Below are positions 1 through 64,000 of a DNA stretch of 64,000 nt, piece by piece. Source of the DNA: Porpolomopsis calyptriformis (taxonomy: Eukaryota > Basidiomycota > Agaricomycetes > Agaricales > Hygrophoraceae). A program made the position numbers and the translations under genes. Location: contig OX621163.1 of NCBI GenBank assembly GCA_951640195.1, positions 3,410,001-3,474,000 of the forward strand. The letters are read 5' to 3'. The notes under the pieces are model-generated. The model worked only from the letters and a program-made list of their open reading frames with translations, had not been told where the DNA came from and ran no database searches. Position 1 is the first letter of the stretch, and each line of letters starts with the position of its first letter.

Positions 1-1337
1 GACTTACTGGGACACTGGGTTATGGAACGCGGTCTTTAAAGCTATTTCTTCTGATCCACGAGGTTATCGGAATCGCATCATTGTCTTCGCAAGCTACGGC
101 AGTCCAACTGAGGCTGTGAATAAGGGGACTTCAATGAAAATCGGACAATCGCAAAATGTCGCTTTGCGCCGCGTTGACTACAACGACGGCATTGGTCCCA
201 TTGGACTTGCTTTTTCACGACCCGAGTTTGATGATTACATCTGCAAACAGTATCCAACTAACGGCTACCGCTTTGATTCAACCTTCTTGGACTTCCTTTT
301 CACCATCACCGGTGGACATGTGGGTGCAATCGCGGACTTGATCCATGTTACCATCGCCCAAGATGTGCGTGCTTCAGTTGGCATTTGGCACGAGTGATCT
401 GACTTTATGCTCACAGGCATACCGCGTCATCAAAGCCTCAACACAATTGTACTCGGAGTTGTATCATTTGCAGAAAGTGGATCCCCGTGACCTGTTGCGC
501 GGTCTAGAAGGAGCCAGCATCTTTCAAAGAGGACTTCCCTCAAATAACCAGCTTCAACATCCAGCAATCGCTCACGTCTTGGGCACTGTTTGTCACTTGA
601 ATGTAGTTGCAGAACGTGATTTCTCGAATGAGGATCAGAAGACCGCTCTTCAAGAATGTTACAAGAATGGTTGGCTCCATTCTGATGTGATCGATGCTTC
701 CCAGAAAACCAGCTACTTTTTCGCATCCTCCATTCATCGCTGGTTCGTGGAGTGGAAACTGATGGACTTCCACCCAAGTGAACCTTTCCAAACCACTCTC
801 TTGGAGTTTTGCACCACTGTTATTCGTTCCTACTCCTCACGCAACCTCTTTTGCGAACGAGTAATTGGCCCTGGCTGGATGCAACAAGTTCCGGAACCGC
901 AATACCAGGACGAATTTTATCGGTGCTGCCATGTAATTTCTAATGGTTCCGTTGTGACCTTTCCAGAGTTTGGAACTGCAAAGGGCAGAGTTGACTTTTA
1001 CATTCCTGCCAACCGGTGGGGAGTGGAGCTTCTCCGTGAAGGCCAGCAGCTCAATGAACATCGCGGTCATTTTTCCAGCTCAGGATCGTACACCCAATCC
1101 CTCGATTTGGATGATTATATTATCCTTGACTTTTGCTCCAACATGCCTCAAAAGCAGCATCCTAGTTTGTCTCCAGTTTTTGTCTGCTTATTGCTACATT
1201 TATAAATTTCTGTCTCTTCAGGTCTTTCAAAACTCTACCATATAGTGTTCACTCAGGATTTCCGCCGGGTCCAAATTTTGGATAATATGTGTGAGCTTGT
1301 TGGTGGTGGAGATTTTATGCTGTTGACTGCGGCGTAG
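1..1337 (+). CDS. Crinkler-type effector, NTPase plus REase-fold domain, 5' end outside window
   Basis: Three exons are visible: 1-364, 417-1164 and 1222-1337, joined by introns of 52 bp (GTGCGT..CACAG) and 57 bp (GTTTGT..TTCAG). Both junctions keep the frame. The first exon reads into the window in frame 2 with TYWDTGLWNA, which in this family directly follows the Walker B acidic residues, so the P-loop and Walker B lie upstream. Further on are a TGGHVGAI block and, near the C-terminus, GRVDFYIP and WGVELLREG, the acidic and Glu-containing strands of the restriction-endonuclease-like domain of fungal Crinkler (CRN) proteins. The protein ends in a VGGGDFMLL tail typical of the family. Known: these are NTPase-nuclease effectors, many predicted to act in nuclei. 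No break is visible in the part present. Family assignment is strong; the biological role in this fungus is unknown. Confidence 0.85.
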
Positions 1338-1630
1338 CTTTTGGTATGGATGTTTGTATAAATTGTGCCTGGCTAGGCTAGGTCAATGTATAGAATTTTG
1401 ACCAATTCCATTTGAGAATAACCTTGATCCACTATAATCTTACAGGTGAAATTTTTAGGAGGCATTATCTAAGGTGTGGAGCAGTGTAAACAATCACTGC
1501 GGAAACTTGAAAATAGCCTGAACCTCTCTGGGGCAGGATTTAGAAGTTAGCCAGAGGTAGTACCTGTGATGTATTATCTTCTGTATGAGGGTCCTAACTG
1601 GACAAAATGTTGAAACTTGCTCTTAGTTTT
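1338..1630. other. Intergenic, nothing recognised
   Basis: 3' flank of the Crinkler gene. AT-rich, with stops in all frames. I see no gene or clear repeat. Confidence 0.5.
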
Positions 1631-1850
1631 CTGTGCAAAAGTGTGCACAGATATGCACATATCTGAGCAAAAGTGTGCATATCTGTGCATATCTGTGCAC
1701 ACCTGTGCATAAGTGTGCACAAATGTATCTCTGCATATCTGTGCATTATTACACACTATATTGCATAGTGCTATAGAGTGCTGCACAGTGCTGCACATTT
1801 GTCTATTAGCTGTTTGCACATTATTGCATTACACTGCACATTTCTATAGC
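1631..1850. repeat. Low-complexity TGTGCA/TGCACA repeat tract
   Basis: Irregular repetition of TGTGCA, TGCACA and ATATCTG words (for example 1643-1745), grading into GTGCTGCACA repeats up to about 1850. The word TGTGCACA is self-complementary, so the tract could form many small hairpins. Apparent open frames here are Cys/His/Ala-rich by-products of the repeat and not genes. Confidence 0.7.
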
Positions 1851-2090
1851 ATAATTTTGTATTGTGCAATAACTATATTATCGGCTTACTTGGCACCCGA
1901 GTAACTTTTAGTCAAAAGCGCTATTTACTGAGAAGGCCATTAGATAGCCCTCACTCTCCCGATCACCAAGAGGATTTTTTTTTCGCTTGGAACTTCCTGG
2001 TTGCCGCGCTAGGAGGTGTTTCATCCCTCCAGAGTACCGCGTTAGAGGGGGCACGAGGAGCAAGCAGCTGAATCACCCTTTACCCCCCTT

Positions 2091-3315
2091 GCAACTGACT
2101 CTTACTGGGGGTCAATTCGGGGTTATTTGGGTGCAGGAATTCAATGGAATTAACCCCGAGTGGATAGGACCACTGGTTGCTGCTGCAGAGCCACTAGTCT
2201 TACCCTACCCTTTGCAATAGGCAACTGTGATTGCTCAACATCCCCCCCTAGTAACTGACTCTTACCGGGGGTCAATTCGGGGTTAATCAACTGTAGGAAT
2301 TCAATGGAATTGACCCCAAGTGGATAGAGCCACTGGTTACCACTGCAGAGCCACTAGTCTCCTCTTACCCCCTTATAAGAGGCAGCCACTATTGCTCATC
2401 ATCCCCCCTAGTAACTGACTCTTACTGGGGGCCAATTCGGGGTTAAGCTGCTGTAGGAATCCAATGGAATCGATCCCAAGTGGATTGGGCAACTGGTTGC
2501 CACTGTAGAGCCACTAGTCTTCCTCCCCTCTTATAATAGGTAATTACATTGCTCAACATCCCCCCTAGTAACTGACTCTTACTGGGGGTCAATTCGGGGT
2601 TAATCAACTGTAGGAATTCAATGGAATTGACCCCAAGTGGATAGAGCCACTGGTTACCACTGCAGAGCCACTAGTCTCCTCTTACCCCTTATAAGAGGCA
2701 GCCACTATTGCTCATTGTCCCCCCTAGTAACTGACTCTTACTGGGGGCCAATTTGGGGTTAATCCGCTGTAGGAATCCAATGGAATCGATCCCAAGTGGA
2801 TTGGGCAACTGGTTGCCACTGTAGAGCCACTAATCTTCCTTCCCCCTTAAAATAGGTAATTACATTGCTCAACATCCCCCCTAGTAACTGACTCTTACTG
2901 GGGGTCAATTCGGGGTTATTTCACTGCAGTAATTCAATGGAACCAATTCCAAGTCGATTGGGTGACTGGTTGCCACTATAGAGCCACTAGTCTTCCTCCC
3001 CCCCTTATAATAGGCAACCATGATTGCTCAACATCCCCCCCTAGTAACTGACTCTTACTGGGGGTCAAGTCAGGGTTATTCCGCTGTAGGAATTCAATGG
3101 AACCAATCCCAAGTTGATTGGGTGACTGGTTGCCACTGTAGAGCCACTAGTCTCCCTCCCCCCCTTATAATAGGTAATTACATTACTCAACATCCCTCCC
3201 TAGTAACTGACTCTTACTGGGGGTCAATTCGAAGTTGTTTGACTACAGGAATTCAATGGAATTGACCTCAAGTGGATAGACCCACTAGTTACCACTGCAG
3301 AGCCACTAGTCTCCG
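2091..3315 (+). repeat. Satellite array, eight monomers of about 159 bp
   Basis: The block GTAACTGACTCTTACTGGGG (or a near match) recurs at about 2091, 2251, 2411, 2568, 2727, 2884, 3044 and 3203, a period of 157-160 bp. Each unit also carries an AATTCAATGGAATTG-like segment and a GAGCCACTAGTCTCC segment. Between about 2251 and 2884 alternate units resemble each other (GGAATTCAATGGAATTG versus GGAATCCAATGGAATCG), suggesting a dimeric higher-order unit. The monomer shares its AATTCAATGGAATTG...CCA.T.GTT...GTCTCC core with about 4028-4100, so it is probably derived from, or a source of, the dispersed repeat there. Confidence 0.9.
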
Positions 3316-4080
3316 TAAAGGATATGGTATAGTAAGAAGAAGATGCAGATGCAGCAGTCATGCAAACCAGTCAGACAGGCCCTTATGTAGACCAACTCAG
3401 ACAAACCATTATGCAAATAAGGTTTTAATTAACTGTTTTAGTTAAAAGGTAACAGTTAGCTGGTTACGATTCAAGTTATTAGTTAGTCAGGGTGAGGATC
3501 ATATTAATATATTATTTTTAGTTGCAATAAGTGAAACCTTTATTAGCAGCACTTTCTTGGCTGTATTATACTTCACCAAGGAATTAGAAGCACTACTAGT
3601 AAACTGAAGGAGATAGAACTTACTACTCAGAGTTAGGCCTTTATGTCTCTCCTTCCCCCTCACAATTCCAGATCTCACCTTGCAGTAATTGGATTCATGC
3701 CAGATTTGATACAGAGCATTGCCCCATATGCTATTACTCACCCCATTCACAACAGGCTATGGGGATTCACCCTTTATGTGGAAATATAGATATCTCTTAT
3801 CCTCCCCCCCAGTTCCAAATCTCAACTTCCACTGATTTGATTCACTCTAGATTTGGTACAGAGTGTTGCCCATCATGCCATTGCTTATTCCATTCACCAT
3901 AAGGCTTGGAGATTAGGCCCAGAGGGAGTTATACCCCCCCCATGCACCATACTAGGCAAGGTCATTCCTCAGTATCCCCACTTTCAACCTGCTCTTACTG
4001 TGTAGGCAAATAAGACGATTTAGGTGTGGGAATTCAATGGAATTGCTCCCCAGTCCATACATCCATTTGTTGTTGCTGTA
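3316..4080. other. Intergenic, degenerate repeat DNA
   Basis: No gene seen. 3640-3950 holds two related segments (CTCACCTTGCAGTAATTGG..CAGATTTG and CTCAACTTCCACTGATTTG..TAGATTTG), so it is another diverged tandem repeat. 4022-4066 is the reverse complement of about 7772-7806. Confidence 0.6.
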
Positions 4081-4794
4081 GAGGCAATGGTCTCCCTCTG
4101 CCCCTATAACACAAAGTTCATTCAAATACAGCACAAGAACTGCTGAATGCAGAGACACGAAATTTGGCCCAGACAATGGATATATAATGATAGATATCTG
4201 GGACCAAATCTGAGGTGATTCCATCTATTAGATGTTGCCAAAGGTTGGTGAGAATACTAGGGTGTCATTATGGGACTCATACACATCCAGCCCAAGAACT
4301 GCTACACCCAGACACACGAAATTAGGCGGGGCAATGGATACATACCGGTGGATGTTTGGGATTAAATTTGAAGTGATTTCAACTATTAGACATTGTGAAA
4401 ATAAAGTGACAATATGACAGTGTCATTATGGGATTGACTTGAATACATCACAAGAACCGCTGCATCTGAGCACACGAAATTAGGTGGGCCAATTGGCATA
4501 CAATGGGGGATATGCTGTATGAATTTTGAAGTGATTCCAACCACTGGATATTGTGCAACTCAAGTGAGTTACACTGGTGACGTGAGGGCAACGAGAGCTT
4601 ATGTCACTGATCACTCTCGTTCATACTGACCGCCACACCCTGCTTAGGCCCCAGTGAGCATCAGACGAGTAGACCTTCAAGGTCTACTCTTTTCGCGCTG
4701 TCATTTGCTGCCAACTGCTAACCACTACCACCTCTTCATCCAGGACTGCTCCAGCTGACCGCGATGGCCACGACCACGACCACTTCCATGCACC
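4081..4794 (+). repeat. Direct repeat, copy A (0.71 kb)
   Basis: Co-linear with 7818-8530 over its full length, from GAGGCAATGGTCTCC to about CACTTCCATGCACC. It contains internal sub-repeats of about 150 bp, each starting near GTGTCATTATGGGA and including ACACGAAATTAGGYGGG. It has no coding capacity I can support. This copy keeps many CpG sites that are TpG or CpA in copy B (for example 4760-4790). Confidence 0.9.
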
Positions 4795-4825
4795 CACCCG
4801 GGCTTGGAACAGTCTCAGAGGACAC

Positions 4826-5782
4826 AAAGAATGGGCTTTAGGGCCCATTCTTTCGGGGCCTTGCAGCCCCCACCACGACCGAGCGCCCATTGGCGCTTAC
4901 ATCAGCGAACACCCTCACCACCACCACCATCATCACCGCCGCTGCCGCCTCCTCCTCCTTGCCCCCGTCCCCCATCCCCTTGCGAATCCCGGCCGACACA
5001 ACAGCGGTGGAGGGAGCACCCCCAGAATGGGAAGATGTACCCGTTCTGGGGGTGTGCTCTTGCTCTCCCCCCATCGCGACCCCCTCCTCGCTCGACCCCG
5101 TCCCGACCCCCTGTGACCGCAACCCCGCCCTCTGAAGGACCGAGACGGCCGACAGACCAGCGGTGGAGGGAGCCCCCCCCCCACCACCCCCCCTCGCCGC
5201 TCAACCGCATCCCGACCCCCCACGACGTCGTCCCCGCCCTAGGCACGACCGAGACGAGCCCAGGCGCACGAAACGAACGGGCGGAGATGCCTGCTCATTC
5301 GCGGTGACTCGTGGTGCCCGACCATAACCACCCACGACCCCCCCTCGCCGCTCAACCCTGTCCCAACCCCCCACACCCTCACCCCTGCCCTATGCGCGGG
5401 CGAAACGAACCAGAGGTTCGACTGGGGCACGAAACGGACGGGCGGAGACGCCCGTTCGTTGGCGGTGAGTCATGTTACCCAACCACCACCACCATCACCA
5501 CCCCTCGCTGTCCCACTGCGTCCTGACCCCCCACACCCTCACCCCCATCCCACGCACGACAGGGACGACCTAGCCAATCGCCCAGAGCATGGAACGAATG
5601 GGCTGAGATGCCCGCTCGTTCGCGTTGACTTGTGGTGCCCGACCACGGCCACCCACGACCACCCTTCGCCGTCCCACCGCGTCCTGACCCCCCACGCCCT
5701 CGCCCCCGCCTTACGCACGGCCGGGGCGACCGAGCGAATCGCCTAGCGCACGGAACGAACGGGCAGAGATCCCTGTTCGTTC
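4826..5782. repeat. Array of six GC-rich hairpins with varying stems
   Basis: Inverted repeats at 4826-4853 (AAAGAATGGGC / GCCCATTCTTT), 5014-5059, 5265-5303, 5435-5458 (CGGACGGGC / GCCCGTTCG), 5592-5621 (GAACGAATGGGC / GCCCGCTCGTTC) and 5753-5782 (GAACGAACGGG / CCCTGTTCGTTC). The last four have a short loop of the type GGAGAY or nGAGAT. Stems differ between copies but mostly stay paired. Between them lie proline-codon-like CCCCCCAC runs. Long open frames on both strands here are composition artefacts. Confidence 0.75.
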
Positions 5783-5986
5783 GCGCTAACTCGTGGTACC
5801 CGAGCACCACCAACACCACCTCCACCTCCACCTCCCCTCGCCCCACCGCGTCCCGACCCCCGACCCCCTACATCCCCTTGCCCCCCCACCGCGTCCCAAC
5901 CCCCCACCGCGTCCAAACCCCCCACCGCGTCCCAACCCCCCACAACCCCTTCACCTCAACACAAGGTGGGGGGGGGTCTCCTGAGT

Positions 5987-6022
5987 GCGAAACGGGTGAG
6001 CATTAGGGCTCACCCGTTTCGC
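5987..6022. repeat. Perfect 15-bp-stem hairpin, copy 1
   Basis: GCGAAACGGGTGAGC, loop ATTAGG, then GCTCACCCGTTTCGC. The same unit, with flanking GGGGTCTCCTGAG upstream and a CCTACACCACCACC run downstream, recurs at 6443-6478 and 6997-7032. Confidence 0.9.
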
Positions 6023-6037
6023 GCGGCTTGTCCCTAC

Positions 6038-6172
6038 ACCACCACCACCACCACCACCATCACCGTCACCACCACCACTGTCACCACCACCACTGTCACC
6101 ACCACCATCGTCACCACCACCACCATCGCCACCACGGCTACCACCATCGCCACCACCACCACCACCACTACC
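6038..6172 (+). repeat. CCA/CAC triplet microsatellite
   Basis: A run of CCACCA interrupted by TCA, GTC and CTG variants, about 135 bp. A sister run is at 6492-6640 and a short one at 7047-7065, each placed just after a hairpin copy. Poly-His, poly-Thr or poly-Val frames arise on either strand; none has protein-like sequence. Confidence 0.9.
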
Positions 6173-6442
6173 AACAACCCCCAACCCCCGACCAACGACC
6201 GAGACGGGTGGGCGTTAGGGCCTCGCCCTTGATCCCCACCCCCTCGTTGACGAGACGCCGACCACCCACCCATGCTTACGTCAGCGACGCGCCAACCACC
6301 CCACCCCCCCACGCTTACGTCGATGGACAACCTCGCGCTTGTTTATCCGTCACCAGGGCGATACGATGAGGCTGGGGCCCTCTTCGAGCAGGCGTTTACA
6401 ACTCACAAGGACAACACGACGGGTAGGAGGGGTCTCCTGAGC

Positions 6443-6478
6443 GCGAGACGGGTGAGCATTAGGGCTCACCCGTTTCGC
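6443..6478. repeat. 15-bp-stem hairpin, copy 2
   Basis: GCGAGACGGGTGAGC, loop ATTAGG, GCTCACCCGTTTCGC. It differs from copies 1 and 3 by one A-to-G change in the left arm, which pairs as G-T. Confidence 0.9.
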
Positions 6479-6996
6479 GCGGCTTGTCCCTACACCACCA
6501 CCACCACCGTCACCACCACCACCGTCACCACCACCACTGTCACCACCACCATCGTCACCACCACCATCCCCACCATCCCCACCACCACCACCATCTTCAC
6601 CACGGCCACCACCATCCCCACCACCACCACCACCAACAACCCCTGACCAACGACCGAGACGGGTGGGCGTTAGGGCCTCGCCCTTGACCCCCCACCCCCT
6701 TGTTGACGAGACGCCGACCACCCACCCACGCTTACGTCGGCGACGCGCCAACCACCCCACCCACCTGCGCTTACGTCGATGAACAACCTCGCACGCATTT
6801 ACCGGTCACAAGGACGATACAATGAGGCCGGGGCCCTCTTCGAGCGGGCGTTTACAACTCACAAGGATGGTACGACGAGGCTTAGGCACCCCTCGAGGGG
6901 GCGCTGACCACGCATCCACACTTACATCGATGCACAACCTCGCAGACGTTTACAACTCACAGGGACGACACGATGGGTAGGAGGGGTCTCCTGAGT

Positions 6997-7032
6997 GCGA
7001 AACGGGTGAGCATTAGGGCTCACCCGTTTCGC
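6997..7032. repeat. 15-bp-stem hairpin, copy 3
   Basis: Same sequence as copy 1: 15-bp perfect arms and a 6-nt ATTAGG loop. It is followed by a short CCACCA run and a GACGGGTGGGCGTTAGGGCC segment also found at about 6202 and 6658. Confidence 0.9.
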
Positions 7033-7415
7033 GTGGCTTATCCCTACACCACCACCACCACCAACCGCCCCCGACCAACGACCAAGACGGGTGGGCGTTA
7101 GGGCCTTGCCCTTGATCCCCACCCCCTCGTTGATGAGACGCCGACCACCCATCCACGCTTACGTCGGCGACGCACCAACCACCCCACCCCGCCCCGCGCG
7201 CGCTTACGTCGATGGACAACCTCGCACGCGTTTACCAGTCACAAGGACAATACGACGAGGCTGAGAAACCCTGCAAGTGGGCATTAGCTGGCCACGAGGA
7301 CCATCTGGGTGCTGACCACCCTACGTGCCAACCTCACAGGTATTTAGCAGAGGGACAATGGGGCAGAGACACTGTGTGAGGGTCATTTGTAGATAGATAT
7401 ATGCAAATAATATAT

Positions 7416-7510
7416 GATGATTTGGTATAATGGTTAACATTGTATAATTTGTTGAACACTCCATGGAGTGCATTGAGGCTGAGGGTTCTAATCCACCCAA
7501 GGCCAGAGGC
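7416..7510 (+). other. tRNA-like A and B boxes (tRNA relic or SINE head)
   Basis: TGGTATAATGG at 7423-7433 matches an RNA polymerase III A box, and GGTTCTAATCC at 7484-7494 matches a B box with one change from GGTTCGAATCC. I cannot fold a convincing acceptor or T stem around them, so this is not an intact tRNA. It could be a tRNA relic or the 5' part of a SINE. Confidence 0.3.
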
Positions 7511-7817
7511 GTCGTTCCTATGGGATTTAAGCCCCCGCAGATTGTCAATTGACTACTAAGCCTCTAGTTATATTTGCTGGCCATGGCGAGCAATTTGGAG
7601 ATAAACTATATAACCCAATAATAGTTTAAGTGTGCTGGCCATGGCGAGCAGTCTCTCGATTAGATTATAATGTGGATGTAGTTGAAAGATGATCCCCCTT
7701 TTTTTTTCTAAGTTGAAAAAAAGTTTCGAAATAATTTTAACTTGTAAAATATACAGATATTCACATATCATGGATGTATGGACTGGGAGCAATTCCATTG
7801 AATTCCTACACCATGTG

Positions 7818-8530
7818 GAGGCAATGGTCTCCCTCTACCCCTGTAATACAAAGTTCATTCAAATACAGCACAGGAACTGCTCAATGCAGAGACATGAAAT
7901 TTAGCCAGGTGATGGATATATAATGATAGATATCTGGGACCAAATTCAAAGTGATTCTGGCCATTAGATGTTGCCAAAGGTTGGTGAGAATACTAGGGTG
8001 TCATTATAGGACTCATACATGTCCAGCACAAGAACCACTGCACCCAGACACACAAAATTAGGTGGGGCAATGGGTACATACTAGTGGACATTCAGTATTA
8101 AGTCTGAGGTGATTTTGACTATTAAACATTGTGAAAATATAGTGACAATACAATAGTATTATTATGGGATTGACTTGAATACAACATATGAACCACTATA
8201 TCTGAGCACATGTAATCAGGTAGTCCAATTTGCATACAATAGGGGATATACTGTATGAATTTTGAAGTGATTCTAACTACTGGATATTGTGCAACTCAAG
8301 TTAGTTACACTAGTAACGTGAGGCTGACTCAAGCTTATATCACTGATCACTCTCAATCGCAGTGACCACTACATCCTGCTTAGGCCCTAGTGAGTATCAG
8401 ATGAGTAGACCTCCAAGGTCCACTCTTTCTATGCTATTATTTGCTGCTAACTACTAACCACCACTGCCTCTTCATCCAGGATCACCCCAGCTAACCATAA
8501 TAGCCATAACTATAACCACTTTTATACACC
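7818..8530 (+). repeat. Direct repeat, copy B (0.71 kb)
   Basis: Second copy of 4081-4794. Differences I checked at 8488-8530 against 4752-4794 are all C-to-T or G-to-A relative to copy A, including every CpG in that stretch. The two copies bracket the GC-rich hairpin and TPR island. Confidence 0.9.
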
Positions 8531-8554
8531 TGCTGTCAGAAATCTCAAACCCGA

Positions 8555-8705
8555 TACCTTGCGCCATCTGAACACACTCATTTCGCGCACCTTTGGATGA
8601 TGTCATATCATCTTGCGCGATCTGAGTGTACTCGTTCTGCGCACCTTTGGATGATATCATATCATCTTGCGCAATCCGAGCATACTCGTCCTGCGCACTA
8701 AACCA
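8555..8705 (+). repeat. 54-bp tandem repeat, about 2.7 copies
   Basis: Unit containing CGCACCTTTGGATGAT, TCATATCATCTTGCGC and TCTGAGTGTACTCGTTCTG. CTTTGGATGAT starts at 8591 and 8645. The short open frame on the minus strand is only the translated repeat. Confidence 0.85.
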
Positions 8706-9150
8706 AAGATAACTCAAGATCTACTGATCAGATTCATTCCGAAATTGGTTCGTTGGAATCCCTAAAAGCTGTGTGCCATCCAAGTGCACTTGACTGGCGC
8801 ACTCTGAGCCACTCCACCGTTTGGACCATCAGGGACCCATTATCAACAAAATGACCAAAATGCTGGCACAAAATTAATTCAAAATTCTTTGGGGGATCGT
8901 TAGGGCATCCCAATACAATCAGTTTAAGCCATAAATTAAAAAAATCAGCGGTCCCATTCTTGAGATATATGTAAAATACTCCATTTATACCATTATGCAG
9001 CCCAGCTATTGTATTGCACTCTATAAATCACAATTTCATGTCCATTCGATAGGCACAGTGAACTAATGGTGGGCCCACCCAAAATTCCGATTTTTAGAGC
9101 ATTTGGTATGTCGTGGTAGAAGATAGTAAGGGTTTAGGAGGAGGCATAGG
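8706..9150. other. Intergenic, nothing recognised
   Basis: AT-rich spacer between two repeat arrays. From about 9040 it begins to resemble diverged monomers of the following satellite. Confidence 0.5.
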
Positions 9151-10790
9151 TATAAGTGGCTATAGACTGCTCTAAAAATCGGGGTTTTATATTCAATCGA
9201 TAGCCCTAGTGTTATAGAGGTGGGGAATACAAAAATCCCAATTTATGCACCATTTAGGGTACCGCAATCAGTGATATAAGGGGTATGGGGGGGTATATCT
9301 CCAACTTATCACAGAGCTCTTTAAAAATCAGGATTTTATGTTCAATCGATAGCACTAGTGTCACAGATACTGGGAATACAAAAATCCTGATTTATAGACC
9401 AATTGGGGTACCGCAATAAGCTATATAAGGGGTATGGGGGGGTATATCTCCAACTTATCACAGAGCTCTTTAAAAATCGGGATTTCATGTTCAATCGATA
9501 GCAGTAGTGTCATAGAGGCTCGGAATAACAAAATCCTGATGTATAGGCAGAATAAGGTACCGCAATAAGCCATATAAGGGGTATGGGGGGGTATATCTCC
9601 AACTTATTACAGAGGTCTTTAAAAACCTGGGTTTTATATTCAATCAATAGCCCCAGTGTCATAGAGGTGGGGAATACAAAAATCCTAAGTTATAGACCAT
9701 TTGGGGTACCGCAATCAGTTATATAAGGGGTATGGGGGGGTATATCTCCAACTTATTACAGACATCTTTAAACATCATAATTTCATGTTCAATCAATAGC
9801 ACTAGTGTCATAGATGCTCGGAATAACAATATATGGGTAGAATAAGGCACTCCAATAAGGTATATAAAGGGTATGAGGGAGTATATCTCCAACTTATCAC
9901 AGACCTCTTTAAACATCACAATTTCATGTTCAATCAATAGCACCAGTGTCATAGATGCTCGGAATAACAATATATGGTCAGAATGAGGTACTGCAATAAG
10001 CTATATAAGGGGTATGGGGGAGTATATCTCCAACTTATCACAGACCTCTTTAAACATCACAATTTCATGTTCAATCAATAGCACCAGTGTTACAGATGCT
10101 CGGAATGACAATATATGGACAGAATGAGGCACTGCAATAAGCTATATAAGGGGTATAGGGGGGTATATCTCTAACTTATCACAGAGCTCTCTGAGCATCA
10201 GGATTTCATGTTCAATCAATAGCACCTGTGTTACAAACATTGGGAATAGTCCAATCATCATGTGTAGATAGACTGGGGTGCCGCAAGAAGTATACAGGAG
10301 GTAGGGGGGGGTATACCTTCAAGTTATCACAGAGCTCTCTGAGCATCAGGATTTCATGTTCAATCAATAGCATCAGTGTTATAAACATTGGGAATAGTCT
10401 AATCCTCGTGTATGGATTGACTAGGGTGCCGCAATAAGTATATAAGATATCATGGGGTGGTATACCTTTAACTTATCAGAGAGCTCTCTAATCATCGGGA
10501 TTTTATGTTAAATCAACAGCATTAGTGTTACAAAGGTCAGGAGTAGTCTAATCCTCATGTGTGGAATGATTGGGGTATAGTATGTAAGAAGTATCGGATG
10601 ATATACCTTCAACTTATCACAGAGCTCTCCGAGTATCAGGATTTTATGTTCAATCAATAGCATGAGTATTACAAAGGTTAGGAATAGTTCAATCATCATG
10701 TGTGGATTAACTAGGGTGCCGCAATAAGTATACAACAGGTATGGGAGGGTATACCTTCAACTTATCAGAGAGCCCTAGATTTATTTTAGG
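9150..10790 (+). repeat. Satellite array, about eleven monomers of 141-149 bp
   Basis: GTATATCTCCAACTTATCA or its variant GTATACCTTCAACTTATCA recurs at about 9293, 9442, 9591, 9740, 9881, 10022, 10163, 10311, 10460, 10601 and 10749. Each unit also has a GATTTCATGTTCAATC segment and a TATATAAGGGGTATGGGG segment. The period changes from 149 to 141 and back, so the array has zones. It is unrelated to the 159-bp satellite. Confidence 0.92.
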
Positions 10791-10934
10791 GGGGGGGTTA
10801 GGGTTATGCTTAGTCATCTCTCTCCTCAGTTATGCTTAGTCAAGCAATTCCGAGCTGCCTATATGTCCGAATATGTGATTATGTAATCAATGATTAAGTG
10901 TAAAAGATAAGAAGGAGTGACAAACATCACACCT

Positions 10935-10968
10935 GTGACCATGACTCGACCGGTCGGGTAACGGTCAC
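10935..10968. promoter_or_regulatory. 34-bp near-palindrome, site 1
   Basis: Arms GTGACCATGAC and GTAACGGTCAC around TCGACCGGTCGG, 160 bp upstream of the recombinase-like gene. Same layout as the sites at 22077-22110, 27642-27675, 27689-27722 and 27736-27769. It could be a regulator site or a recombination site. Confidence 0.6.
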
Positions 10969-11128
10969 GTTGTGACAGTGTGACAATCGCAGCATCAAAA
11001 ATCATAGTGAAGATAATAACCAAAAAAGAGACTCATCATAACACCCTCACTATTCACTCACTCACTACTCACTCTCACTCTCTCACTACTCACCCTCGCT
11101 ACTCACCCTTGCTACTCACCCTCTCAAC

Positions 11129-12868
11129 ATGTCTCTCTCTACAAAAAGACCTATTCCTTTCATAGACATTCCCTCCAAAAGGCAAAAGTTATCTATCCTG
11201 CCAGAGGAAGAAGAGGAAGAAGAGCACTCTTCTCCTACACCCCCTTCCCCCACACCCTCTCTATACATCCCTCCCAAAGAAAATCACTCTTCTCATCAAA
11301 ACAGGCCCACGCCCACACCCACGCCCACGCCCATGCCCATACTCAACTTGCCCTCTACGCTCCCCCAGCTTACCTTAGCAAATGACATCTTCTCTTCCTC
11401 CACCACCTCCTGCACTCACCATACCTCCCCACCAGATCCCAACAGCCTAGACTATCGCGGATGCGCCGCCCTCACTCACTTCGGCATGTACTTCTACACC
11501 CCCCTCCACATCCTCTTTTGCGAAAGGTGTTCATCCTTCATCCCCTTTGATACCCTCCGCACCCACCTCAACCATAGAAAGCATGCGCCTTCACTTCCTA
11601 GAACCCAAAAGCACCTCTCCCAACTTATCATAAATCATCTCCGGAAAGCTTTCTCCCTAAATCTATCCCAGTCTGCCCTCACTTTCAATCGCATCTTCCA
11701 ACTCACCCTTCCTGTCCCCGGTCTCAAACCTCAGCCTGCTCACCAATGCAGAGGCTGCCCCAGCTGGTCCTATGACCCTCCCCATGGTTCCCGAAAGGGC
11801 CCCCTCAGCAACCTCCGACATCATGAGAAATACCCATGCAAGTCCCCAAAACCCTCTCGCCAGTTGGAGGACTATAGGTTTGCCTACATCGTCGATATGT
11901 TCTTGGCCTGCTCCGGCCAATTCCAGAGGAGAGTGAGGGCCTCATTTTATTCCCCCCCGCCAACGCCATCACCTCAACCGCCAATCCCTACCCCCGTCAT
12001 CACCGTCTGGTCCAATTTCCCCTCCTACCTTGATCCACTCGGTTGGCCAACCTTCCTCAACAATATCCGCATGACGCCAGCCACTATCGCTGGCTTGGTC
12101 AAGCCTCCAAGCTCCCAGCTTGGCAGCAAGCTTGAAGACAGCTTGAGGCTAGTGAGACAGCTCTGCACAGTCTATCTTGAGTCAGCAGATAGATATCTCA
12201 GCACGCTGCAACCTGCAGTGCGATCCGCCATCACTGGAAGGTTAGCAAACCTACCCCCTTCCCCTTCTTTTTTTCTTCTTTCCCAACAAAATCAATTTTT
12301 TAGTGAAGAGAGCAAGTCCAGATATCGCCATCTCTCTCCAGCAGCCTATAAGAGATACGGTCTTGCCATGATGAGATCTATCGCTCTCACATTGAGGTAT
12401 CGGCTTTGGTGGTTGCGAGACAGAAGAAACCCTCAGCCGAGGCTGGCCAACTTTGCTTTGGACGTCACCCCTGAGCAGACTCAAGCTACTGAAATCCTCT
12501 GGAAGGCCTGCCTGTCTCCCACCGATGCTGAGGGGATGGCAAAGGCTATCCACACCTTTGCTGGATCCCTTCTCCGCGCGATCACTCCTTCCACCAACCA
12601 AATCGGCACCATCCCAGATATAGCCCTTATTTTCTCCTTCGTTAAGCCTGATGGATCCATCGCAGATCCGCGCTCCATGACTAGCACCTTAGCCATGTTT
12701 CAGTACATGTTCCGATCCGTCGTCATCCATAGCATGCGACTAGGTGGCCCTCATCAACCCTTTGTCTTCTTCGATACCCCCTCTGAGCCAGATTCACATC
12801 TAGACATTTTTGAAGATGAGGAGGATGAGCAGGAGGATGAGCAGGAGCAGGAGCCCGAGCCCGAGCCC

Positions 12869-12912
<44 letters not shown>

Positions 12913-14675
12913 AGAACAGGAAAGAGAGGCAGCCAGTGATAACGATCTCCTCCTCCTTGATGATCTCCCTCCTATGAATCTTGTCAGTGTGGATGCAGCT
13001 GGTGAATGCAAAGAGCCATTGATGTAAGCACAGCTAGCAAGTCTGACAGCCCTGAACCTAACTTAAACCACCCCCCCCCCCCCCTAGGCTGCTCAAGAAT
13101 GACATGGAATGGCTACAGCCCAGGCTAGATGTTGCAAACTTGTCCCTAGGCGTAACCTCATTTCAGCGTCTCAAAGCAACCTGGAAGATCCTGTTCAAGC
13201 CAGGGCAAGAGGTTGAAAGCAAGTCAATGGTTGTTTGGATGGGGAGCGATAACAAAACCTTAACCTTCTTCTCTGGAGGTTCTAATCCCAAGTCTGCCAA
13301 GATTGCGCTGTCAGATTTTGCTTCTGCCGTAAAGAGCCTAATAGACTCACTAGAGAACCTCTTGGCATCTATGCTCCAAAAGCTAGAGGCCGACGTCAAC
13401 TTAACTTCCTTCCCCCTAGATGCTATCGTCGATAATCCTCTTCTCCAAACCTCCATCTTTGCACAAAACCCGACCATCTTTTTCAACCTGCCACCTCCTG
13501 CGCCTACTTTTAGCTCAAAGCAATCTTCATCCTGGCTTAAAAATGATCAGCGAATCCTTGAGCTGATCGCCACCCTCATATACCTCACCTGCGGCATCCC
13601 TCCGAGAGCTTTTCAGGCTGTCAACCTTCGCTTCAGTGGGACCTCCCTGGAGACCCGAAATCTGCTTCACCTTAATGGTCACCCAGTCATTGCCTGGCCA
13701 AAGAGGAAGCAAGGTTGTCAGATGCGACAGGCCAGCCTCTGGATGCTTCCCAAACAGCTCGCCACCCCCATCTACCTCTACCTCACACTCATCCGACCAG
13801 CCTCGATCCAAGTAATAAACAGTCTCAGCTACACACCTCTCCGAGCTCTGCAGACGCACCTCTTCGCATCCGTGAATGCTTCCCACAGACGAGATCAACC
13901 TACCTGGTCCCCCGCTCACCTCATCCAAGTCCTCCTTGGAGAAACAAAAGCGCACTTCAACTTCGCCCTCTCCCCCAACTTCCTGCGGCAAATCATGACG
14001 GCCGTATACAACAAGCACTTTCCCGACCTCATCCAATCCTTCAACCCAAACTTGAGCCCCCAATGCGAGGATTCAGTCCACACCTCAGCTGCCAATGTCG
14101 CCGCGGGACATACCAACGCCACCGCGCGCTGCAACTATGGCAGGACTGATCTGGCCGCCACCTGCCATCTCTCTGATAGCAGCATCACTCTGTTCTTTCA
14201 AGTCAGCCAAGCGTGGCAGATGATGCTGGGCTTTCCATCTGGAGGCCATCCCTTTGTCGGAGGAAACTTTTCCATCAACCTGGAATCCCAGTTGATTGCT
14301 CTGAACCGTGCCCGCACTCTGATTTGCAGTTTGTACCAACTGGGAGGGTTGCAACCAAGCATAGCCCTTGCTGCCAAAGTGAAGGCCATCTTGAATGGAC
14401 ACAGGTTTTTATCTTGTCAGAAGGTGCGCGCCTCTTTTAAAACTTAACAAAGTCTCTCTCTCTCAATTGGTCTTTGGCTAAAATATTAGGATGCAAATGG
14501 AAGAATAACCCAAATTGGAGATGACGCACTGGTTGGTGTTGCTGCAGCTCTTACCTACGGTGAAAACCCTCCCTCAGACCTAGCAGCATGCTCAGCAGAT
14601 AGTGGTTGGCTGGTGGCGATGGTTGAGGAGGCAGCATTCATAGTGAGAGCATATCCACCTATCGCCACACTCTAA
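11129..14675 (+). CDS. Zinc-finger protein with tyrosine-recombinase-like C-terminus
   Basis: Exons 11129-13023, 13088-14423 and 14490-14675 join in frame into about 1,138 residues. A further 63-bp intron at 12241-12303 (pyrimidine-rich, TTTTTTAG end) is likely and frame-neutral. Order: basic, acidic, Pro/Thr-rich head; a Cys2-His2-like finger near residues 131-150 (FCERC..THLNHRKH, resembling OrsD/BED-type fingers); a second CxxC..H..C cluster near 207-240; an acidic EQEQ repeat near 570-600; then a domain with Arg in GIPPRAF (about 803), a Lys-rich strand, and HTSAA..GHTNATARCNYG (about 962-981). The spaced R..K..H..H..Y order fits a tyrosine recombinase, as in Cryptons and in the N-terminal part of basidiomycete subtelomeric RecQ proteins. 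It is intact. Fold assignment is by motif only. Confidence 0.6.
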
Positions 14676-14703
14676 GAATGCAATGCTAAACAAGGACTAG
14701 ATT

Positions 14704-14976
14704 GTGCTCAGCCTGTTGGAGTGGTCAACTGGCTGCTTCAGACCCATCGGACCACTTCCCAATATTAATAACAATAGCCAGCTATCTGACATTCGAAAGC
14801 AGATCAAGACTTATCTGTCTGCTCTCGCAAAAGATGGTCACCCAGATGGTCACCCAGATGTGTGGTCTGACCTCAGGAGAAGAGTCCATAGTAGTGCTGC
14901 TGCCGTGGGTGGAAGAGCGCAATTGCCCATTGAGATAAACTGGGAAAGGGGGCTAGACTGGCTGAACACACTGTAG
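14704..14976 (+). other. Short ORF, possibly a gene remnant
   Basis: A 90-codon frame ending INWERGLDWLNTL, with a 12-bp direct duplication (GATGGTCACCCA twice) near 14835. It follows the recombinase-like gene closely and could be a lost last exon or a decayed neighbour. No family recognised. Confidence 0.25.
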
Positions 14977-15492
14977 TATAGGTAGACAGGCAGGCACAGA
15001 TGCCATATGAGCTCCAAAGACAACCAGCCTCTGAACCCCTGAGCCCTGAGACTGAGACTTACGTCCCCTCCTCATGCATGCACACTGTACCCCCCTCTTC
15101 CTATCCCAATCATCCATACAGCTGGTAGCTTTTCACTTTCCAATCTTCAATAGATCCTATAATACTGAGGGAGGATGGCTTCCTCAGTTGCGCATAGCAT
15201 GGTGCTGGCTGTTCCGGTTCTTCAGGGGGAGTTAGTTGGCAGCAGTGATACATTCTAGATGGTCTGGCTTGCTTGCCTATCTTGGTGATTTCTTGATGGA
15301 TATTGATATCAACAAAGTGCGCTCATCTCCTAATCAATTCCATTTGGAGGGAAGCTATAAGGGTATTGGTGTATTGGGCGCAGAGAGCTGTAATCGAATC
15401 GCTCAATTTGATCGAATTTGGTTGAATTTGGCTACTTAATTTGCAGTGTGACTAAGCATTTTGGATTCTGATATCATGTGATTTCTGATCTT
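14977..15492. other. Intergenic, possible decayed 5' exons
   Basis: An ATG frame at about 15175-15260 (MASSVAHSMVLAVPVLQGEL) is followed by a frame at 15236-15439. They could be 5' exons of the dioxygenase gene, but I cannot join them convincingly. Confidence 0.3.
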
Positions 15493-16993
15493 ATGGACAA
15501 GATGCAGGAAGTTGATATAGAGCAATTGATGCAAATCAAGCTCTCTCAGCTATTAGGTTCTCTCACCAGTTTCTATGATGCCTGCCCTCCTCCTATAAAC
15601 CCAAAGGTTGAACGTCTCAGACTAAGGTAAGAAAGAGAGGATCCAAGTACTGTAATCTTCTTATCTGCGCTGCACTAGGCAGAAGCTATTGCATCAGGAA
15701 CAGGCGTTGAATAGAGACAAGACATTTGATGCTAGCAGTCATGATAAAATTGCTAACCTAGTTGCTCAGGCATTGCTTAATCCTTGTAAGTTTTTCTCTC
15801 TCTCTCTTCCAAACGAAAAAAAGTGTAACTGAGTGAAACCAACCTAAGATGTTGTCAACTGGGATGCTAGCCGGTGGGCTGAGAAAGTGAAGATGGGAGT
15901 TGTACCAGGTGATACAGACCAAATGACGATGGACCGAAATCTTCCTAAATACTACCTGCAAGAAGACATCGGTAACGAAGACACTCCGGCCCTGGTCAAA
16001 GACCACCACGGCTGCATCCTTCTTTAGTATCTGCCTAATGTTCTTGATAGCCAGCTTAAGGTACGCATCATTTAATTCTCTCCATCTCTCTTCATGCATG
16101 GGTTGAATTTTAAGCAGGGGCAGATAAATCAGGCAGTTAAGGCCATCTCCCCTTTGCTGAGGATGTCGTTTGAGAAAGAACGCACAGATGATAATTTAGA
16201 ATTATCATCAAAGAAGCCTTCTTGGCGGCGGTCATGCTTTCACGAGCCACACTACAATGCCGAATTTCAAACTGGAGTGGTGGACATCTCCCCAGAGTGG
16301 TTTGCTTTGAGTCACAAGGTAGGTTACTTTTCATGGGGAACTTTTCAATAAAACAAACAAAGGGGTGACTATATTTTCCAGACTTTAGCTTTCAACCCCA
16401 TTCCATCCACTACCATAACTGACCGCCGCGTCCCCAAGTTCTTGGCCAAGTTAAAACCTCTTCACGATTCGCTTGAAGCAATCCTCAGTATCACAGCCCC
16501 CCAATTAAAGCACGCAGGCCAAATGGCAATAAAGAAAATCAAGGAGAACAGAAAACATGAGCACGTTGCTGCCTGGACATCATCATACTTGGCGATGGCG
16601 ATTATTGTCAATTGGGAAACACCTCGACACTGAGATTCTAGGGGTGGCCCAACTCATTTTGATGCCTTGGTCTCGGCTGGAACACACACGGGTGCCTATT
16701 TTGACATCCCAGATATTGGATTGAAACTAAAGTATGATCCGGGAACTGTGGTCATTCTTGCTGGCTGACTATTGTCCCATCGTGTCTTGTCATGGGAGAA
16801 GGGGGAGCGGATATGCTTAGCCCATTATATGAGGGATAATGTGCATGAGCGATATCAAGTTAGGCGCCCAGGTTGGCCACTTTTCTCGGACTATGAAGAT
16901 ATGATGAGTGTGAGCTATCGGATGAGGCAGCAGGTAGGCGCGGTTGCAGAGAACCAGCAAGTGAATGTGAGGAAGCGAAAAAGGGGGGGATAG
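15493..16993 (+). pseudogene. TET/JBP-like 2-oxoglutarate dioxygenase, three nonsense codons
   Basis: At least six exons can be followed from MDKMQEVDIEQL (introns end near 15678, 15848, 16117 and 16381). The C-terminal part shows the basidiomycete TET/JBP pattern: AIIVN.ETP, H-x-D, then YFDIPDIGLKL.Y.PGTVV, SHRV with the distal His (16778-16780), and GERICLAHYMRDNVHER with the 2-oxoglutarate-binding Arg. Known: these enzymes oxidise 5-methylcytosine in DNA and in fungi are often linked to KDZ transposons. Three in-frame stops interrupt it: TAG 16025-16027, TGA 16631-16633 and TGA 16766-16768, each one C-to-T change from CAG or CGA. The second lies between the catalytic His and Asp. A Trp where the family usually has Arg just before (TGG for CGG) fits the same change. 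It probably makes no enzyme. Confidence 0.75.
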
Positions 16994-17605
16994 ATGGGAG
17001 TATTATTTTGGACACCAGGCAAGAGTGATAATGCATTTTGCTGGGTAAGCGCTGTGCTTTTAGGCTGTGTCAATTTAGGCTGTGTCAATTGCACTTACCT
17101 GCGGTCAGTCACAGGAAGATTTCCTTTTCTCTTGTTCTATTCTTGGAATGAACAGTATATACAGTTAATTCTGTATCTGTGCTGTCGTGTAATTTAAGTT
17201 ATTCACCCCAATGCTACCTAATTCTCCCAGCCTCCAGTATCAGTCTCATTTCAAGCCCTTTTGGCAGACATTAATAACTATCAACCACTCGCACTGCTCT
17301 GGTTTTGCTTAATCTCTAGCTGCTGTAACTTTTGAGTGGCAGTGGAATTGTTTAGCTACTTTATATTGCGAGGGTGCGCTGGTTGTTGAAACACCTGGAA
17401 GGATATTACACAATTCAGCACTAGATGCAAGGGCATATCATACAATTCAGTACTAGTACTAGATACAAAGAAGATGCAAGAAATGTTCCTCTATAAATCT
17501 AGAAAAAAAGGTTGAAAAACAAAGAAAGTATCGGAACAACATACAATATGCAGACCTAGTCCACAAGCACCTATCCCCGTCTTCCCCAAATTCCAAATCC
17601 TGCCG
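16994..17605. other. Spacer between convergent genes
   Basis: 3' ends of the dioxygenase relic and the H3-mimic gene face each other here. It contains short direct repeats (GGCTGTGTCAATT twice near 17060; CAATTCAG.ACTAG twice near 17410-17460). No gene seen. Confidence 0.5.
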
Positions 17606-19391
17606 CTACCTAGGCTGGCCTGGCACCACCCTATCCTCTTTCGGGTGGTGGTTGATGAATGCTAGTTGCTGGAGTGGGAGGAGGACCAGCGGCCCATAAA
17701 ATACGCGTGGGTGGGAGGGGCCGACAGGAACTACGAAATTAAAATCCTCTGCTGCTGCCCAGTGTGATTGCCATCCACATCTAGAGCATCGCAGATGCAG
17801 CCGCAACTCAGACTTCTTCGTCACTACTACAACATCGCGGGGTATAGGATTGCAGGTGGGGGTCCCACACCATGGAAATGTCAGTCCAAATGCCCTGACC
17901 CCAGGGACTGTTACTCCCATTGAGAAACATTCATCTTTTGTAAGAATTGCAATCGATGTGTGCTTGAGAAGGGTGAGATCACCCGCAAAAGAGCGTTTCA
18001 GGGCTTGCTTGATGTCCCGAGTTTGATCCACAAAGATTTCTTGCACGAAGTGGACTAGAGGGAGACTGACCAAACTGGGGATCATGCTACAGCCTGAGAA
18101 CCCCAGAACGACATCAAAAACACCGCTACAACAAAAACAAAAAAAGAAAGAAAAAAAAAAAAAAGTTAGATTTTTTCTAGCATGTGCAAATGGAAATACA
18201 GGCACTAACCCCACAACAAGCTCCTTGATGAGGTCCAAGTGACATTGTACAGTGATTGCAGGTCCACAAGTGAGAAGAATGAGGGCTTTGTAGCCGACCC
18301 TGCTTGACTTAAGGAACGAGACCAGGTTTTCACCAAGGAAAGAGGATAGTATCTGCAAGGCAAGGTAGCGAATGGCTATGCAAAACCAGAATGGTAGAGG
18401 CGGTACGTACCTCGGTGATAGGAGCAATTCTCACCCCCGTTGCAGCATGTTGCAAAAATCCAGTGGAAACATCAGAATGGGTGTCAATCGTTACCAGGCA
18501 GTTTCCTGGAATGTTAGAGGCTTCAAGAAAGGAAATAACTTGAGGGGAAGTCTTCTTAGGAGTGGCAGACTTGGCCCTCATGTATATACGCTGCGCGAGA
18601 AGCTAAGAAATAAAAGAAAACCAGTCAGATTTAAGCCCTTTAAATTAAACAAAATATTGGTGGGAAACACATTACATTGTATGGTGAGTTGTGGAACTCA
18701 TCTCGCATCATGGTTTCCAGAACTGAAGAAAACGGGGACTTGGTAGAACCGACTAGTTCAAGGGAGATGAGAGCCAGGGGGACAAGCGTTTTGGTGTAGC
18801 ATTGATTGCTGTAGCTCATAACAGTATACTGGAATTAGGAAGCTCATGCATTAGCAAGGTCCTATTTTTATTTTTATGAGACAGAGGAAAGAAATACCTT
18901 CATTGGCTCATGGAGCCTCTCCGTGCATGCGGGACAAGTGAAACGCTTCCCTGCCACAGTGGACTCGAGGATACAGCCTGTCTGCCTGTGGTCCTTTGCC
19001 AAGCAAATCATACGGCCACAGTCTTCGCACAACTTGAAGCGCACAGCAAAATCGCGGCACATGGTGCAATATTGTTTCTTGAAAGAAAAAGTTAGTGTTC
19101 TCTGAGATTTCTCTGCAACTTAGATCTCACCTCGTGATCCCCAAATATGGGGGCAGCAGTCGCAGTCTGGGGGACTTCTTCATTCTCGTGGCTTTCGCCC
19201 TCCAGGTCATCGTTATCCGATTGCATTGGTATATCCTCGTTGGTAATAACCGGAGCAATTTGACCTACTACACTTCGGCCCAGGAATTGGCGCTTCATAT
19301 CTTGTGGCCTAGAACTTGCCAATGCTTGCAGTTGTTTCTTTCGGCTAGCACCTCCAACAGACTTTTTAGCAGTTTGTTTCATGCGCGTCAT
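17606..19391 (-). CDS. Histone H3 tail mimic with zinc finger and CHAT/caspase-like domain
   Basis: Six exons on the minus strand (19131-19391, 18898-19077, 18676-18828, 18411-18602, 18210-18352, 17606-18125) join in frame into 482 residues. It starts MTRMKQTAKKSVGGASRKKQ. After Met removal this lines up with histone H3 without gaps: R2, K4, Q5, T6, A7, K9, S10, G12, G13, K18, Q19 and L20 are identical. An acidic linker follows, then a Cys/His-rich finger at about 90-140 (YCTMC..LCEDC..ICLAKDH..FTCPAC), then a region with VTIDTHSD (His240) and LILLTCGP (Cys291) followed by VVLGFSGCSMIPSLVS, like the His/Cys dyad and following strand of CHAT/caspase-fold proteases. A CSRCGW pair lies near the end. 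Intact. The H3 likeness is seen directly; the protease fold is inferred. Its start is under 200 bp from that of the divergent 19569 gene. Confidence 0.8.
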
Positions 19392-19568
19392 TGTTTCTTG
19401 CCTAGTGCTTTCCTTTCAGTGAGTTGAGTGAGCAAAGGAAAGGAGATTGCTCACGGTGCAAGCGATGGTTGGTGGATATGGGTAAGTTATTTGACCTTAT
19501 TTGTCAGATACAACAAACTCTTTGTGCAAGGTCGCGTTTGACATTTTCCATCACGTGGTCCAACTACG
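19392..19568. promoter_or_regulatory. Shared divergent promoter region
   Basis: The 177 bp between the start of the H3-mimic gene (minus) and the first good ATG of the next gene (plus). It must hold both promoters unless upstream exons exist. No clear TATA box. Confidence 0.4.
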
Positions 19569-20865
19569 ATGCCTATCACGCAATTTGTTTTACGCTGGCC
19601 CACAAGTCTACCCACATCTGGAGAATTAAGTGATGCAATGAAGTGCTGGGAGGATGTGGGGGAAGTTCAATTGGTGGCTCAGGGACGGGAAGGCCTACCG
19701 GCGGAGGTCTACCACACCACTCAATGGAATACGATCACTAGGGTTCAGGACTCCGATAGAGGCGTGATACTGCCTCTTCAGTACAAGAAGCACTGGGAGC
19801 AACTAATCTACTCAAAGATTTATCACTCCCAAGTCTATCAGTGGCTGAGCAAATGGCAGGCTGAGAAAGGGAGTAGGCATCGACTGGTCCATCAAGCCCT
19901 CGAAACCCACTCAAAATACGTCCTTTACCTCACCAACGTTATGAATACGATCAAAGAATTCTTGCCCCATTTATCTTCCCTAGATTCAGAGGCTCGTATT
20001 CCAGTCTTTGACGAGTGGATCCTCTGGGACTTTTGGGAATTACATGAGACAACCTACCCTGAAATTGAATCACGGCTCAATAAGGGTAGATTTAGCCTGG
20101 ATCCATTCAAGGATGCTGATAAACTAGGTGGGCAGGTTTGATCTGCTGTTTTTTTTGTTATTTTTTCTTCGAAATTTCATTTGTTTTTTCTATTCAGTTT
20201 CAAATGAAATCTTCCTTGAAGCGAAGTGCCCCAACTCCAAAGATCTGTCACGTTGTGTAAGAGAGGGGATAAAGCACTTCGACTTTCAACGACACATGGA
20301 AAAAATGTTACATGCTTGTGGAATAATCAGGAAACCACGCCGAGCTAAGGGGAAGGGAGGGGGGGTGGATAGAGGAAAGGGGAAGGCAAAGGAGGTGGTG
20401 GTGGGGGATAATGAGGATGCAGATGGGGTAGGAAAGCACCCAGGGAGGGTAGAACCAGGCCAGCTTCAGCAGGTCAACCCTGAGAAGAGACCAGGACTTA
20501 AACGCAAACGCACAGGGCTCAATGCAGACACTTTGCAAGATCCTGTCACCCCACCTCCAGTGAAGCTCCTCACTAGCTTCGCACCAAAATCCTTGCAGCT
20601 CAAACAACCATCTGAGGATGTGGAAAGGAAGAAGAAGAAACACTCTAGGACGACGAGACTACCCCCTGTTGAATGCGTCCCAAGTTCAACATCTGTCTTA
20701 GTTGGGCATGGCTGCAGTAGCATGGCTGAGGATGATCCTAATCCTCTTCCTTCCTTGCAGAACAGTAAACGAGAAGTGGTGCAGGAGAAGGATGAAAATA
20801 ACAGAGATGCTGAACCAGGTATTGAATCTGAATCATTGAATTTAGCCCATCTCATTGACGATTAG
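19569..20865 (+). CDS. Basic, lysine-rich protein of unknown function
   Basis: Exon 1 runs from ATG 19569 to 20127 and exon 2 from 20198 to the stop at 20865. The intron uses GTGGGC..TATTCAG and restores the frame DKL/VSNEIFLEAKCPNS. About 408 residues. The first half is rich in Trp and Tyr and looks globular (HWEQLIYSKIYHSQVYQWLSK). The second half is disordered and basic (PRRAKGKG, RPGLKRKRTG, RKKKKHSR), which would suit a nuclear DNA-binding or nucleolar protein. No family recognised. It is divergently paired with the H3-mimic gene, so the two may be co-expressed. The exact start is uncertain because a further 5' exon is possible. Confidence 0.55.
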
Positions 20866-21480
20866 ATAGCCTAATAGAGTTCCAAGAGGGTGGGTACTAC
20901 AAATTCAGAGCATTTCTGAACACACTGGCCTTGTGTTAACACTGTCGCAGTTCTTCCTGAGGTGGTCTGGCATTCTTTGATGGGCGACGATCCTCGAACC
21001 AAGATTTTAAAGAGAGTGAAAGAGGAAATATAAAAATAAGGCAATGGTTTTTTTATCTAGGATGTGAGTTCATTCAAGTTGTTTTCAAGATTGAAAATCA
21101 CCCTACCCATCTCTAAAGGTAATAAACAGTGCAGTGAAATAATGGTGTAATGGTGTAACAAATGGTAACATCATGTAAAACAAAACGTAACATCATTGTA
21201 TCAGTTGTAACGTGAAATGTGATGGCACAATATGTGTAGTTAAGTGCGTATTTATTTATTTATTTAAGAGAGGGTAGCAACACACAACATGATGCAACAT
21301 TTCAGTATCAAAAATCTATTTGTTAGTTAATATATATATATAAAAATCAGATTTTCTGCCAGTGTGGAAAAAAGCTCAGGCAACTGAGAACTGAGAAAAG
21401 AAATTTTTCAGAGTGGAAATTTCTAAACACAAGAAAGATAATTGCCTGCTTACACAAAAATAAAAGAGTAGGTTGAAAAG
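20866..21480. other. Intergenic, nothing recognised
   Basis: AT-rich, with several TGTAAC/GTAACA words (21140-21220) and a TA run. No gene. Confidence 0.5.
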
Positions 21481-21920
21481 CCCACAACTCTTTCCACACA
21501 ACTTTGCATTGTGCTGTTCCCGCCCTGCATTTATAGCAGGAGGTGGAAAGAGGAGAATTAGTGACCATGAACCTTTGCGAGTTCACCGGTCCTCTGCAAG
21601 CAGAGGTGGTCAACAAACATCCAATCCCCGGTTTTTCACTCTCCACGCAACTTTGCGATTGCGCTCTATCCTCCTGCAAAGGCAGGAGGTGGAAAGAGGT
21701 AGTTAATAACCATGAACCTTTGCGAGTTCACTGGTCCTCTGCAAGCAGAGGTGGTCAAGGGCCAACAAACATCTATCTGGGGTTTTGCCCTTTTCTCCAT
21801 GCAACTTCGCAATTGCACTCTGTCCTCCTGCATAAGCAGGAGGTGGAAAGAGATGGACTTTAATGACCATGAACCTTTGCGAGTTCACCCGTCCCCTGCA
21901 AGCAGGGGTGGTCAAAGATG
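21480..21920 (+). repeat. Tandem repeat, three units of about 146-157 bp with small hairpins
   Basis: ACCATGAACCTTTGCGAGTT recurs at 21563, 21709 and 21866. Each unit has two short palindromes, CCTCTGCAAGCAGAGG and TCCTCCTGC..GCAGGAGG. In the third unit the first becomes CCCCTGCAAGCAGGGG, with both arms changed so that pairing is kept. Open frames crossing it are repeat translations. Confidence 0.85.
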
Positions 21921-22044
21921 ATGATGATGGGTGTTAAGGGGAAAGGATGGAAAAATCAATTGCGCAAAATTTCAACTATATATACATAATCATAAGGTCA
22001 CGTGACAATTCAAACCATCACGTGTTTCTAAAATAGCTAAATTT

Positions 22045-22142
22045 GGTATTAAGTGTGACAATAAATCACGTGACACGTGACCGTTACCCGACCGGTCGAG
22101 TAACAGTCACATGTCATGTGATTTACTGTCACACTTAATACC
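22045..22142. repeat. 98-bp palindrome containing 34-bp site 2
   Basis: Two 49-bp arms meet at 22093/22094. They match at 44 of 49 positions and all five mismatches are transitions. The centre, 22077-22110, is the 34-bp site (GTGACCGTTAC / GTAACAGTCAC around CCGACCGGTCGA). A second hairpin, CCGCAAGA..TCTTGCGG, follows at 22141-22171. It lies downstream of the JmjC gene. It could be two abutting terminal inverted repeats or a small foldback element. Confidence 0.75.
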
Positions 22143-22366
22143 GCAAGACGTGACTCAACCAAATCTTGCGGGGCGTACCACTACTCTCCAAAGAAGATGA
22201 ACAAAATCACACATTGTATATTATGTTGTGATGAGATATGATGCGTCTATTTTCTAAACAAAAAAACACTAATAGCTACAAAGATAATTACTATAAATCG
22301 CCGAGATACAAAAATACAAAACAAATAATACCCGGTCTGAAGATACAAATGAATGCTATCCTCAGT

Positions 22367-25300
22367 CTACTGGCGTTTTACCCGTTTACGATTGAGGGGC
22401 AACTCTTCTGCAATTCCAGTTGGATAACAAATTAGAACAGGAATTAAAGCAGAAAAAAAGCAGACACATACCCATGCTATCACTCCGGGGTCGGATGCGG
22501 CTATCCAGGTTGGGTATAAAGCAAGAACCATCGCTTTCGCTGTCATCGCGCAATGCCTCACTAAGCGTCTCATGCTCCGGCGGGGGTGCCAAGTCAGGAA
22601 TCATGACTCGCTCAGGGGGGTAGTCATTGAGGACTGGGATTATTTCCATTCCCGGATGACTGTTTCGAGGGAAGATTGTGAAGCTTGGGCCAGTCCATTT
22701 GAAAGATGTCCTGGGAGCCTTCTCAAGATCCTGGAACCGAGGTAGGAGCTCGGGCCAATGGTTTGACAGGTGGATTCGGAGTGCTTTCTTCAGCTGCTTG
22801 ACAGTGCACACGCCTGATTCCTGCGGCCTTGCCTCCTTGTATCCAGAGATGGCAGAAGCAAGATCTACAAGTGACCTTCGAAAGACATACATCGGGGATA
22901 CGCAGAGATAATCGAAGAACACAACATGCGCGTCAGAAAACCACTTCATGAAATGGTGGTATTTCCATCTGGCAATGTTGTATTCTTCCTTCGCCTCTTG
23001 TGACAGCATGCGGAGGTAAAAAGGACGGCTGATGATTTCAGCAAGTTCAACCAGGTTCCCGACAGCAATCAGATCTAGAAGACCATCCTGCGTCGTAATA
23101 TCTGGGGTATGACTACGTTTCATAGCTGTGGCTAATATAGTCGTTAGCTGAGAGGCTGTATTACTAGCTTAAAAGACAACTTGCCGTTACTGTTTCCCTC
23201 AGAAGCGAAGTGGTTGATCCAGGCTGTTGGCATCCTTCGAAGGAAAGTTCGGGTCTCATCGTGCTCCGTGTTTGTGATTGTGAGACTCATGATAAACGCG
23301 TGGATTATCCCACAGCAGCTGTCGGCAATGGTTGAAGTAGAATAAAAATGTGAGCCATAGGTAATAGCGTGGTCGGTTCCCCAGACGGCGTGTAATGTAT
23401 TTGGACGCATGTATCTAGACACATCAGGAAACCCAATTCAGAAATTCAGAGGAAGAAGTGATTGGGAATACTTACAGCACAGAATTCTCATGAAGGAAGA
23501 TCCCTTCTGCTTCAAAAATCCCTTCTCCAGGGCATTCATGCGACCAATCTGAAGGGAAACCCAAGGAGCTGGTGAGATCGCCAACCAAGTCACCCTCTTT
23601 GCGGTTCCTGCGTGGACTGAACAGAACCCAATACTTTCCCCCACACATCACATGTGCCGCAGTTGCAAATCCATCATCATCTATATGGCACCAAGTCGAT
23701 GTCCCTTTTGTCGCAGCAAGACCCCACTTCAACGCATCTGTGATTGGGCGCTCGTTGGCCAAGAAACCTTCTAAATCACGAGTTTCCTTCCATGACCATT
23801 CGTGAGAGGCCAGTTTTCTGCAATTGAAAATCGAATGGCGTTTACACTGCTACAGATAAAAAACAATTTTGTTGAGATGACTTACCCAAAACCAGGGTGG
23901 GGTTGGCGAGTTATTTCACCCATGGGGAAGTGAAGGGCATTAATAATTCTGCGAGCCCCAGGATCTGCTGCTGCCTGGTAGATCTGCTCCAAGTTTCCTG
24001 CCTGAAGAAGGCTCATTTTACCCTCTTGACCCCTCAACTCAGCCACTAGTAAAATTGTAAATTGTGGGCCGCAATATCACTAATTGAATCGTTGATATGC
24101 ACCTTGCACTGAGCGCAGCGTAGTCAGAGACCCCAATGTCTCAAGCCCTTCCCTGTCAAATTGGATCCGCTCTTGTGGAACATTCAGGATGAGAATATGG
24201 CGTTCACGAAAGATTCCCTGCACTTGCTCCCCCGAGAGTGACAGAAAATCTCCATACTCCACCACAAATATCCGGGAGGCTTGTGGATCATATGTGATGC
24301 TTCGAGCAGAGGGAAGAAGATGGGGCGGAAGGTGATTAACATATCCATTTTCTACAATACCTTGGACGCCCTTCAAAAAGCGGATTTCTTTTTCAGCCTA
24401 CAAAACAAAGGTCAGAATTTGGCAAGCTGGGTTGAAAAGGTTGCGAGCATCAAGGAAGGACGGTCTCACCACAGCACAGGGCGGCGAATATTCAAAGGTG
24501 TGTGGTCCTTTGGAAGAATCACCTCCGTAAATGAGTATTTTGACCCCTTCCTCAACAATCTGTACAGTAAATGAAATGCCGCATTTAATTTTGAATCATG
24601 GAAGGATGAAAAAATAAATACAAACCTGAGGCAGAGGCAAGGTATTCATGTTCGCGCAGTCTGGTTGCTGAAAGGAGGAAAGGGAATGTTAGATTGTGAA
24701 AATATCGCTAAGGTTTTTTTGCACACTTACTTGTCCTGTCAATGTTCTAACTGGCTTCAACAAGGTCTTTACCATCTTTCCAACCACAGGCGTCCTCCGA
24801 TTCAGAACAGGTAGTTCAACGGGAGAAGATTCTTTTTGTTTCCTCCTGCCGTTGTGATCATGAGCTGATTTGTGGGTTAATATCACTGATGGTCGGGATA
24901 CTGGTTGGATGGGGGGAGGCGACGCTCTCCTGGACCCTGCCTTCCTCTTCCTTTGTGGTGAGGGAGGAAGGGAATTCACTGGCGCAGCTTGGGCAGGACT
25001 GTGAGGTGTAGCAGGGTAATCCTTAGAGGAAGGGAGGGCTCGCGTCCCCTTGCCTAGGAACTGTCGGATGTGGGCCTGTTCCCCCTCAGATGACTCTTCA
25101 GAAGTTTCATCTGTTGATTCCCGTTCAGAATCCTCTCCTGAGTCAGATTTAAGATCCTCGTCTGACTTGGATTTGGAAACCTCTTCATCCTCGCTGGAAG
25201 GCTCTGTTAGTTCCGATCCCTGAGATGGAGATGGCAGGAAAAGTGGGGTGCGGCCTGAGGACATGTTCTCCAACAAATCATCACTTCTGTTGTTAGGAAA

Positions 25301-27554
25301 GTCCTCCGCAGTAAACAGCCCTAGAGATACTTTCGCAAGCCAAATAAGATGATAGGTAGATTTATCCAGAGACATTGACTTACTTGGGTCCTCATATAGG
25401 TCCACCGTGCTGATATTGTTATCCACCAGACCACCGTCTATCAAGAGTGTTTGGTGGTAGTCACCTACGGCATCTACAACGGCAGCCTCCATTTGCTGGG
25501 TGGGTGAGTCTGCTTCACTCTTCTGACCCATCAACGCGAGTTGTTTCATTTCACTCTCAAGTGCCCCTCCTGTGGATCTTGATTTCCCAACTTCCTCTTT
25601 GTTGGGCTGCTCTAGAGAAGCTTTTTCACCAGGTAAATAAGGTGATTGGTGGGATTCATAAGAGAAATATTGACTTACTCGCAGTCTGGGTTACATCTTC
25701 CATAATAACATCCCTGTCTTCCAGAGCCCCTGCCGTCGAGGCTGTGGGATAGTCATCTGCTGCATCCGACCTAGCAGCAGCCCCAATTCTAAGCCCACTT
25801 TCAGGAAGTGCGATGTGAAAGAGGGCGGGCGATGCTTGAGTGACAGCTAAAAGCGCTGCCTCTATCGTTCCCATGGGAAGAAGACTGTTATCGTCATTTG
25901 AGGCAGATAGTTCTGCACTCGCAGATTGGGGTAGGTCTTCTGCGGCAGGTTGCGGGGCTTCAAGGGCCGGTTGGGGCAGGTCTTCTGCGGCAGGTTGCGG
26001 GGCTTCAAGGGCCGGTTGGGGAGGGCCTTCGATAGCCAGTCGGAGGGGGGGTTCAACAGAGAGTTGACTTGGTCTTGCAGGTATTTGGAACCAGTTTAGT
26101 TGAAGGTCGTTTTCGGAGGGTTGAGCTTTGGCAAAAATTGTTTGGGCTTCATTAAGGAATTGCGTGATTTCAATGAGAGCAGTTGACCCCATGATAATCC
26201 GCATCAATGCTCGCCAGAGGGCCCTTTCTGTAGCAACCAGGACAGGCGGTCGCTCATTTCCAAGGGCAAGATTAACCTTAAAAGAATATAAATGAATGAA
26301 TGGAGGGTGCATGAAAGTTTTCTAATAACGGATGACTTACTGCCACTAGCTGGTCTCGCCGAACACCTCCTTTTGCGAATTTCATAGGAAGGAGAAGCAA
26401 TAGGGGGGTTATGGAAGTGGTGAGATGAAAAAGATCTCTCATCCGCTCAAAAGTTCCTCGTGGTCCTTCAGAAAGACGTTTCTTGAATTCAGGACAAAGG
26501 GGTAAATCGAGGGCTAAAGTTGTGCTGTTTCAATTTGAGTGATTTAGAAAGAAACATGAGAGCAGAGGGTTTTTCTGCACCTTTCCAAATCTTTGATCCA
26601 TCTGCTAGTATATGTGTCATCGGCAGCATGCTGGTTGATGTAAATAATGAATAATGCATAATGCAGTTCCTTAATAGTTGAGAAACTTACTTTAGTGAAC
26701 CAACTGATGGCGAAGGCTGCGAGCTCCATATTTGTAAGAATCTCATTTGCCTCAGCAGACTTTAAGTGATGGATTGCACGATGCAGGGCATTGACACCTC
26801 CAATGAGATGCTGATGCGCTTCACCTACGCCTGAAGCAAGTCCCACTGCAAATGCGCCTTGCTGTGAACTTGGGGCATTGGTTTGTTGCAGTTCGGATAA
26901 AACCCTACTCGCTTTAATTAGGGGGTTGGTCCATGAGTCGAGTTTTGCAAGAATCTAAAAGCCAGATAAGATATATCAGCTTAAGAAAGATTGGCCTAAA
27001 TTGAAAAACAGACTTACGTTCATCAATCTCTCTGAAATGTCTGGCATTTCAAATCTCGGCTGGACTTGAAATTTTGGATGGCGTGTGCCACAAACGGCAT
27101 CCACTAACTGATCAAGCAGACTATGACGGAGAAGGGTATGGCATGCCACCATCATATCCTTTGAAGAAACAGTCGCCCATTGGGGTAGATTTCGGAGAGC
27201 TGAACTGTTAGCCCTGAAATATTTGAGCAGGACAATCTGTTGTCGAACATCAAGGGCTGTAATGGTAGCGTTGTCAAGTTCTTTGGAAAGTAACTGGAAG
27301 GCGTCTAAATTAGTTCCATTATTAAGAAACGGTATGGGACTTACTGAAATAACCTCCCTCGACCTTGGATCATCATCCAATTCTTCTGAGAACCTCTGGG
27401 TGACTTCTGTAAGCAAAGAACCTTCAGAGAGTGTAACTCCATTAAGCCATGGAAAGCTCTTGAAAGCTGCGTATCGGCATAATCTAGAATGATGTAGAAA
27501 TGGGATATTAGAGGAGGAGGATGAGGGGGTAGGCTGCTGAGTAGTGTGAGCCAT
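22367..27554 (-). CDS. Large JmjC-domain protein
   Basis: A minus-strand gene of ten or more exons, from MAHTTQQPTPSS (27554; an alternative ATG is at 27590) to the stop at 22367-22369. The N-terminal third is helical with no recognised domain. The middle is acidic and Ser-rich (25060-25260) and contains a duplicated 18-residue Pro/Ala unit (25925-26010). The C-terminal third is JmjC-like: STWCHIDDDG gives the iron-binding HxD (about 23670-23690), followed by AAHVMCGGKYWVLFSP, GIFLHENSVLYMRPNTLHAVWG with the third His (about 23380-23395), and a basic tail (LNRKRVKRQ). Known: JmjC proteins are Fe(II)/2-oxoglutarate dioxygenases, often demethylating histone lysines. The triad is complete and no break is visible, so it is probably active. 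Substrate unknown. Divergent from the Ulp1-like gene. Confidence 0.75.
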
Positions 27555-27617
27555 TGAGTGTAGGAATGATGACACGAGGAATGACAACACAAGGGTTAGT
27601 CGTTAAAGTCTGATGCG

Positions 27618-27793
27618 CGTTATGTCACAGTCATTTGACTGGTGACTGTTACTCGACCAGTCATGTAACAGTCACAAGGCAAACGATTGTGACCATTACT
27701 CGACCAGTCGTGTAACAGTCACAGGGCACATGACCGTGACTGTTACTCGACCAGTCAGGTAACAGTCACAGGGCAAATGACTGTGACATAACG
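27618..27793. promoter_or_regulatory. Palindrome cluster in JmjC/Ulp1 divergent promoter (sites 3-5)
   Basis: Three 34-bp near-palindromes, 27642-27675, 27689-27722 and 27736-27769, evenly spaced by 47 bp. Arms are GTGACTGTTAC / GTAACAGTCAC (one arm GTGACCATTAC in the middle copy) around TCGACCAGTCRN. The set is enclosed by outer inverted arms CGTTATGTCACAGTCATTTG (27618-27637) and its complement (27774-27793). It sits exactly between two divergent starts, so a regulator or recombinase bound here could affect both genes. Confidence 0.7.
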
Positions 27794-27873
27794 ATCGATT
27801 GTGGCACTAACTTCTCTCAACTCAACCATTCAACTTTCAAATGCATTCCCCACTCCCCACAGGCTTTGTTAAC

Positions 27874-29756
27874 ATGTCGCCTTGCGTTAAACTCTTCTGT
27901 GAAGAGGTTGTTGTTCGGCCCAATGGCCAATCGACCAGATTTGCCCAACTGACGCTTTCAGCAGAAGATTCAAGGTTCGATTCAACTTAACTTTCTTTTC
28001 TTCTAACAACTCTATTAACAATGATGTTTCTTTTTCAGCGTTAAACTTAAGGTTTCTGGAAATTCATTAACTCCAGTTATCACCATCCATTTGGACAAGG
28101 AAGTCGACTGCTACAAGGTAATGATAATAAAGAAATCACACGTATTCTGACCCTTTCTCACCTCTCTACCCTTTGATAGCTATCATCAGAAGTCAACAAG
28201 TTATGCACCATCCTCATATTGTCGGTGACATTAACAACCCCAACAAGAGGCGTCCTTTCTGAATTTCTAGGATGGTCGAACCCCAGTAAGTACGCTGCTT
28301 TTCTATATACAAACCAACCTTATTGTGTTCTCTCAGTGGAAGAATTTCGTTTTCAGCTGGGAATCAAGTTTAATGTTACTCATGAACGGTGGAGGGACCA
28401 ATCTTTCCGTCGGTTTTCAGCCTCTCTTAAATCCAACTTCAACAAGTCATGCCAGCAGGCATTAGGGTAGGTCTGACTGATTTTATTTATTATTCTGTCT
28501 CTTACACCCTCAATAGAACAGCAAAGGAATCGTCCATTGCGTGGGATAAATTCAAGGGGTTGTCAACAGCATCAGATAATAAGTAAGTCAGATTTTCTTT
28601 GCTTACAAGAATGAAGAAGATTGCGCCTGCCTCTAGATTGATTTTATTCTTATAAGCCAAGCCACCTTTATCTTGATGATATTAATAACCCCATTCTAAC
28701 TTTCAGATCTTCTGATAATATTGTTGTGAAGTGGGGTTGGAAAGGGAAGAATGAGGAGGTTGTCTCTTTAGCAAGTTTCCATGAAGTTGAAGGCAGTTGG
28801 TTGTCTGATCAGCTGATTCACTTTGGAACCTGGTTTGTTTCTTCTTCAATGCGGCTGCTCCTTTTATCCAATTCTTCTGTAGGTTTGTTTGGCAAGCGGC
28901 CAAAAAGAAATATGGAAAGATAACAGAGTCCGTATTCGTGGAAAATTGCTTCTTCTGGTCAACGCTCAGGTAAATTCAGACTGATAATAAGCATACCACT
29001 TTTGCTAACAAAACCTTGGATTTGAGGGCTTCGACCAAACCTGATGATAAACCCAATAAAGAGCCTGATGTAAACTCTATGAAGAAGTGGATAACCAAGA
29101 AACGGTTGTTTTTTAGGGACTACATTGCTCTGCCAGTTCACTTTAAGGAAAACCACTGGTATTTAATGGTGGTTGACCATCCCAGGCATTGTGCAGATAA
29201 GAAGGGAGGAAAAAATACGTGTGTCACAACCAGTTATCTTGTGCTACACTGTTTCTGAATTATATCTCCAGAAATGTCTTCTTCTTGGATTCCTTATACA
29301 GCGGCAAAACAAGTAAATCATCAGAAGAACTACTAGCTAAAGATTGGCTACATTCAATGGCCAAGGAGTTTGGTAATGAGAATGAACCATCAGAAATTAA
29401 ATTCTTTTACCCCAAGGTATGTTATATATAAAAGCTATATTCTTCCAACCTTATCTTCTGATCCCTGCTTGCTTTGAAGGTTCCCCATCAGAAAAACTAT
29501 GATGATTGTGGCTTATACACTATCCACTTTCTGCAGATGTTCTTGAAGGATCCTATGAATTGTTGTTTAAACATGGTAACTGCATTTCAGATAATTGCGT
29601 TCAATCCAGTTACTGAATTTTTTCCAGCAGGGCCAGGGTGCTGACGAAAAGGTCCTTGATGGGTGGGATCCAGAGAACATTTTCAACAGATGTAAATTGA
29701 AGCAAGGGTTGATTTGGCAGGCTACTCGGAATATTTTTAATTCTAAATCTGATTAA
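27874..29756 (+). CDS. Ulp1-like SUMO-specific cysteine protease (C48)
   Basis: About ten short exons from MSPCVKLFCEE to the stop TAA 29754-29756, with canonical introns. The catalytic set of C48 peptidases is visible in order: LPVHFKENHWYLMVVDH (catalytic His), VFFLDSL (Asp), and PHQKNYDDCGLYTIHFL (oxyanion Gln and nucleophile Cys). The N-terminal 250 residues have no recognised domain. Known: Ulp1 proteases process SUMO or remove it from nuclear proteins, and such genes are common passengers of eukaryotic DNA transposons. Intact. Its start is about 320 bp from that of the JmjC gene, across the palindrome cluster. Confidence 0.85.
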
Positions 29757-30073
29757 GTCCCCTCTTATAATTGTAATTTTTTTAAATCCATCCATGCCTA
29801 AGCTCCTCAGGTGTGAGTAATGAATGTGGTTGCAGCTGCTGGGTTGTCTGTGAATAAAATGAGATAATGGTAATTTTTTCATCCATCCAAAGGTCCATTT
29901 CTGGGATTATCTGCAACCCTTTGCACCATGGGAAAGTAAATCCACTAAATATCAGTACATATTTAAAACGAATAAAAAAAAACACAAGCTGGGTTTGAAC
30001 CCTCAAGCGCACAGTAAGAGCTAAACAGGTGTGTATATACAAATGCAAATAGTTTCCAACATAACTTGATCTG
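29757..30073. other. Intergenic, nothing recognised
   Basis: 317 bp between two plus-strand genes. It contains poly-T and poly-A runs but no repeat or gene. Confidence 0.5.
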
Positions 30074-31012
30074 ATGACAACTACACCACCACCATCTGAT
30101 AACTTTACTATCACTCTGCCTCCCACATCCCCTGAATCTTCTTTGACCTTTGCTGTTTGGTCAGGGGACAATATCACCGATGACACCCTCAAATCTTGTG
30201 CCCAACTTTTTAGTAGCAACTATGGTAAATGGGGGGATAAGGCAACAATGATCTCGCCGCGCACCCAGATTGGTATGTGAGACTTCCACTTCTTGTAATG
30301 ATATACTTATGTTATTTTCCAGGTGAACGGGTCAAAATGAGCTTCACTAAATTACGCCAACAATATCTTGCCTTTCCTGAGAGGACACTCTTAGTGACAT
30401 GTACTCGAGAGGGTAAGCTACTCGGGCATGCTTTTGCCACAGTTTGGGAGTATGAAGAAGGTCAGCTTGCAACCTCTTGGTGTTTTCAATTGTTCTCAAA
30501 GCTAGTAGGGATAGTTGGATGGATCACCCAGCTTGTGGTTGATATCACTATGCGCAAGCGCTACGTTGCAACACAGCTCTTGCAGTCACTCAAGGATCAG
30601 CCCCTGTTTCGCAATATCAGTGCTATTGGATTGGTCTCCTCCCACCCCGCTGCTTGCGATGCTCTGGCAAAATATGCAGGTATGCATTTCTTACACTGTA
30701 GATGAATAAATATAATGACCTATAAAAATTCAAGGCATCTCCATTAACTCGATTAATTCTGGATTTATTCGCAACCACGCAGCCAAGGTACTGGAGGCGA
30801 CCATTGTTGACTATCTCAAGACGGCTGAGCTTCGTGGCAGCCTCTTCCAGGAGGGTGCTGATCCTGGTGTTGTTTCATCTGTGTATACCAAATTCTTTGT
30901 TGATCACACTGAGCCATTGGAAGCATTGGCACAATTCAAGAGTAAAAGCCAGTGGTGTCTGGGTGATCTATTGGATGGCCATGAATTCTTGATCTTATTA
31001 CCTGTAATGTGA
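30074..31012 (+). CDS. GNAT-family acetyltransferase, basidiomycete-type
   Basis: Three or four exons from MTTTPPPSDNFT to TGA 31010-31012, with introns near 30272-30322 and 30680-30735. The central part reads TLLVTCTREGKLLGHAFATVW, then WITQLVVDITMRKRYVATQLL and ISAIGLVSSHPAAC, which is the strand-helix order of a GNAT fold, with RKRYVAT in place of the acetyl-CoA loop (usually R-G-x-G-x-A). The C-terminal GHEFL block is shared with a large Agaricomycete family of uncharacterised GNAT proteins. The change of Gly to Tyr in the cofactor loop may weaken activity. Substrate unknown; a chromatin or protein acetylation role is inferred only from the neighbours. Confidence 0.65.
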
Positions 31013-31171
31013 AAGGCTTGTCCTTTTTACCTCCTGATATTCTTGTGGATGTGTTCCAATAGTTGTGTATTGTATATGTGTGTACCAAATTCTCTAATCC
31101 AAGGGTTTTTTGCTGTTTGCACCTACTATATAGAACTTCCAGTAATTCTATTATGATGGAGAATCATATCA

Positions 31172-31965
31172 TCAGTGAAACCTGCCATTGTCATCAGATA
31201 AACTCCCATCACTAACCCCCCACTCACAGAGCATCATGCTTGCAAGCTGCAAGAATCTTTCAACCAAGTTCGATGTCAAATCATAGGATGGCTGGGAAAT
31301 TGAGACAAAAATTATCTTGACCTTAGTGATCTTCCCAGCGTTTACGTGTTGGTTCATCAGAGTGGGATGAGATGAAGAAGGAGAAACGATTCCATGCTTC
31401 GTGCCAATCAGCAATATCCATTGTCTTTCTCTCTTGGGAATTCTCTGACATCGATGATGCACCAGAGGTTCTGTGATAAATAATGATCTTTTTCAGTGTG
31501 GAATCCTCAGAGAATAATTTAGTGGTGGCTGAGGCAGTGAATAGCGTGAGAAGGACGTGACAGAGATTACGGGCCATGTCTATCTAAGATGGATGGATGA
31601 ATGTCGAAATTGTTGTAGGCGTGGGATGACTTCTCGGTTGTAATGGAGAAGAGAGTTGTGGATGAATTGGCATCGGACGAGAGATTGGTGGAGGGTAAAG
31701 CTGAGGATTGTATGAGTTTGTCGACGTGATTTCTCGAAGCGGGAGAGAGAAGGTTGTAAACGGAGAGAACTATGGAGGCAGTCGGTTTAGGATCTGGAGT
31801 CTTTGAAGGGAGAATAGGAGGGTGAGACAAAGAGATGGAAGAGGGGTCAACTGTATCTGATGCATCAGACGGGGGAGTGTTTGAAGTGGTATCAGAGTCA
31901 TTATTGGGGGGTATCAGTGATTTAACAGAAGCTCCGATATGAGTAATATTGGGAGAGGTAGTCAT
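31172..31965 (-). pseudogene. Hypothetical gene, apparently disrupted
   Basis: The ATG at 31965 opens a Ser/Thr/Pro-rich frame (TTSPNITHIGASVKSL..) that ends near 31567. Protein-like sequence then continues in another frame (MDIADWHEAWNRFSFFISSH) and a third (ISQPSYDLTSNLVERFLQL). No intron makes them continuous. IADWHEAW resembles the 'W..AW..F' block of gag-like or transposon-derived fungal proteins. It could also be a gene with unusual introns. Confidence 0.35.
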
Positions 31966-32208
31966 ATGAAGAAGAAAAAACACAAACGGAGAGAGATAAT
32001 ATGAATGAAAAATGAGGGGAATGAATGTTGGGAAAAAAGGGGATAGTCTCGAGTGAAGAGACGCATATTTATTTCACCAGTTGACGTGAGAACAATTTGC
32101 ATTGTGTATAGCTTACAAAGCCTCAGCATGTGTCGTGCTCAGTGTTTACTTCTAGAGCATCTCCTAGCATCTAACTACACGTGACTGTAAAGAAGGGGGC
32201 ATTCTGAC

Positions 32209-34633
32209 ATGCCTACTATGCCAACGCTCCTCAACACTATCAAGCGCAAGCTTTCCAACCTTCCTATCAAGACTTCTGATGAGGCACCCGAAGGAGAGCT
32301 ACCTGAATCTATCTGTGCACACTCCACCATTACGACGATGCTTTCCCTGATCAAACATCGGACAATGTTCAGTGACACCAATCTACAATCCACTGATGTG
32401 AGGCGACACCAAGAGCTGAGGGTACTTAATGCCCTTGCAACTATCCTTGTCAGGGATGTTGAAGTTGTCGGAGTTGTCGCAAAATCTGATGATGGGTCCA
32501 AGGTGATTGTTTGCACCCATCTAATGAAAGACCAGGAATGACTGTCTGCCACTCAGGGTGAAAGCCTTGGAGGACGTTTATGGAACTTGTTAGCCAGTGC
32601 AAATCCGCGCAGAGATGGGCAGAGAGATTCTCTGAGGTCCACTAGCAACTACCCAGCTATCGTCGATCCAATACCACTTAGTGCTGAACCTGACATCCCT
32701 TCACTGGGGGAATACATCGAAAAAGGTTTGTGAGTGCAGTTCAACAATTTCCTGCTGGCACATCCATCTCACATGTTATATATAGGCCCATATATTCATT
32801 CGATAATCACGTATGGATTCTATCCAAGCTCCTCACTGGACTCAAGTTGAAAAGTGAGGCATCCCTCCTTCAACGGTACATCATTTCTGCGTGTTTTCCA
32901 AAGACGTGTCGCTGATTGAATCATCCCACTCTTTCGAGACCCTTTTCTGATTCTCTGAAGAGGTTGTCAAATTTCGAGTTTCCCAAGCTCCCTGAGCTGA
33001 CCCCCGAGCCAAGAAAGTCAAAGAGTGACGAGAAGTTCCTTTCTACCATTGGTCCTTTACTTTGCCGCCTCATTCTTGAGACTCCAGCTCCAAACCTACT
33101 ACAACAAATCAATGCAGCAGCTGCTGGCGATCCGTACAAGGTCTACACCAAAGACACATGCTTAGAGTTTCATAAGCTCTTATGCGAGCTACTCGAACGC
33201 TTCGAGACATCCCTGGATACCCTCCAGAGTTACCGAGACCAGAAGAGTTCAACCAAGCCACCATCACAGTACAAACGGGATTTGTACGCTACCGTATTCT
33301 TTGGAGAGGCCCTTCATCGGATGGCTAGGAGTGATGCAATCACGACGCACCTTCAAGCCATCGAGCCCTTACTCACTGACCACCGTCACAATAGGACAGC
33401 TGATGGGAAGATGGCAGGGCAGAATGAGGAAGATGATTCTGATCTTGACAGTATCCAACCATCCGCTATCCACGAGGGGGTCCTAGTACAGCCCCTGTGG
33501 AAGTCATACCTAGACTGGTTGAAGTTAGTGGTGGACCACTTCGATGCGGTGCTGATCCTTGGTGACCATATCACTGGCCCCCATTTTCCATATGCCGAGG
33601 TCTCCATCAAGATTTTAACCACTCCGCCTGTTAGCAGCGCGATGCTCTCTTGGGAGCGATTGTTAAATTCAAACCACTTCTCCAACCTCCTGGTTCCGAA
33701 GGATAACAATGATTCACCTCCCCCTAACATTCCCACCTCCATCCTCATCGAGAATCTTAAACAGTGGTCACGCTCAGATAAGAAGGCAGGCGACAACGTG
33801 AGCAGCATTCATGAAATCCTGACTGCTGTTATCCACCTTCTTGACCTGGACCCTGCCGCCGACTGGAACTTCCCCATCAATCTTATCATCAGTCACTTAC
33901 ACCATTTGAAGAATTGCCAGTCACCTGGCTGGAAATTATGCGTCGAGGATATCATTTCGAAGTTTGAGGTCTTGAAGAATGGCCCTAGGTCACCAGAGTC
34001 GCACGCTCTGGTCCGCGATATTCTTGATATGCTTCGGTCCTTGAGAGACAGCTCCCTACTCTTTAACGAGTTGAGGCGAGAATCACTATCACAGGGGAAA
34101 GGCTTTATTGGCTCGCGACATTGTGAAGCGAACCTGGCGAGCTTAATTTATCTATCACGAGTTTTGACATTTGGACCAACCTATGAGAAATACAAAGGTG
34201 TACTGGATGAATTACGGGTGAGCCATACCATTTCCATACCCTATGTAAACCCTTCTAACATTTTATGAAATAGAACTTCGGAACAGTCATAGGAATATCC
34301 AAGCGGTGCTGCCCATTGTGCAGATACCTGCTCAATCTTTTAACATTGATGGACGAACCGCCGTTCCTTGTCAGAGGCTCTCACAGTACAATCACAGCAT
34401 GCGCACTGCCAGTGTGGCTTCCGGAAGAGGTTGTTAGTGAGATGAACAAGGAATTTGGGAGGCGATTGAGGCGGGATCTCAATGAAATTTTAGATCAAAC
34501 TGAAGTAAAGCGAAATCGTATCCAATCCACAGGTTCGCAAAGGCTTTCCCTAGATAGTCTTGAGGAGGACTCGAGGACCGAGGTGCACAAGGACCGCGAA
34601 GCAGCTCTCAACATTGCTTTTGGCCTGGAATAA
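32209..34633 (+). pseudogene. OTT_1508-like nucleic-acid deaminase, two nonsense codons
   Basis: The frame from MPTMPTLLNTIKRKL continues through VLNALATILVRDVEVVGVV and a long helical middle to the deaminase core: GSRHCEANLASL at about 34110-34140 (zinc His and catalytic Glu) and, after an intron at 34222-34274, ISKRCCPLC at about 34298-34321 (zinc Cys pair). This is the HxE..CPxC order of the OTT_1508 deaminase family, expanded in mushrooms. Two in-frame stops, TGA 32539-32541 and TGA 32913-32915, sit in otherwise continuous sequence, and each is one C-to-T step from CGA. The core is unbroken and the second stop lies upstream of it, so an internally started protein is possible but unlikely. 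Known: the superfamily deaminates cytosine or adenine in nucleic acids; the substrate of this branch is not known to me. Confidence 0.7.
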
Positions 34634-34932
34634 TTTCAATGGAGGCTTTGTGCAACTGCACAAGGAACATGTACTTGTACAATGATGTATTTTCACTCCC
34701 AAATTTCTTGCTCAAATAATAAAATAAGTCATATCTAGATTGGCGTCTACTAAAGGGTCATTAAGATGAGCAGGTTGGATCTTGTTTGATAGGTTGGTCA
34801 GGGTTTTTTTATTCCAAGTGAATTGTATTCTGACTAGTTACGGACAGGCAGTCTGATAAAAGTTGAGAGTTCAGCTAGGGAAGCTCGGAAACAGTGATTG
34901 TTATAATACACCATTTGACCTGTTATCTATTT

Positions 34933-37900
34933 TCAAGAAAGAGAGGGATAATTATCCATGCTCTTATTTCTTGACCTGGGGGTTGGAGATGGTGGTGGAC
35001 TAGCGCAGTAATCGTCTGATGATCCCTTTGGGTATTCAGGGGATGAATTCAGTCCCCAATGTGGCGTAACGTTTTGCTGCTTTGAATGGTTTTGTTCTAG
35101 GTTAATAGCATTGAAGATGCGCTGACGATCTCTTTCTCGTCGAGCTATCTCTCGAGCCATCCCTTGATCCATCACAGCCTGCCCTTGCTCCTGCTGAGCA
35201 CTATCTTGGAATCCTTTGATAGCCTTCTCAATTATACTCAAAGTACGACGATGGATGTTATCATATTCCAACAAGCGAAATCGATAGGCGAGGGCGAGGA
35301 CGTTCCACCATTCAACGAGCATCGGCACCAAGGTCTTAAAGTATGGGTGGAAGTGGGGTACGATGTGTGACACAAACTCATCAGGGTGGGTGAGAATCCG
35401 GAGTTTATTGCGCCTCAGCATGTCCTCGCTGCCGTCAAAGAGGCAATGGACCACTGTGTGCAAGGCTAGGATGTCATCTCCTAGCTTGTCGTCTGCGGGA
35501 GGTTCCAGCTCTTTCCGGCGTACAGCTCCGGGAGACTGGCATGTTAAGCAAAAGTAAACGATGACCCAGAAGAAGGACTCTATGTCATGAATAGCATCAT
35601 GAACATATTTTGGCTGAAAATGATTGTTGAAATATGAGGGAGTGACCTCGCAAGCCAAGACTTCATAGCTCATGAATGGGAGGGTGCCCTTGGTCCCAAA
35701 CTTAGTAAGGCAGAGCAGGCAGGAATGGAATAAGACTTTGAGCATACCGATCGAAAACCTCTCCGAGCATTGTGGTCCTCAAAGGTAGGTCATGTTTCCT
35801 GCTGAAAAATGGGAAGAACAAGTAAGCATGTTTAGAACACACCAACACCATAATCTCACCAAGTACTCCCAGCCAATATCGCCGAGGTGACAAGGGTGGT
35901 CCTGCGAGAATTGGTGTGAGCCAGTGGGCCTGATGGATGTGGCTTCCAAGATGTAAGATGCCGCATAGTCAACGCGGAGGTATTTCAAAGCCAACAGGGC
36001 CACATCATCGTCAATATATATCGGAGAATCTCCTTGCTCAACTACAGCCTTGACAAGCCCCACCTGGCTGTTGTTGTGTTGAGGGGGGGGGTTTACTTGT
36101 TTAAATTGATGGGAACTCTTTGCATGATCAAGGTCAATCAGACATCCCTTGGTCTTCTGAACATCCTTATCGTCTGGGCATATGAGGATGTTGCCTGGAC
36201 TGATGTCGCGATGGAGAACACCTTTTTTGAATAACTGCCGATGACCTGGAGATAAATTTTCAATCCGCCAAGTCAAACAAGGTTGTTGAACAAACCATCT
36301 ATACAATCGCGTATAATCTTGAGAAGTTCTAGGTGGTCCTTAAAGAATTTGATGGGCCACCCCCATGTTTCTAGTAAAAGTCGATAGTGGGAACGCGAGA
36401 TTGGGATGAGAGCTTCAGGGCCCACAGAAAAGAAATCAACATCCGCAGATGTCGTGATGTGGAGGAAGGCCTCCAAATTCTCATCGCGTGTCCGTTTGGA
36501 TGGGGCTGACAAGGAGCGATTCTCTGTGCTCAGGGATGATGTATATTGCAGCCCACAGTGTATGAATTGGAAGGTGGCATCCAGTGTCCCATGGATTGAG
36601 ACATCTTCAGATGAGTAGATCTGCCCAATGTTTGCGGAGCCGCCAACAGGGACTTTGCGATAAAACTTGGCCTCCGGTGGAAATTCACCCCCACTAAGGG
36701 GGGTATCATGGTTTGTGTGGCTATATGGACGCCAAGTCTGTTTCAACACATAGACCTTTGTCCAGGGGAAGAATTAAGCCAGATCTGATTTCCAGAAAGA
36801 CAACCTAGCCTGACCTTTCGTGGATGTGGAAGGTCACTGAATTTGATGACCTCCCAAACAACTGTCGCTCTGCTGCACATAACTTCTGCAGTCACAACAC
36901 TGAGGGCTCGTAGAGTGATAAACATTTCCCTAGATGAACCATCCTTAGAAGGCATCTCAATCGCCCAGTGGGTATTGTAAATTGAGGTATCGTAGTCTTT
37001 GACACAGAATAAACGGGCATAAGATGGTACGAAAGAGGGGTCCATTTTCGGAAGGTATAGTTTCATTGTCGGATCCCAACCCAGCCGATGAGGTTCCATC
37101 AGAGAAAAGCTGGCAATGACACGGATGAAGCTTTTGGGATCCTTACATGATGAATAAGTACAAGACATACACATTATCGCATTAAATAGCACAGTACAAG
37201 CATACCTTGTGGATGTTAATGGGAACGTCGGTTCCAAAAACCCCAGATCTGTCACACAACCAGATGGAGAGGCGGTCAAGACAGAACACCAGACCAATGA
37301 CGTATCATCTATCAACTTGTTCACGGAGAACTTGTTGCATGTGCCCAGTCAATTGCTTCACTGCGTCCAACCAGTCTTTCGGTGACCGCGATCGTTTAAC
37401 CTCAACTGGGACGTGAATTTGAAGCCACCATACCTCCATCAGCTTGGCCTAGTCGAGGAGCTGAGAAATCAAGAAGCACGAGGGTGAACATATATGAGGA
37501 CGAACCAATGCGATGTTTTGCTGCTCCTTTGTTGCGGCTACCGCACATCCCTCTCCTGGTTGTGATTGGTTCGCTGCTATTTCTTGGTCAAAGGCACAGA
37601 GCGCCCGATCCCTGGACACGTAAACTATATCTGGACGGATAGCTGCTGCATCGGAATCTCGGGACCGGGGCGTGATGGCGTGCCTGTCCAGCCAGAGGCC
37701 CTCGATGGGGGCATCAACCACTGGAGTGGTGGTGGGTAACTCGAACTCCTTACAAGCATTACTGATGGCGTTTGCGACATCCGTGAAGGGCATGTAGAGC
37801 TTGTTTTCTAGCTCTTGGTCTGTTATCGGAAACCCTGTCCATCGCTTCTGGGCAGTATCATAAACTGGCATGGGGTAGTGTGTCAACTTGGCATATATCC

Positions 37901-38132
37901 CATCGACAATCGAGCCCGTGACTGGGGAGAAAATACAGTTCACGAAGGCTGTCGTATCAGCAACATGGCAGTGGTTTCGGAGATCCCTTTCCACAGCAAG
38001 GGCAACATCTGACGCCCGCGTTTGCATACGACTGGCAGCCAGTGCAGCAGAGGGTTTCAAGAGGGTGTCAGAACGGGCCTTGGTGCCACCAATGGTTGCT
38101 GAGAGAGCGTAGTTATAGGTGGGTAGCACCAT
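34933..38132 (-). pseudogene. FunK1-type protein kinase, two nonsense codons
   Basis: A multi-exon minus-strand gene from MVLPTYNYALSATIGGTKA to the stop at 34933-34935. The family N-terminal block is present (VWWLQIHVPVEVKRS near 37420), followed by the kinase core: LHRDISPGNILI (about 36183-36215, HRD loop), GCLIDLDHAK (DFG region, in the DLD form usual for FunK1), GTLPFMSYEVL and HDIESFFWVIVYF. Known: FunK1 kinases are an Agaricomycete expansion of unknown function. TAG at 37449-37451 and TGA at 37305-37307 break the frame just before and after the VWWLQIHVPVEV block; CAG-to-TAG and CGA-to-TGA explain them. The kinase core after the stops is intact. A decayed copy. Confidence 0.75.
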
Positions 38133-38221
38133 GGTGGTTCGAATAGAAAAAGTGGACCTACCTGAATCGAATCACTGATGTTATCGATGGTGCATATAAA
38201 AGAGGCCAATCGGGACACAAA

Positions 38222-40505
38222 ATGGCCAACACGGTACCGAATGTAGTAACTTACTACCTTAGCCTAAATCACCCCCCCAGCTTCCATACCGTCATAGAGA
38301 TGCTTCAGATTCGACCTCTTCCGTCAACTCCGCCGATAGCCACGGCCACAACTCCGGCCCCCCTTCACAACCACGAACAAACAGCGCCTAAAGTGCTAAA
38401 AGTACCTCCAACAACGGCCATTCCACTCCGTCATCCCCCGCCCTTTGCAATCGCACCAGCAGTACCCCTTCTCAACAGCTCTCCAACGGTGCACATCGCA
38501 CCACTTCTTCCGTCTCTACCATTACCACCACACAACAGCAATGTATCCCCCACAATCGCAACTCTTCCACCAGTTCTTCTGGCTCCGCCTCCTCTCCACG
38601 TACCTCCGCTGCCTCCTGCTCCTCCATCCCCTCTCCACAACCCGCACGTCCTTCTCCCCTCTCACAAGGCACCTTTACCGCCGCAGAGAAGCGCATGTCC
38701 AGGGACGATAGCGAGCTTGACCCCGCCGCCGCCATCACCTGCGCCAGTGGTCTCGAAGGCTGTCTTCGTCGTGAACTCACTTTCAATACCACCACCACCA
38801 TCCCTGCCTCTGTCCGCCATGAAGAGGACGACGCTGAGGATGACCCCTCCATAAAAGCAAGCACGTCACAGTCCAAGACAAGGCCCTTTCTCAGGTCATC
38901 CAACCTTCCTACCAGTACTCCTGATGAAACAGAGGCTACCGATCACCCGACCACACCCATCAAGAAACGTTCAAGAGCAGCCTCCCTCTTCAATTCCCGA
39001 TTGAACATGTCCACCGATAATATCTCCCTTTCTTCCACCGTCTCCTGAGCCCCCGTCATGATCCGCAAGTTTAGCAAGCTCGCCAGGCGGAATTCACTCG
39101 CTGGTATCGCTTCCTTATTTAAAGACAAAAAGGATAAAGATGATGGCGACAGCAGCAAGGCCGGTAAGAAAGGCAAGAAGAGTGGGAAAGGTGAGGCTAG
39201 TGCCGCCAGCGTATCCCATGTTACTGCCAAACTGGATCAGATGGGTAGTGGCGATTGGAGCTCCGGAGGTGAGATGAGTGGCCTCAGTCCTGCCGCCAAA
39301 TTGGCTAGGCAACATACCTTGAGGACCAATGCCAATGCCAAGGCCCAGCAAGAGGCCTCGGACGCAGTTGCCGCTGCCGCCGCGGCCACAGCTGCTAAGA
39401 AAAAGATGCGTGGAGTTGTAAACGCTGCCGAAACGCCAGCGACGTGGGATAAGAACACGACCACGAGACACACCTCACCCTTTAAGCGAGGTGCGACTGC
39501 AAAGATGACTGAGGATGGGACCCTAGTCCTGGTCGAAGAAGAGGAGGAGGAACAGGAAGACTCGGCGAGTGATGATGGAAGTGGTGATGAGCATGGTTCC
39601 CGGAATGTCCATAACGATAGGTGGGATGAGGATGAGGACCCGGAGTGGGCCCAGGGAGAAGAAGACGAGGATCTCATGATCAGAGTAGGCCTAGAGAGGA
39701 CTAGCCTTGGGGAGGAGGAGGAGGAGGACATGTTATCATGGGCTGTCGACGTCAGGTGGACTGTGGACAACACGAGACGACCGTCAAAAGGGATTCTGAA
39801 AGGCAAATTCTCCAATCTTTATAAATCCCTATCCTTTACTGATTTTTCCACCCAGACGCGAGATTGTACAACCAACAAGCGTATCTTACGGATTCGATAC
39901 CCCACCGGACTCGTGCCAACTCGTACAATACACACCCTGGTCAATCCTCGGAACTCGGACCCTTGGCTCGCATCCCATCTCCCGATCCAGACCATATCGA
40001 TGGTCTTCACAGACATCGTCCTCACAGTCGCATTCCTCCATCACCACCACCACCACCACCATAATCAGCTCCAACAACCCAGCTCCTACACTCCCACTAC
40101 TCTCGTTCCAACTGTATGACGGACTGGGGTTAGATTCCTCCATCAAAATGGAGCCCAGCTCCCCTGATCACACACCGACACCCCACCACCCCCCTGAAAA
40201 ATCTCTCTTCAACTACCCCACTCTAAACTCATCAGCACCAGCATTATCAACCTTGCTGTTGTCAATGCCAGGTGGGCCGCCGACACTTTCGCATCGGTCA
40301 GCAACCACACCCATCAAGAGGTTGACATTTGCCACCAATCTCAGTGTATGATACCTTTTCATCAACGATGTATGATCGGAGGAGTGAGCCCGCTACTCGG
40401 AGCTGGTTGACGCCAGCTTTGGCACAACAGATAAAAGAGAAGTTGAATTCGTACAAGATGGAAGAGATGGAAGTACACGCCGCTAGTCTGATCCAGTACA
40501 TTTAG
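38222..40505 (+). pseudogene. Degenerate copy of a conserved basidiomycete protein of unknown function
   Basis: Protein-like blocks appear in order but in changing frames: Ser/Thr-rich start, GTFTAAEKRMSRDDSELDPA (38680), IRKFSKLARRNSLAGIASLF (39061), SPAAKLARQHTL, an acidic stretch, RRPSKGILKG, LGPLARIPSPDPDHIDGLHR (39950), NSSAPALSTL (40230), TPIKRLTFATNLSV, YDRRSEPAT and KEKLNSYKMEEMEVHA (to TAG 40503-40505). I recognise these from a well-conserved Agaricomycete protein without an assigned function. Breaks: TAA 38399-38401, TGA 39046-39048 (CGA to TGA), and frame changes near 39800-39870 and around 40070-40150. A truncated peptide may still be made from 39058-40119. Confidence 0.6.
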
Positions 40506-41301
40506 AATCTTACCACTTTGACTTGACTGTTCATTGTTTTCTTTTGCAGTACGCAATTTTTCGTTTGAATTTTCTTTTTTCTTTTTTTTTGATTTCCCAG
40601 CTATCTTTCGCTAAAGTTTGAAACATTTCCCTCACCTCAAGCACCTTGCACCACACACACTCCTCCCCCTTACACCCCTTGCATCCCATCATCATATCTA
40701 TCTCCCACATTTCGACCTCCCCCCCATCCCGCCATTGCCACATCCAGGATCAGACAGATAGCACATCACAACCCCCCTATACCCTCACGTGTAATTGTAT
40801 CGCGTTGTGGTTCAACCTCCTTCCTTTGCCTCACGCTTTTATTTTCTCCCACCAAGTCCCCTCCCTCCCCCCAACCGTCTTTCCTTCCCTTCCCTTCTTT
40901 TATTTTGTTTTTGGCATCGTGTGAGGTTACTCATCTTCTCGTCTCTCCTTTTTTTTCCTCCCATGTTTAAAAAAATCAAAGATCTGCAACCACCACCACC
41001 ACCACCACCCTCCTCCCCGATTGCTCTTGGACTTGGATGGACATCATCTGCATGCGGCTAACTTTCTCTATCAATGCATATGTTTAATAGAGTATTCTCT
41101 ATCTTTTGTGATTTGATATCAATGATTGTGACACTCGATCTGATTTCGTCTGCGGATAATCAATTCACTCTCAAGACCCGGCGCAGTTCGTGATGAAGAA
41201 AATGCACAAGTGTCAGGCGATGAAGATGAGGATGATGCCACGTAGCTCTGGGAGGCATCACAGCCCCCCCAGCCCCAGTTGATACAAGTAATATTGAACC
41301 A
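40506..41301. other. Intergenic with short gene-like scraps
   Basis: Pyrimidine-rich; holds MFKKIKDLQ followed by a poly-Pro run (CCACCA) near 40963 and an acidic scrap GDEDEDD near 41218. Nothing that forms a gene. Confidence 0.4.
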
Positions 41302-43480
41302 TTACATATTAGCCAAAAGACCAAATGTTGCCAACACCGTCACCCGGCGTTGATTCGTCACAAGAAACAGCGAACAACTCCCTCCGTAACTCCATTGCAG
41401 TGGCTGGTTCGTTTTTAATCTTGCATTGTACTTCAGTTTCAAATAGCTGTATAGATGACAATTTAGCGAAGCGACTCGAGACTGGACAGGTTTACGCCTT
41501 ACAGTATCGTACGTGTGGTCAAGAAAATCCTCCAGTGAATATCCGGGTTTCGTAAATGCTTCCTCGAAGATGCGTGCCAGCGTTGATACAGGAGAATAGT
41601 AGTGGTTTTGGTGCGAGCAAAGCTCCCAGAGTGAAGACTCTAGTGCACGGCTGAGATTCGGGTTTGGTTCGTCCGCCACAAATCGATCTGGGAATGATTG
41701 AGGGAGAGGAAGAATGAGAGGTAATTAAAAAACAGTTTATTACCTGTTTCGAAACAGCCAACCTCTTCAGAGCGATGGACCATGATCATAAGAGCTGGAT
41801 GCCGCTTCAGAATGTTATAGACAAAAGGTATGATGGTGATTATTGCAGACAGCGAGGCATTCAAAGAAAGGCGGGAAAGTCGCTTAACGAAGGATGCCAG
41901 TAAAGTTGCGGGCAGATGTCTGCGGTGGAAGAAGATTAAACGGCGGCCTTGGCACAGCTCTACTGTCACCCAGGTTTGTACACTTACGTGGAGTTCAAAA
42001 ACAGTTCTGTCATCCTAAAGAGTCTCGCGCGATGTTTCAGGTGGAGAACCTCCCATCTAGGAACGCATAAAGGCGCGTGTAAAAGGACGGATAGTCACTT
42101 TATAAATCAAATACGATGTTCGAGGCCAACAATAAAATAAACCACACACAGATTATACTCCTTCATGAGCACGAACAAGGTATTAAAGCGCAAGTAAACC
42201 AACGGTTCCACCTTGAAATGTTCGTTGTCATTAAATTTGAAGGTTCGAAGGAAATACAGAGCGGGCATACTATGATCAATGCACGCTCCCACCCAGTCCA
42301 GGACAAGGATGAGTTTTGTAAGATGAGGTAAAACACCTCTGTGCATCACATTCAAGGCTCGTATGGACAAGTTTCGGTTGGGATCCCTGGCGGTGGATAA
42401 ATGGGGTAGCAACAAGAGCCAAGTTCGAGTGAAGACGGCACGATGGGCGGCTAACGAATGAAGTGATTGATGGACTGTGAGTTTGTGAAGCCGAGCTGAT
42501 GGAGCATTTCGTTTCACTGGTCCGGAACCCTCTTTTGAAGCGTCATTGTCGAAGAATCTTCGCCAGTCTTGTTCGGTATCTGATTTATCATCGCCGGAAG
42601 ATTCTTCTTCCACATCTATTGTTCTTGCATTTGGTTTCGGGGGGTTTGCCCTGAGCTGTTCCACCCACCATGTGTTGAGTTCCGAAGTGCTGATTGGGAA
42701 ATTTTCTAATCGCTCCAGAATCGACAACAGGTTTGCTGGAAGACTGGAATGGGTTTCTTGAGGATCGGTGGTGAGCAACGATCTATTTCAAGAGACTAAT
42801 GTAAGTTGATCCCAGGTCATGAAGTTGATGGTGAACTCACGCCGCTTCTCTCAGGAAAAACCAGCGGATGTCACTGCACACCAAGCCAAGTTTCCACAAA
42901 GATATCGGCGACATCTGCTTCAATTTTCTGATTGTTGCAACAGCCGTTAGAGATATCGCTCGAGACTCGCTTGGACGGTGGACATATCAGAAGACCCGAG
43001 ATGATTTTTTTGAAATGAGAGATATGGAATTGGGGCTGGGGAGCTGTCAAAGACTTGTCGGAAGACGAGAGATGTTTCAGCAGTGAAAATAATACTTGTA
43101 GTCCAGAGACCTGACCAGCAAAAACATCAGCAGCGTTCAAAAGAGCGGAGATGAAGGACGACGACCCTAAGAAATTTCTCTTCATCCTTTAGCAAGCTCA
43201 CCAGGAAGTCAACGTAAGAGTTCAATTGGTCCTAAATCCATGTTCGTACAGCTTTGGCGTCATCGCCACCAGACACCGTCAACTTCCCGGCGACAATGAT
43301 CGTCACAAAGACTCTGTATAGCGCGTATATTGCCTTGGACGTTTCATAAGGATCCTGTGAGTCACCCAAGAGATTGACCAAGTCCACAGAGGGTTTAAGG
43401 AATGGTTCGATGATGACGCTTGGAGGAGATTCCTCTCCAAATCATGTAGAGTCTTCGCTAATGCCCAGTGAGAAACGAAA
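41302..43480 (-). pseudogene. NOC4: Degenerate copy of NOC4-like ribosome biogenesis gene (CBF/Mak21 domain)
   Basis: Conserved NOC4 blocks are found in order on the minus strand: VIIEPFLKPSVDLVNLLGD (43420), FAGQVSGLQVLFSLLKHLS (43120), NVMHRGVLPHLTKLILVLDW (42300), LFVLMKEYNL then DYPSFYTRLYAFLD (42050), LPATLLASFVKRLSRLSLNA (41880), VYNILKRHPALMIMVHR (41800) and SSLWELCSHQNHYYSPV..LARIFEEAFTKPGYSLEDFLDH (41620). Known: NOC4 works in 40S ribosomal subunit assembly in the nucleolus. Breaks: a stop near 43240, a frame change near 43170, and what looks like a one-base loss after YAFLD (about 42030) that shifts the frame before EVLHLKHRAR. A functional gene elsewhere in the genome is expected. 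Confidence 0.75.
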
Positions 43481-43659
43481 CTATACAGTAATGAGAATTT
43501 CCTTATTTAGATTATCTGTCCTCATAACTCTGTCCCTTAGGCTTGTCCTCGTTCCCTCATCCACATCTCCTCCTTCTCTCCCTTTCCTCGTCTTCCTCAA
43601 TCCTTCAATCTTGTTTTCGGGCATCCCGTTCCTTCGCTCGAACGGATTCACTCTGGTCT

Positions 43660-46270
43660 CTCATAAGTGCACATGGAATACCACACCTTGCATGTCCCAG
43701 AGACCATCTCCGAGTCTCGTTACCTCTCATCCATTGCCTTTGACACACAACGCTGAGTCCCATCCCCCTTGATCATATTAATCACAATGGATATCCAAAT
43801 GGTTTCTACAATGGACACCACCATTGCTCATTCCCCCGCCACATCTCCTAATTTCCTACCCCTCGCTCGATCTCCTCGTGTTGTCGCCCCCATTTCCGCC
43901 GAACCATCGGCACACTTGCTTCATGACATGCCTTCAGCCTTTCCCAATACGGGTGACCTACCAAATCCATTACCAAACCATATGCACGTGTCAATCCCCA
44001 AGTTTTCCGCACCTGTAACGATGAATTCCATGGACGTGCTTCATGCTTCTCCTTCAGCCTTGCCACCCGCCCCAGGCCTTCTCCATGGCTTTCAGCCAAG
44101 ATTGGATACGTTTGGATTACCACCCCATTTAGATACAAAGATAGAAATGGAGTCCCCTTCCAATCTGTCCTTAGGGTCTCACCCTCCATCCCCCATGCAC
44201 ATCATACCACCCTCCTACACCGTTGCCACCTCCTCTCTCACTACTGCACTTGACTCTATGGTCGTGCCCGTTGGGCGTAGCCGAGCAGGCTCTTCTGCTT
44301 CTCCCAGGCGCCATCCCCCCCCAATTTCTCCCATTGGGTACCCATCAGTGAACGGTGGACATCCTTCAATGGATTCTGGCCGCGTGCAGTTTCCACATGC
44401 AAGTTATTCTAACCGAACTGGGGGAATTGACAACCCTCCCGAGTTGACAATCGGCCAGCTTTTCGCGTCAGTGAGTGATACGGTGGAAAGGTGCGCCTCC
44501 CTGTAGCATAAACATACGCCAATGTGTTGATCGTTCTGTCAAAAGTATGGCTAAGACCCTTAATTCAGTACGCGAAACGTTATCTCTTGGCCAAACTACA
44601 GAAGTAAACGCCAAAATGGACGAGCTCAGGGGAGCAACTTTATAGGTTTCTGAGACAATTTCTAAGATAGACGCGCCATTGCTATGCATGGAACCTTCGC
44701 CGTCTTATGTGAATGTCTCCGCTGTTAATACAAAGCATTCACCTCAGGCAGGATCTGGACTGCCCGACATCAACCCTGCACTGATTGACACCCATGCTAC
44801 ACAATTACAAGTTAACTTTGATGGGCAAGATGTATGTCGCAAGCGCTGCGCCTCATCAATGGCCGAAGCTGGCGACTGGGTGATCAAAGCACCCAGGATG
44901 GAACCTCAGGATGATGCTACGCTTCTCGCTGCTGCTTCCCCGACCAAGCTGTCACCCCCATTTCCAGCCCCAGGTACATCCATGCCCATGGCTGGAATTC
45001 CAAACCCATCTTTACTTCCATCTACGTCTCCCTCTTGCCCATCCTCGCCAGGTGTATTGTCTATGAATTTGCTCCAATCAGCTGCATTGAACTTTTCACA
45101 CTTGCTACCATCTTCTGCTCCCCCTATGGACTTTGGTTTCCCGCCTCCATTTCCACCTCAACCTGTGCCTCCATTTCCCCTAGGTGCTCGCAATCACGCC
45201 TTGTGGTCTGACGCGGCGGTCACACCGCCGCATCGGCACTACCAACACTCATTGTCCGGCACATCACTCAACATATTGGTCAACCACCACGGGCTCCCCG
45301 TTATTCCACCACCCTCTTCGCTGCCTTTCAGCGCTCCAGGGACATTCGGCTCTCCACCCCCTTCAATGCAGGGACCAGTTACCAATGGAGGCTCGTCAAT
45401 CAGCCAAATCTCCTGCCCAGGATCTATGCCAACTCCTGCCAATTCATTGCCCTATGGATTCACTGATGTCCATACTATGGACACATCTGAGTTTTCATGC
45501 CCGTCGACATCGGCATCTGCACTACAAATCCAAACTATATCGCAAGACTCTGACGAGGAAGAAGAAACAGAGGATGATGCTGGTGATGCTAAATTGAAGA
45601 GTAGCAATCAAGTGAGTTGCATATAGTCCCATAATCCGTCAACTAACATCCAGCGTGGTCATCCTCTGAGGCTGGATCCTCTGGTACTCGCGGAAATGAT
45701 GTACCGCAAGAGTACCGCGCTGAAGTGGACCAAATTTTCATTGAATTTTTAAACAAAATATGCTCTAATCGTAGGCCGCCCTTCTCGTTCCAAACTCAAC
45801 TCTATAAAGTTGCTCATTGTTTTTGTAGTTGATGCTGCAGATGCAAAGGGCGAACCTATACATTAGACCATCATGGCCAAAAAGATGCAACGCCTGGATG
45901 AATCACCTGATTTCTGACCGTTCAAATTTCGTGTCGCAGCTTTTACCAATGCTTTTTTGGAGGAGGTAGGCTTGAAGTCGATCTGGTTGTATTGGTGCCT
46001 TGACCGTGAATTCCTTTGTAGCTCGCTAGAAAAGGGTATCCAGAAGATAAGATACCCAGGAAAAAAGTGTGTTAGAACCTGATCAGGTTTCGTCTTTCCT
46101 TGACCATTATTTTTCACATCAGATCAGAAATTATCTCCAGAAACAAGAGTATATCCAACGTTTTAATGAGGATGGGAAGAAAGCCAAGTCGAAGGGTAAT
46201 CACATTTGGAATATAGATGCGAAGAAGGGACATGATGGTCGATGGCTATTTCGACCATTCCATCTTGATA
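43660..46270 (+). pseudogene. Degenerate copy of a conserved basidiomycete transcription-factor-like gene
   Basis: Begins around YHTLHVPETISESRYLSSIAF (43680), continues with a Pro/Ser/His-rich region in shifting frames, and ends with a conserved domain at 45700-46260: EYRAEVDQIFIEFLNKICSN, DAKGEPIH, AKKMQRLDESPDF, PFKFRVAAFTNAFLEE, then RFNEDGKKAKSKGNHIWNID and GRWLFRPF. I know this end domain from a conserved basidiomycete nuclear-type protein; its biochemistry is not established to my knowledge. Breaks: stop near 43761, frame change near 43790, TAG 45864-45866 (CAG to TAG) and TGA 45915-45917 (CGA to TGA), plus a disrupted piece near 46060-46130. Confidence 0.6.
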
Positions 46271-46429
46271 CTTCGTTCTCTCCATCTCAATGTCTAGTGA
46301 TCCCTCAAGTTGTCTCATGGTTTGTCAAAGCCATTCTTCTGGTTTTCCTCATATCTCATTTAGGTCTCCATTGCGTGCCCAAAACAGCACAAGTCAACAG
46401 CCTCCTGCTACTAGTCAAGATGCTCAGGT

Positions 46430-46940
46430 GATGCAGGTACTAACCAGTGCAGCACAATGTGTATCACAAGAGGCGCAATTGCAAGTGATTGCCCCGTGTA
46501 GTTCTACTAGGGAGTCATCTGGACATGAGATTCAAGCTTTGGTCAAACAGCAGCTTGTGTTAACTATGATGGCGGCAGCATTTGGCAAAGAATTTATTAG
46601 CCAGCACCAGGAGGGCTCGCCGCCATCTCCCAGTCATGCTTTGGCGGAAACTGCTCGCTGGGTTGTTCTTCAAACAGCATATTTGCTTCGCGCTGATCGG
46701 TCTACTGTTGCTGCCTTTATAGCTGCTACAGTGGGTGGATTGCTGCCATTGCCGCAGGCAACTGTGAATGAAGTTTCTGTTGCAACCCAGGCAGCTGTTG
46801 CACAAGCTGTGGAAATAACTGGACCTCTGTCCAGTGAGCTTGACGTTCTAAGGATGGCCACCTCCCTTTTGTCGCAGCCAGCCTGGGCACTAAATACAAT
46901 GTTATTGGAACCTTCTCAACTCATGACTTCAATGGACTAG
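46430..46940 (+). CDS. Hypothetical helical ORF
   Basis: About 170 codons in one frame (upstream limit uncertain; a possible ATG is at 46290) rich in Ala, Gln, Val and Ser (AQCVSQEAQLQVI, ETARWVVLQTAYLLRAD, AFIAATVGGLLPLPQATV). It looks like amphipathic helices and could be a gag-like scrap or a tail of the preceding gene. No family recognised. Confidence 0.35.
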
Positions 46941-47454
46941 GTGATAGCTATAGGACCTGCTTGCATTTTCAACTTATTGTATTTTTACTTGTCTCATATA
47001 ATTCACACAGTGGTTTTTTGAAGCCACTAATTGATTTTACATTAGCATTTGTAATTCTAATACAGAGTAATGCAATAGGAAGAGAGAAATTGTAATTTAG
47101 AAGACCATTGCAAGAAAAATAGGAAATAGATTCACTGCAGAAACTCAAAATTAGCATGAGCATCTTTGAACACAGATCAGCTATGTAGCTGGACATTACC
47201 ATTGCTATACACCATCATCAGAGCTAGATGTGTTGACTATGAAATATATTCTACTTCTCTGGCAACGATCTAATTATCTATGCAATCTTGAATGCTACCA
47301 TTTACCATGGCATGTATATTGAGCATATCCATGACTCTGAATACCTACACAATCTCCAAGCTATGTTGCTATCATCTCCCAACCTCACAGCTATCAGTAT
47401 GTCCATATCCTAACCCTCCCTTATCTCCCTCTTTGACTTCATGCATATACCTGC
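46941..47454. other. Intergenic, nothing recognised
   Basis: AT-rich with stops in every frame. No LTR-like ends or repeats of other window sequences seen. Confidence 0.5.
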
Positions 47455-47474
47455 ATGTGTAACATCCATCTGCC

Positions 47475-47729
47475 ATGCCTGAGTGTTTTTGCACCGCTTG
47501 CAAGGGCACTATCATCCCTTTCAATGTCAAAAGATCCCATGAACATTCTTCAAACCTCACAAAAGCAAAGGCTTCCAAGGGGGGATGCTTACTTCATGTT
47601 ATCCCTTGCAAGGCCAAATTATCCACAGGCCTTGTCCCTCATAATCTTTCAGAGTCACAGTCAGAAAGCTTGCCTTTCCTTCCAGAGCTTGATATTTGTC
47701 ACAACTGTAGTTGCAGGTCTTTTCGTTAA
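47475..47729 (+). pseudogene. Zinc-finger fragment, transposon-protein-like
   Basis: An 84-codon ATG frame starting MPECFCTACKGTIIPFN..RSHEH: a CxC..C..H..H finger, followed by more Cys/His (ICHNCSCRSF). Such fingers open many fungal DNA-transposon proteins (KDZ and OrsD-related). No rest of a transposase follows, so it is a remnant. Confidence 0.35.
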
Positions 47730-47889
47730 TCACAAGGCAGGCTTTGCAGCTTAATAGGTCTAAGAGAATATAGAAAAATGTTCTGACAGGAACATCTTCA
47801 TAAAGGGTGATGATTCCTTCACTGTTTAGTTTGAGTTCTATAAAGAAGTTCTGTTGTGGGTTAAATCCATTGTGTGCCTCTGCTGAGAA

Positions 47890-49554
47890 ACCATAGATTT
47901 ATGGGCAGAAGGACAAAATGAGCAGTCTAAACAAGACCACAGGCTGCCCTCAGATAGAAGGCAGTATCACCAGTCAGACGACGGTGATTCAGATGACCCA
48001 GATCAAGGATCGTCTTCTGATGATGAGTCTGATCATAGCAAAATGATGGACACTGGAAGTGACCAGTTGAGAAATTGACCCTCCGATGCTACCAGACATA
48101 GTAGTAAGAGAACATCTAAACAGACGTCAAAAACAACAATACAACACAGAAGTCATAGCTGTAAACCTCATAAATATGAGGGGAAAGATCAACGCTCTGA
48201 TTACCTCAGAGACATTCATTGTAAATATCATAAATTAATTGATGAACAAGTGGGCAAACCACTGAAAGGAAACCTATCCGGTTTCCGAACCTCATCACCT
48301 AAACTGCCTACTCCAAAAGAGTATAGCGGTGAGGAGGACATTGAGAAATTTGATGGGTGGCTTCAATCATTCTTGAGATGGTTGAAATTGTCCAACTACA
48401 CTGGACCTAATGCTGAGCCAGAGCGTATCGCTTTAATGGCTATTTATCTTGCGGACAAAGCAAGACAGTGGTTTAACAACAATATCGACAGTGTGTCTAG
48501 GCAGAAACGCTGATGGACATTTAAAGAGGTTATAACTGGACTGTACGACTGGTTTATTCATGAAGCATCTATACAGGATGCTACAATGAAATTCTATTCA
48601 AGAAAGTACACCATGGAAGGTGGTGTCTCAGGATTTTTCTATGACCTTGAGAGGTACGCAGGACATATGATACATGAGCCTGACTCATATACATTTAAAA
48701 CCCAATTATTATTGGGTCTACCTGCAAGGATAACCAATGCAGTTGTCCAGAAAGGTGTTACCGCCAAAACCTCATCACTTGAGACAATCCTCAAAGTAGC
48801 TCAATGTGTCAAAGAGAGCATTCAAATAAAGCATTGCTATGATGAGCGATGCAAGGCAACATCTGGAGTAACCAGTCAGCTGAAGGCAACTGCAAATATG
48901 CGGCTGCCTACAAATTAGATGACGAATAAAGAGACGCTGTCGTATTTGAAGCCAGCATACAATAAGTACGTTAACAAATGAGGTCCATACAGACCATATA
49001 GACTAGCTGACAACTATCAGCCTTACAGACCACCGCCAAATAGACCAAGTGGTTCTGGAAGTAAACTGACACTGCAGGCGCTGGCACATAATAGGAACCA
49101 GACAGGATTATCGGGTGTGAAATGCTACACGTGTGGCAAATTTGGCCACTATGCGACCAATCCAAAATGTCCCAATTTTGGGAAGCCCCAAATGGCAGCG
49201 ATCCAAGAGGGGGAGGATGCATTCAAAATGGTAGCAGAAGATGCTATCGATGAGAACAACCAAGGGGCAGACGAGCCTCAAAACAACTACAGAATTGTAG
49301 TTGAGGAAGAGGAGGACAATCCTTTACAAGGATCGCAGTATACATCACAAGGTGAAGAGTATCACCTCCAAGAATATGATGAGTATGAGGAGTACTCACA
49401 AGAGGAAGACAACAATAACATTGTCAATGAACAGATATGTTCAATCAGAGAAACAAGTAACTCTGCTCATGAACTTATAGCATCTATAAACGACAAACAA
49501 GTGTTCAAAGAGGACACTCAACCCAAATCATGGGTTCGTAAGTCCAGCAGATAG
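47890..49554 (+). pseudogene. gag: gag of the Ty3 element
   Basis: One frame, interrupted by stops, from about 47890 through GNLSGFRTSSPKLPTPKEYSG, the capsid-like block EDIEKFDGWLQSFLRWLKL..RQWFNN, and a zinc knuckle CYTCGKFGHYATNPKC at 49120-49170 (its last spacing is longer than the usual CX2CX4HX4C). An acidic tail follows. Stops include TGA 48511-48513, TAG 48916-48918 and TGA 48979-48981; the TGA codons fit CGA to TGA. Role: coat protein that packages the element RNA. Confidence 0.75.
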
Positions 49555-49596
49555 CAGGACTGCCCAGCGAAGCTGAGCACGAAAGTAAGGCCTTTA

Positions 49597-52500
49597 GTGG
49601 CCCGCATGGAATTAAACAGCCTTGTAGCTGTTGTAATGTTCAATACAGGCAGCACCTCTGATGCCATTAGCCCAGAATTTGCGAGAGTTGCAAATTTGAA
49701 AATATATCAGTTGAAGGACCCTGTTCTGATCCAACTAGGATGCCACGGTAGCAGATCGCGGATTAACTACAGTACTTACTGTCCCATGCGGTATGAAAGT
49801 ATTGCAAAGAAATACTACTTCGATATTGTAAATATCGACAGATTCGATGCTATAATTGGCATCAGGTTCATGCATGAATTTGAAATTATGCTAGAGCCTA
49901 GCACGAACCAGATAATGGTCTGCAGGGTAGCTACTCCTGCTCTAACTGAAGGGGAGGAAAATGATGAAATCATGCGCAGACAATCGCTGTGATGAACTGA
50001 ACAAAGGTCTGCTGAATGACTAGCAGACGCAGAACTGAAAGGTTCTACAGGGAAGACGTCTGGACAGGATGTCATAGAAACCGACAAACCAAAAGAGTTT
50101 GTTGAGGAGTTTTCAAGAAAAAGGTGTTCAGATGTGAACACAAAGAAAATAAAAGAGAGTACCCCTACTGGGTCTAATGAAAAGATGCTACTAAGTGTAG
50201 CTCAAATTGTTCAACTGAATGAAAGGACTGAAACATCCCTAACACACGAGGACAGACCTTGCCTTCAAGCCAAATGGATCGAAGTGTGCCAAGATATTAT
50301 GCACAGAGTACCTGAGGAATTACCTCCAGTATGTGGTGTCAATTACCACATACCTCTTATCAACGAAGATAAGAAGTACAATTACTACCTTCTGAGATGT
50401 CTGGACTTGCTAAAGCCTCAGCTTATGGTGAAGATCGCATGGTATATGTGTGCTGGATGGTGGGAATCAGTGCAAACCGATCAAGCAGCTCTGATGCTGT
50501 GCATTCCAAAGAAGAATGGCACTCTACAGATGCCAATTGATTGTCATAAATGCAACAACAATACTTTGAAGGATGTTATGCCCTTTCCTGACCAAGACCA
50601 GATCAGATATGATGTGGCCGGCAGAACAATAAGGTCAAAAATCAACTTATCAGATGCTTATGAGCAGGTACGGACAGTACCTGAAGATGTGCATAAAAGT
50701 GCATTTGCAACTATATATGGCACCTATGTGAGCCATACAATGCAGATAGGAGACTGCAATGCACCCGCTACATTCCAGTGGGTAATGACAATGATCTTTC
50801 AAGATTTTATCAGCATATTCATGCATGCCTATCTTGACGATCTATTCGTCTATAGTGCTTCTGTCTCGGAGCATGAAAAACACTTGGGTCTCATGTTTGG
50901 TAAACTATGAGAATACAAGTTCTACCTCCAAGAGGAGAAGTGCGAACTGTACGCCAATGTTATTGACTGTCTAGGTCATAAGATAGATGACAAAGGGCTA
51001 CACACAGATGCCGATAAAATGGTAAGAATATGCGATTGGCGACAACCGCGCAATTACAATGATGTCCAGAAATTTATAGGACTTATACAATATCTGGTGC
51101 ATTTCCTGCCAGATATCTCAAGTTATACAGGGCCATTAGCAGCCATGATGGCACACAGGCAACTGTTCACATGGAGACCAATCCACAATAAATGCTTTGA
51201 AATGATAAAGCAGATATACTGCTTGACACCTATACTAGTGCTGATACATCACAAGAAAGATGAACCTATATGGGTCATCTGTGACACCTCAATACATGGC
51301 GTTGGCGCAATGTATGGACAAGGTCCTACCTGGAAAACCTGCAGACCAGCAGGATTTATGTCGCGAAAGTTTACGGATGCTCAATGGAATTATCGTACGT
51401 TCAAGCACAAAATGATCACGATACTCAAAGCTCTCCTTAAATAGGAGGACAAACTGATAGGATATTGGGTTCACGTTGTGACCGACCATCAAGCTCTTGA
51501 GTTCTTCAAGACGCAAAGATGCCTGTCTAGCCGATAAGCTCATTGGATGGAATACCTGTCAAGATTTGACTTTGACATAACATACATCAAAGGGCAACTG
51601 AATAAAGTTGCCAATGCATTATCACGTTATTATGAAAGTGATACATGGTATGATGCTCATCCTATGAGTGAATACGTAGACATAGATATACGTCTAGACC
51701 CAGAAAAGGATGATCTCCCTTGGGATCATCTAAACAAAATTAATACTGGAGCCATTGAAATGAAGGCTATCCAGGTCATCAAAGACATTCAATGACACCA
51801 AAGCAATTGTCTCCTCAAAAGAGAAGAAGATAGAGATGCGCAAGTGGCAGTGCTTGTGCTAGTTCCGATTCTAGAAATGGAACCAATGAAAAAATTAAGA
51901 TCATCCCCAGACGATCCAACGATATTCCAATCCCATAAATGGGGAGAGAACTTGCACACTCACATAGAGCGTGATGAATCACTGACAGTAGCAATTCACA
52001 GAGGATACATATCCAATGCATTATTCAGCAAGGTTCTCAAAAACCCTGATCACTATAAGGCCTGATTTGGTCCAAGAATTTGGGGGGAGAGGAAGTACTA
52101 TGTATCCAATCTGCAAAGATGGGACAAGAATCAATTTTCGGCCTGATCATTGATCAAGCACACTCAATAGTGGGCCATTTTGGTCCACAATGTACCGCCG
52201 ACTACGTAAGACGATGGTACTGGTGGCCAAAGATATTTAGCCATGTTAAACAATTCTGCAAGTTATATCAGACTTGTCAAACATCAAAAGACGATATGCA
52301 GCGCCCAACAGGACTGTTGCATTCATTACCCATACCCATGAAACCGTGGCAATCAATCAGAATTAACTTTATTGGTCCATTTCCCAAAATCGATGGGTAC
52401 AATTACCTATGGGTAGTCATTTGTTAAATGACATCAATGATCCACCTAATTCTGGTGAATACCAAAATGAAAGCATCAGAGCTTTCGTGGATCTACTTAA

Positions 52501-53458
52501 AAGAAGTAGTAAGGCTTCACGGCCTTCCTGAAAGTATAGTCTCAGACAGAGACTTGAAATTTACCTCCAAATGGTGGAGCGAACTTCATAGGCTCTTAGG
52601 AGCTAAACTATTGATGTCTACATCTTTCTATCCTCAGACGGATGGTGCAACTGAATGAGCTAATCATTCAATAGGTCAAATCCTCTGAGCGACCATAAGC
52701 TCGGATCAATGAGACTGGATTGCAAAGATCCCGATGACCGAATTTGTGATTAACGCAAGTATCAGTGAAGCTACAGGCTTCACCCCATTCAAGCTGAATG
52801 GAGCATATATGCCCACTATGATTAAGCAGGTAGAAAATACCGCTGAGACACCACCAGGTGTCCAAGCTTTTGCTCAACAAGCGCTGCAGAATCTGGCAGC
52901 TGCTCACAACACGATCATTGCGCATCGTGTATTTCAAAGACACTACGCTAATCAGTGTAGAAGGGAAGAACCATCAATAAAAGTAAACAACTTCGTGTAT
53001 CTATTGACCAAGAACCTTAAACTACTGCAAGGTAGAGCAGGGAAACTACTGCCAAGGTTCATTGGGCCATACAAAGTCGTACAGGCCTTTCCTAATGAAT
53101 CCAACTATGAGTTGGAACTCCCTGATGAGCTTGCAAAGTGATGGATTCATCCGTGCTTTCACGTAAATTTGCTGCATCTGCACTACCTGAACGATGATGC
53201 ATTATTCCCTAACTGAGTGTCAGTAGATGCTTATGACTTCGGTGAACCACTTCAAACTAAATGGTTAGTCAACAAAATAGTTGGCCATAGGTGGGATGAC
53301 TGAAAACTTGAGCTGGAGGTTCATTGGAACCTCAGAGACATGACATGGGAGCCCATCTCATTGTGTAAAGAGCTTAGTGCTCTAGATAAGTATCTAGCCC
53401 TAATGGGTGTAGATACCCCTCATAAACTGCCAAGATGGCTAGTTAAGAGGCACTGAAT
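49597..53458 (+). pseudogene. pol: pol of the Ty3 element (PR-RT-RNaseH-INT-chromo)
   Basis: Protease at 49620-49900 has FNTGST where the active site should read D-T-G. RT at 50400-51000 keeps YLDDLFVYS, and NAPATFQ precedes it. RNase H starts at VICDTSIHGVGA (51275). Integrase has a zinc-binding H..H..C..C arm (VGHFGPQ..CKLYQTCQTSK), then INFIGPF where D is expected, VSDRDLKFTS with the second Asp, and QTDGATE with the Glu. A chromodomain-like block (LELEVHWNLRDMTWEPISL) ends at 53458. About ten in-frame stops. Both Asp-to-Asn changes are single G-to-A changes. It cannot encode working enzymes. Confidence 0.85.
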
Positions 53459-53671
53459 GCCGACCACACTCAGAGCCTTGAGGTGTGCTAACAAGCACAC
53501 CTTGTATGCATGCTAAACTGAGTGCAACTGATAATTGCCTTAATCGGCAATCAATGGACTGGACATACCTGGTCTGGTGGCAGACTCACCCCAATTGGGG
53601 TAATTAGAGGCACCAAAATGATGCTACAAGTCTAAGTGTGAATTGTATAAAAGCACGATAAACAAAAAACA

Positions 53672-55486
53672 ATGGTAGAAATTTTTCTACCCCATACGAT
53701 GATGTCGAATGAAAACAACACACCCACAAGCGTAAGAACAAGCCCCCGCCCTGTAGACCCGAGACCACTGGAAATGGTGGAAGATGATGGGGATCAGCTA
53801 ATGGCTGGTCCCGACGAAGTCATCAGATCCCCACACCAGACACGGCGTGGGCCCTCTTCTGAAGGGGAGAGAGAGCACCACTCTCGACAAAACACAAGTA
53901 ACTCATTAGAGTTACCCCTGAAAAAATGGGTGTGTAACAGCACCATCAATGTTGCGATACACTCCAGTCACCAGAGGTGTAAAGTCTGCAAAGACTATGT
54001 AATGCATGTCATCAAAGACAGTGTATATGAAGACGCCTCATTGAAAGAGGCATTCGAGGACTGCTGCAAGGCACACCAAGAGGAACTCATCATAGAGATC
54101 TGAAACCTAACCATCTCACTCGAGAAGGCTCAAGACAATGGTGACTACTATCGCACTTGTTATGAATGAACTCAAGATGAGCTCTATAAAGCCAATCAGC
54201 TTATAGCTGAGCTGAACAAGTCTAATGATGCTAGTGAAGCTGAATCGCTAGGAAAGTGCAAGCACTCCCATACTGAGGGATCGCATTCGCGATTGTCAGA
54301 ATACACAAGGGCAGCCAGCCCTGTGACCAAGACCCCCTCTGCCCAAGACAAGGGCAAGGGAAAGGAAACCAACAAGGAGGCTTGACGAAGAGCCAATATG
54401 GAACATTTCGATCTGTACTCAGACAACGAGTTAGCAGGCTGTGGCCCAATGTTCAACAACCTCGACAAGGAGGATAATGCATACATCAAGAGATGCTTCC
54501 CCCAACTCATTCAAGAGAATGAGGAACTGAAGGCTCACCTTCATACTAACTCATATGTCGAGTTCCCAAACCTCCCAGATCTGGGAGTGAATAATCAATC
54601 TGGCCCTAGTGGCAAGATAATCAAACAGCACAAGAAGCACTCAGCTATCACTGCTTGGCCCAGCATCCCTGCTGGGGCCCATTACTCACCTGTTGACCAG
54701 ACTGTCCAGGTTAGCACAAGCGCTGAAGCAGCGCGACGAAATGAAGCAATGGGATTGCCCCCTCCATGTGGAACTCGATCTGTGGATGACCGCGGATACC
54801 CAGTCAACACATGCCAATGGTGCACTCTGTTCCTGCAAGCCCAAGAATTGGGCAACAATGAGGCTCTCGAACTTGCACAATCGTTTGTCACCACAGCGCA
54901 GGCAACTCCTCGAGAGAGTAGAACAGATGCACAATGTGTTGCATTAATCAACTGGAGAGTTCCCACCTAGGCTTCAGGTGACTCCACCAATGCACCTGTA
55001 CAGGTGCTGACTTCTTCTGTGCCTGGACAGATTAACCTATCTCAGCCAACCGCCATGAGCTCCCCAGAAGAGTGGGCTCATTGGTTCTACATAAACTGCC
55101 ATGCAGCGCACCCTGGAGTGTGCTTGGAATGAGATGGCAGCATTTCACTGTGAAGCCTCTGCAGGATGCTGTTGGTTAGTCGACACAAACCTAAGTCACC
55201 TAAGACCTATGCTCCCGCTGGATCATTGACAGATGCCAACCAGATACAGTCACAATACATCAGAGCAGCGGCCCTCCTGTTTGGAATGCCTAGCTGCTAT
55301 TGCTCACTTGTGATGGGATCGAACCTGTCCATTGCGGAACCCCCCAGAGAACTAGCCCAGTACTCTGGATCACCTAATGTCATGGAACAATCCCTCATTC
55401 CATTCTTCGCTGGACAAGGCATTACATTTGAACAGGTGGACGACACCTTTGTCTATGCCTTTCAATGGCTTGAGGACACTCTCTAG
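53672..55486 (+). pseudogene. Extra gene between pol and 3' LTR of the Ty3 element
   Basis: One long frame with shifts and stops: MMSNENNTPTSVRTSPR, a Cys/His cluster (QRCKVCKDYVMHV), a coiled-coil-like stretch (NLTISLEKAQDNGDYY, ELYKANQLIAELNK), SPVTKTPSAQDKGKGKE, then CQWCTLFLQAQELG and LFGMPSCYCSLVMGS. It lies in sense between pol and the polypurine tract, so it was probably carried by the element. No known domain. It may be an envelope-position accessory or gag-like protein as seen in some Agaricomycete Ty3 elements. Nonfunctional here. Confidence 0.55.
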
Positions 55487-55734
55487 GGTAATGTCTCGGA
55501 CTTATCCTCCCTTGAGACATACAGAGAGTCTGTGCATAATACATTGGCAACGAATGGCATTCTGTCATCACTTTGTGATGGAAATGACACCTGGTTCCTG
55601 GATGGACATCCCCGCCAATGTCCCCCATCTCGTATCTCATCCAATGACGAGTCTGTCACCCCATCCGCTGTAGAAGGCATGAGGGATCTTGGGGGAGATT
55701 CCTCTCATTCGTCCAAGGGGTATCGGAACACGTA

Positions 55735-56215
55735 GGAACTGATTCAGTAATCAGATGATGATGGACAGGGGTTTCAAGCTTATGAAAGCTTGATATATTG
55801 GGTAGGAAGGGAAGGTATGTATTGGGGAAGGTGTGTCTGTCTTCTTTAGTGATTATCTACTTGATATATATAGAGGAGGTGAATAAAGGAACTTCTTTGT
55901 AGGTATGTGTACAAAGGATGGTTCCTTTGTAAGAATATGTGAGTGGAAATTAGGTAGATAGGCGAAAGGAAGATAGGAAAAGGTAGATAAGATAAGGAAA
56001 ACAAAGAAAAGAGACTTTCCGATCGGTTTGAGGTGTTTCCGAAGGAGTTCGTGTTTTTGGAAGTGCTCCGGTTAGAGGCGGACGTTTATCAGAACATTTA
56101 TCGGAAGGTCAGAGGGGTCAGGCTTTTGGGATATGTGTATACGGATTTGGTGAGGTTGAGCTCGTGTGTGATGGAGAGGTTTTCCGTTTGTAGGGAGAGT
56201 GGATCTCCTACACTG
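55735..56215 (+). other. AT/GA-rich segment, possible insertion in the element's 3' region
   Basis: Composition changes sharply: purine-rich plus strand (GGTAGATAGGCGAAAGGAAG and similar) with few coding features, flanked by protein-like sequence on both sides (to about 55730, and from 56215). It could be a solo LTR or other small insertion, but I found no clear target duplication or terminal repeats. Confidence 0.3.
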
Positions 56216-56645
56216 CAGGCCTTATCACCCAAGACACGTTTGATGCATCTAACTTGTTCACTCAGTGTGGACTAACCGCATACATGCTCACCGAGCGTGG
56301 ACCACCTCATGGCTGGGACTCATCCTGCACTTCGCAATGCCGTTCATGGCGCAATTCACAAGACAGCACTGTGCCACCAGGCAGCGATAGTGAGCAAGTT
56401 TCACTTGGCTCACTGATCCCTGAACCTGAGCTAGCTTCACTTCAGGAACATATTGATAGTACGTCAGAGATACCTGATGTCCTGATGGACTACAGATGAA
56501 TGTAGTTGTCACTGCAGTTGTATTACTACGGCGTTTATTTTCTGTTTCTCTTAGTTCTTTCTATGTAATATATAGATTGTTTTGTATGTATTCTGCCTGG
56601 CTATCAGGCTTAACTTACCCCAGCAGTTAAGCCAAAGGGGGAGGA

Positions 56646-56838
56646 TGTAACAGATATGTTACATACAGCCACCACGCTGTATTTGTACATATTTGTACTA
56701 GTTACCTTAAGTACTAGTTACACTTAGGTAAACAATAAGTTTACATCACTCCTGCTTATACCAGATTGCCCCAATACATTGGTTCTGTGCATATCCTGGT
56801 ATTGAGCAAAGTGTGATAACTTATCCCCAACCCTTACA
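56646..56838 (+). repeat. 3' LTR of the Ty3 element
   Basis: 193 bp starting TGTAACAGATATGTTACA directly after the polypurine tract and ending CCCTTACA, so TGTAA..TTACA form the short terminal inverted repeat. It includes a duplicated TACTAGTTAC segment (56695-56730). A GC-rich minisatellite follows immediately. Confidence 0.7.
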
Positions 56839-56840
56839 CA

Positions 56841-56905
56841 GCGGGGGCAGTGGGGGAAGTGGGGGAAGTGGTAGCAGCGGGGGCAGCAGGGGCAGTGGGG
56901 GGGTT
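56841..56905 (+). repeat. GGGGGAAGTG / GGGGGCAG minisatellite
   Basis: Short G-rich tandem repeat (GGGGGAAGTG and GGGGCAG units) directly behind the LTR; it could form G-quadruplexes. Confidence 0.8.
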
Positions 56906-57487
56906 TTTATAGTAGCTTGACCATCTGTATATACTGTTTATCCTGATATCAAATGAGCAGAATGAGAAGCATATTCTGACATTCAAATGACACGAAATCA
57001 ACTGTATTCGAAGTTGGGATACATATACTGTATACATATCTAGACTACCTAACCAAGCTCCTGCTCTAAGTACGAGCCTAGTGATAATCTCTATCCTGGT
57101 CAGGATAATGTCAATTTAAACTGTCACTTTAAATTCTCTTCTAACTAAGATGACATGGATTGCTGGAGTCTGGATATGTTACCTTGCTTGCAAGGTCTCT
57201 TTGCCCCCCAAAATTGAAACCAGTTTTCACCTACCTGAGTTGATCCAAGCTCCAATTTTTACCATACTTGTATGCTTTTATGTACTTACAACTAGCGATA
57301 ATTGAGACACACTGTATTTTCATTCCTCATATACTGGATTACGCTGATCTACTTGTCCAAGTTTGCTCCACCATTTTTTTGTAATTCCATTCAATTCTTC
57401 CAGCCTATCATCCTCCATCGTTAAGACTGGTTCATGTGACTTTCGAAACAGCTCCTCGTCAAACCTACGAAGCAGACGGATTGTAGA
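56906..57487. other. Spacer at the 3' side of the Helitron
   Basis: AT-rich. The Helitron is on the minus strand, so its 3' CTRR end with a hairpin should be here. CTAG words occur (57060-57085, 57290) but I cannot choose one. Confidence 0.4.
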
Positions 57488-60400
57488 TCATCCAGAACTT
57501 CTCGAAAGTGCAACATAGAGATTGAACAACGAGAGTGTTCCGCTAGGTGGGGTAGCAATATCCACAATAACATATGGGATTGTTTGGCCTTGTGAGCGAT
57601 AATCGGTGAAAGCATATGCTGCAGTCATGGGGAATTGCCGCCAGAGCACAGTTCTCGTGATGAGTTTTCCTTTGGCTTCCAGCTTGATTTGCATACTTGA
57701 TGTCGCCACCACGACAGGGATGACCAACTCGTCTAAACCTTCCAGTTGTTTTGCCCGAGTGCACGCAAGTTTGACTAGGATGTATGCTGGAAGGTAATTT
57801 AATTGTACGATGGGTTCATTGGGTAAGTCTGGTTCATCTGGATATAGGATTATATCAACGATGACTCCACGAGCACCATTGGTGACATCTAGATCCATCT
57901 CCACATTGTTGGTGACCATCACTTTCATCCCCTTTGCCAGTTCAATCATCTCTGGTAAGTCTTTTCGTTTGTGTCGTCCTTCTGTTTTACAGCGCGCGGC
58001 CAGACTATATCTCTCTGTCAACGTCAATGGATGCCCATTGATGGTATCCTTGGCCCTGAACACCAAGAGTTGCTTGCCTGATTCCCGACACCGCTCCCGT
58101 GCTGCAGCCTTATTCCAGAGCTCACGGACTGTATGACGAGGGGTCACAAGAGATGCATCAGACCATGGTTCCGACTGAAAATCCGTTGTCTGTGAGTCAG
58201 GCTTCCCGATAACCAAGGTATGAAGTATGTTCAGGTGATGCGCCTGCACTTTTCCGTGCCTTAGATGATCTAAAAAACTCCTCCAGGTTGGGTCCGTCAC
58301 TCGCATTTGTGCTTTGAGAATGACAATCGTAGAAAATTCCTTGTATATCTTTCACCCAAGTTGAGCATCGATGGAGTCGTGAACGCTGTTAATTGGGTAG
58401 TAGAGCGCCTCCGATGTTTTGACTGCGACAGGGGGGAACTGGTGAAGATCCCCGCAAAGTATCACGTTAAGCCCACCAAACGAATGACCTGAATGACCAT
58501 CCACTGATCCTTGTTTGCCAATAGCTATACTTCTTGACAATCTTGCAATGAATGATTTCGCCAGCATGGAGAATTCGTCGATGATAAGGTAGCGAATATC
58601 CTTCCAAAAATCCTGTAACTTTTTCTTGGTCTCTGGGCTAACTGTTCCTTTGGAATTTAGAGTGAAGTAACCAATTGTGTGCATTGTCTTGCCGTTAATA
58701 AGGGATGCAGCAACACCCATGTACACAGACTTCACCAACATGTGTGAGACATTTTTGCTTGCAAAAGCATCCGTTAGAGTCTGAATAACTTTTGACTTTC
58801 CAGTTCCTCCCTCACCATAAATGATCATTTGGAGAGGGGGAACTGCTCGCTGAGCCATAGTATTTTCGAGATGCCAAAGAATAATGTTGTATGCGTGATA
58901 TTGATCATCCTTGAGTATGGCTGGATCTACAGCTGCGATCGAAGGCTCTGAGGATAGAAGGTGATTGTCGTTCAGCGACAGTACTTGGGGTTCTGCTCCA
59001 TTCTCTAGCATCAATTGACTGACAGATCCACCACCAACACCATATTCAATATTGTGAGCTAGTGATAACGAAGACATTGACCCTTGCCGCAAGACATCAT
59101 CTTTCATTTGATTCTGCCAGGCTAGCAGTCTCTGAAAATCGTTGCCCACGGCATTCTTGACACGACGTGACCCATGAAGGAGCCATGCCGAAGTATCTGA
59201 CTCAAATATTTTCGCCTTCTTTGCAACTTCGATGGCAAGATGACCGTGTACCTCCTCTTGCCAAGACTTCTGAGAGGCAATCAAGGCCGCAAGGCCTTCT
59301 TCGCTATAACCAAGATCGACTTCCTCGGCATCCTCTCCAAGTTCCAAGTCCATTTGTTCATCAAACATGTCTGCCATCTGTTTTGGTGCGTCATGTATGA
59401 TATTTTCTAGACTAGTTTGCACCGCAGTTTCACACTCATGAAAATGTTGAATCCTAGATAGAATAAACTTTATCTGGGTTGAAGCTCCATCAGAAAACTT
59501 GTTAAACGCAGCTTCCCAAGTCTGTGACAGTTCTTTGAGATCAGAAAGGAGGTTACGCCATGGTTTTAACAGCACAAGCATTGCAGCACAGTAAAACGAA
59601 TATTTCACAGGATTATCTCATCTTGGAAACCACTACCCCACAAAATTGGGCAAATTCCGGTGACCTCAAGACCGGGTGACTCGGAGTAACGTTTTGGCTT
59701 TGGGGTGCTGGTCGAGATACCGACTTCGATTGTTTCGTGGCCGCCCTGGTCTGCGAGAGGTATCCAGATCATCTTCATCATCAACATTCTTGTCACGGTA
59801 GTGCTTGCCAATCTCCGTCTCATAGGTTTCAACAAAGAAGTCAAGCATGTTGTACTTTGATAACGCTTCGCCGCGAAATTGATAATCGATTACTTGACAT
59901 TTTGCAAATACTCTACCGGTGGAGTCAAGGTCTAGAGTAATGATACCGTCACCATCCTGAGAGAGTTAATCAGAATCGAAGACCAGATAGTGAAGGTCAT
60001 GGGCCTACCTCTGCTGCGTTGGCCTCTATATTAGACGCGGATGCCTCGCTATTAACCTCTTTCTCTCCCTGGTCATTACAAGTCCAGGTTCCACTTTCAA
60101 CATCTGACAAAGGTCTAAACATACGCATTAGGTGCTTGCAATTAACCACAAAACAACTGCTCACCTTCGAGCAGGTTTCAGATCTGGAAATGCATTTAAC
60201 AAGGCACCAACAAAGGAAGACCAGTAAATAGACATGTAAGTATGTGATCGGTAAACATCACCCCAGCCCATGAGATAAGCGATAACCATAGGGGCTGCTA
60301 GCTCTTGCTCCCGATTGATAGCGTGGACCAGCCGAAAGAGTAAGAGACATTGTTCATCATGGAGACCGTCTAAATAGGTTGCATCCAGATGGTTAAGATG

Positions 60401-63038
60401 GTACGCGAAGGCTTGAGCAAAAAGCGCAGAAAGATTATGACTTTTGCTTTGCTGCTTGGATGAATAGGACGTCACGTAGAAGGAGATATTTTTCGTATCA
60501 CTTCCATTTGTCAAAAGCTTGCCATCATTGTTGCATTGGGCGTTCACAAGGATACCAGGTACCCATCCGTTAACAAACTCATAAAGTCGCTTTGGGCCCC
60601 ATTTTCCTGTTTCCGTGATGAAGTCTTGTGGAGAGCATTCGAATGGTGCTTTGCGCTTGCATCGGTAGACACCATTACAGCCTAATATCAGACACCGCCA
60701 CACTTTGCAGGTGTGAATCTGCTCTGACCTAGCTAGACGAAGTTCAAGGTTGGAGAGCTGGGTGTCATAGTCAGGGGTATCAGGATTGGGTGGACAGTTG
60801 TATGCAATGTCACTTTCTCGGGGTATATCCTTCACTGATTGGGCCGATTCTAGTCCTGGAAGGTATGTGCGAAGATTTGCATGAATGTAGCTCATAATCC
60901 GTGCACAGAATCCTTCAGTTTTCAAAAGTTCCAACATCTCATCGGGTGATGGTGCGTGTTTCAGCCATACAAGAAGATAAAGATGAAGGGTACCACGCCC
61001 CTGAGATTCGACAGTCCCAAAGTAGGCAGAGACGTAACATAAAATGCCTATCGCTGTCTTCAGCTGATGAGACCTGGAATTGGCCTTCACTTGGAACAAT
61101 GTCTTGAGGATGGTTTGGATTAGAAGATGAAAGAATTTGGATGTGGTGTAAGGGTCGTTTGCGATATTCTGTGCTCGCTGATTTCTATCAGGACCAGCTG
61201 TCGCCAAAAATTCATCTAGGTCGATATTCTCCCCTGCAAACAACTGCGCAATAGGATCATGCAGGTTACTAGGATTGATCATGATCCAGAGATACGGTGG
61301 TCCCAAACAGACTGATGTGGACCATATCTGACTGCGAAGTTGAAAACGGGACTGGTCTGAACCTTGCACATGACCAGACGTAGCGTGAACATGGCGCCTG
61401 AGCATCCGGACAGCTGGATCAGATATAGGTTCATTCTTTTCTTCTTGTTGCCTTGCGCGATCTAATTTTTCAGCAGTAATTGCCGCCATCACGCAAGTGT
61501 CGCAATTAAAGTTTTTCCGTCGCATTTGAACACAAGCAGAGAGTAGGGCATTTCGACGTTGGGAAATCCCGAAGGCGACAAAAGGGAAGGTTTCGTGTTT
61601 TCGAAAGCGACGATTAAAGTACTGAAGAGCCCATTGGATATGATCTTTGAAATCAAGGGGTACCTCTCAGTTACACTCGATACCCCTGTGCCCCCATGGA
61701 AAAAGACAAGGGAATGCCTTTTCAAAAAAGTTTGGACGGTTCTCGCCCCCATTATCCCCACTATTATCCCCTCGCCTTGGTCAACCAAAATCATTGACTG
61801 GCCAACTTCCATGCCTAACAGCATACCCACTCTCTTTCCCTTCATTCCACAGGTTTGCGAGTCCCCACGCCATCATCTCATTGGCAGTGAGCTTTGACAG
61901 GCTTGTATCTATAGCACCCGAGAGTTCTAACAGTATTACATCAGGGGCAGCATTATTGCCACATGACCTGCCTGTAAGTTCAATTCAGTTTAGTATCAGA
62001 TTTTGTTGATTATCTGATTATTTCACCTTCACTTTGTTCCAGTGGTGCGTATCTGGCATGTTCTTGATCGATGATCCCAGTTTCTGCTGACTGTCATATG
62101 ATACCCAGTATCTCTCCCAGTACATCATCTTCTGGGAGCTCTGTGAGTTGTTCTGGACTAATCGTGATATCCGTATAGTATCTGTTATTTTCTTTCAACC
62201 ACAGCAATGCTTCCCATACAGCATGCCGCCGAACACGAAATGTCGTATGAAGCCAGGATTTCGGTAACTTTCCAAGTCCAATAAACATCACAGAGATGAT
62301 TCGCGCCAATACAGCTGGATGCTGAGGTAGAAGATTCCCCTCGACCATCGACTGAATACTGCTTATGTTGAGATCATACGTGCTAATCGTCCCACGCATT
62401 GCTCATTGTAGAGTCGAAGCATCGTGCTTGGCATCACTCTTTGAGTAGAGCTTGAAAACGTAGACTCGTGGATAGAGGTGAGCAATAAGCATCTGTTCCG
62501 GAATCGTTAACACTTGAAATTGCCAAGGTAACCTCCCAATCCACAGGTTGTTTGCTAGGGAATATATCGGCGGTTTATCGCTGGTTGCATGTAAGTCTTC
62601 CAAGCAACGTCTGCACACCTGCACTTTCATTCTACTCCCAGAGATAACGCCTTGGGGCTCCAATAGCATTTTGTGGAATAAATCATGCGCAGGATGAGGC
62701 GATTTTGGAATGAGGCAGTGAGAATTTGGTATTTCGGTAGCATTGAGAACTGAGACGCTATCAGCTTTCTGATTCACCTCTCAGGCACAAACCCCACAAA
62801 CAACCGCATGAAGAGCTGCGTTTGAAGTTGCTTGACGGAATTGTCAATAGCAGCTTTTGACTTGCTCGGCAGTAGGGAGCTGCAAAAATTTGGATATATC
62901 ACATTCATCTTCAGCCTCGATGCGTGCAGCTTTTCGGCTTAACATTTGGTTTTGCTGTCTTTTCCTCTTCTTCAAATCCCTCTTCAAATCCTCCCATGCG
63001 CACTTCTGCTCAGCAGCTATTGCTAGACTTTCTAACAA
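57488..63038 (-). pseudogene. Helitron Rep-helicase, multiply interrupted
   Basis: From the N-terminus (63038) to the C-terminus (57488): a Lys/Arg-rich start, a CGVCA..CRRCLEDLH Cys region (62600-62800), NNLWIGRLPWQFQVLT, VRRHAVWEALLWLKENNRYY (62200), the Rep part with FFHLLIQTILKTLF and GTVESQGRGTLHLYLLVWL (60965-61010), YCAAMLVLLKPWR (59590), then the Pif1-type helicase with GEGGTGKS (Walker A, about 58800), LIIDEFSM (Walker B, about 58575), GDLHQFPPV, and FTDYRSQGQT..LYVALSRSSG at the end. Known: Helitrons move by rolling-circle replication. TGA stops at about 58352, 59680, 61667, 62403, 62783 and 62844 fit CGA to TGA. The HUH motif reads H-L-Y, a His lost by CAT to TAT. Inactive. Confidence 0.85.
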
Positions 63039-63390
63039 GTTGGGTGAACCATGTGCAAGAATATAGTTGGTAAGTCTTGCTTTTCAATTACTTTCATGTC
63101 GAGGAATAGGTAAGAGGTCTTTTGTGAGGTTGAATATCTCTACGACGGTCAGGATAGAGGACCAGTCATTGGATGTAGAGGCGCTCATGGAGGATGAAAT
63201 GATGCAAAACGGTAAGTAATTTTTGGACGTATAACTGTGTAACCCTAACTTCATTCAACTTTCCTATAGAGCATGGACCATCAGGTGATTTCATAAAAGT
63301 CAGGCAATGTTTTCACGCCATCCTATTCACCTTTTTCATTCATTTGCTCTAACTGCTCATTTCAGTCCCTTTACACTGTTTTAACCTATA

Positions 63391-64000
63391 ATGTTGTCAT
63401 CGCCACCATCTTCCCCACCTCAAAGTCCTCCTCCTCCTCCTCCTCCTTCTCCCACTGCAGCCAATGACCCCATCACCCTCACTCTTCAAACGGCGCGCAA
63501 AGCTTTAGTATCCAACAGTCTCTATCTTGCTGATAGTAGTATTCGTGAACAAGTTGTCTGGTTTCAAGAATGTAGTGTGCGTCGACTCGTTCCAAAGGAT
63601 GCTGCCGACAAAGCATGCATTGCCCAGGAAGCCCACGATGCTGACCCCGAGTTACCTGCCCCGGATTCCCCTGAATCTGTGGTATTCGCAGTAGTGGTCC
63701 TTATCACCACAGAGGACTATTGGCTGACATCTGACGCCATGTGGAGGCCCACCAATAATTCAACCGTATCGTTCATTGATGCGAAGCCAAGCTGCACCAG
63801 CGCCAACCCTAGCCATATTGTCTTTTCCAAAGACTTTGTAGTCACCAGAGAAAACCTTAAATGGTTGATGGATCAGACAAGCATGCCTAACTTCATGAAG
63901 TGAGGCCTCCTTGTGCCTCCTGGCATTCCGGGTACCAAAATGAGATTCTGCCACATCTTATTCGAAGTAAGTGTCAGTTTCTTCATACTCTGGATTTGCA
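63391..64000 (+). CDS. Unknown protein, runs past the right edge
   Basis: The ATG at 63391 opens a Ser/Pro-rich head (PPSSPPQSPPPPP) followed by globular-looking sequence: TLQTARKALVSNSLYLADSS, VVFAVVVLITTEDYWLTSDAMW and SHIVFSKDFVVTRENLKWLMDQT. TGA at 63901-63903 stops it, yet the same frame continues with GLLVPPGIPGTKMRFCHILFE up to a GTAAGT donor at about 63970; CGA to TGA would explain the stop. No family recognised. It may be another decayed gene. Confidence 0.45.

What the first reader, a model, noticed from the sequence alone, without database searches (positions are those of the whole stretch)
17606..19391. Protein beginning with a near copy of the histone H3 N-terminal tail
The first 20 residues after Met match H3 without gaps at R2, K4, Q5, T6, A7, K9, S10, G12, G13, K18, Q19 and L20. 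It is attached not to a histone fold but to a zinc finger and a His/Cys-dyad CHAT/caspase-like domain. Inferred: it could be modified by, or could titrate, H3K4/K9 writers and readers, or be a substrate that switches the protease-like domain. The neighbouring JmjC gene makes a self-contained mark-and-erase pair conceivable.
Basis: partly seen in the sequence, partly recalled or inferred. Interest (0 to 1): 0.92.

Follow-up and report, generated by a model that had tools for sequence, protein, structure and literature searches.

The report
Histone-tail look-alike beside demethylase-like gene
A repeated gene in a mushroom-type fungus makes a protein whose first 20 residues resemble the tail of histone H3, and it sits beside a TET-like DNA-oxidising gene, so it may help a selfish DNA element escape silencing, although the resemblance could still be chance.

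Summary
A six-exon minus-strand gene (17606-19391, 482 aa) begins MTRMKQTAKKSVGGASRKKQL; 12 of the first 20 residues after Met equal H3 in register. The start is well placed: eight codons separate it from an in-frame stop upstream. No histone fold was found. A Cys-rich finger follows, then a domain with a conserved His240/Cys291 pair. The caspase/CHAT label is unproven: Pfam, PDB profile, hhalign and a partial AlphaFold model gave no support.

The gene lies in a repeated block (three copies, 79-87% identical DNA; dN/dS 0.26-0.28 against the window) beside a Tet_JBP gene. A divergent relative (about 30% identity; shared intron positions, dyad and finger cysteines; no H3-like start in the four loci read) has at least 42 copies, 36 of them also near Tet_JBP. 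Most copies are near-identical duplicates.

Best reading: an anti-silencing partner of TET whose tail is a decoy for proteins that bind or modify H3 K4/K9. Against it: the tail is known only from this genome, Arg2 is lost in two of three copies, the tail shows no extra constraint, and chance or a nuclear-localisation tail is not excluded.

The parts
19131..19391 (-). Exon 1 (residues 1-87): ATG at 19391, H3-like tail (residues 2-21 = H3 1-20), then an acidic, probably disordered linker
   Evidence: splice model; 12 of 20 match; alignment of three copies; in-frame stop with eight codons between it and the ATG
19329..19388 (-). The H3(1-20)-like codons, TRMKQTAKKSVGGASRKKQL
18898..19077 (-). Exon 2 (residues 88-147): Cys-rich finger, C91 C94 C104 C107 C112 C122 C135 C138, PHD/RING-like spacing (my reading)
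   Evidence: cysteines largely shared with the divergent relative; no Pfam match over cut-off
18676..18828 (-). Exon 3 (residues 148-198)
18411..18602 (-). Exon 4 (residues 199-262) with candidate catalytic His240 (codon 18479-18477) after a hydrophobic stretch (CLVTIDTHSD)
18210..18352 (-). Exon 5 (residues 263-310) with candidate catalytic Cys291 (codon 18268-18266) after a hydrophobic stretch (ALILLTCGP)
17606..18125 (-). Exon 6 (residues 310-482 and stop): rest of the hydrolase-like domain and a C-terminal cluster C396, C401, C423, C426 (17869-17777), probable zinc ribbon
   Evidence: four cysteines invariant in the 12 sequences of A4
15447..17173 (+). Tet_JBP region, degenerate copy (two TGA in the frame of the PF12851 match, 16352-16990); whole gene not modelled
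   Evidence: aligned to the C4 and C11 copies at 86-87%
19569..20862 (+). Orphan gene, head to head with the H3-like gene (177 bp between start codons), basic second half, no Pfam match
22389..27602 (-). JmjC-like gene in pieces (weak PF02373), same order and orientation at C4
15447..21006 (.). Repeated block TET(+) / H3-like gene(-) / orphan(+), copies at C4:192106-197581 and C11:289369-295045

Best explanation
The gene is an accessory gene of a repeated, TET/JBP-bearing element (mobile or once mobile) in a basidiomycete-type fungus. Its protein probably works in the nucleus as an anti-silencing partner of the TET/JBP oxygenase. The oxygenase acts on methylated DNA. The H3-like tail, whose Met should be removed because Thr follows (general knowledge), acts as a decoy or pseudosubstrate for host proteins that bind or modify H3 at R2/K4/K9/S10, such as the H3K9 methyltransferase and its readers. 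The finger and the His/Cys domain process or sequester what the tail captures. Shown: gene structure, H3 match, sharing of the His/Cys pair and cysteines with a divergent relative, repeated-block location, linkage to Tet_JBP, and past purifying selection on the whole protein. Inferred: nuclear site, decoy action, hydrolase activity, anti-silencing.
For: 12 of 20 identical to H3 in exact N-terminal register, 0 of 400,000 shuffles; 14 of 25 to an own H3 gene. Start codon fixed by an in-frame stop just upstream and an A at -3. Positions identical to H3 are unchanged in 11 of 12 across three copies, non-identical ones in 4 of 8 (one-sided Fisher P 0.058). dN/dS 0.275 (window-C4) and 0.256 (window-C11). 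Tet_JBP lies beside 3 of 3 copies. The divergent relative is also linked to Tet_JBP: in all, 39 of the 46 listed Tet_JBP hits have a CHAT-like gene within 5 kb, and 39 of the 45 listed CHAT-like genes (3 of 3 here, 36 of 42 of the relative) have Tet_JBP within 5 kb. TET/JBP genes in fungal DNA transposons are thought to counter methylation-based silencing (PMC12730594; abstract and sections 3.2 and 4.2 read).
Against: No homologue outside this genome was seen to carry the tail: the exon-1 search gave 15 candidates, none at E <= 1, and the N-termini of the 58-59% identical exon-6 relatives (P0004, P0008, P0009) were out of reach. The divergent relative shows no H3-like motif in the four loci read (L029-L032 of at least 42 copies), though its exact N-terminus was not modelled. 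Arg2 is Cys in C4 and His in C11. The C4 frame is open upstream of the ATG, so the H3-like start is not certain there. The tail shows no extra constraint: dN/dS 0.89 and 0.60 on 27 codons, with very few changes. The pairing counts come mostly from near-identical duplicates (about two independent cases, my judgement), and only 7 of the 46 Tet_JBP hits exceed the Pfam cut-off. Hydrolase fold not confirmed. No KDZ or Plavaka transposase hit lies in the window or in the C4/C11 stretches read. The window's TET frame carries two stops.
Confidence: 0.35

Rival explanations
1. The resemblance to H3 is chance or convergence on a basic, disordered N-terminus that serves as a nuclear-localisation signal. 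The protein acts with TET/JBP through its finger and His/Cys domain; the tail has no chromatin mimicry.
For: No H3-like motif in the four loci read of the divergent TET-linked relative; tail not specially constrained; identity past residue 20 is slight (2 of residues 21-25 with an own H3) and the intron that interrupts the own H3 tail is absent from exon 1; DNA identity to the own H3 coding sequence is only 39 of 69 bases; a whole-H3 HMMER search does not list the gene; an unknown number of windows and motifs was read before this one was reported.
Against: P per start 2.8e-10 to 1.8e-7 and 0 of 400,000 shuffles; exact register from residue 2; chromatin-related neighbours.
Confidence: 0.36
2. 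Autoinhibition in cis: the tail occupies the protein's own PHD-like finger and keeps the His/Cys domain closed; nucleosomal H3 in a given modification state displaces it and switches the enzyme on, so it senses chromatin state at the element.
For: The finger is shared with the divergent relative, whose finger gives a non-significant match to the CHD4 PHD finger (E 1.3, second row). Self-inhibition and histone-like automethylated segments are known in H3K9 methyltransferases (PMC9768651, passages seen).
Against: Finger type not assigned; no model of tail plus finger was made.
Confidence: 0.14
3. A domesticated or decaying repeat gene with no present function; the intact window copy simply has not decayed yet.
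For: C11 copy has a premature stop and a deletion; window TET frame has two TGA; C4-C11 dN/dS is 0.5.
Against: The window gene is open over 482 codons with splice sites intact, and dN/dS between window and C4/C11 is 0.26-0.28 at dS 0.41-0.46.
Confidence: 0.1
4. A fungal allorecognition or cell-death protease with a histone-like regulatory tail, unrelated to transposon silencing.
For: His/Cys order and hydrophobic context resemble clan CD (His at the end of strand 3, Cys at the end of strand 4: PMC4357240, passages seen).
Against: Genomic linkage is with Tet_JBP; Pfam CHAT finds one other locus in this genome, not this gene; no NLR or death-fold partner was noticed, but none was searched for.
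Confidence: 0.05

Closest known systems
Histone mimics (G9a/GLP H3-like automethylation segments, PMC9768651 passages; influenza NS1 C-terminus, recalled)
   Same: A short segment of a non-histone protein that resembles an H3 tail stretch around a modifiable Lys
   Different: Here the resemblance runs over 20 residues in register at the very N-terminus; the protein carries a finger plus a His/Cys domain; no modification or binding has been shown
TET/JBP-bearing fungal DNA transposons (Kyakuja/KDZ, Plavaka and others; PMC12730594)
   Same: A Tet_JBP gene linked to a repeated element; three of the four other Tet_JBP hits over the Pfam cut-off in this genome lie about 2.1 kb from a KDZ transposase
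   Different: The window, C4 and C11 TET copies have no KDZ or Plavaka hit nearby and lie beside the H3-like gene; the 2025 paper's main text does not contain the words caspase, CHAT, zinc finger, PHD or JmjC
Transposon-encoded anti-silencing factors such as VANC of Arabidopsis VANDAL (PMC10398659, PMC5735166; search listing with start of abstract only)
   Same: An element-borne protein proposed to counter host epigenetic silencing
   Different: VANC is described as sequence-specific; here the proposed mechanism is histone mimicry with TET, untested
Clan CD cysteine peptidases (caspase, CHAT, separase)
   Same: His then Cys, each after a hydrophobic stretch, 51 residues apart, shared by two divergent subfamilies
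   Different: No Pfam CHAT/C14 match, no PDB or hhalign support; extra finger and C-terminal Cys cluster

Membership tests
Histone H3 | H3 N-terminal tail sequence | tested here: met
   12 of 20 identical in register; a partial match only
Histone H3 | Histone fold after the tail | tested here: not met
   No histone family listed by Pfam for the 482 aa at E <= 10; the genome's own H3 genes are elsewhere
Histone mimic (functional class) | Recognition by an H3 writer, eraser or reader | not testable with these tools
   Needs peptide binding or mass spectrometry
Histone mimic (functional class) | Mimic segment conserved among homologues | tested here: inconclusive
   KQTAKKSVGG and KKQLQAL kept in 3 of 3 copies in this genome, Arg2 in 1 of 3; no such motif in the 4 loci read of the divergent relative; no outside exon 1 found
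CHAT / clan CD cysteine peptidase | His and Cys at the ends of adjacent strands, in this order | tested here: inconclusive
   H240 and C291 shared with the divergent relative after hydrophobic stretches; strand placement not modelled with confidence
CHAT / clan CD cysteine peptidase | Match to the CHAT (PF12770) or another clan CD family profile | tested here: not met
   None listed by Pfam at E <= 10; the PF12770 search of the genome lists only C5:1480419
CHAT / clan CD cysteine peptidase | Caspase-haemoglobinase fold | tested here: inconclusive
PHD/ADD finger | Cys/His pattern and profile match | tested here: inconclusive
   Eight cysteines with PHD-like spacing; no Pfam match over cut-off; the relative's finger matches the CHD4 PHD finger only at E 1.3
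TET+ DNA transposon | Linked Tet_JBP gene | tested here: met
   PF12851 E 1.3e-14; beside 3 of 3 copies
TET+ DNA transposon | Linked transposase and defined termini | tested here: inconclusive
   No KDZ or Plavaka hit in the window or the C4/C11 stretches, but other transposase families were not searched genome-wide; no exact 12-base inverted match between 15251-15700 and 20901-22000; the 14-base left end of the C4/C11 duplication was not found inverted in the C4, C11 or window sequence held

The most novel reading that the evidence does not exclude
A selfish fungal element carries a two-part anti-silencing kit: TET/JBP to oxidise methylated DNA, and a baited protease whose H3(1-20)-like tail attracts H3K4/K9 writers or readers (or DNA methyltransferase recruiters) so that the linked His/Cys domain cleaves or disables them.
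Probability: 0.1. Interest if true: 0.92.

Novelty: new variant of a known kind. Interest (0 to 1): 0.6.

Why it matters
If the tail is a true mimic, it would be a repeat-element-encoded likeness of the H3 tail in register at a protein's N-terminus, joined to a finger and a possible hydrolase and linked to TET. That would make histone mimicry a weapon in the conflict between transposons and silencing in fungi, with simple peptide tests. Whatever the tail does, the linkage of Tet_JBP with this uncharacterised His/Cys family in two divergent versions points to a partner for transposon TET enzymes that I did not find in print (searches; the 2014 TET/JBP-KDZ paper is not held).

Tried and rejected
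JmjC partnership as the main story: same gene order at C4, but its pieces are 27-55% identical (43% in the longest), against 72-79% for exon pieces of the H3-like gene, 69-90% for the Tet_JBP region and 66-76% for the orphan. So it is not a tightly co-inherited pair.

Capture of the tail from an H3 gene: exon-1 DNA is 39 of 69 identical to the own H3 coding DNA, and the intron that interrupts the own H3 tail is absent from exon 1. Neither capture nor convergence can be shown.

Upstream exon or other start: in the window, eight codons separate an in-frame stop from the ATG; in C11 a stop stands just before Glu-Thr-Met; C4 is open upstream, so a longer start is possible there. I saw no further coding ATG in the 177 bp between the divergent start codons, by eye only.

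Fold: profile against PDB gave two unrelated weak rows; finger searches gave weak rows only; hhalign to a canonical CHAT fragment of this genome (L055) gave probability 0.15%. AlphaFold of exons 5-6 was of low confidence in the Cys strand. Foldseek and VIA-align gave HslV/proteasome rows at chance-like levels; no caspase or CHAT row was among the 50 shown by either.

Viral contigs: 57 stretches matched a pattern, none a relative. Papers on histone mimicry, CHAT or caspase in fungi, and TET elements: nothing on this protein in the listings. The 2014 paper on TET/JBP and KDZ elements (recalled) is not held, so prior mention there is not excluded. Passages of PMC7473861 (Agaricus bisporus genomes) were seen and not used.

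Full report
What is there. The window is part of a 33.5 Mb, 17-contig genome. Genes with short introns and the Tet_JBP, KDZ and Plavaka families suggest a basidiomycete-type fungus; the species was not identified. On the minus strand, 19391 to 17606 encodes 482 residues in six exons with five GT-AG introns. The protein starts MTRMKQTAKKSVGGASRKKQLQAL. The next in-frame Met is codon 4. The first ATG has A at -3, and eight codons separate it from an in-frame stop upstream.

Chance. No shuffle in 400,000, for each of three shuffled lengths, reached 12 of 20. Analytic P per protein start is 2.8e-10 to 1.8e-7, so 3e-6 to 2e-3 expected per genome of an assumed 12,000 proteins. If very many genomes and motifs were scanned to find this, chance is not excluded. 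A plain H3 search of the genome does not list the gene: the signal lies in the N-terminal register. The tail of one of this fungus's own H3 genes gives 14 of 25.

Copies. The block 15447-21006 recurs at C4:192106-197581 and C11:289369-295045 with 79-87% DNA identity. C4 and C11 are 94-96% identical to each other, apart from insertions, over a 28 kb stretch (C4 188259-216567, C11 285520-314616). Their tails read MTCVKQTAKKSVGGTGQKKQLQAL and MTHVKQTAKKSVGGAGRKKQLQAL: 11 of 20 to H3 each. Arg2 is changed in both (CGC to TGC and CAC), as CpG transitions would do. Positions identical to H3 are invariant in 11 of 12, the others in 4 of 8 (P 0.058). Whole-gene dN/dS is 0.275 and 0.256 against the window, and 0.50 between C4 and C11; C11 has a premature stop and a deletion. 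The 27-codon tail alone shows 2 synonymous and 6 nonsynonymous changes (C4), 2 and 4 (C11): no sign of extra constraint, but little power.

Domains. Exon 2 holds eight cysteines with PHD- or RING-like spacing. Exons 4 and 5 hold His240 and Cys291, 51 residues apart, each after a hydrophobic stretch. The C-terminal part holds C396, C401, C423 and C426. A divergent relative in the same genome (L030, 30% identity in A3) shares finger cysteines and the His and Cys-Gly. On my hand-made splice model it also shares intron positions 3, 4 and 5 with their phases. Clan CD peptidases place His and Cys at the ends of strands 3 and 4 (PMC4357240, passages seen), so the pattern fits. But Pfam, the CHAT profile in this genome, PDB, hhalign and a partial AlphaFold model give no support. 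The hydrolase reading is therefore an inference.

Neighbours. At 16352-16990 (+) lies a Tet_JBP domain (PF12851 E 1.3e-14, X at two TGA), also present at C4 and C11. The HRD motif is intact in C11 and has a TGA at that Arg in the window and C4. At 19569-20862 (+) an orphan gene runs head to head with the H3-like gene. At 27602-22389 (-) lies a weak JmjC-like gene, in the same order at C4 but 27-55% identical by piece. The divergent relative is present as at least 42 exon-6 copies (the list was cut). Of these, 32 of 42 lie within 350 kb of a contig start or known contig end, 2 do not, and 8 could not be placed because the contig length was not seen. Some stand in tandem arrays. A Tet_JBP-like gene lies 3.1-3.3 kb from 36 of the 42. 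In total 39 of 46 listed Tet_JBP hits have a CHAT-like gene within 5 kb, and 39 of 45 listed CHAT-like genes have Tet_JBP within 5 kb. Only 7 of the 46 Tet_JBP hits exceed the Pfam cut-off, and the copies are not independent. Three of the four other Tet_JBP hits over the cut-off sit about 2.1 kb from a KDZ transposase; the three beside the H3-like gene do not. No KDZ or Plavaka hit lies in the window or in the C4 and C11 stretches read.

Relatives elsewhere. The full-length search found one protein, P0001 (E 3.9e-19). The exon-1 profile found none of 15 candidates at E <= 1. The exon-6 profile found 10 at E <= 1, three of them 58-59% identical. Their N-termini were out of reach, so conservation of the tail outside this genome is unknown.

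Interpretation. TET/JBP genes in fungal transposons are thought to remove silencing marks (PMC12730594; abstract and sections 3.2 and 4.2 read); a word search of that paper found no such partner. I take the H3-like protein to be an accessory anti-silencing factor whose tail acts as an H3 decoy. Chance or a nuclear-localisation tail is about as likely. The boldest reading, a baited protease, is compatible with the data and directly testable.

Noticed in passing
L030 (C2:3655000-3663000) and the 42 listed loci: Near-identical copies of a divergent CHAT-like gene with a PHD/ADD-like finger, many near contig ends (32 of 42 within 350 kb), some in tandem arrays of 49,281 bp (C16, 4 copies) and 29,310 bp (C5, 6 copies) spacing; 36 of 42 have a Tet_JBP-like gene 3.1-3.3 kb away
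   Followed up: partly
C4:188259-216567 and C11:285520-314616: A 28 kb stretch duplicated at 94-96% identity that contains the TET region, the H3-like gene, the orphan and JmjC-like pieces; local palindromic sequence at its ends but no clear terminal repeats
   Followed up: partly
C3:1397089, C2:2264366, C14:427831: Tet_JBP genes about 2.1 kb from a KDZ transposase, so this genome holds both transposase-linked and CHAT-like-linked TET genes
   Followed up: partly
L028 about 2233-2334 (C12:1220776-1220833): A 58-base stretch, 84% identical to exon 6 of the H3-like gene, sits among repeated frames of another sequence
   Followed up: no
window 57491-61525: Helitron-type pieces on the minus strand (Helitron_like_N, PIF1, sub-threshold UvrD_C_2)
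   Followed up: no
window 34936-37324 and 50134-50907: Fungal protein kinase pieces (PF17667) in adjacent frames on the minus strand; a reverse transcriptase (PF00078) on the plus strand
   Followed up: no
window 19131-19391 versus C4 and C11: CpG-type transitions (CGC to TGC or CAC; CGA to TGA in the TET copies) are seen between copies, as expected of methylated repeats; not quantified
   Followed up: no
window 11129-13024: Large ORF with a sub-threshold OrsD-like match (PF12013, E 6.9e-05)
   Followed up: no
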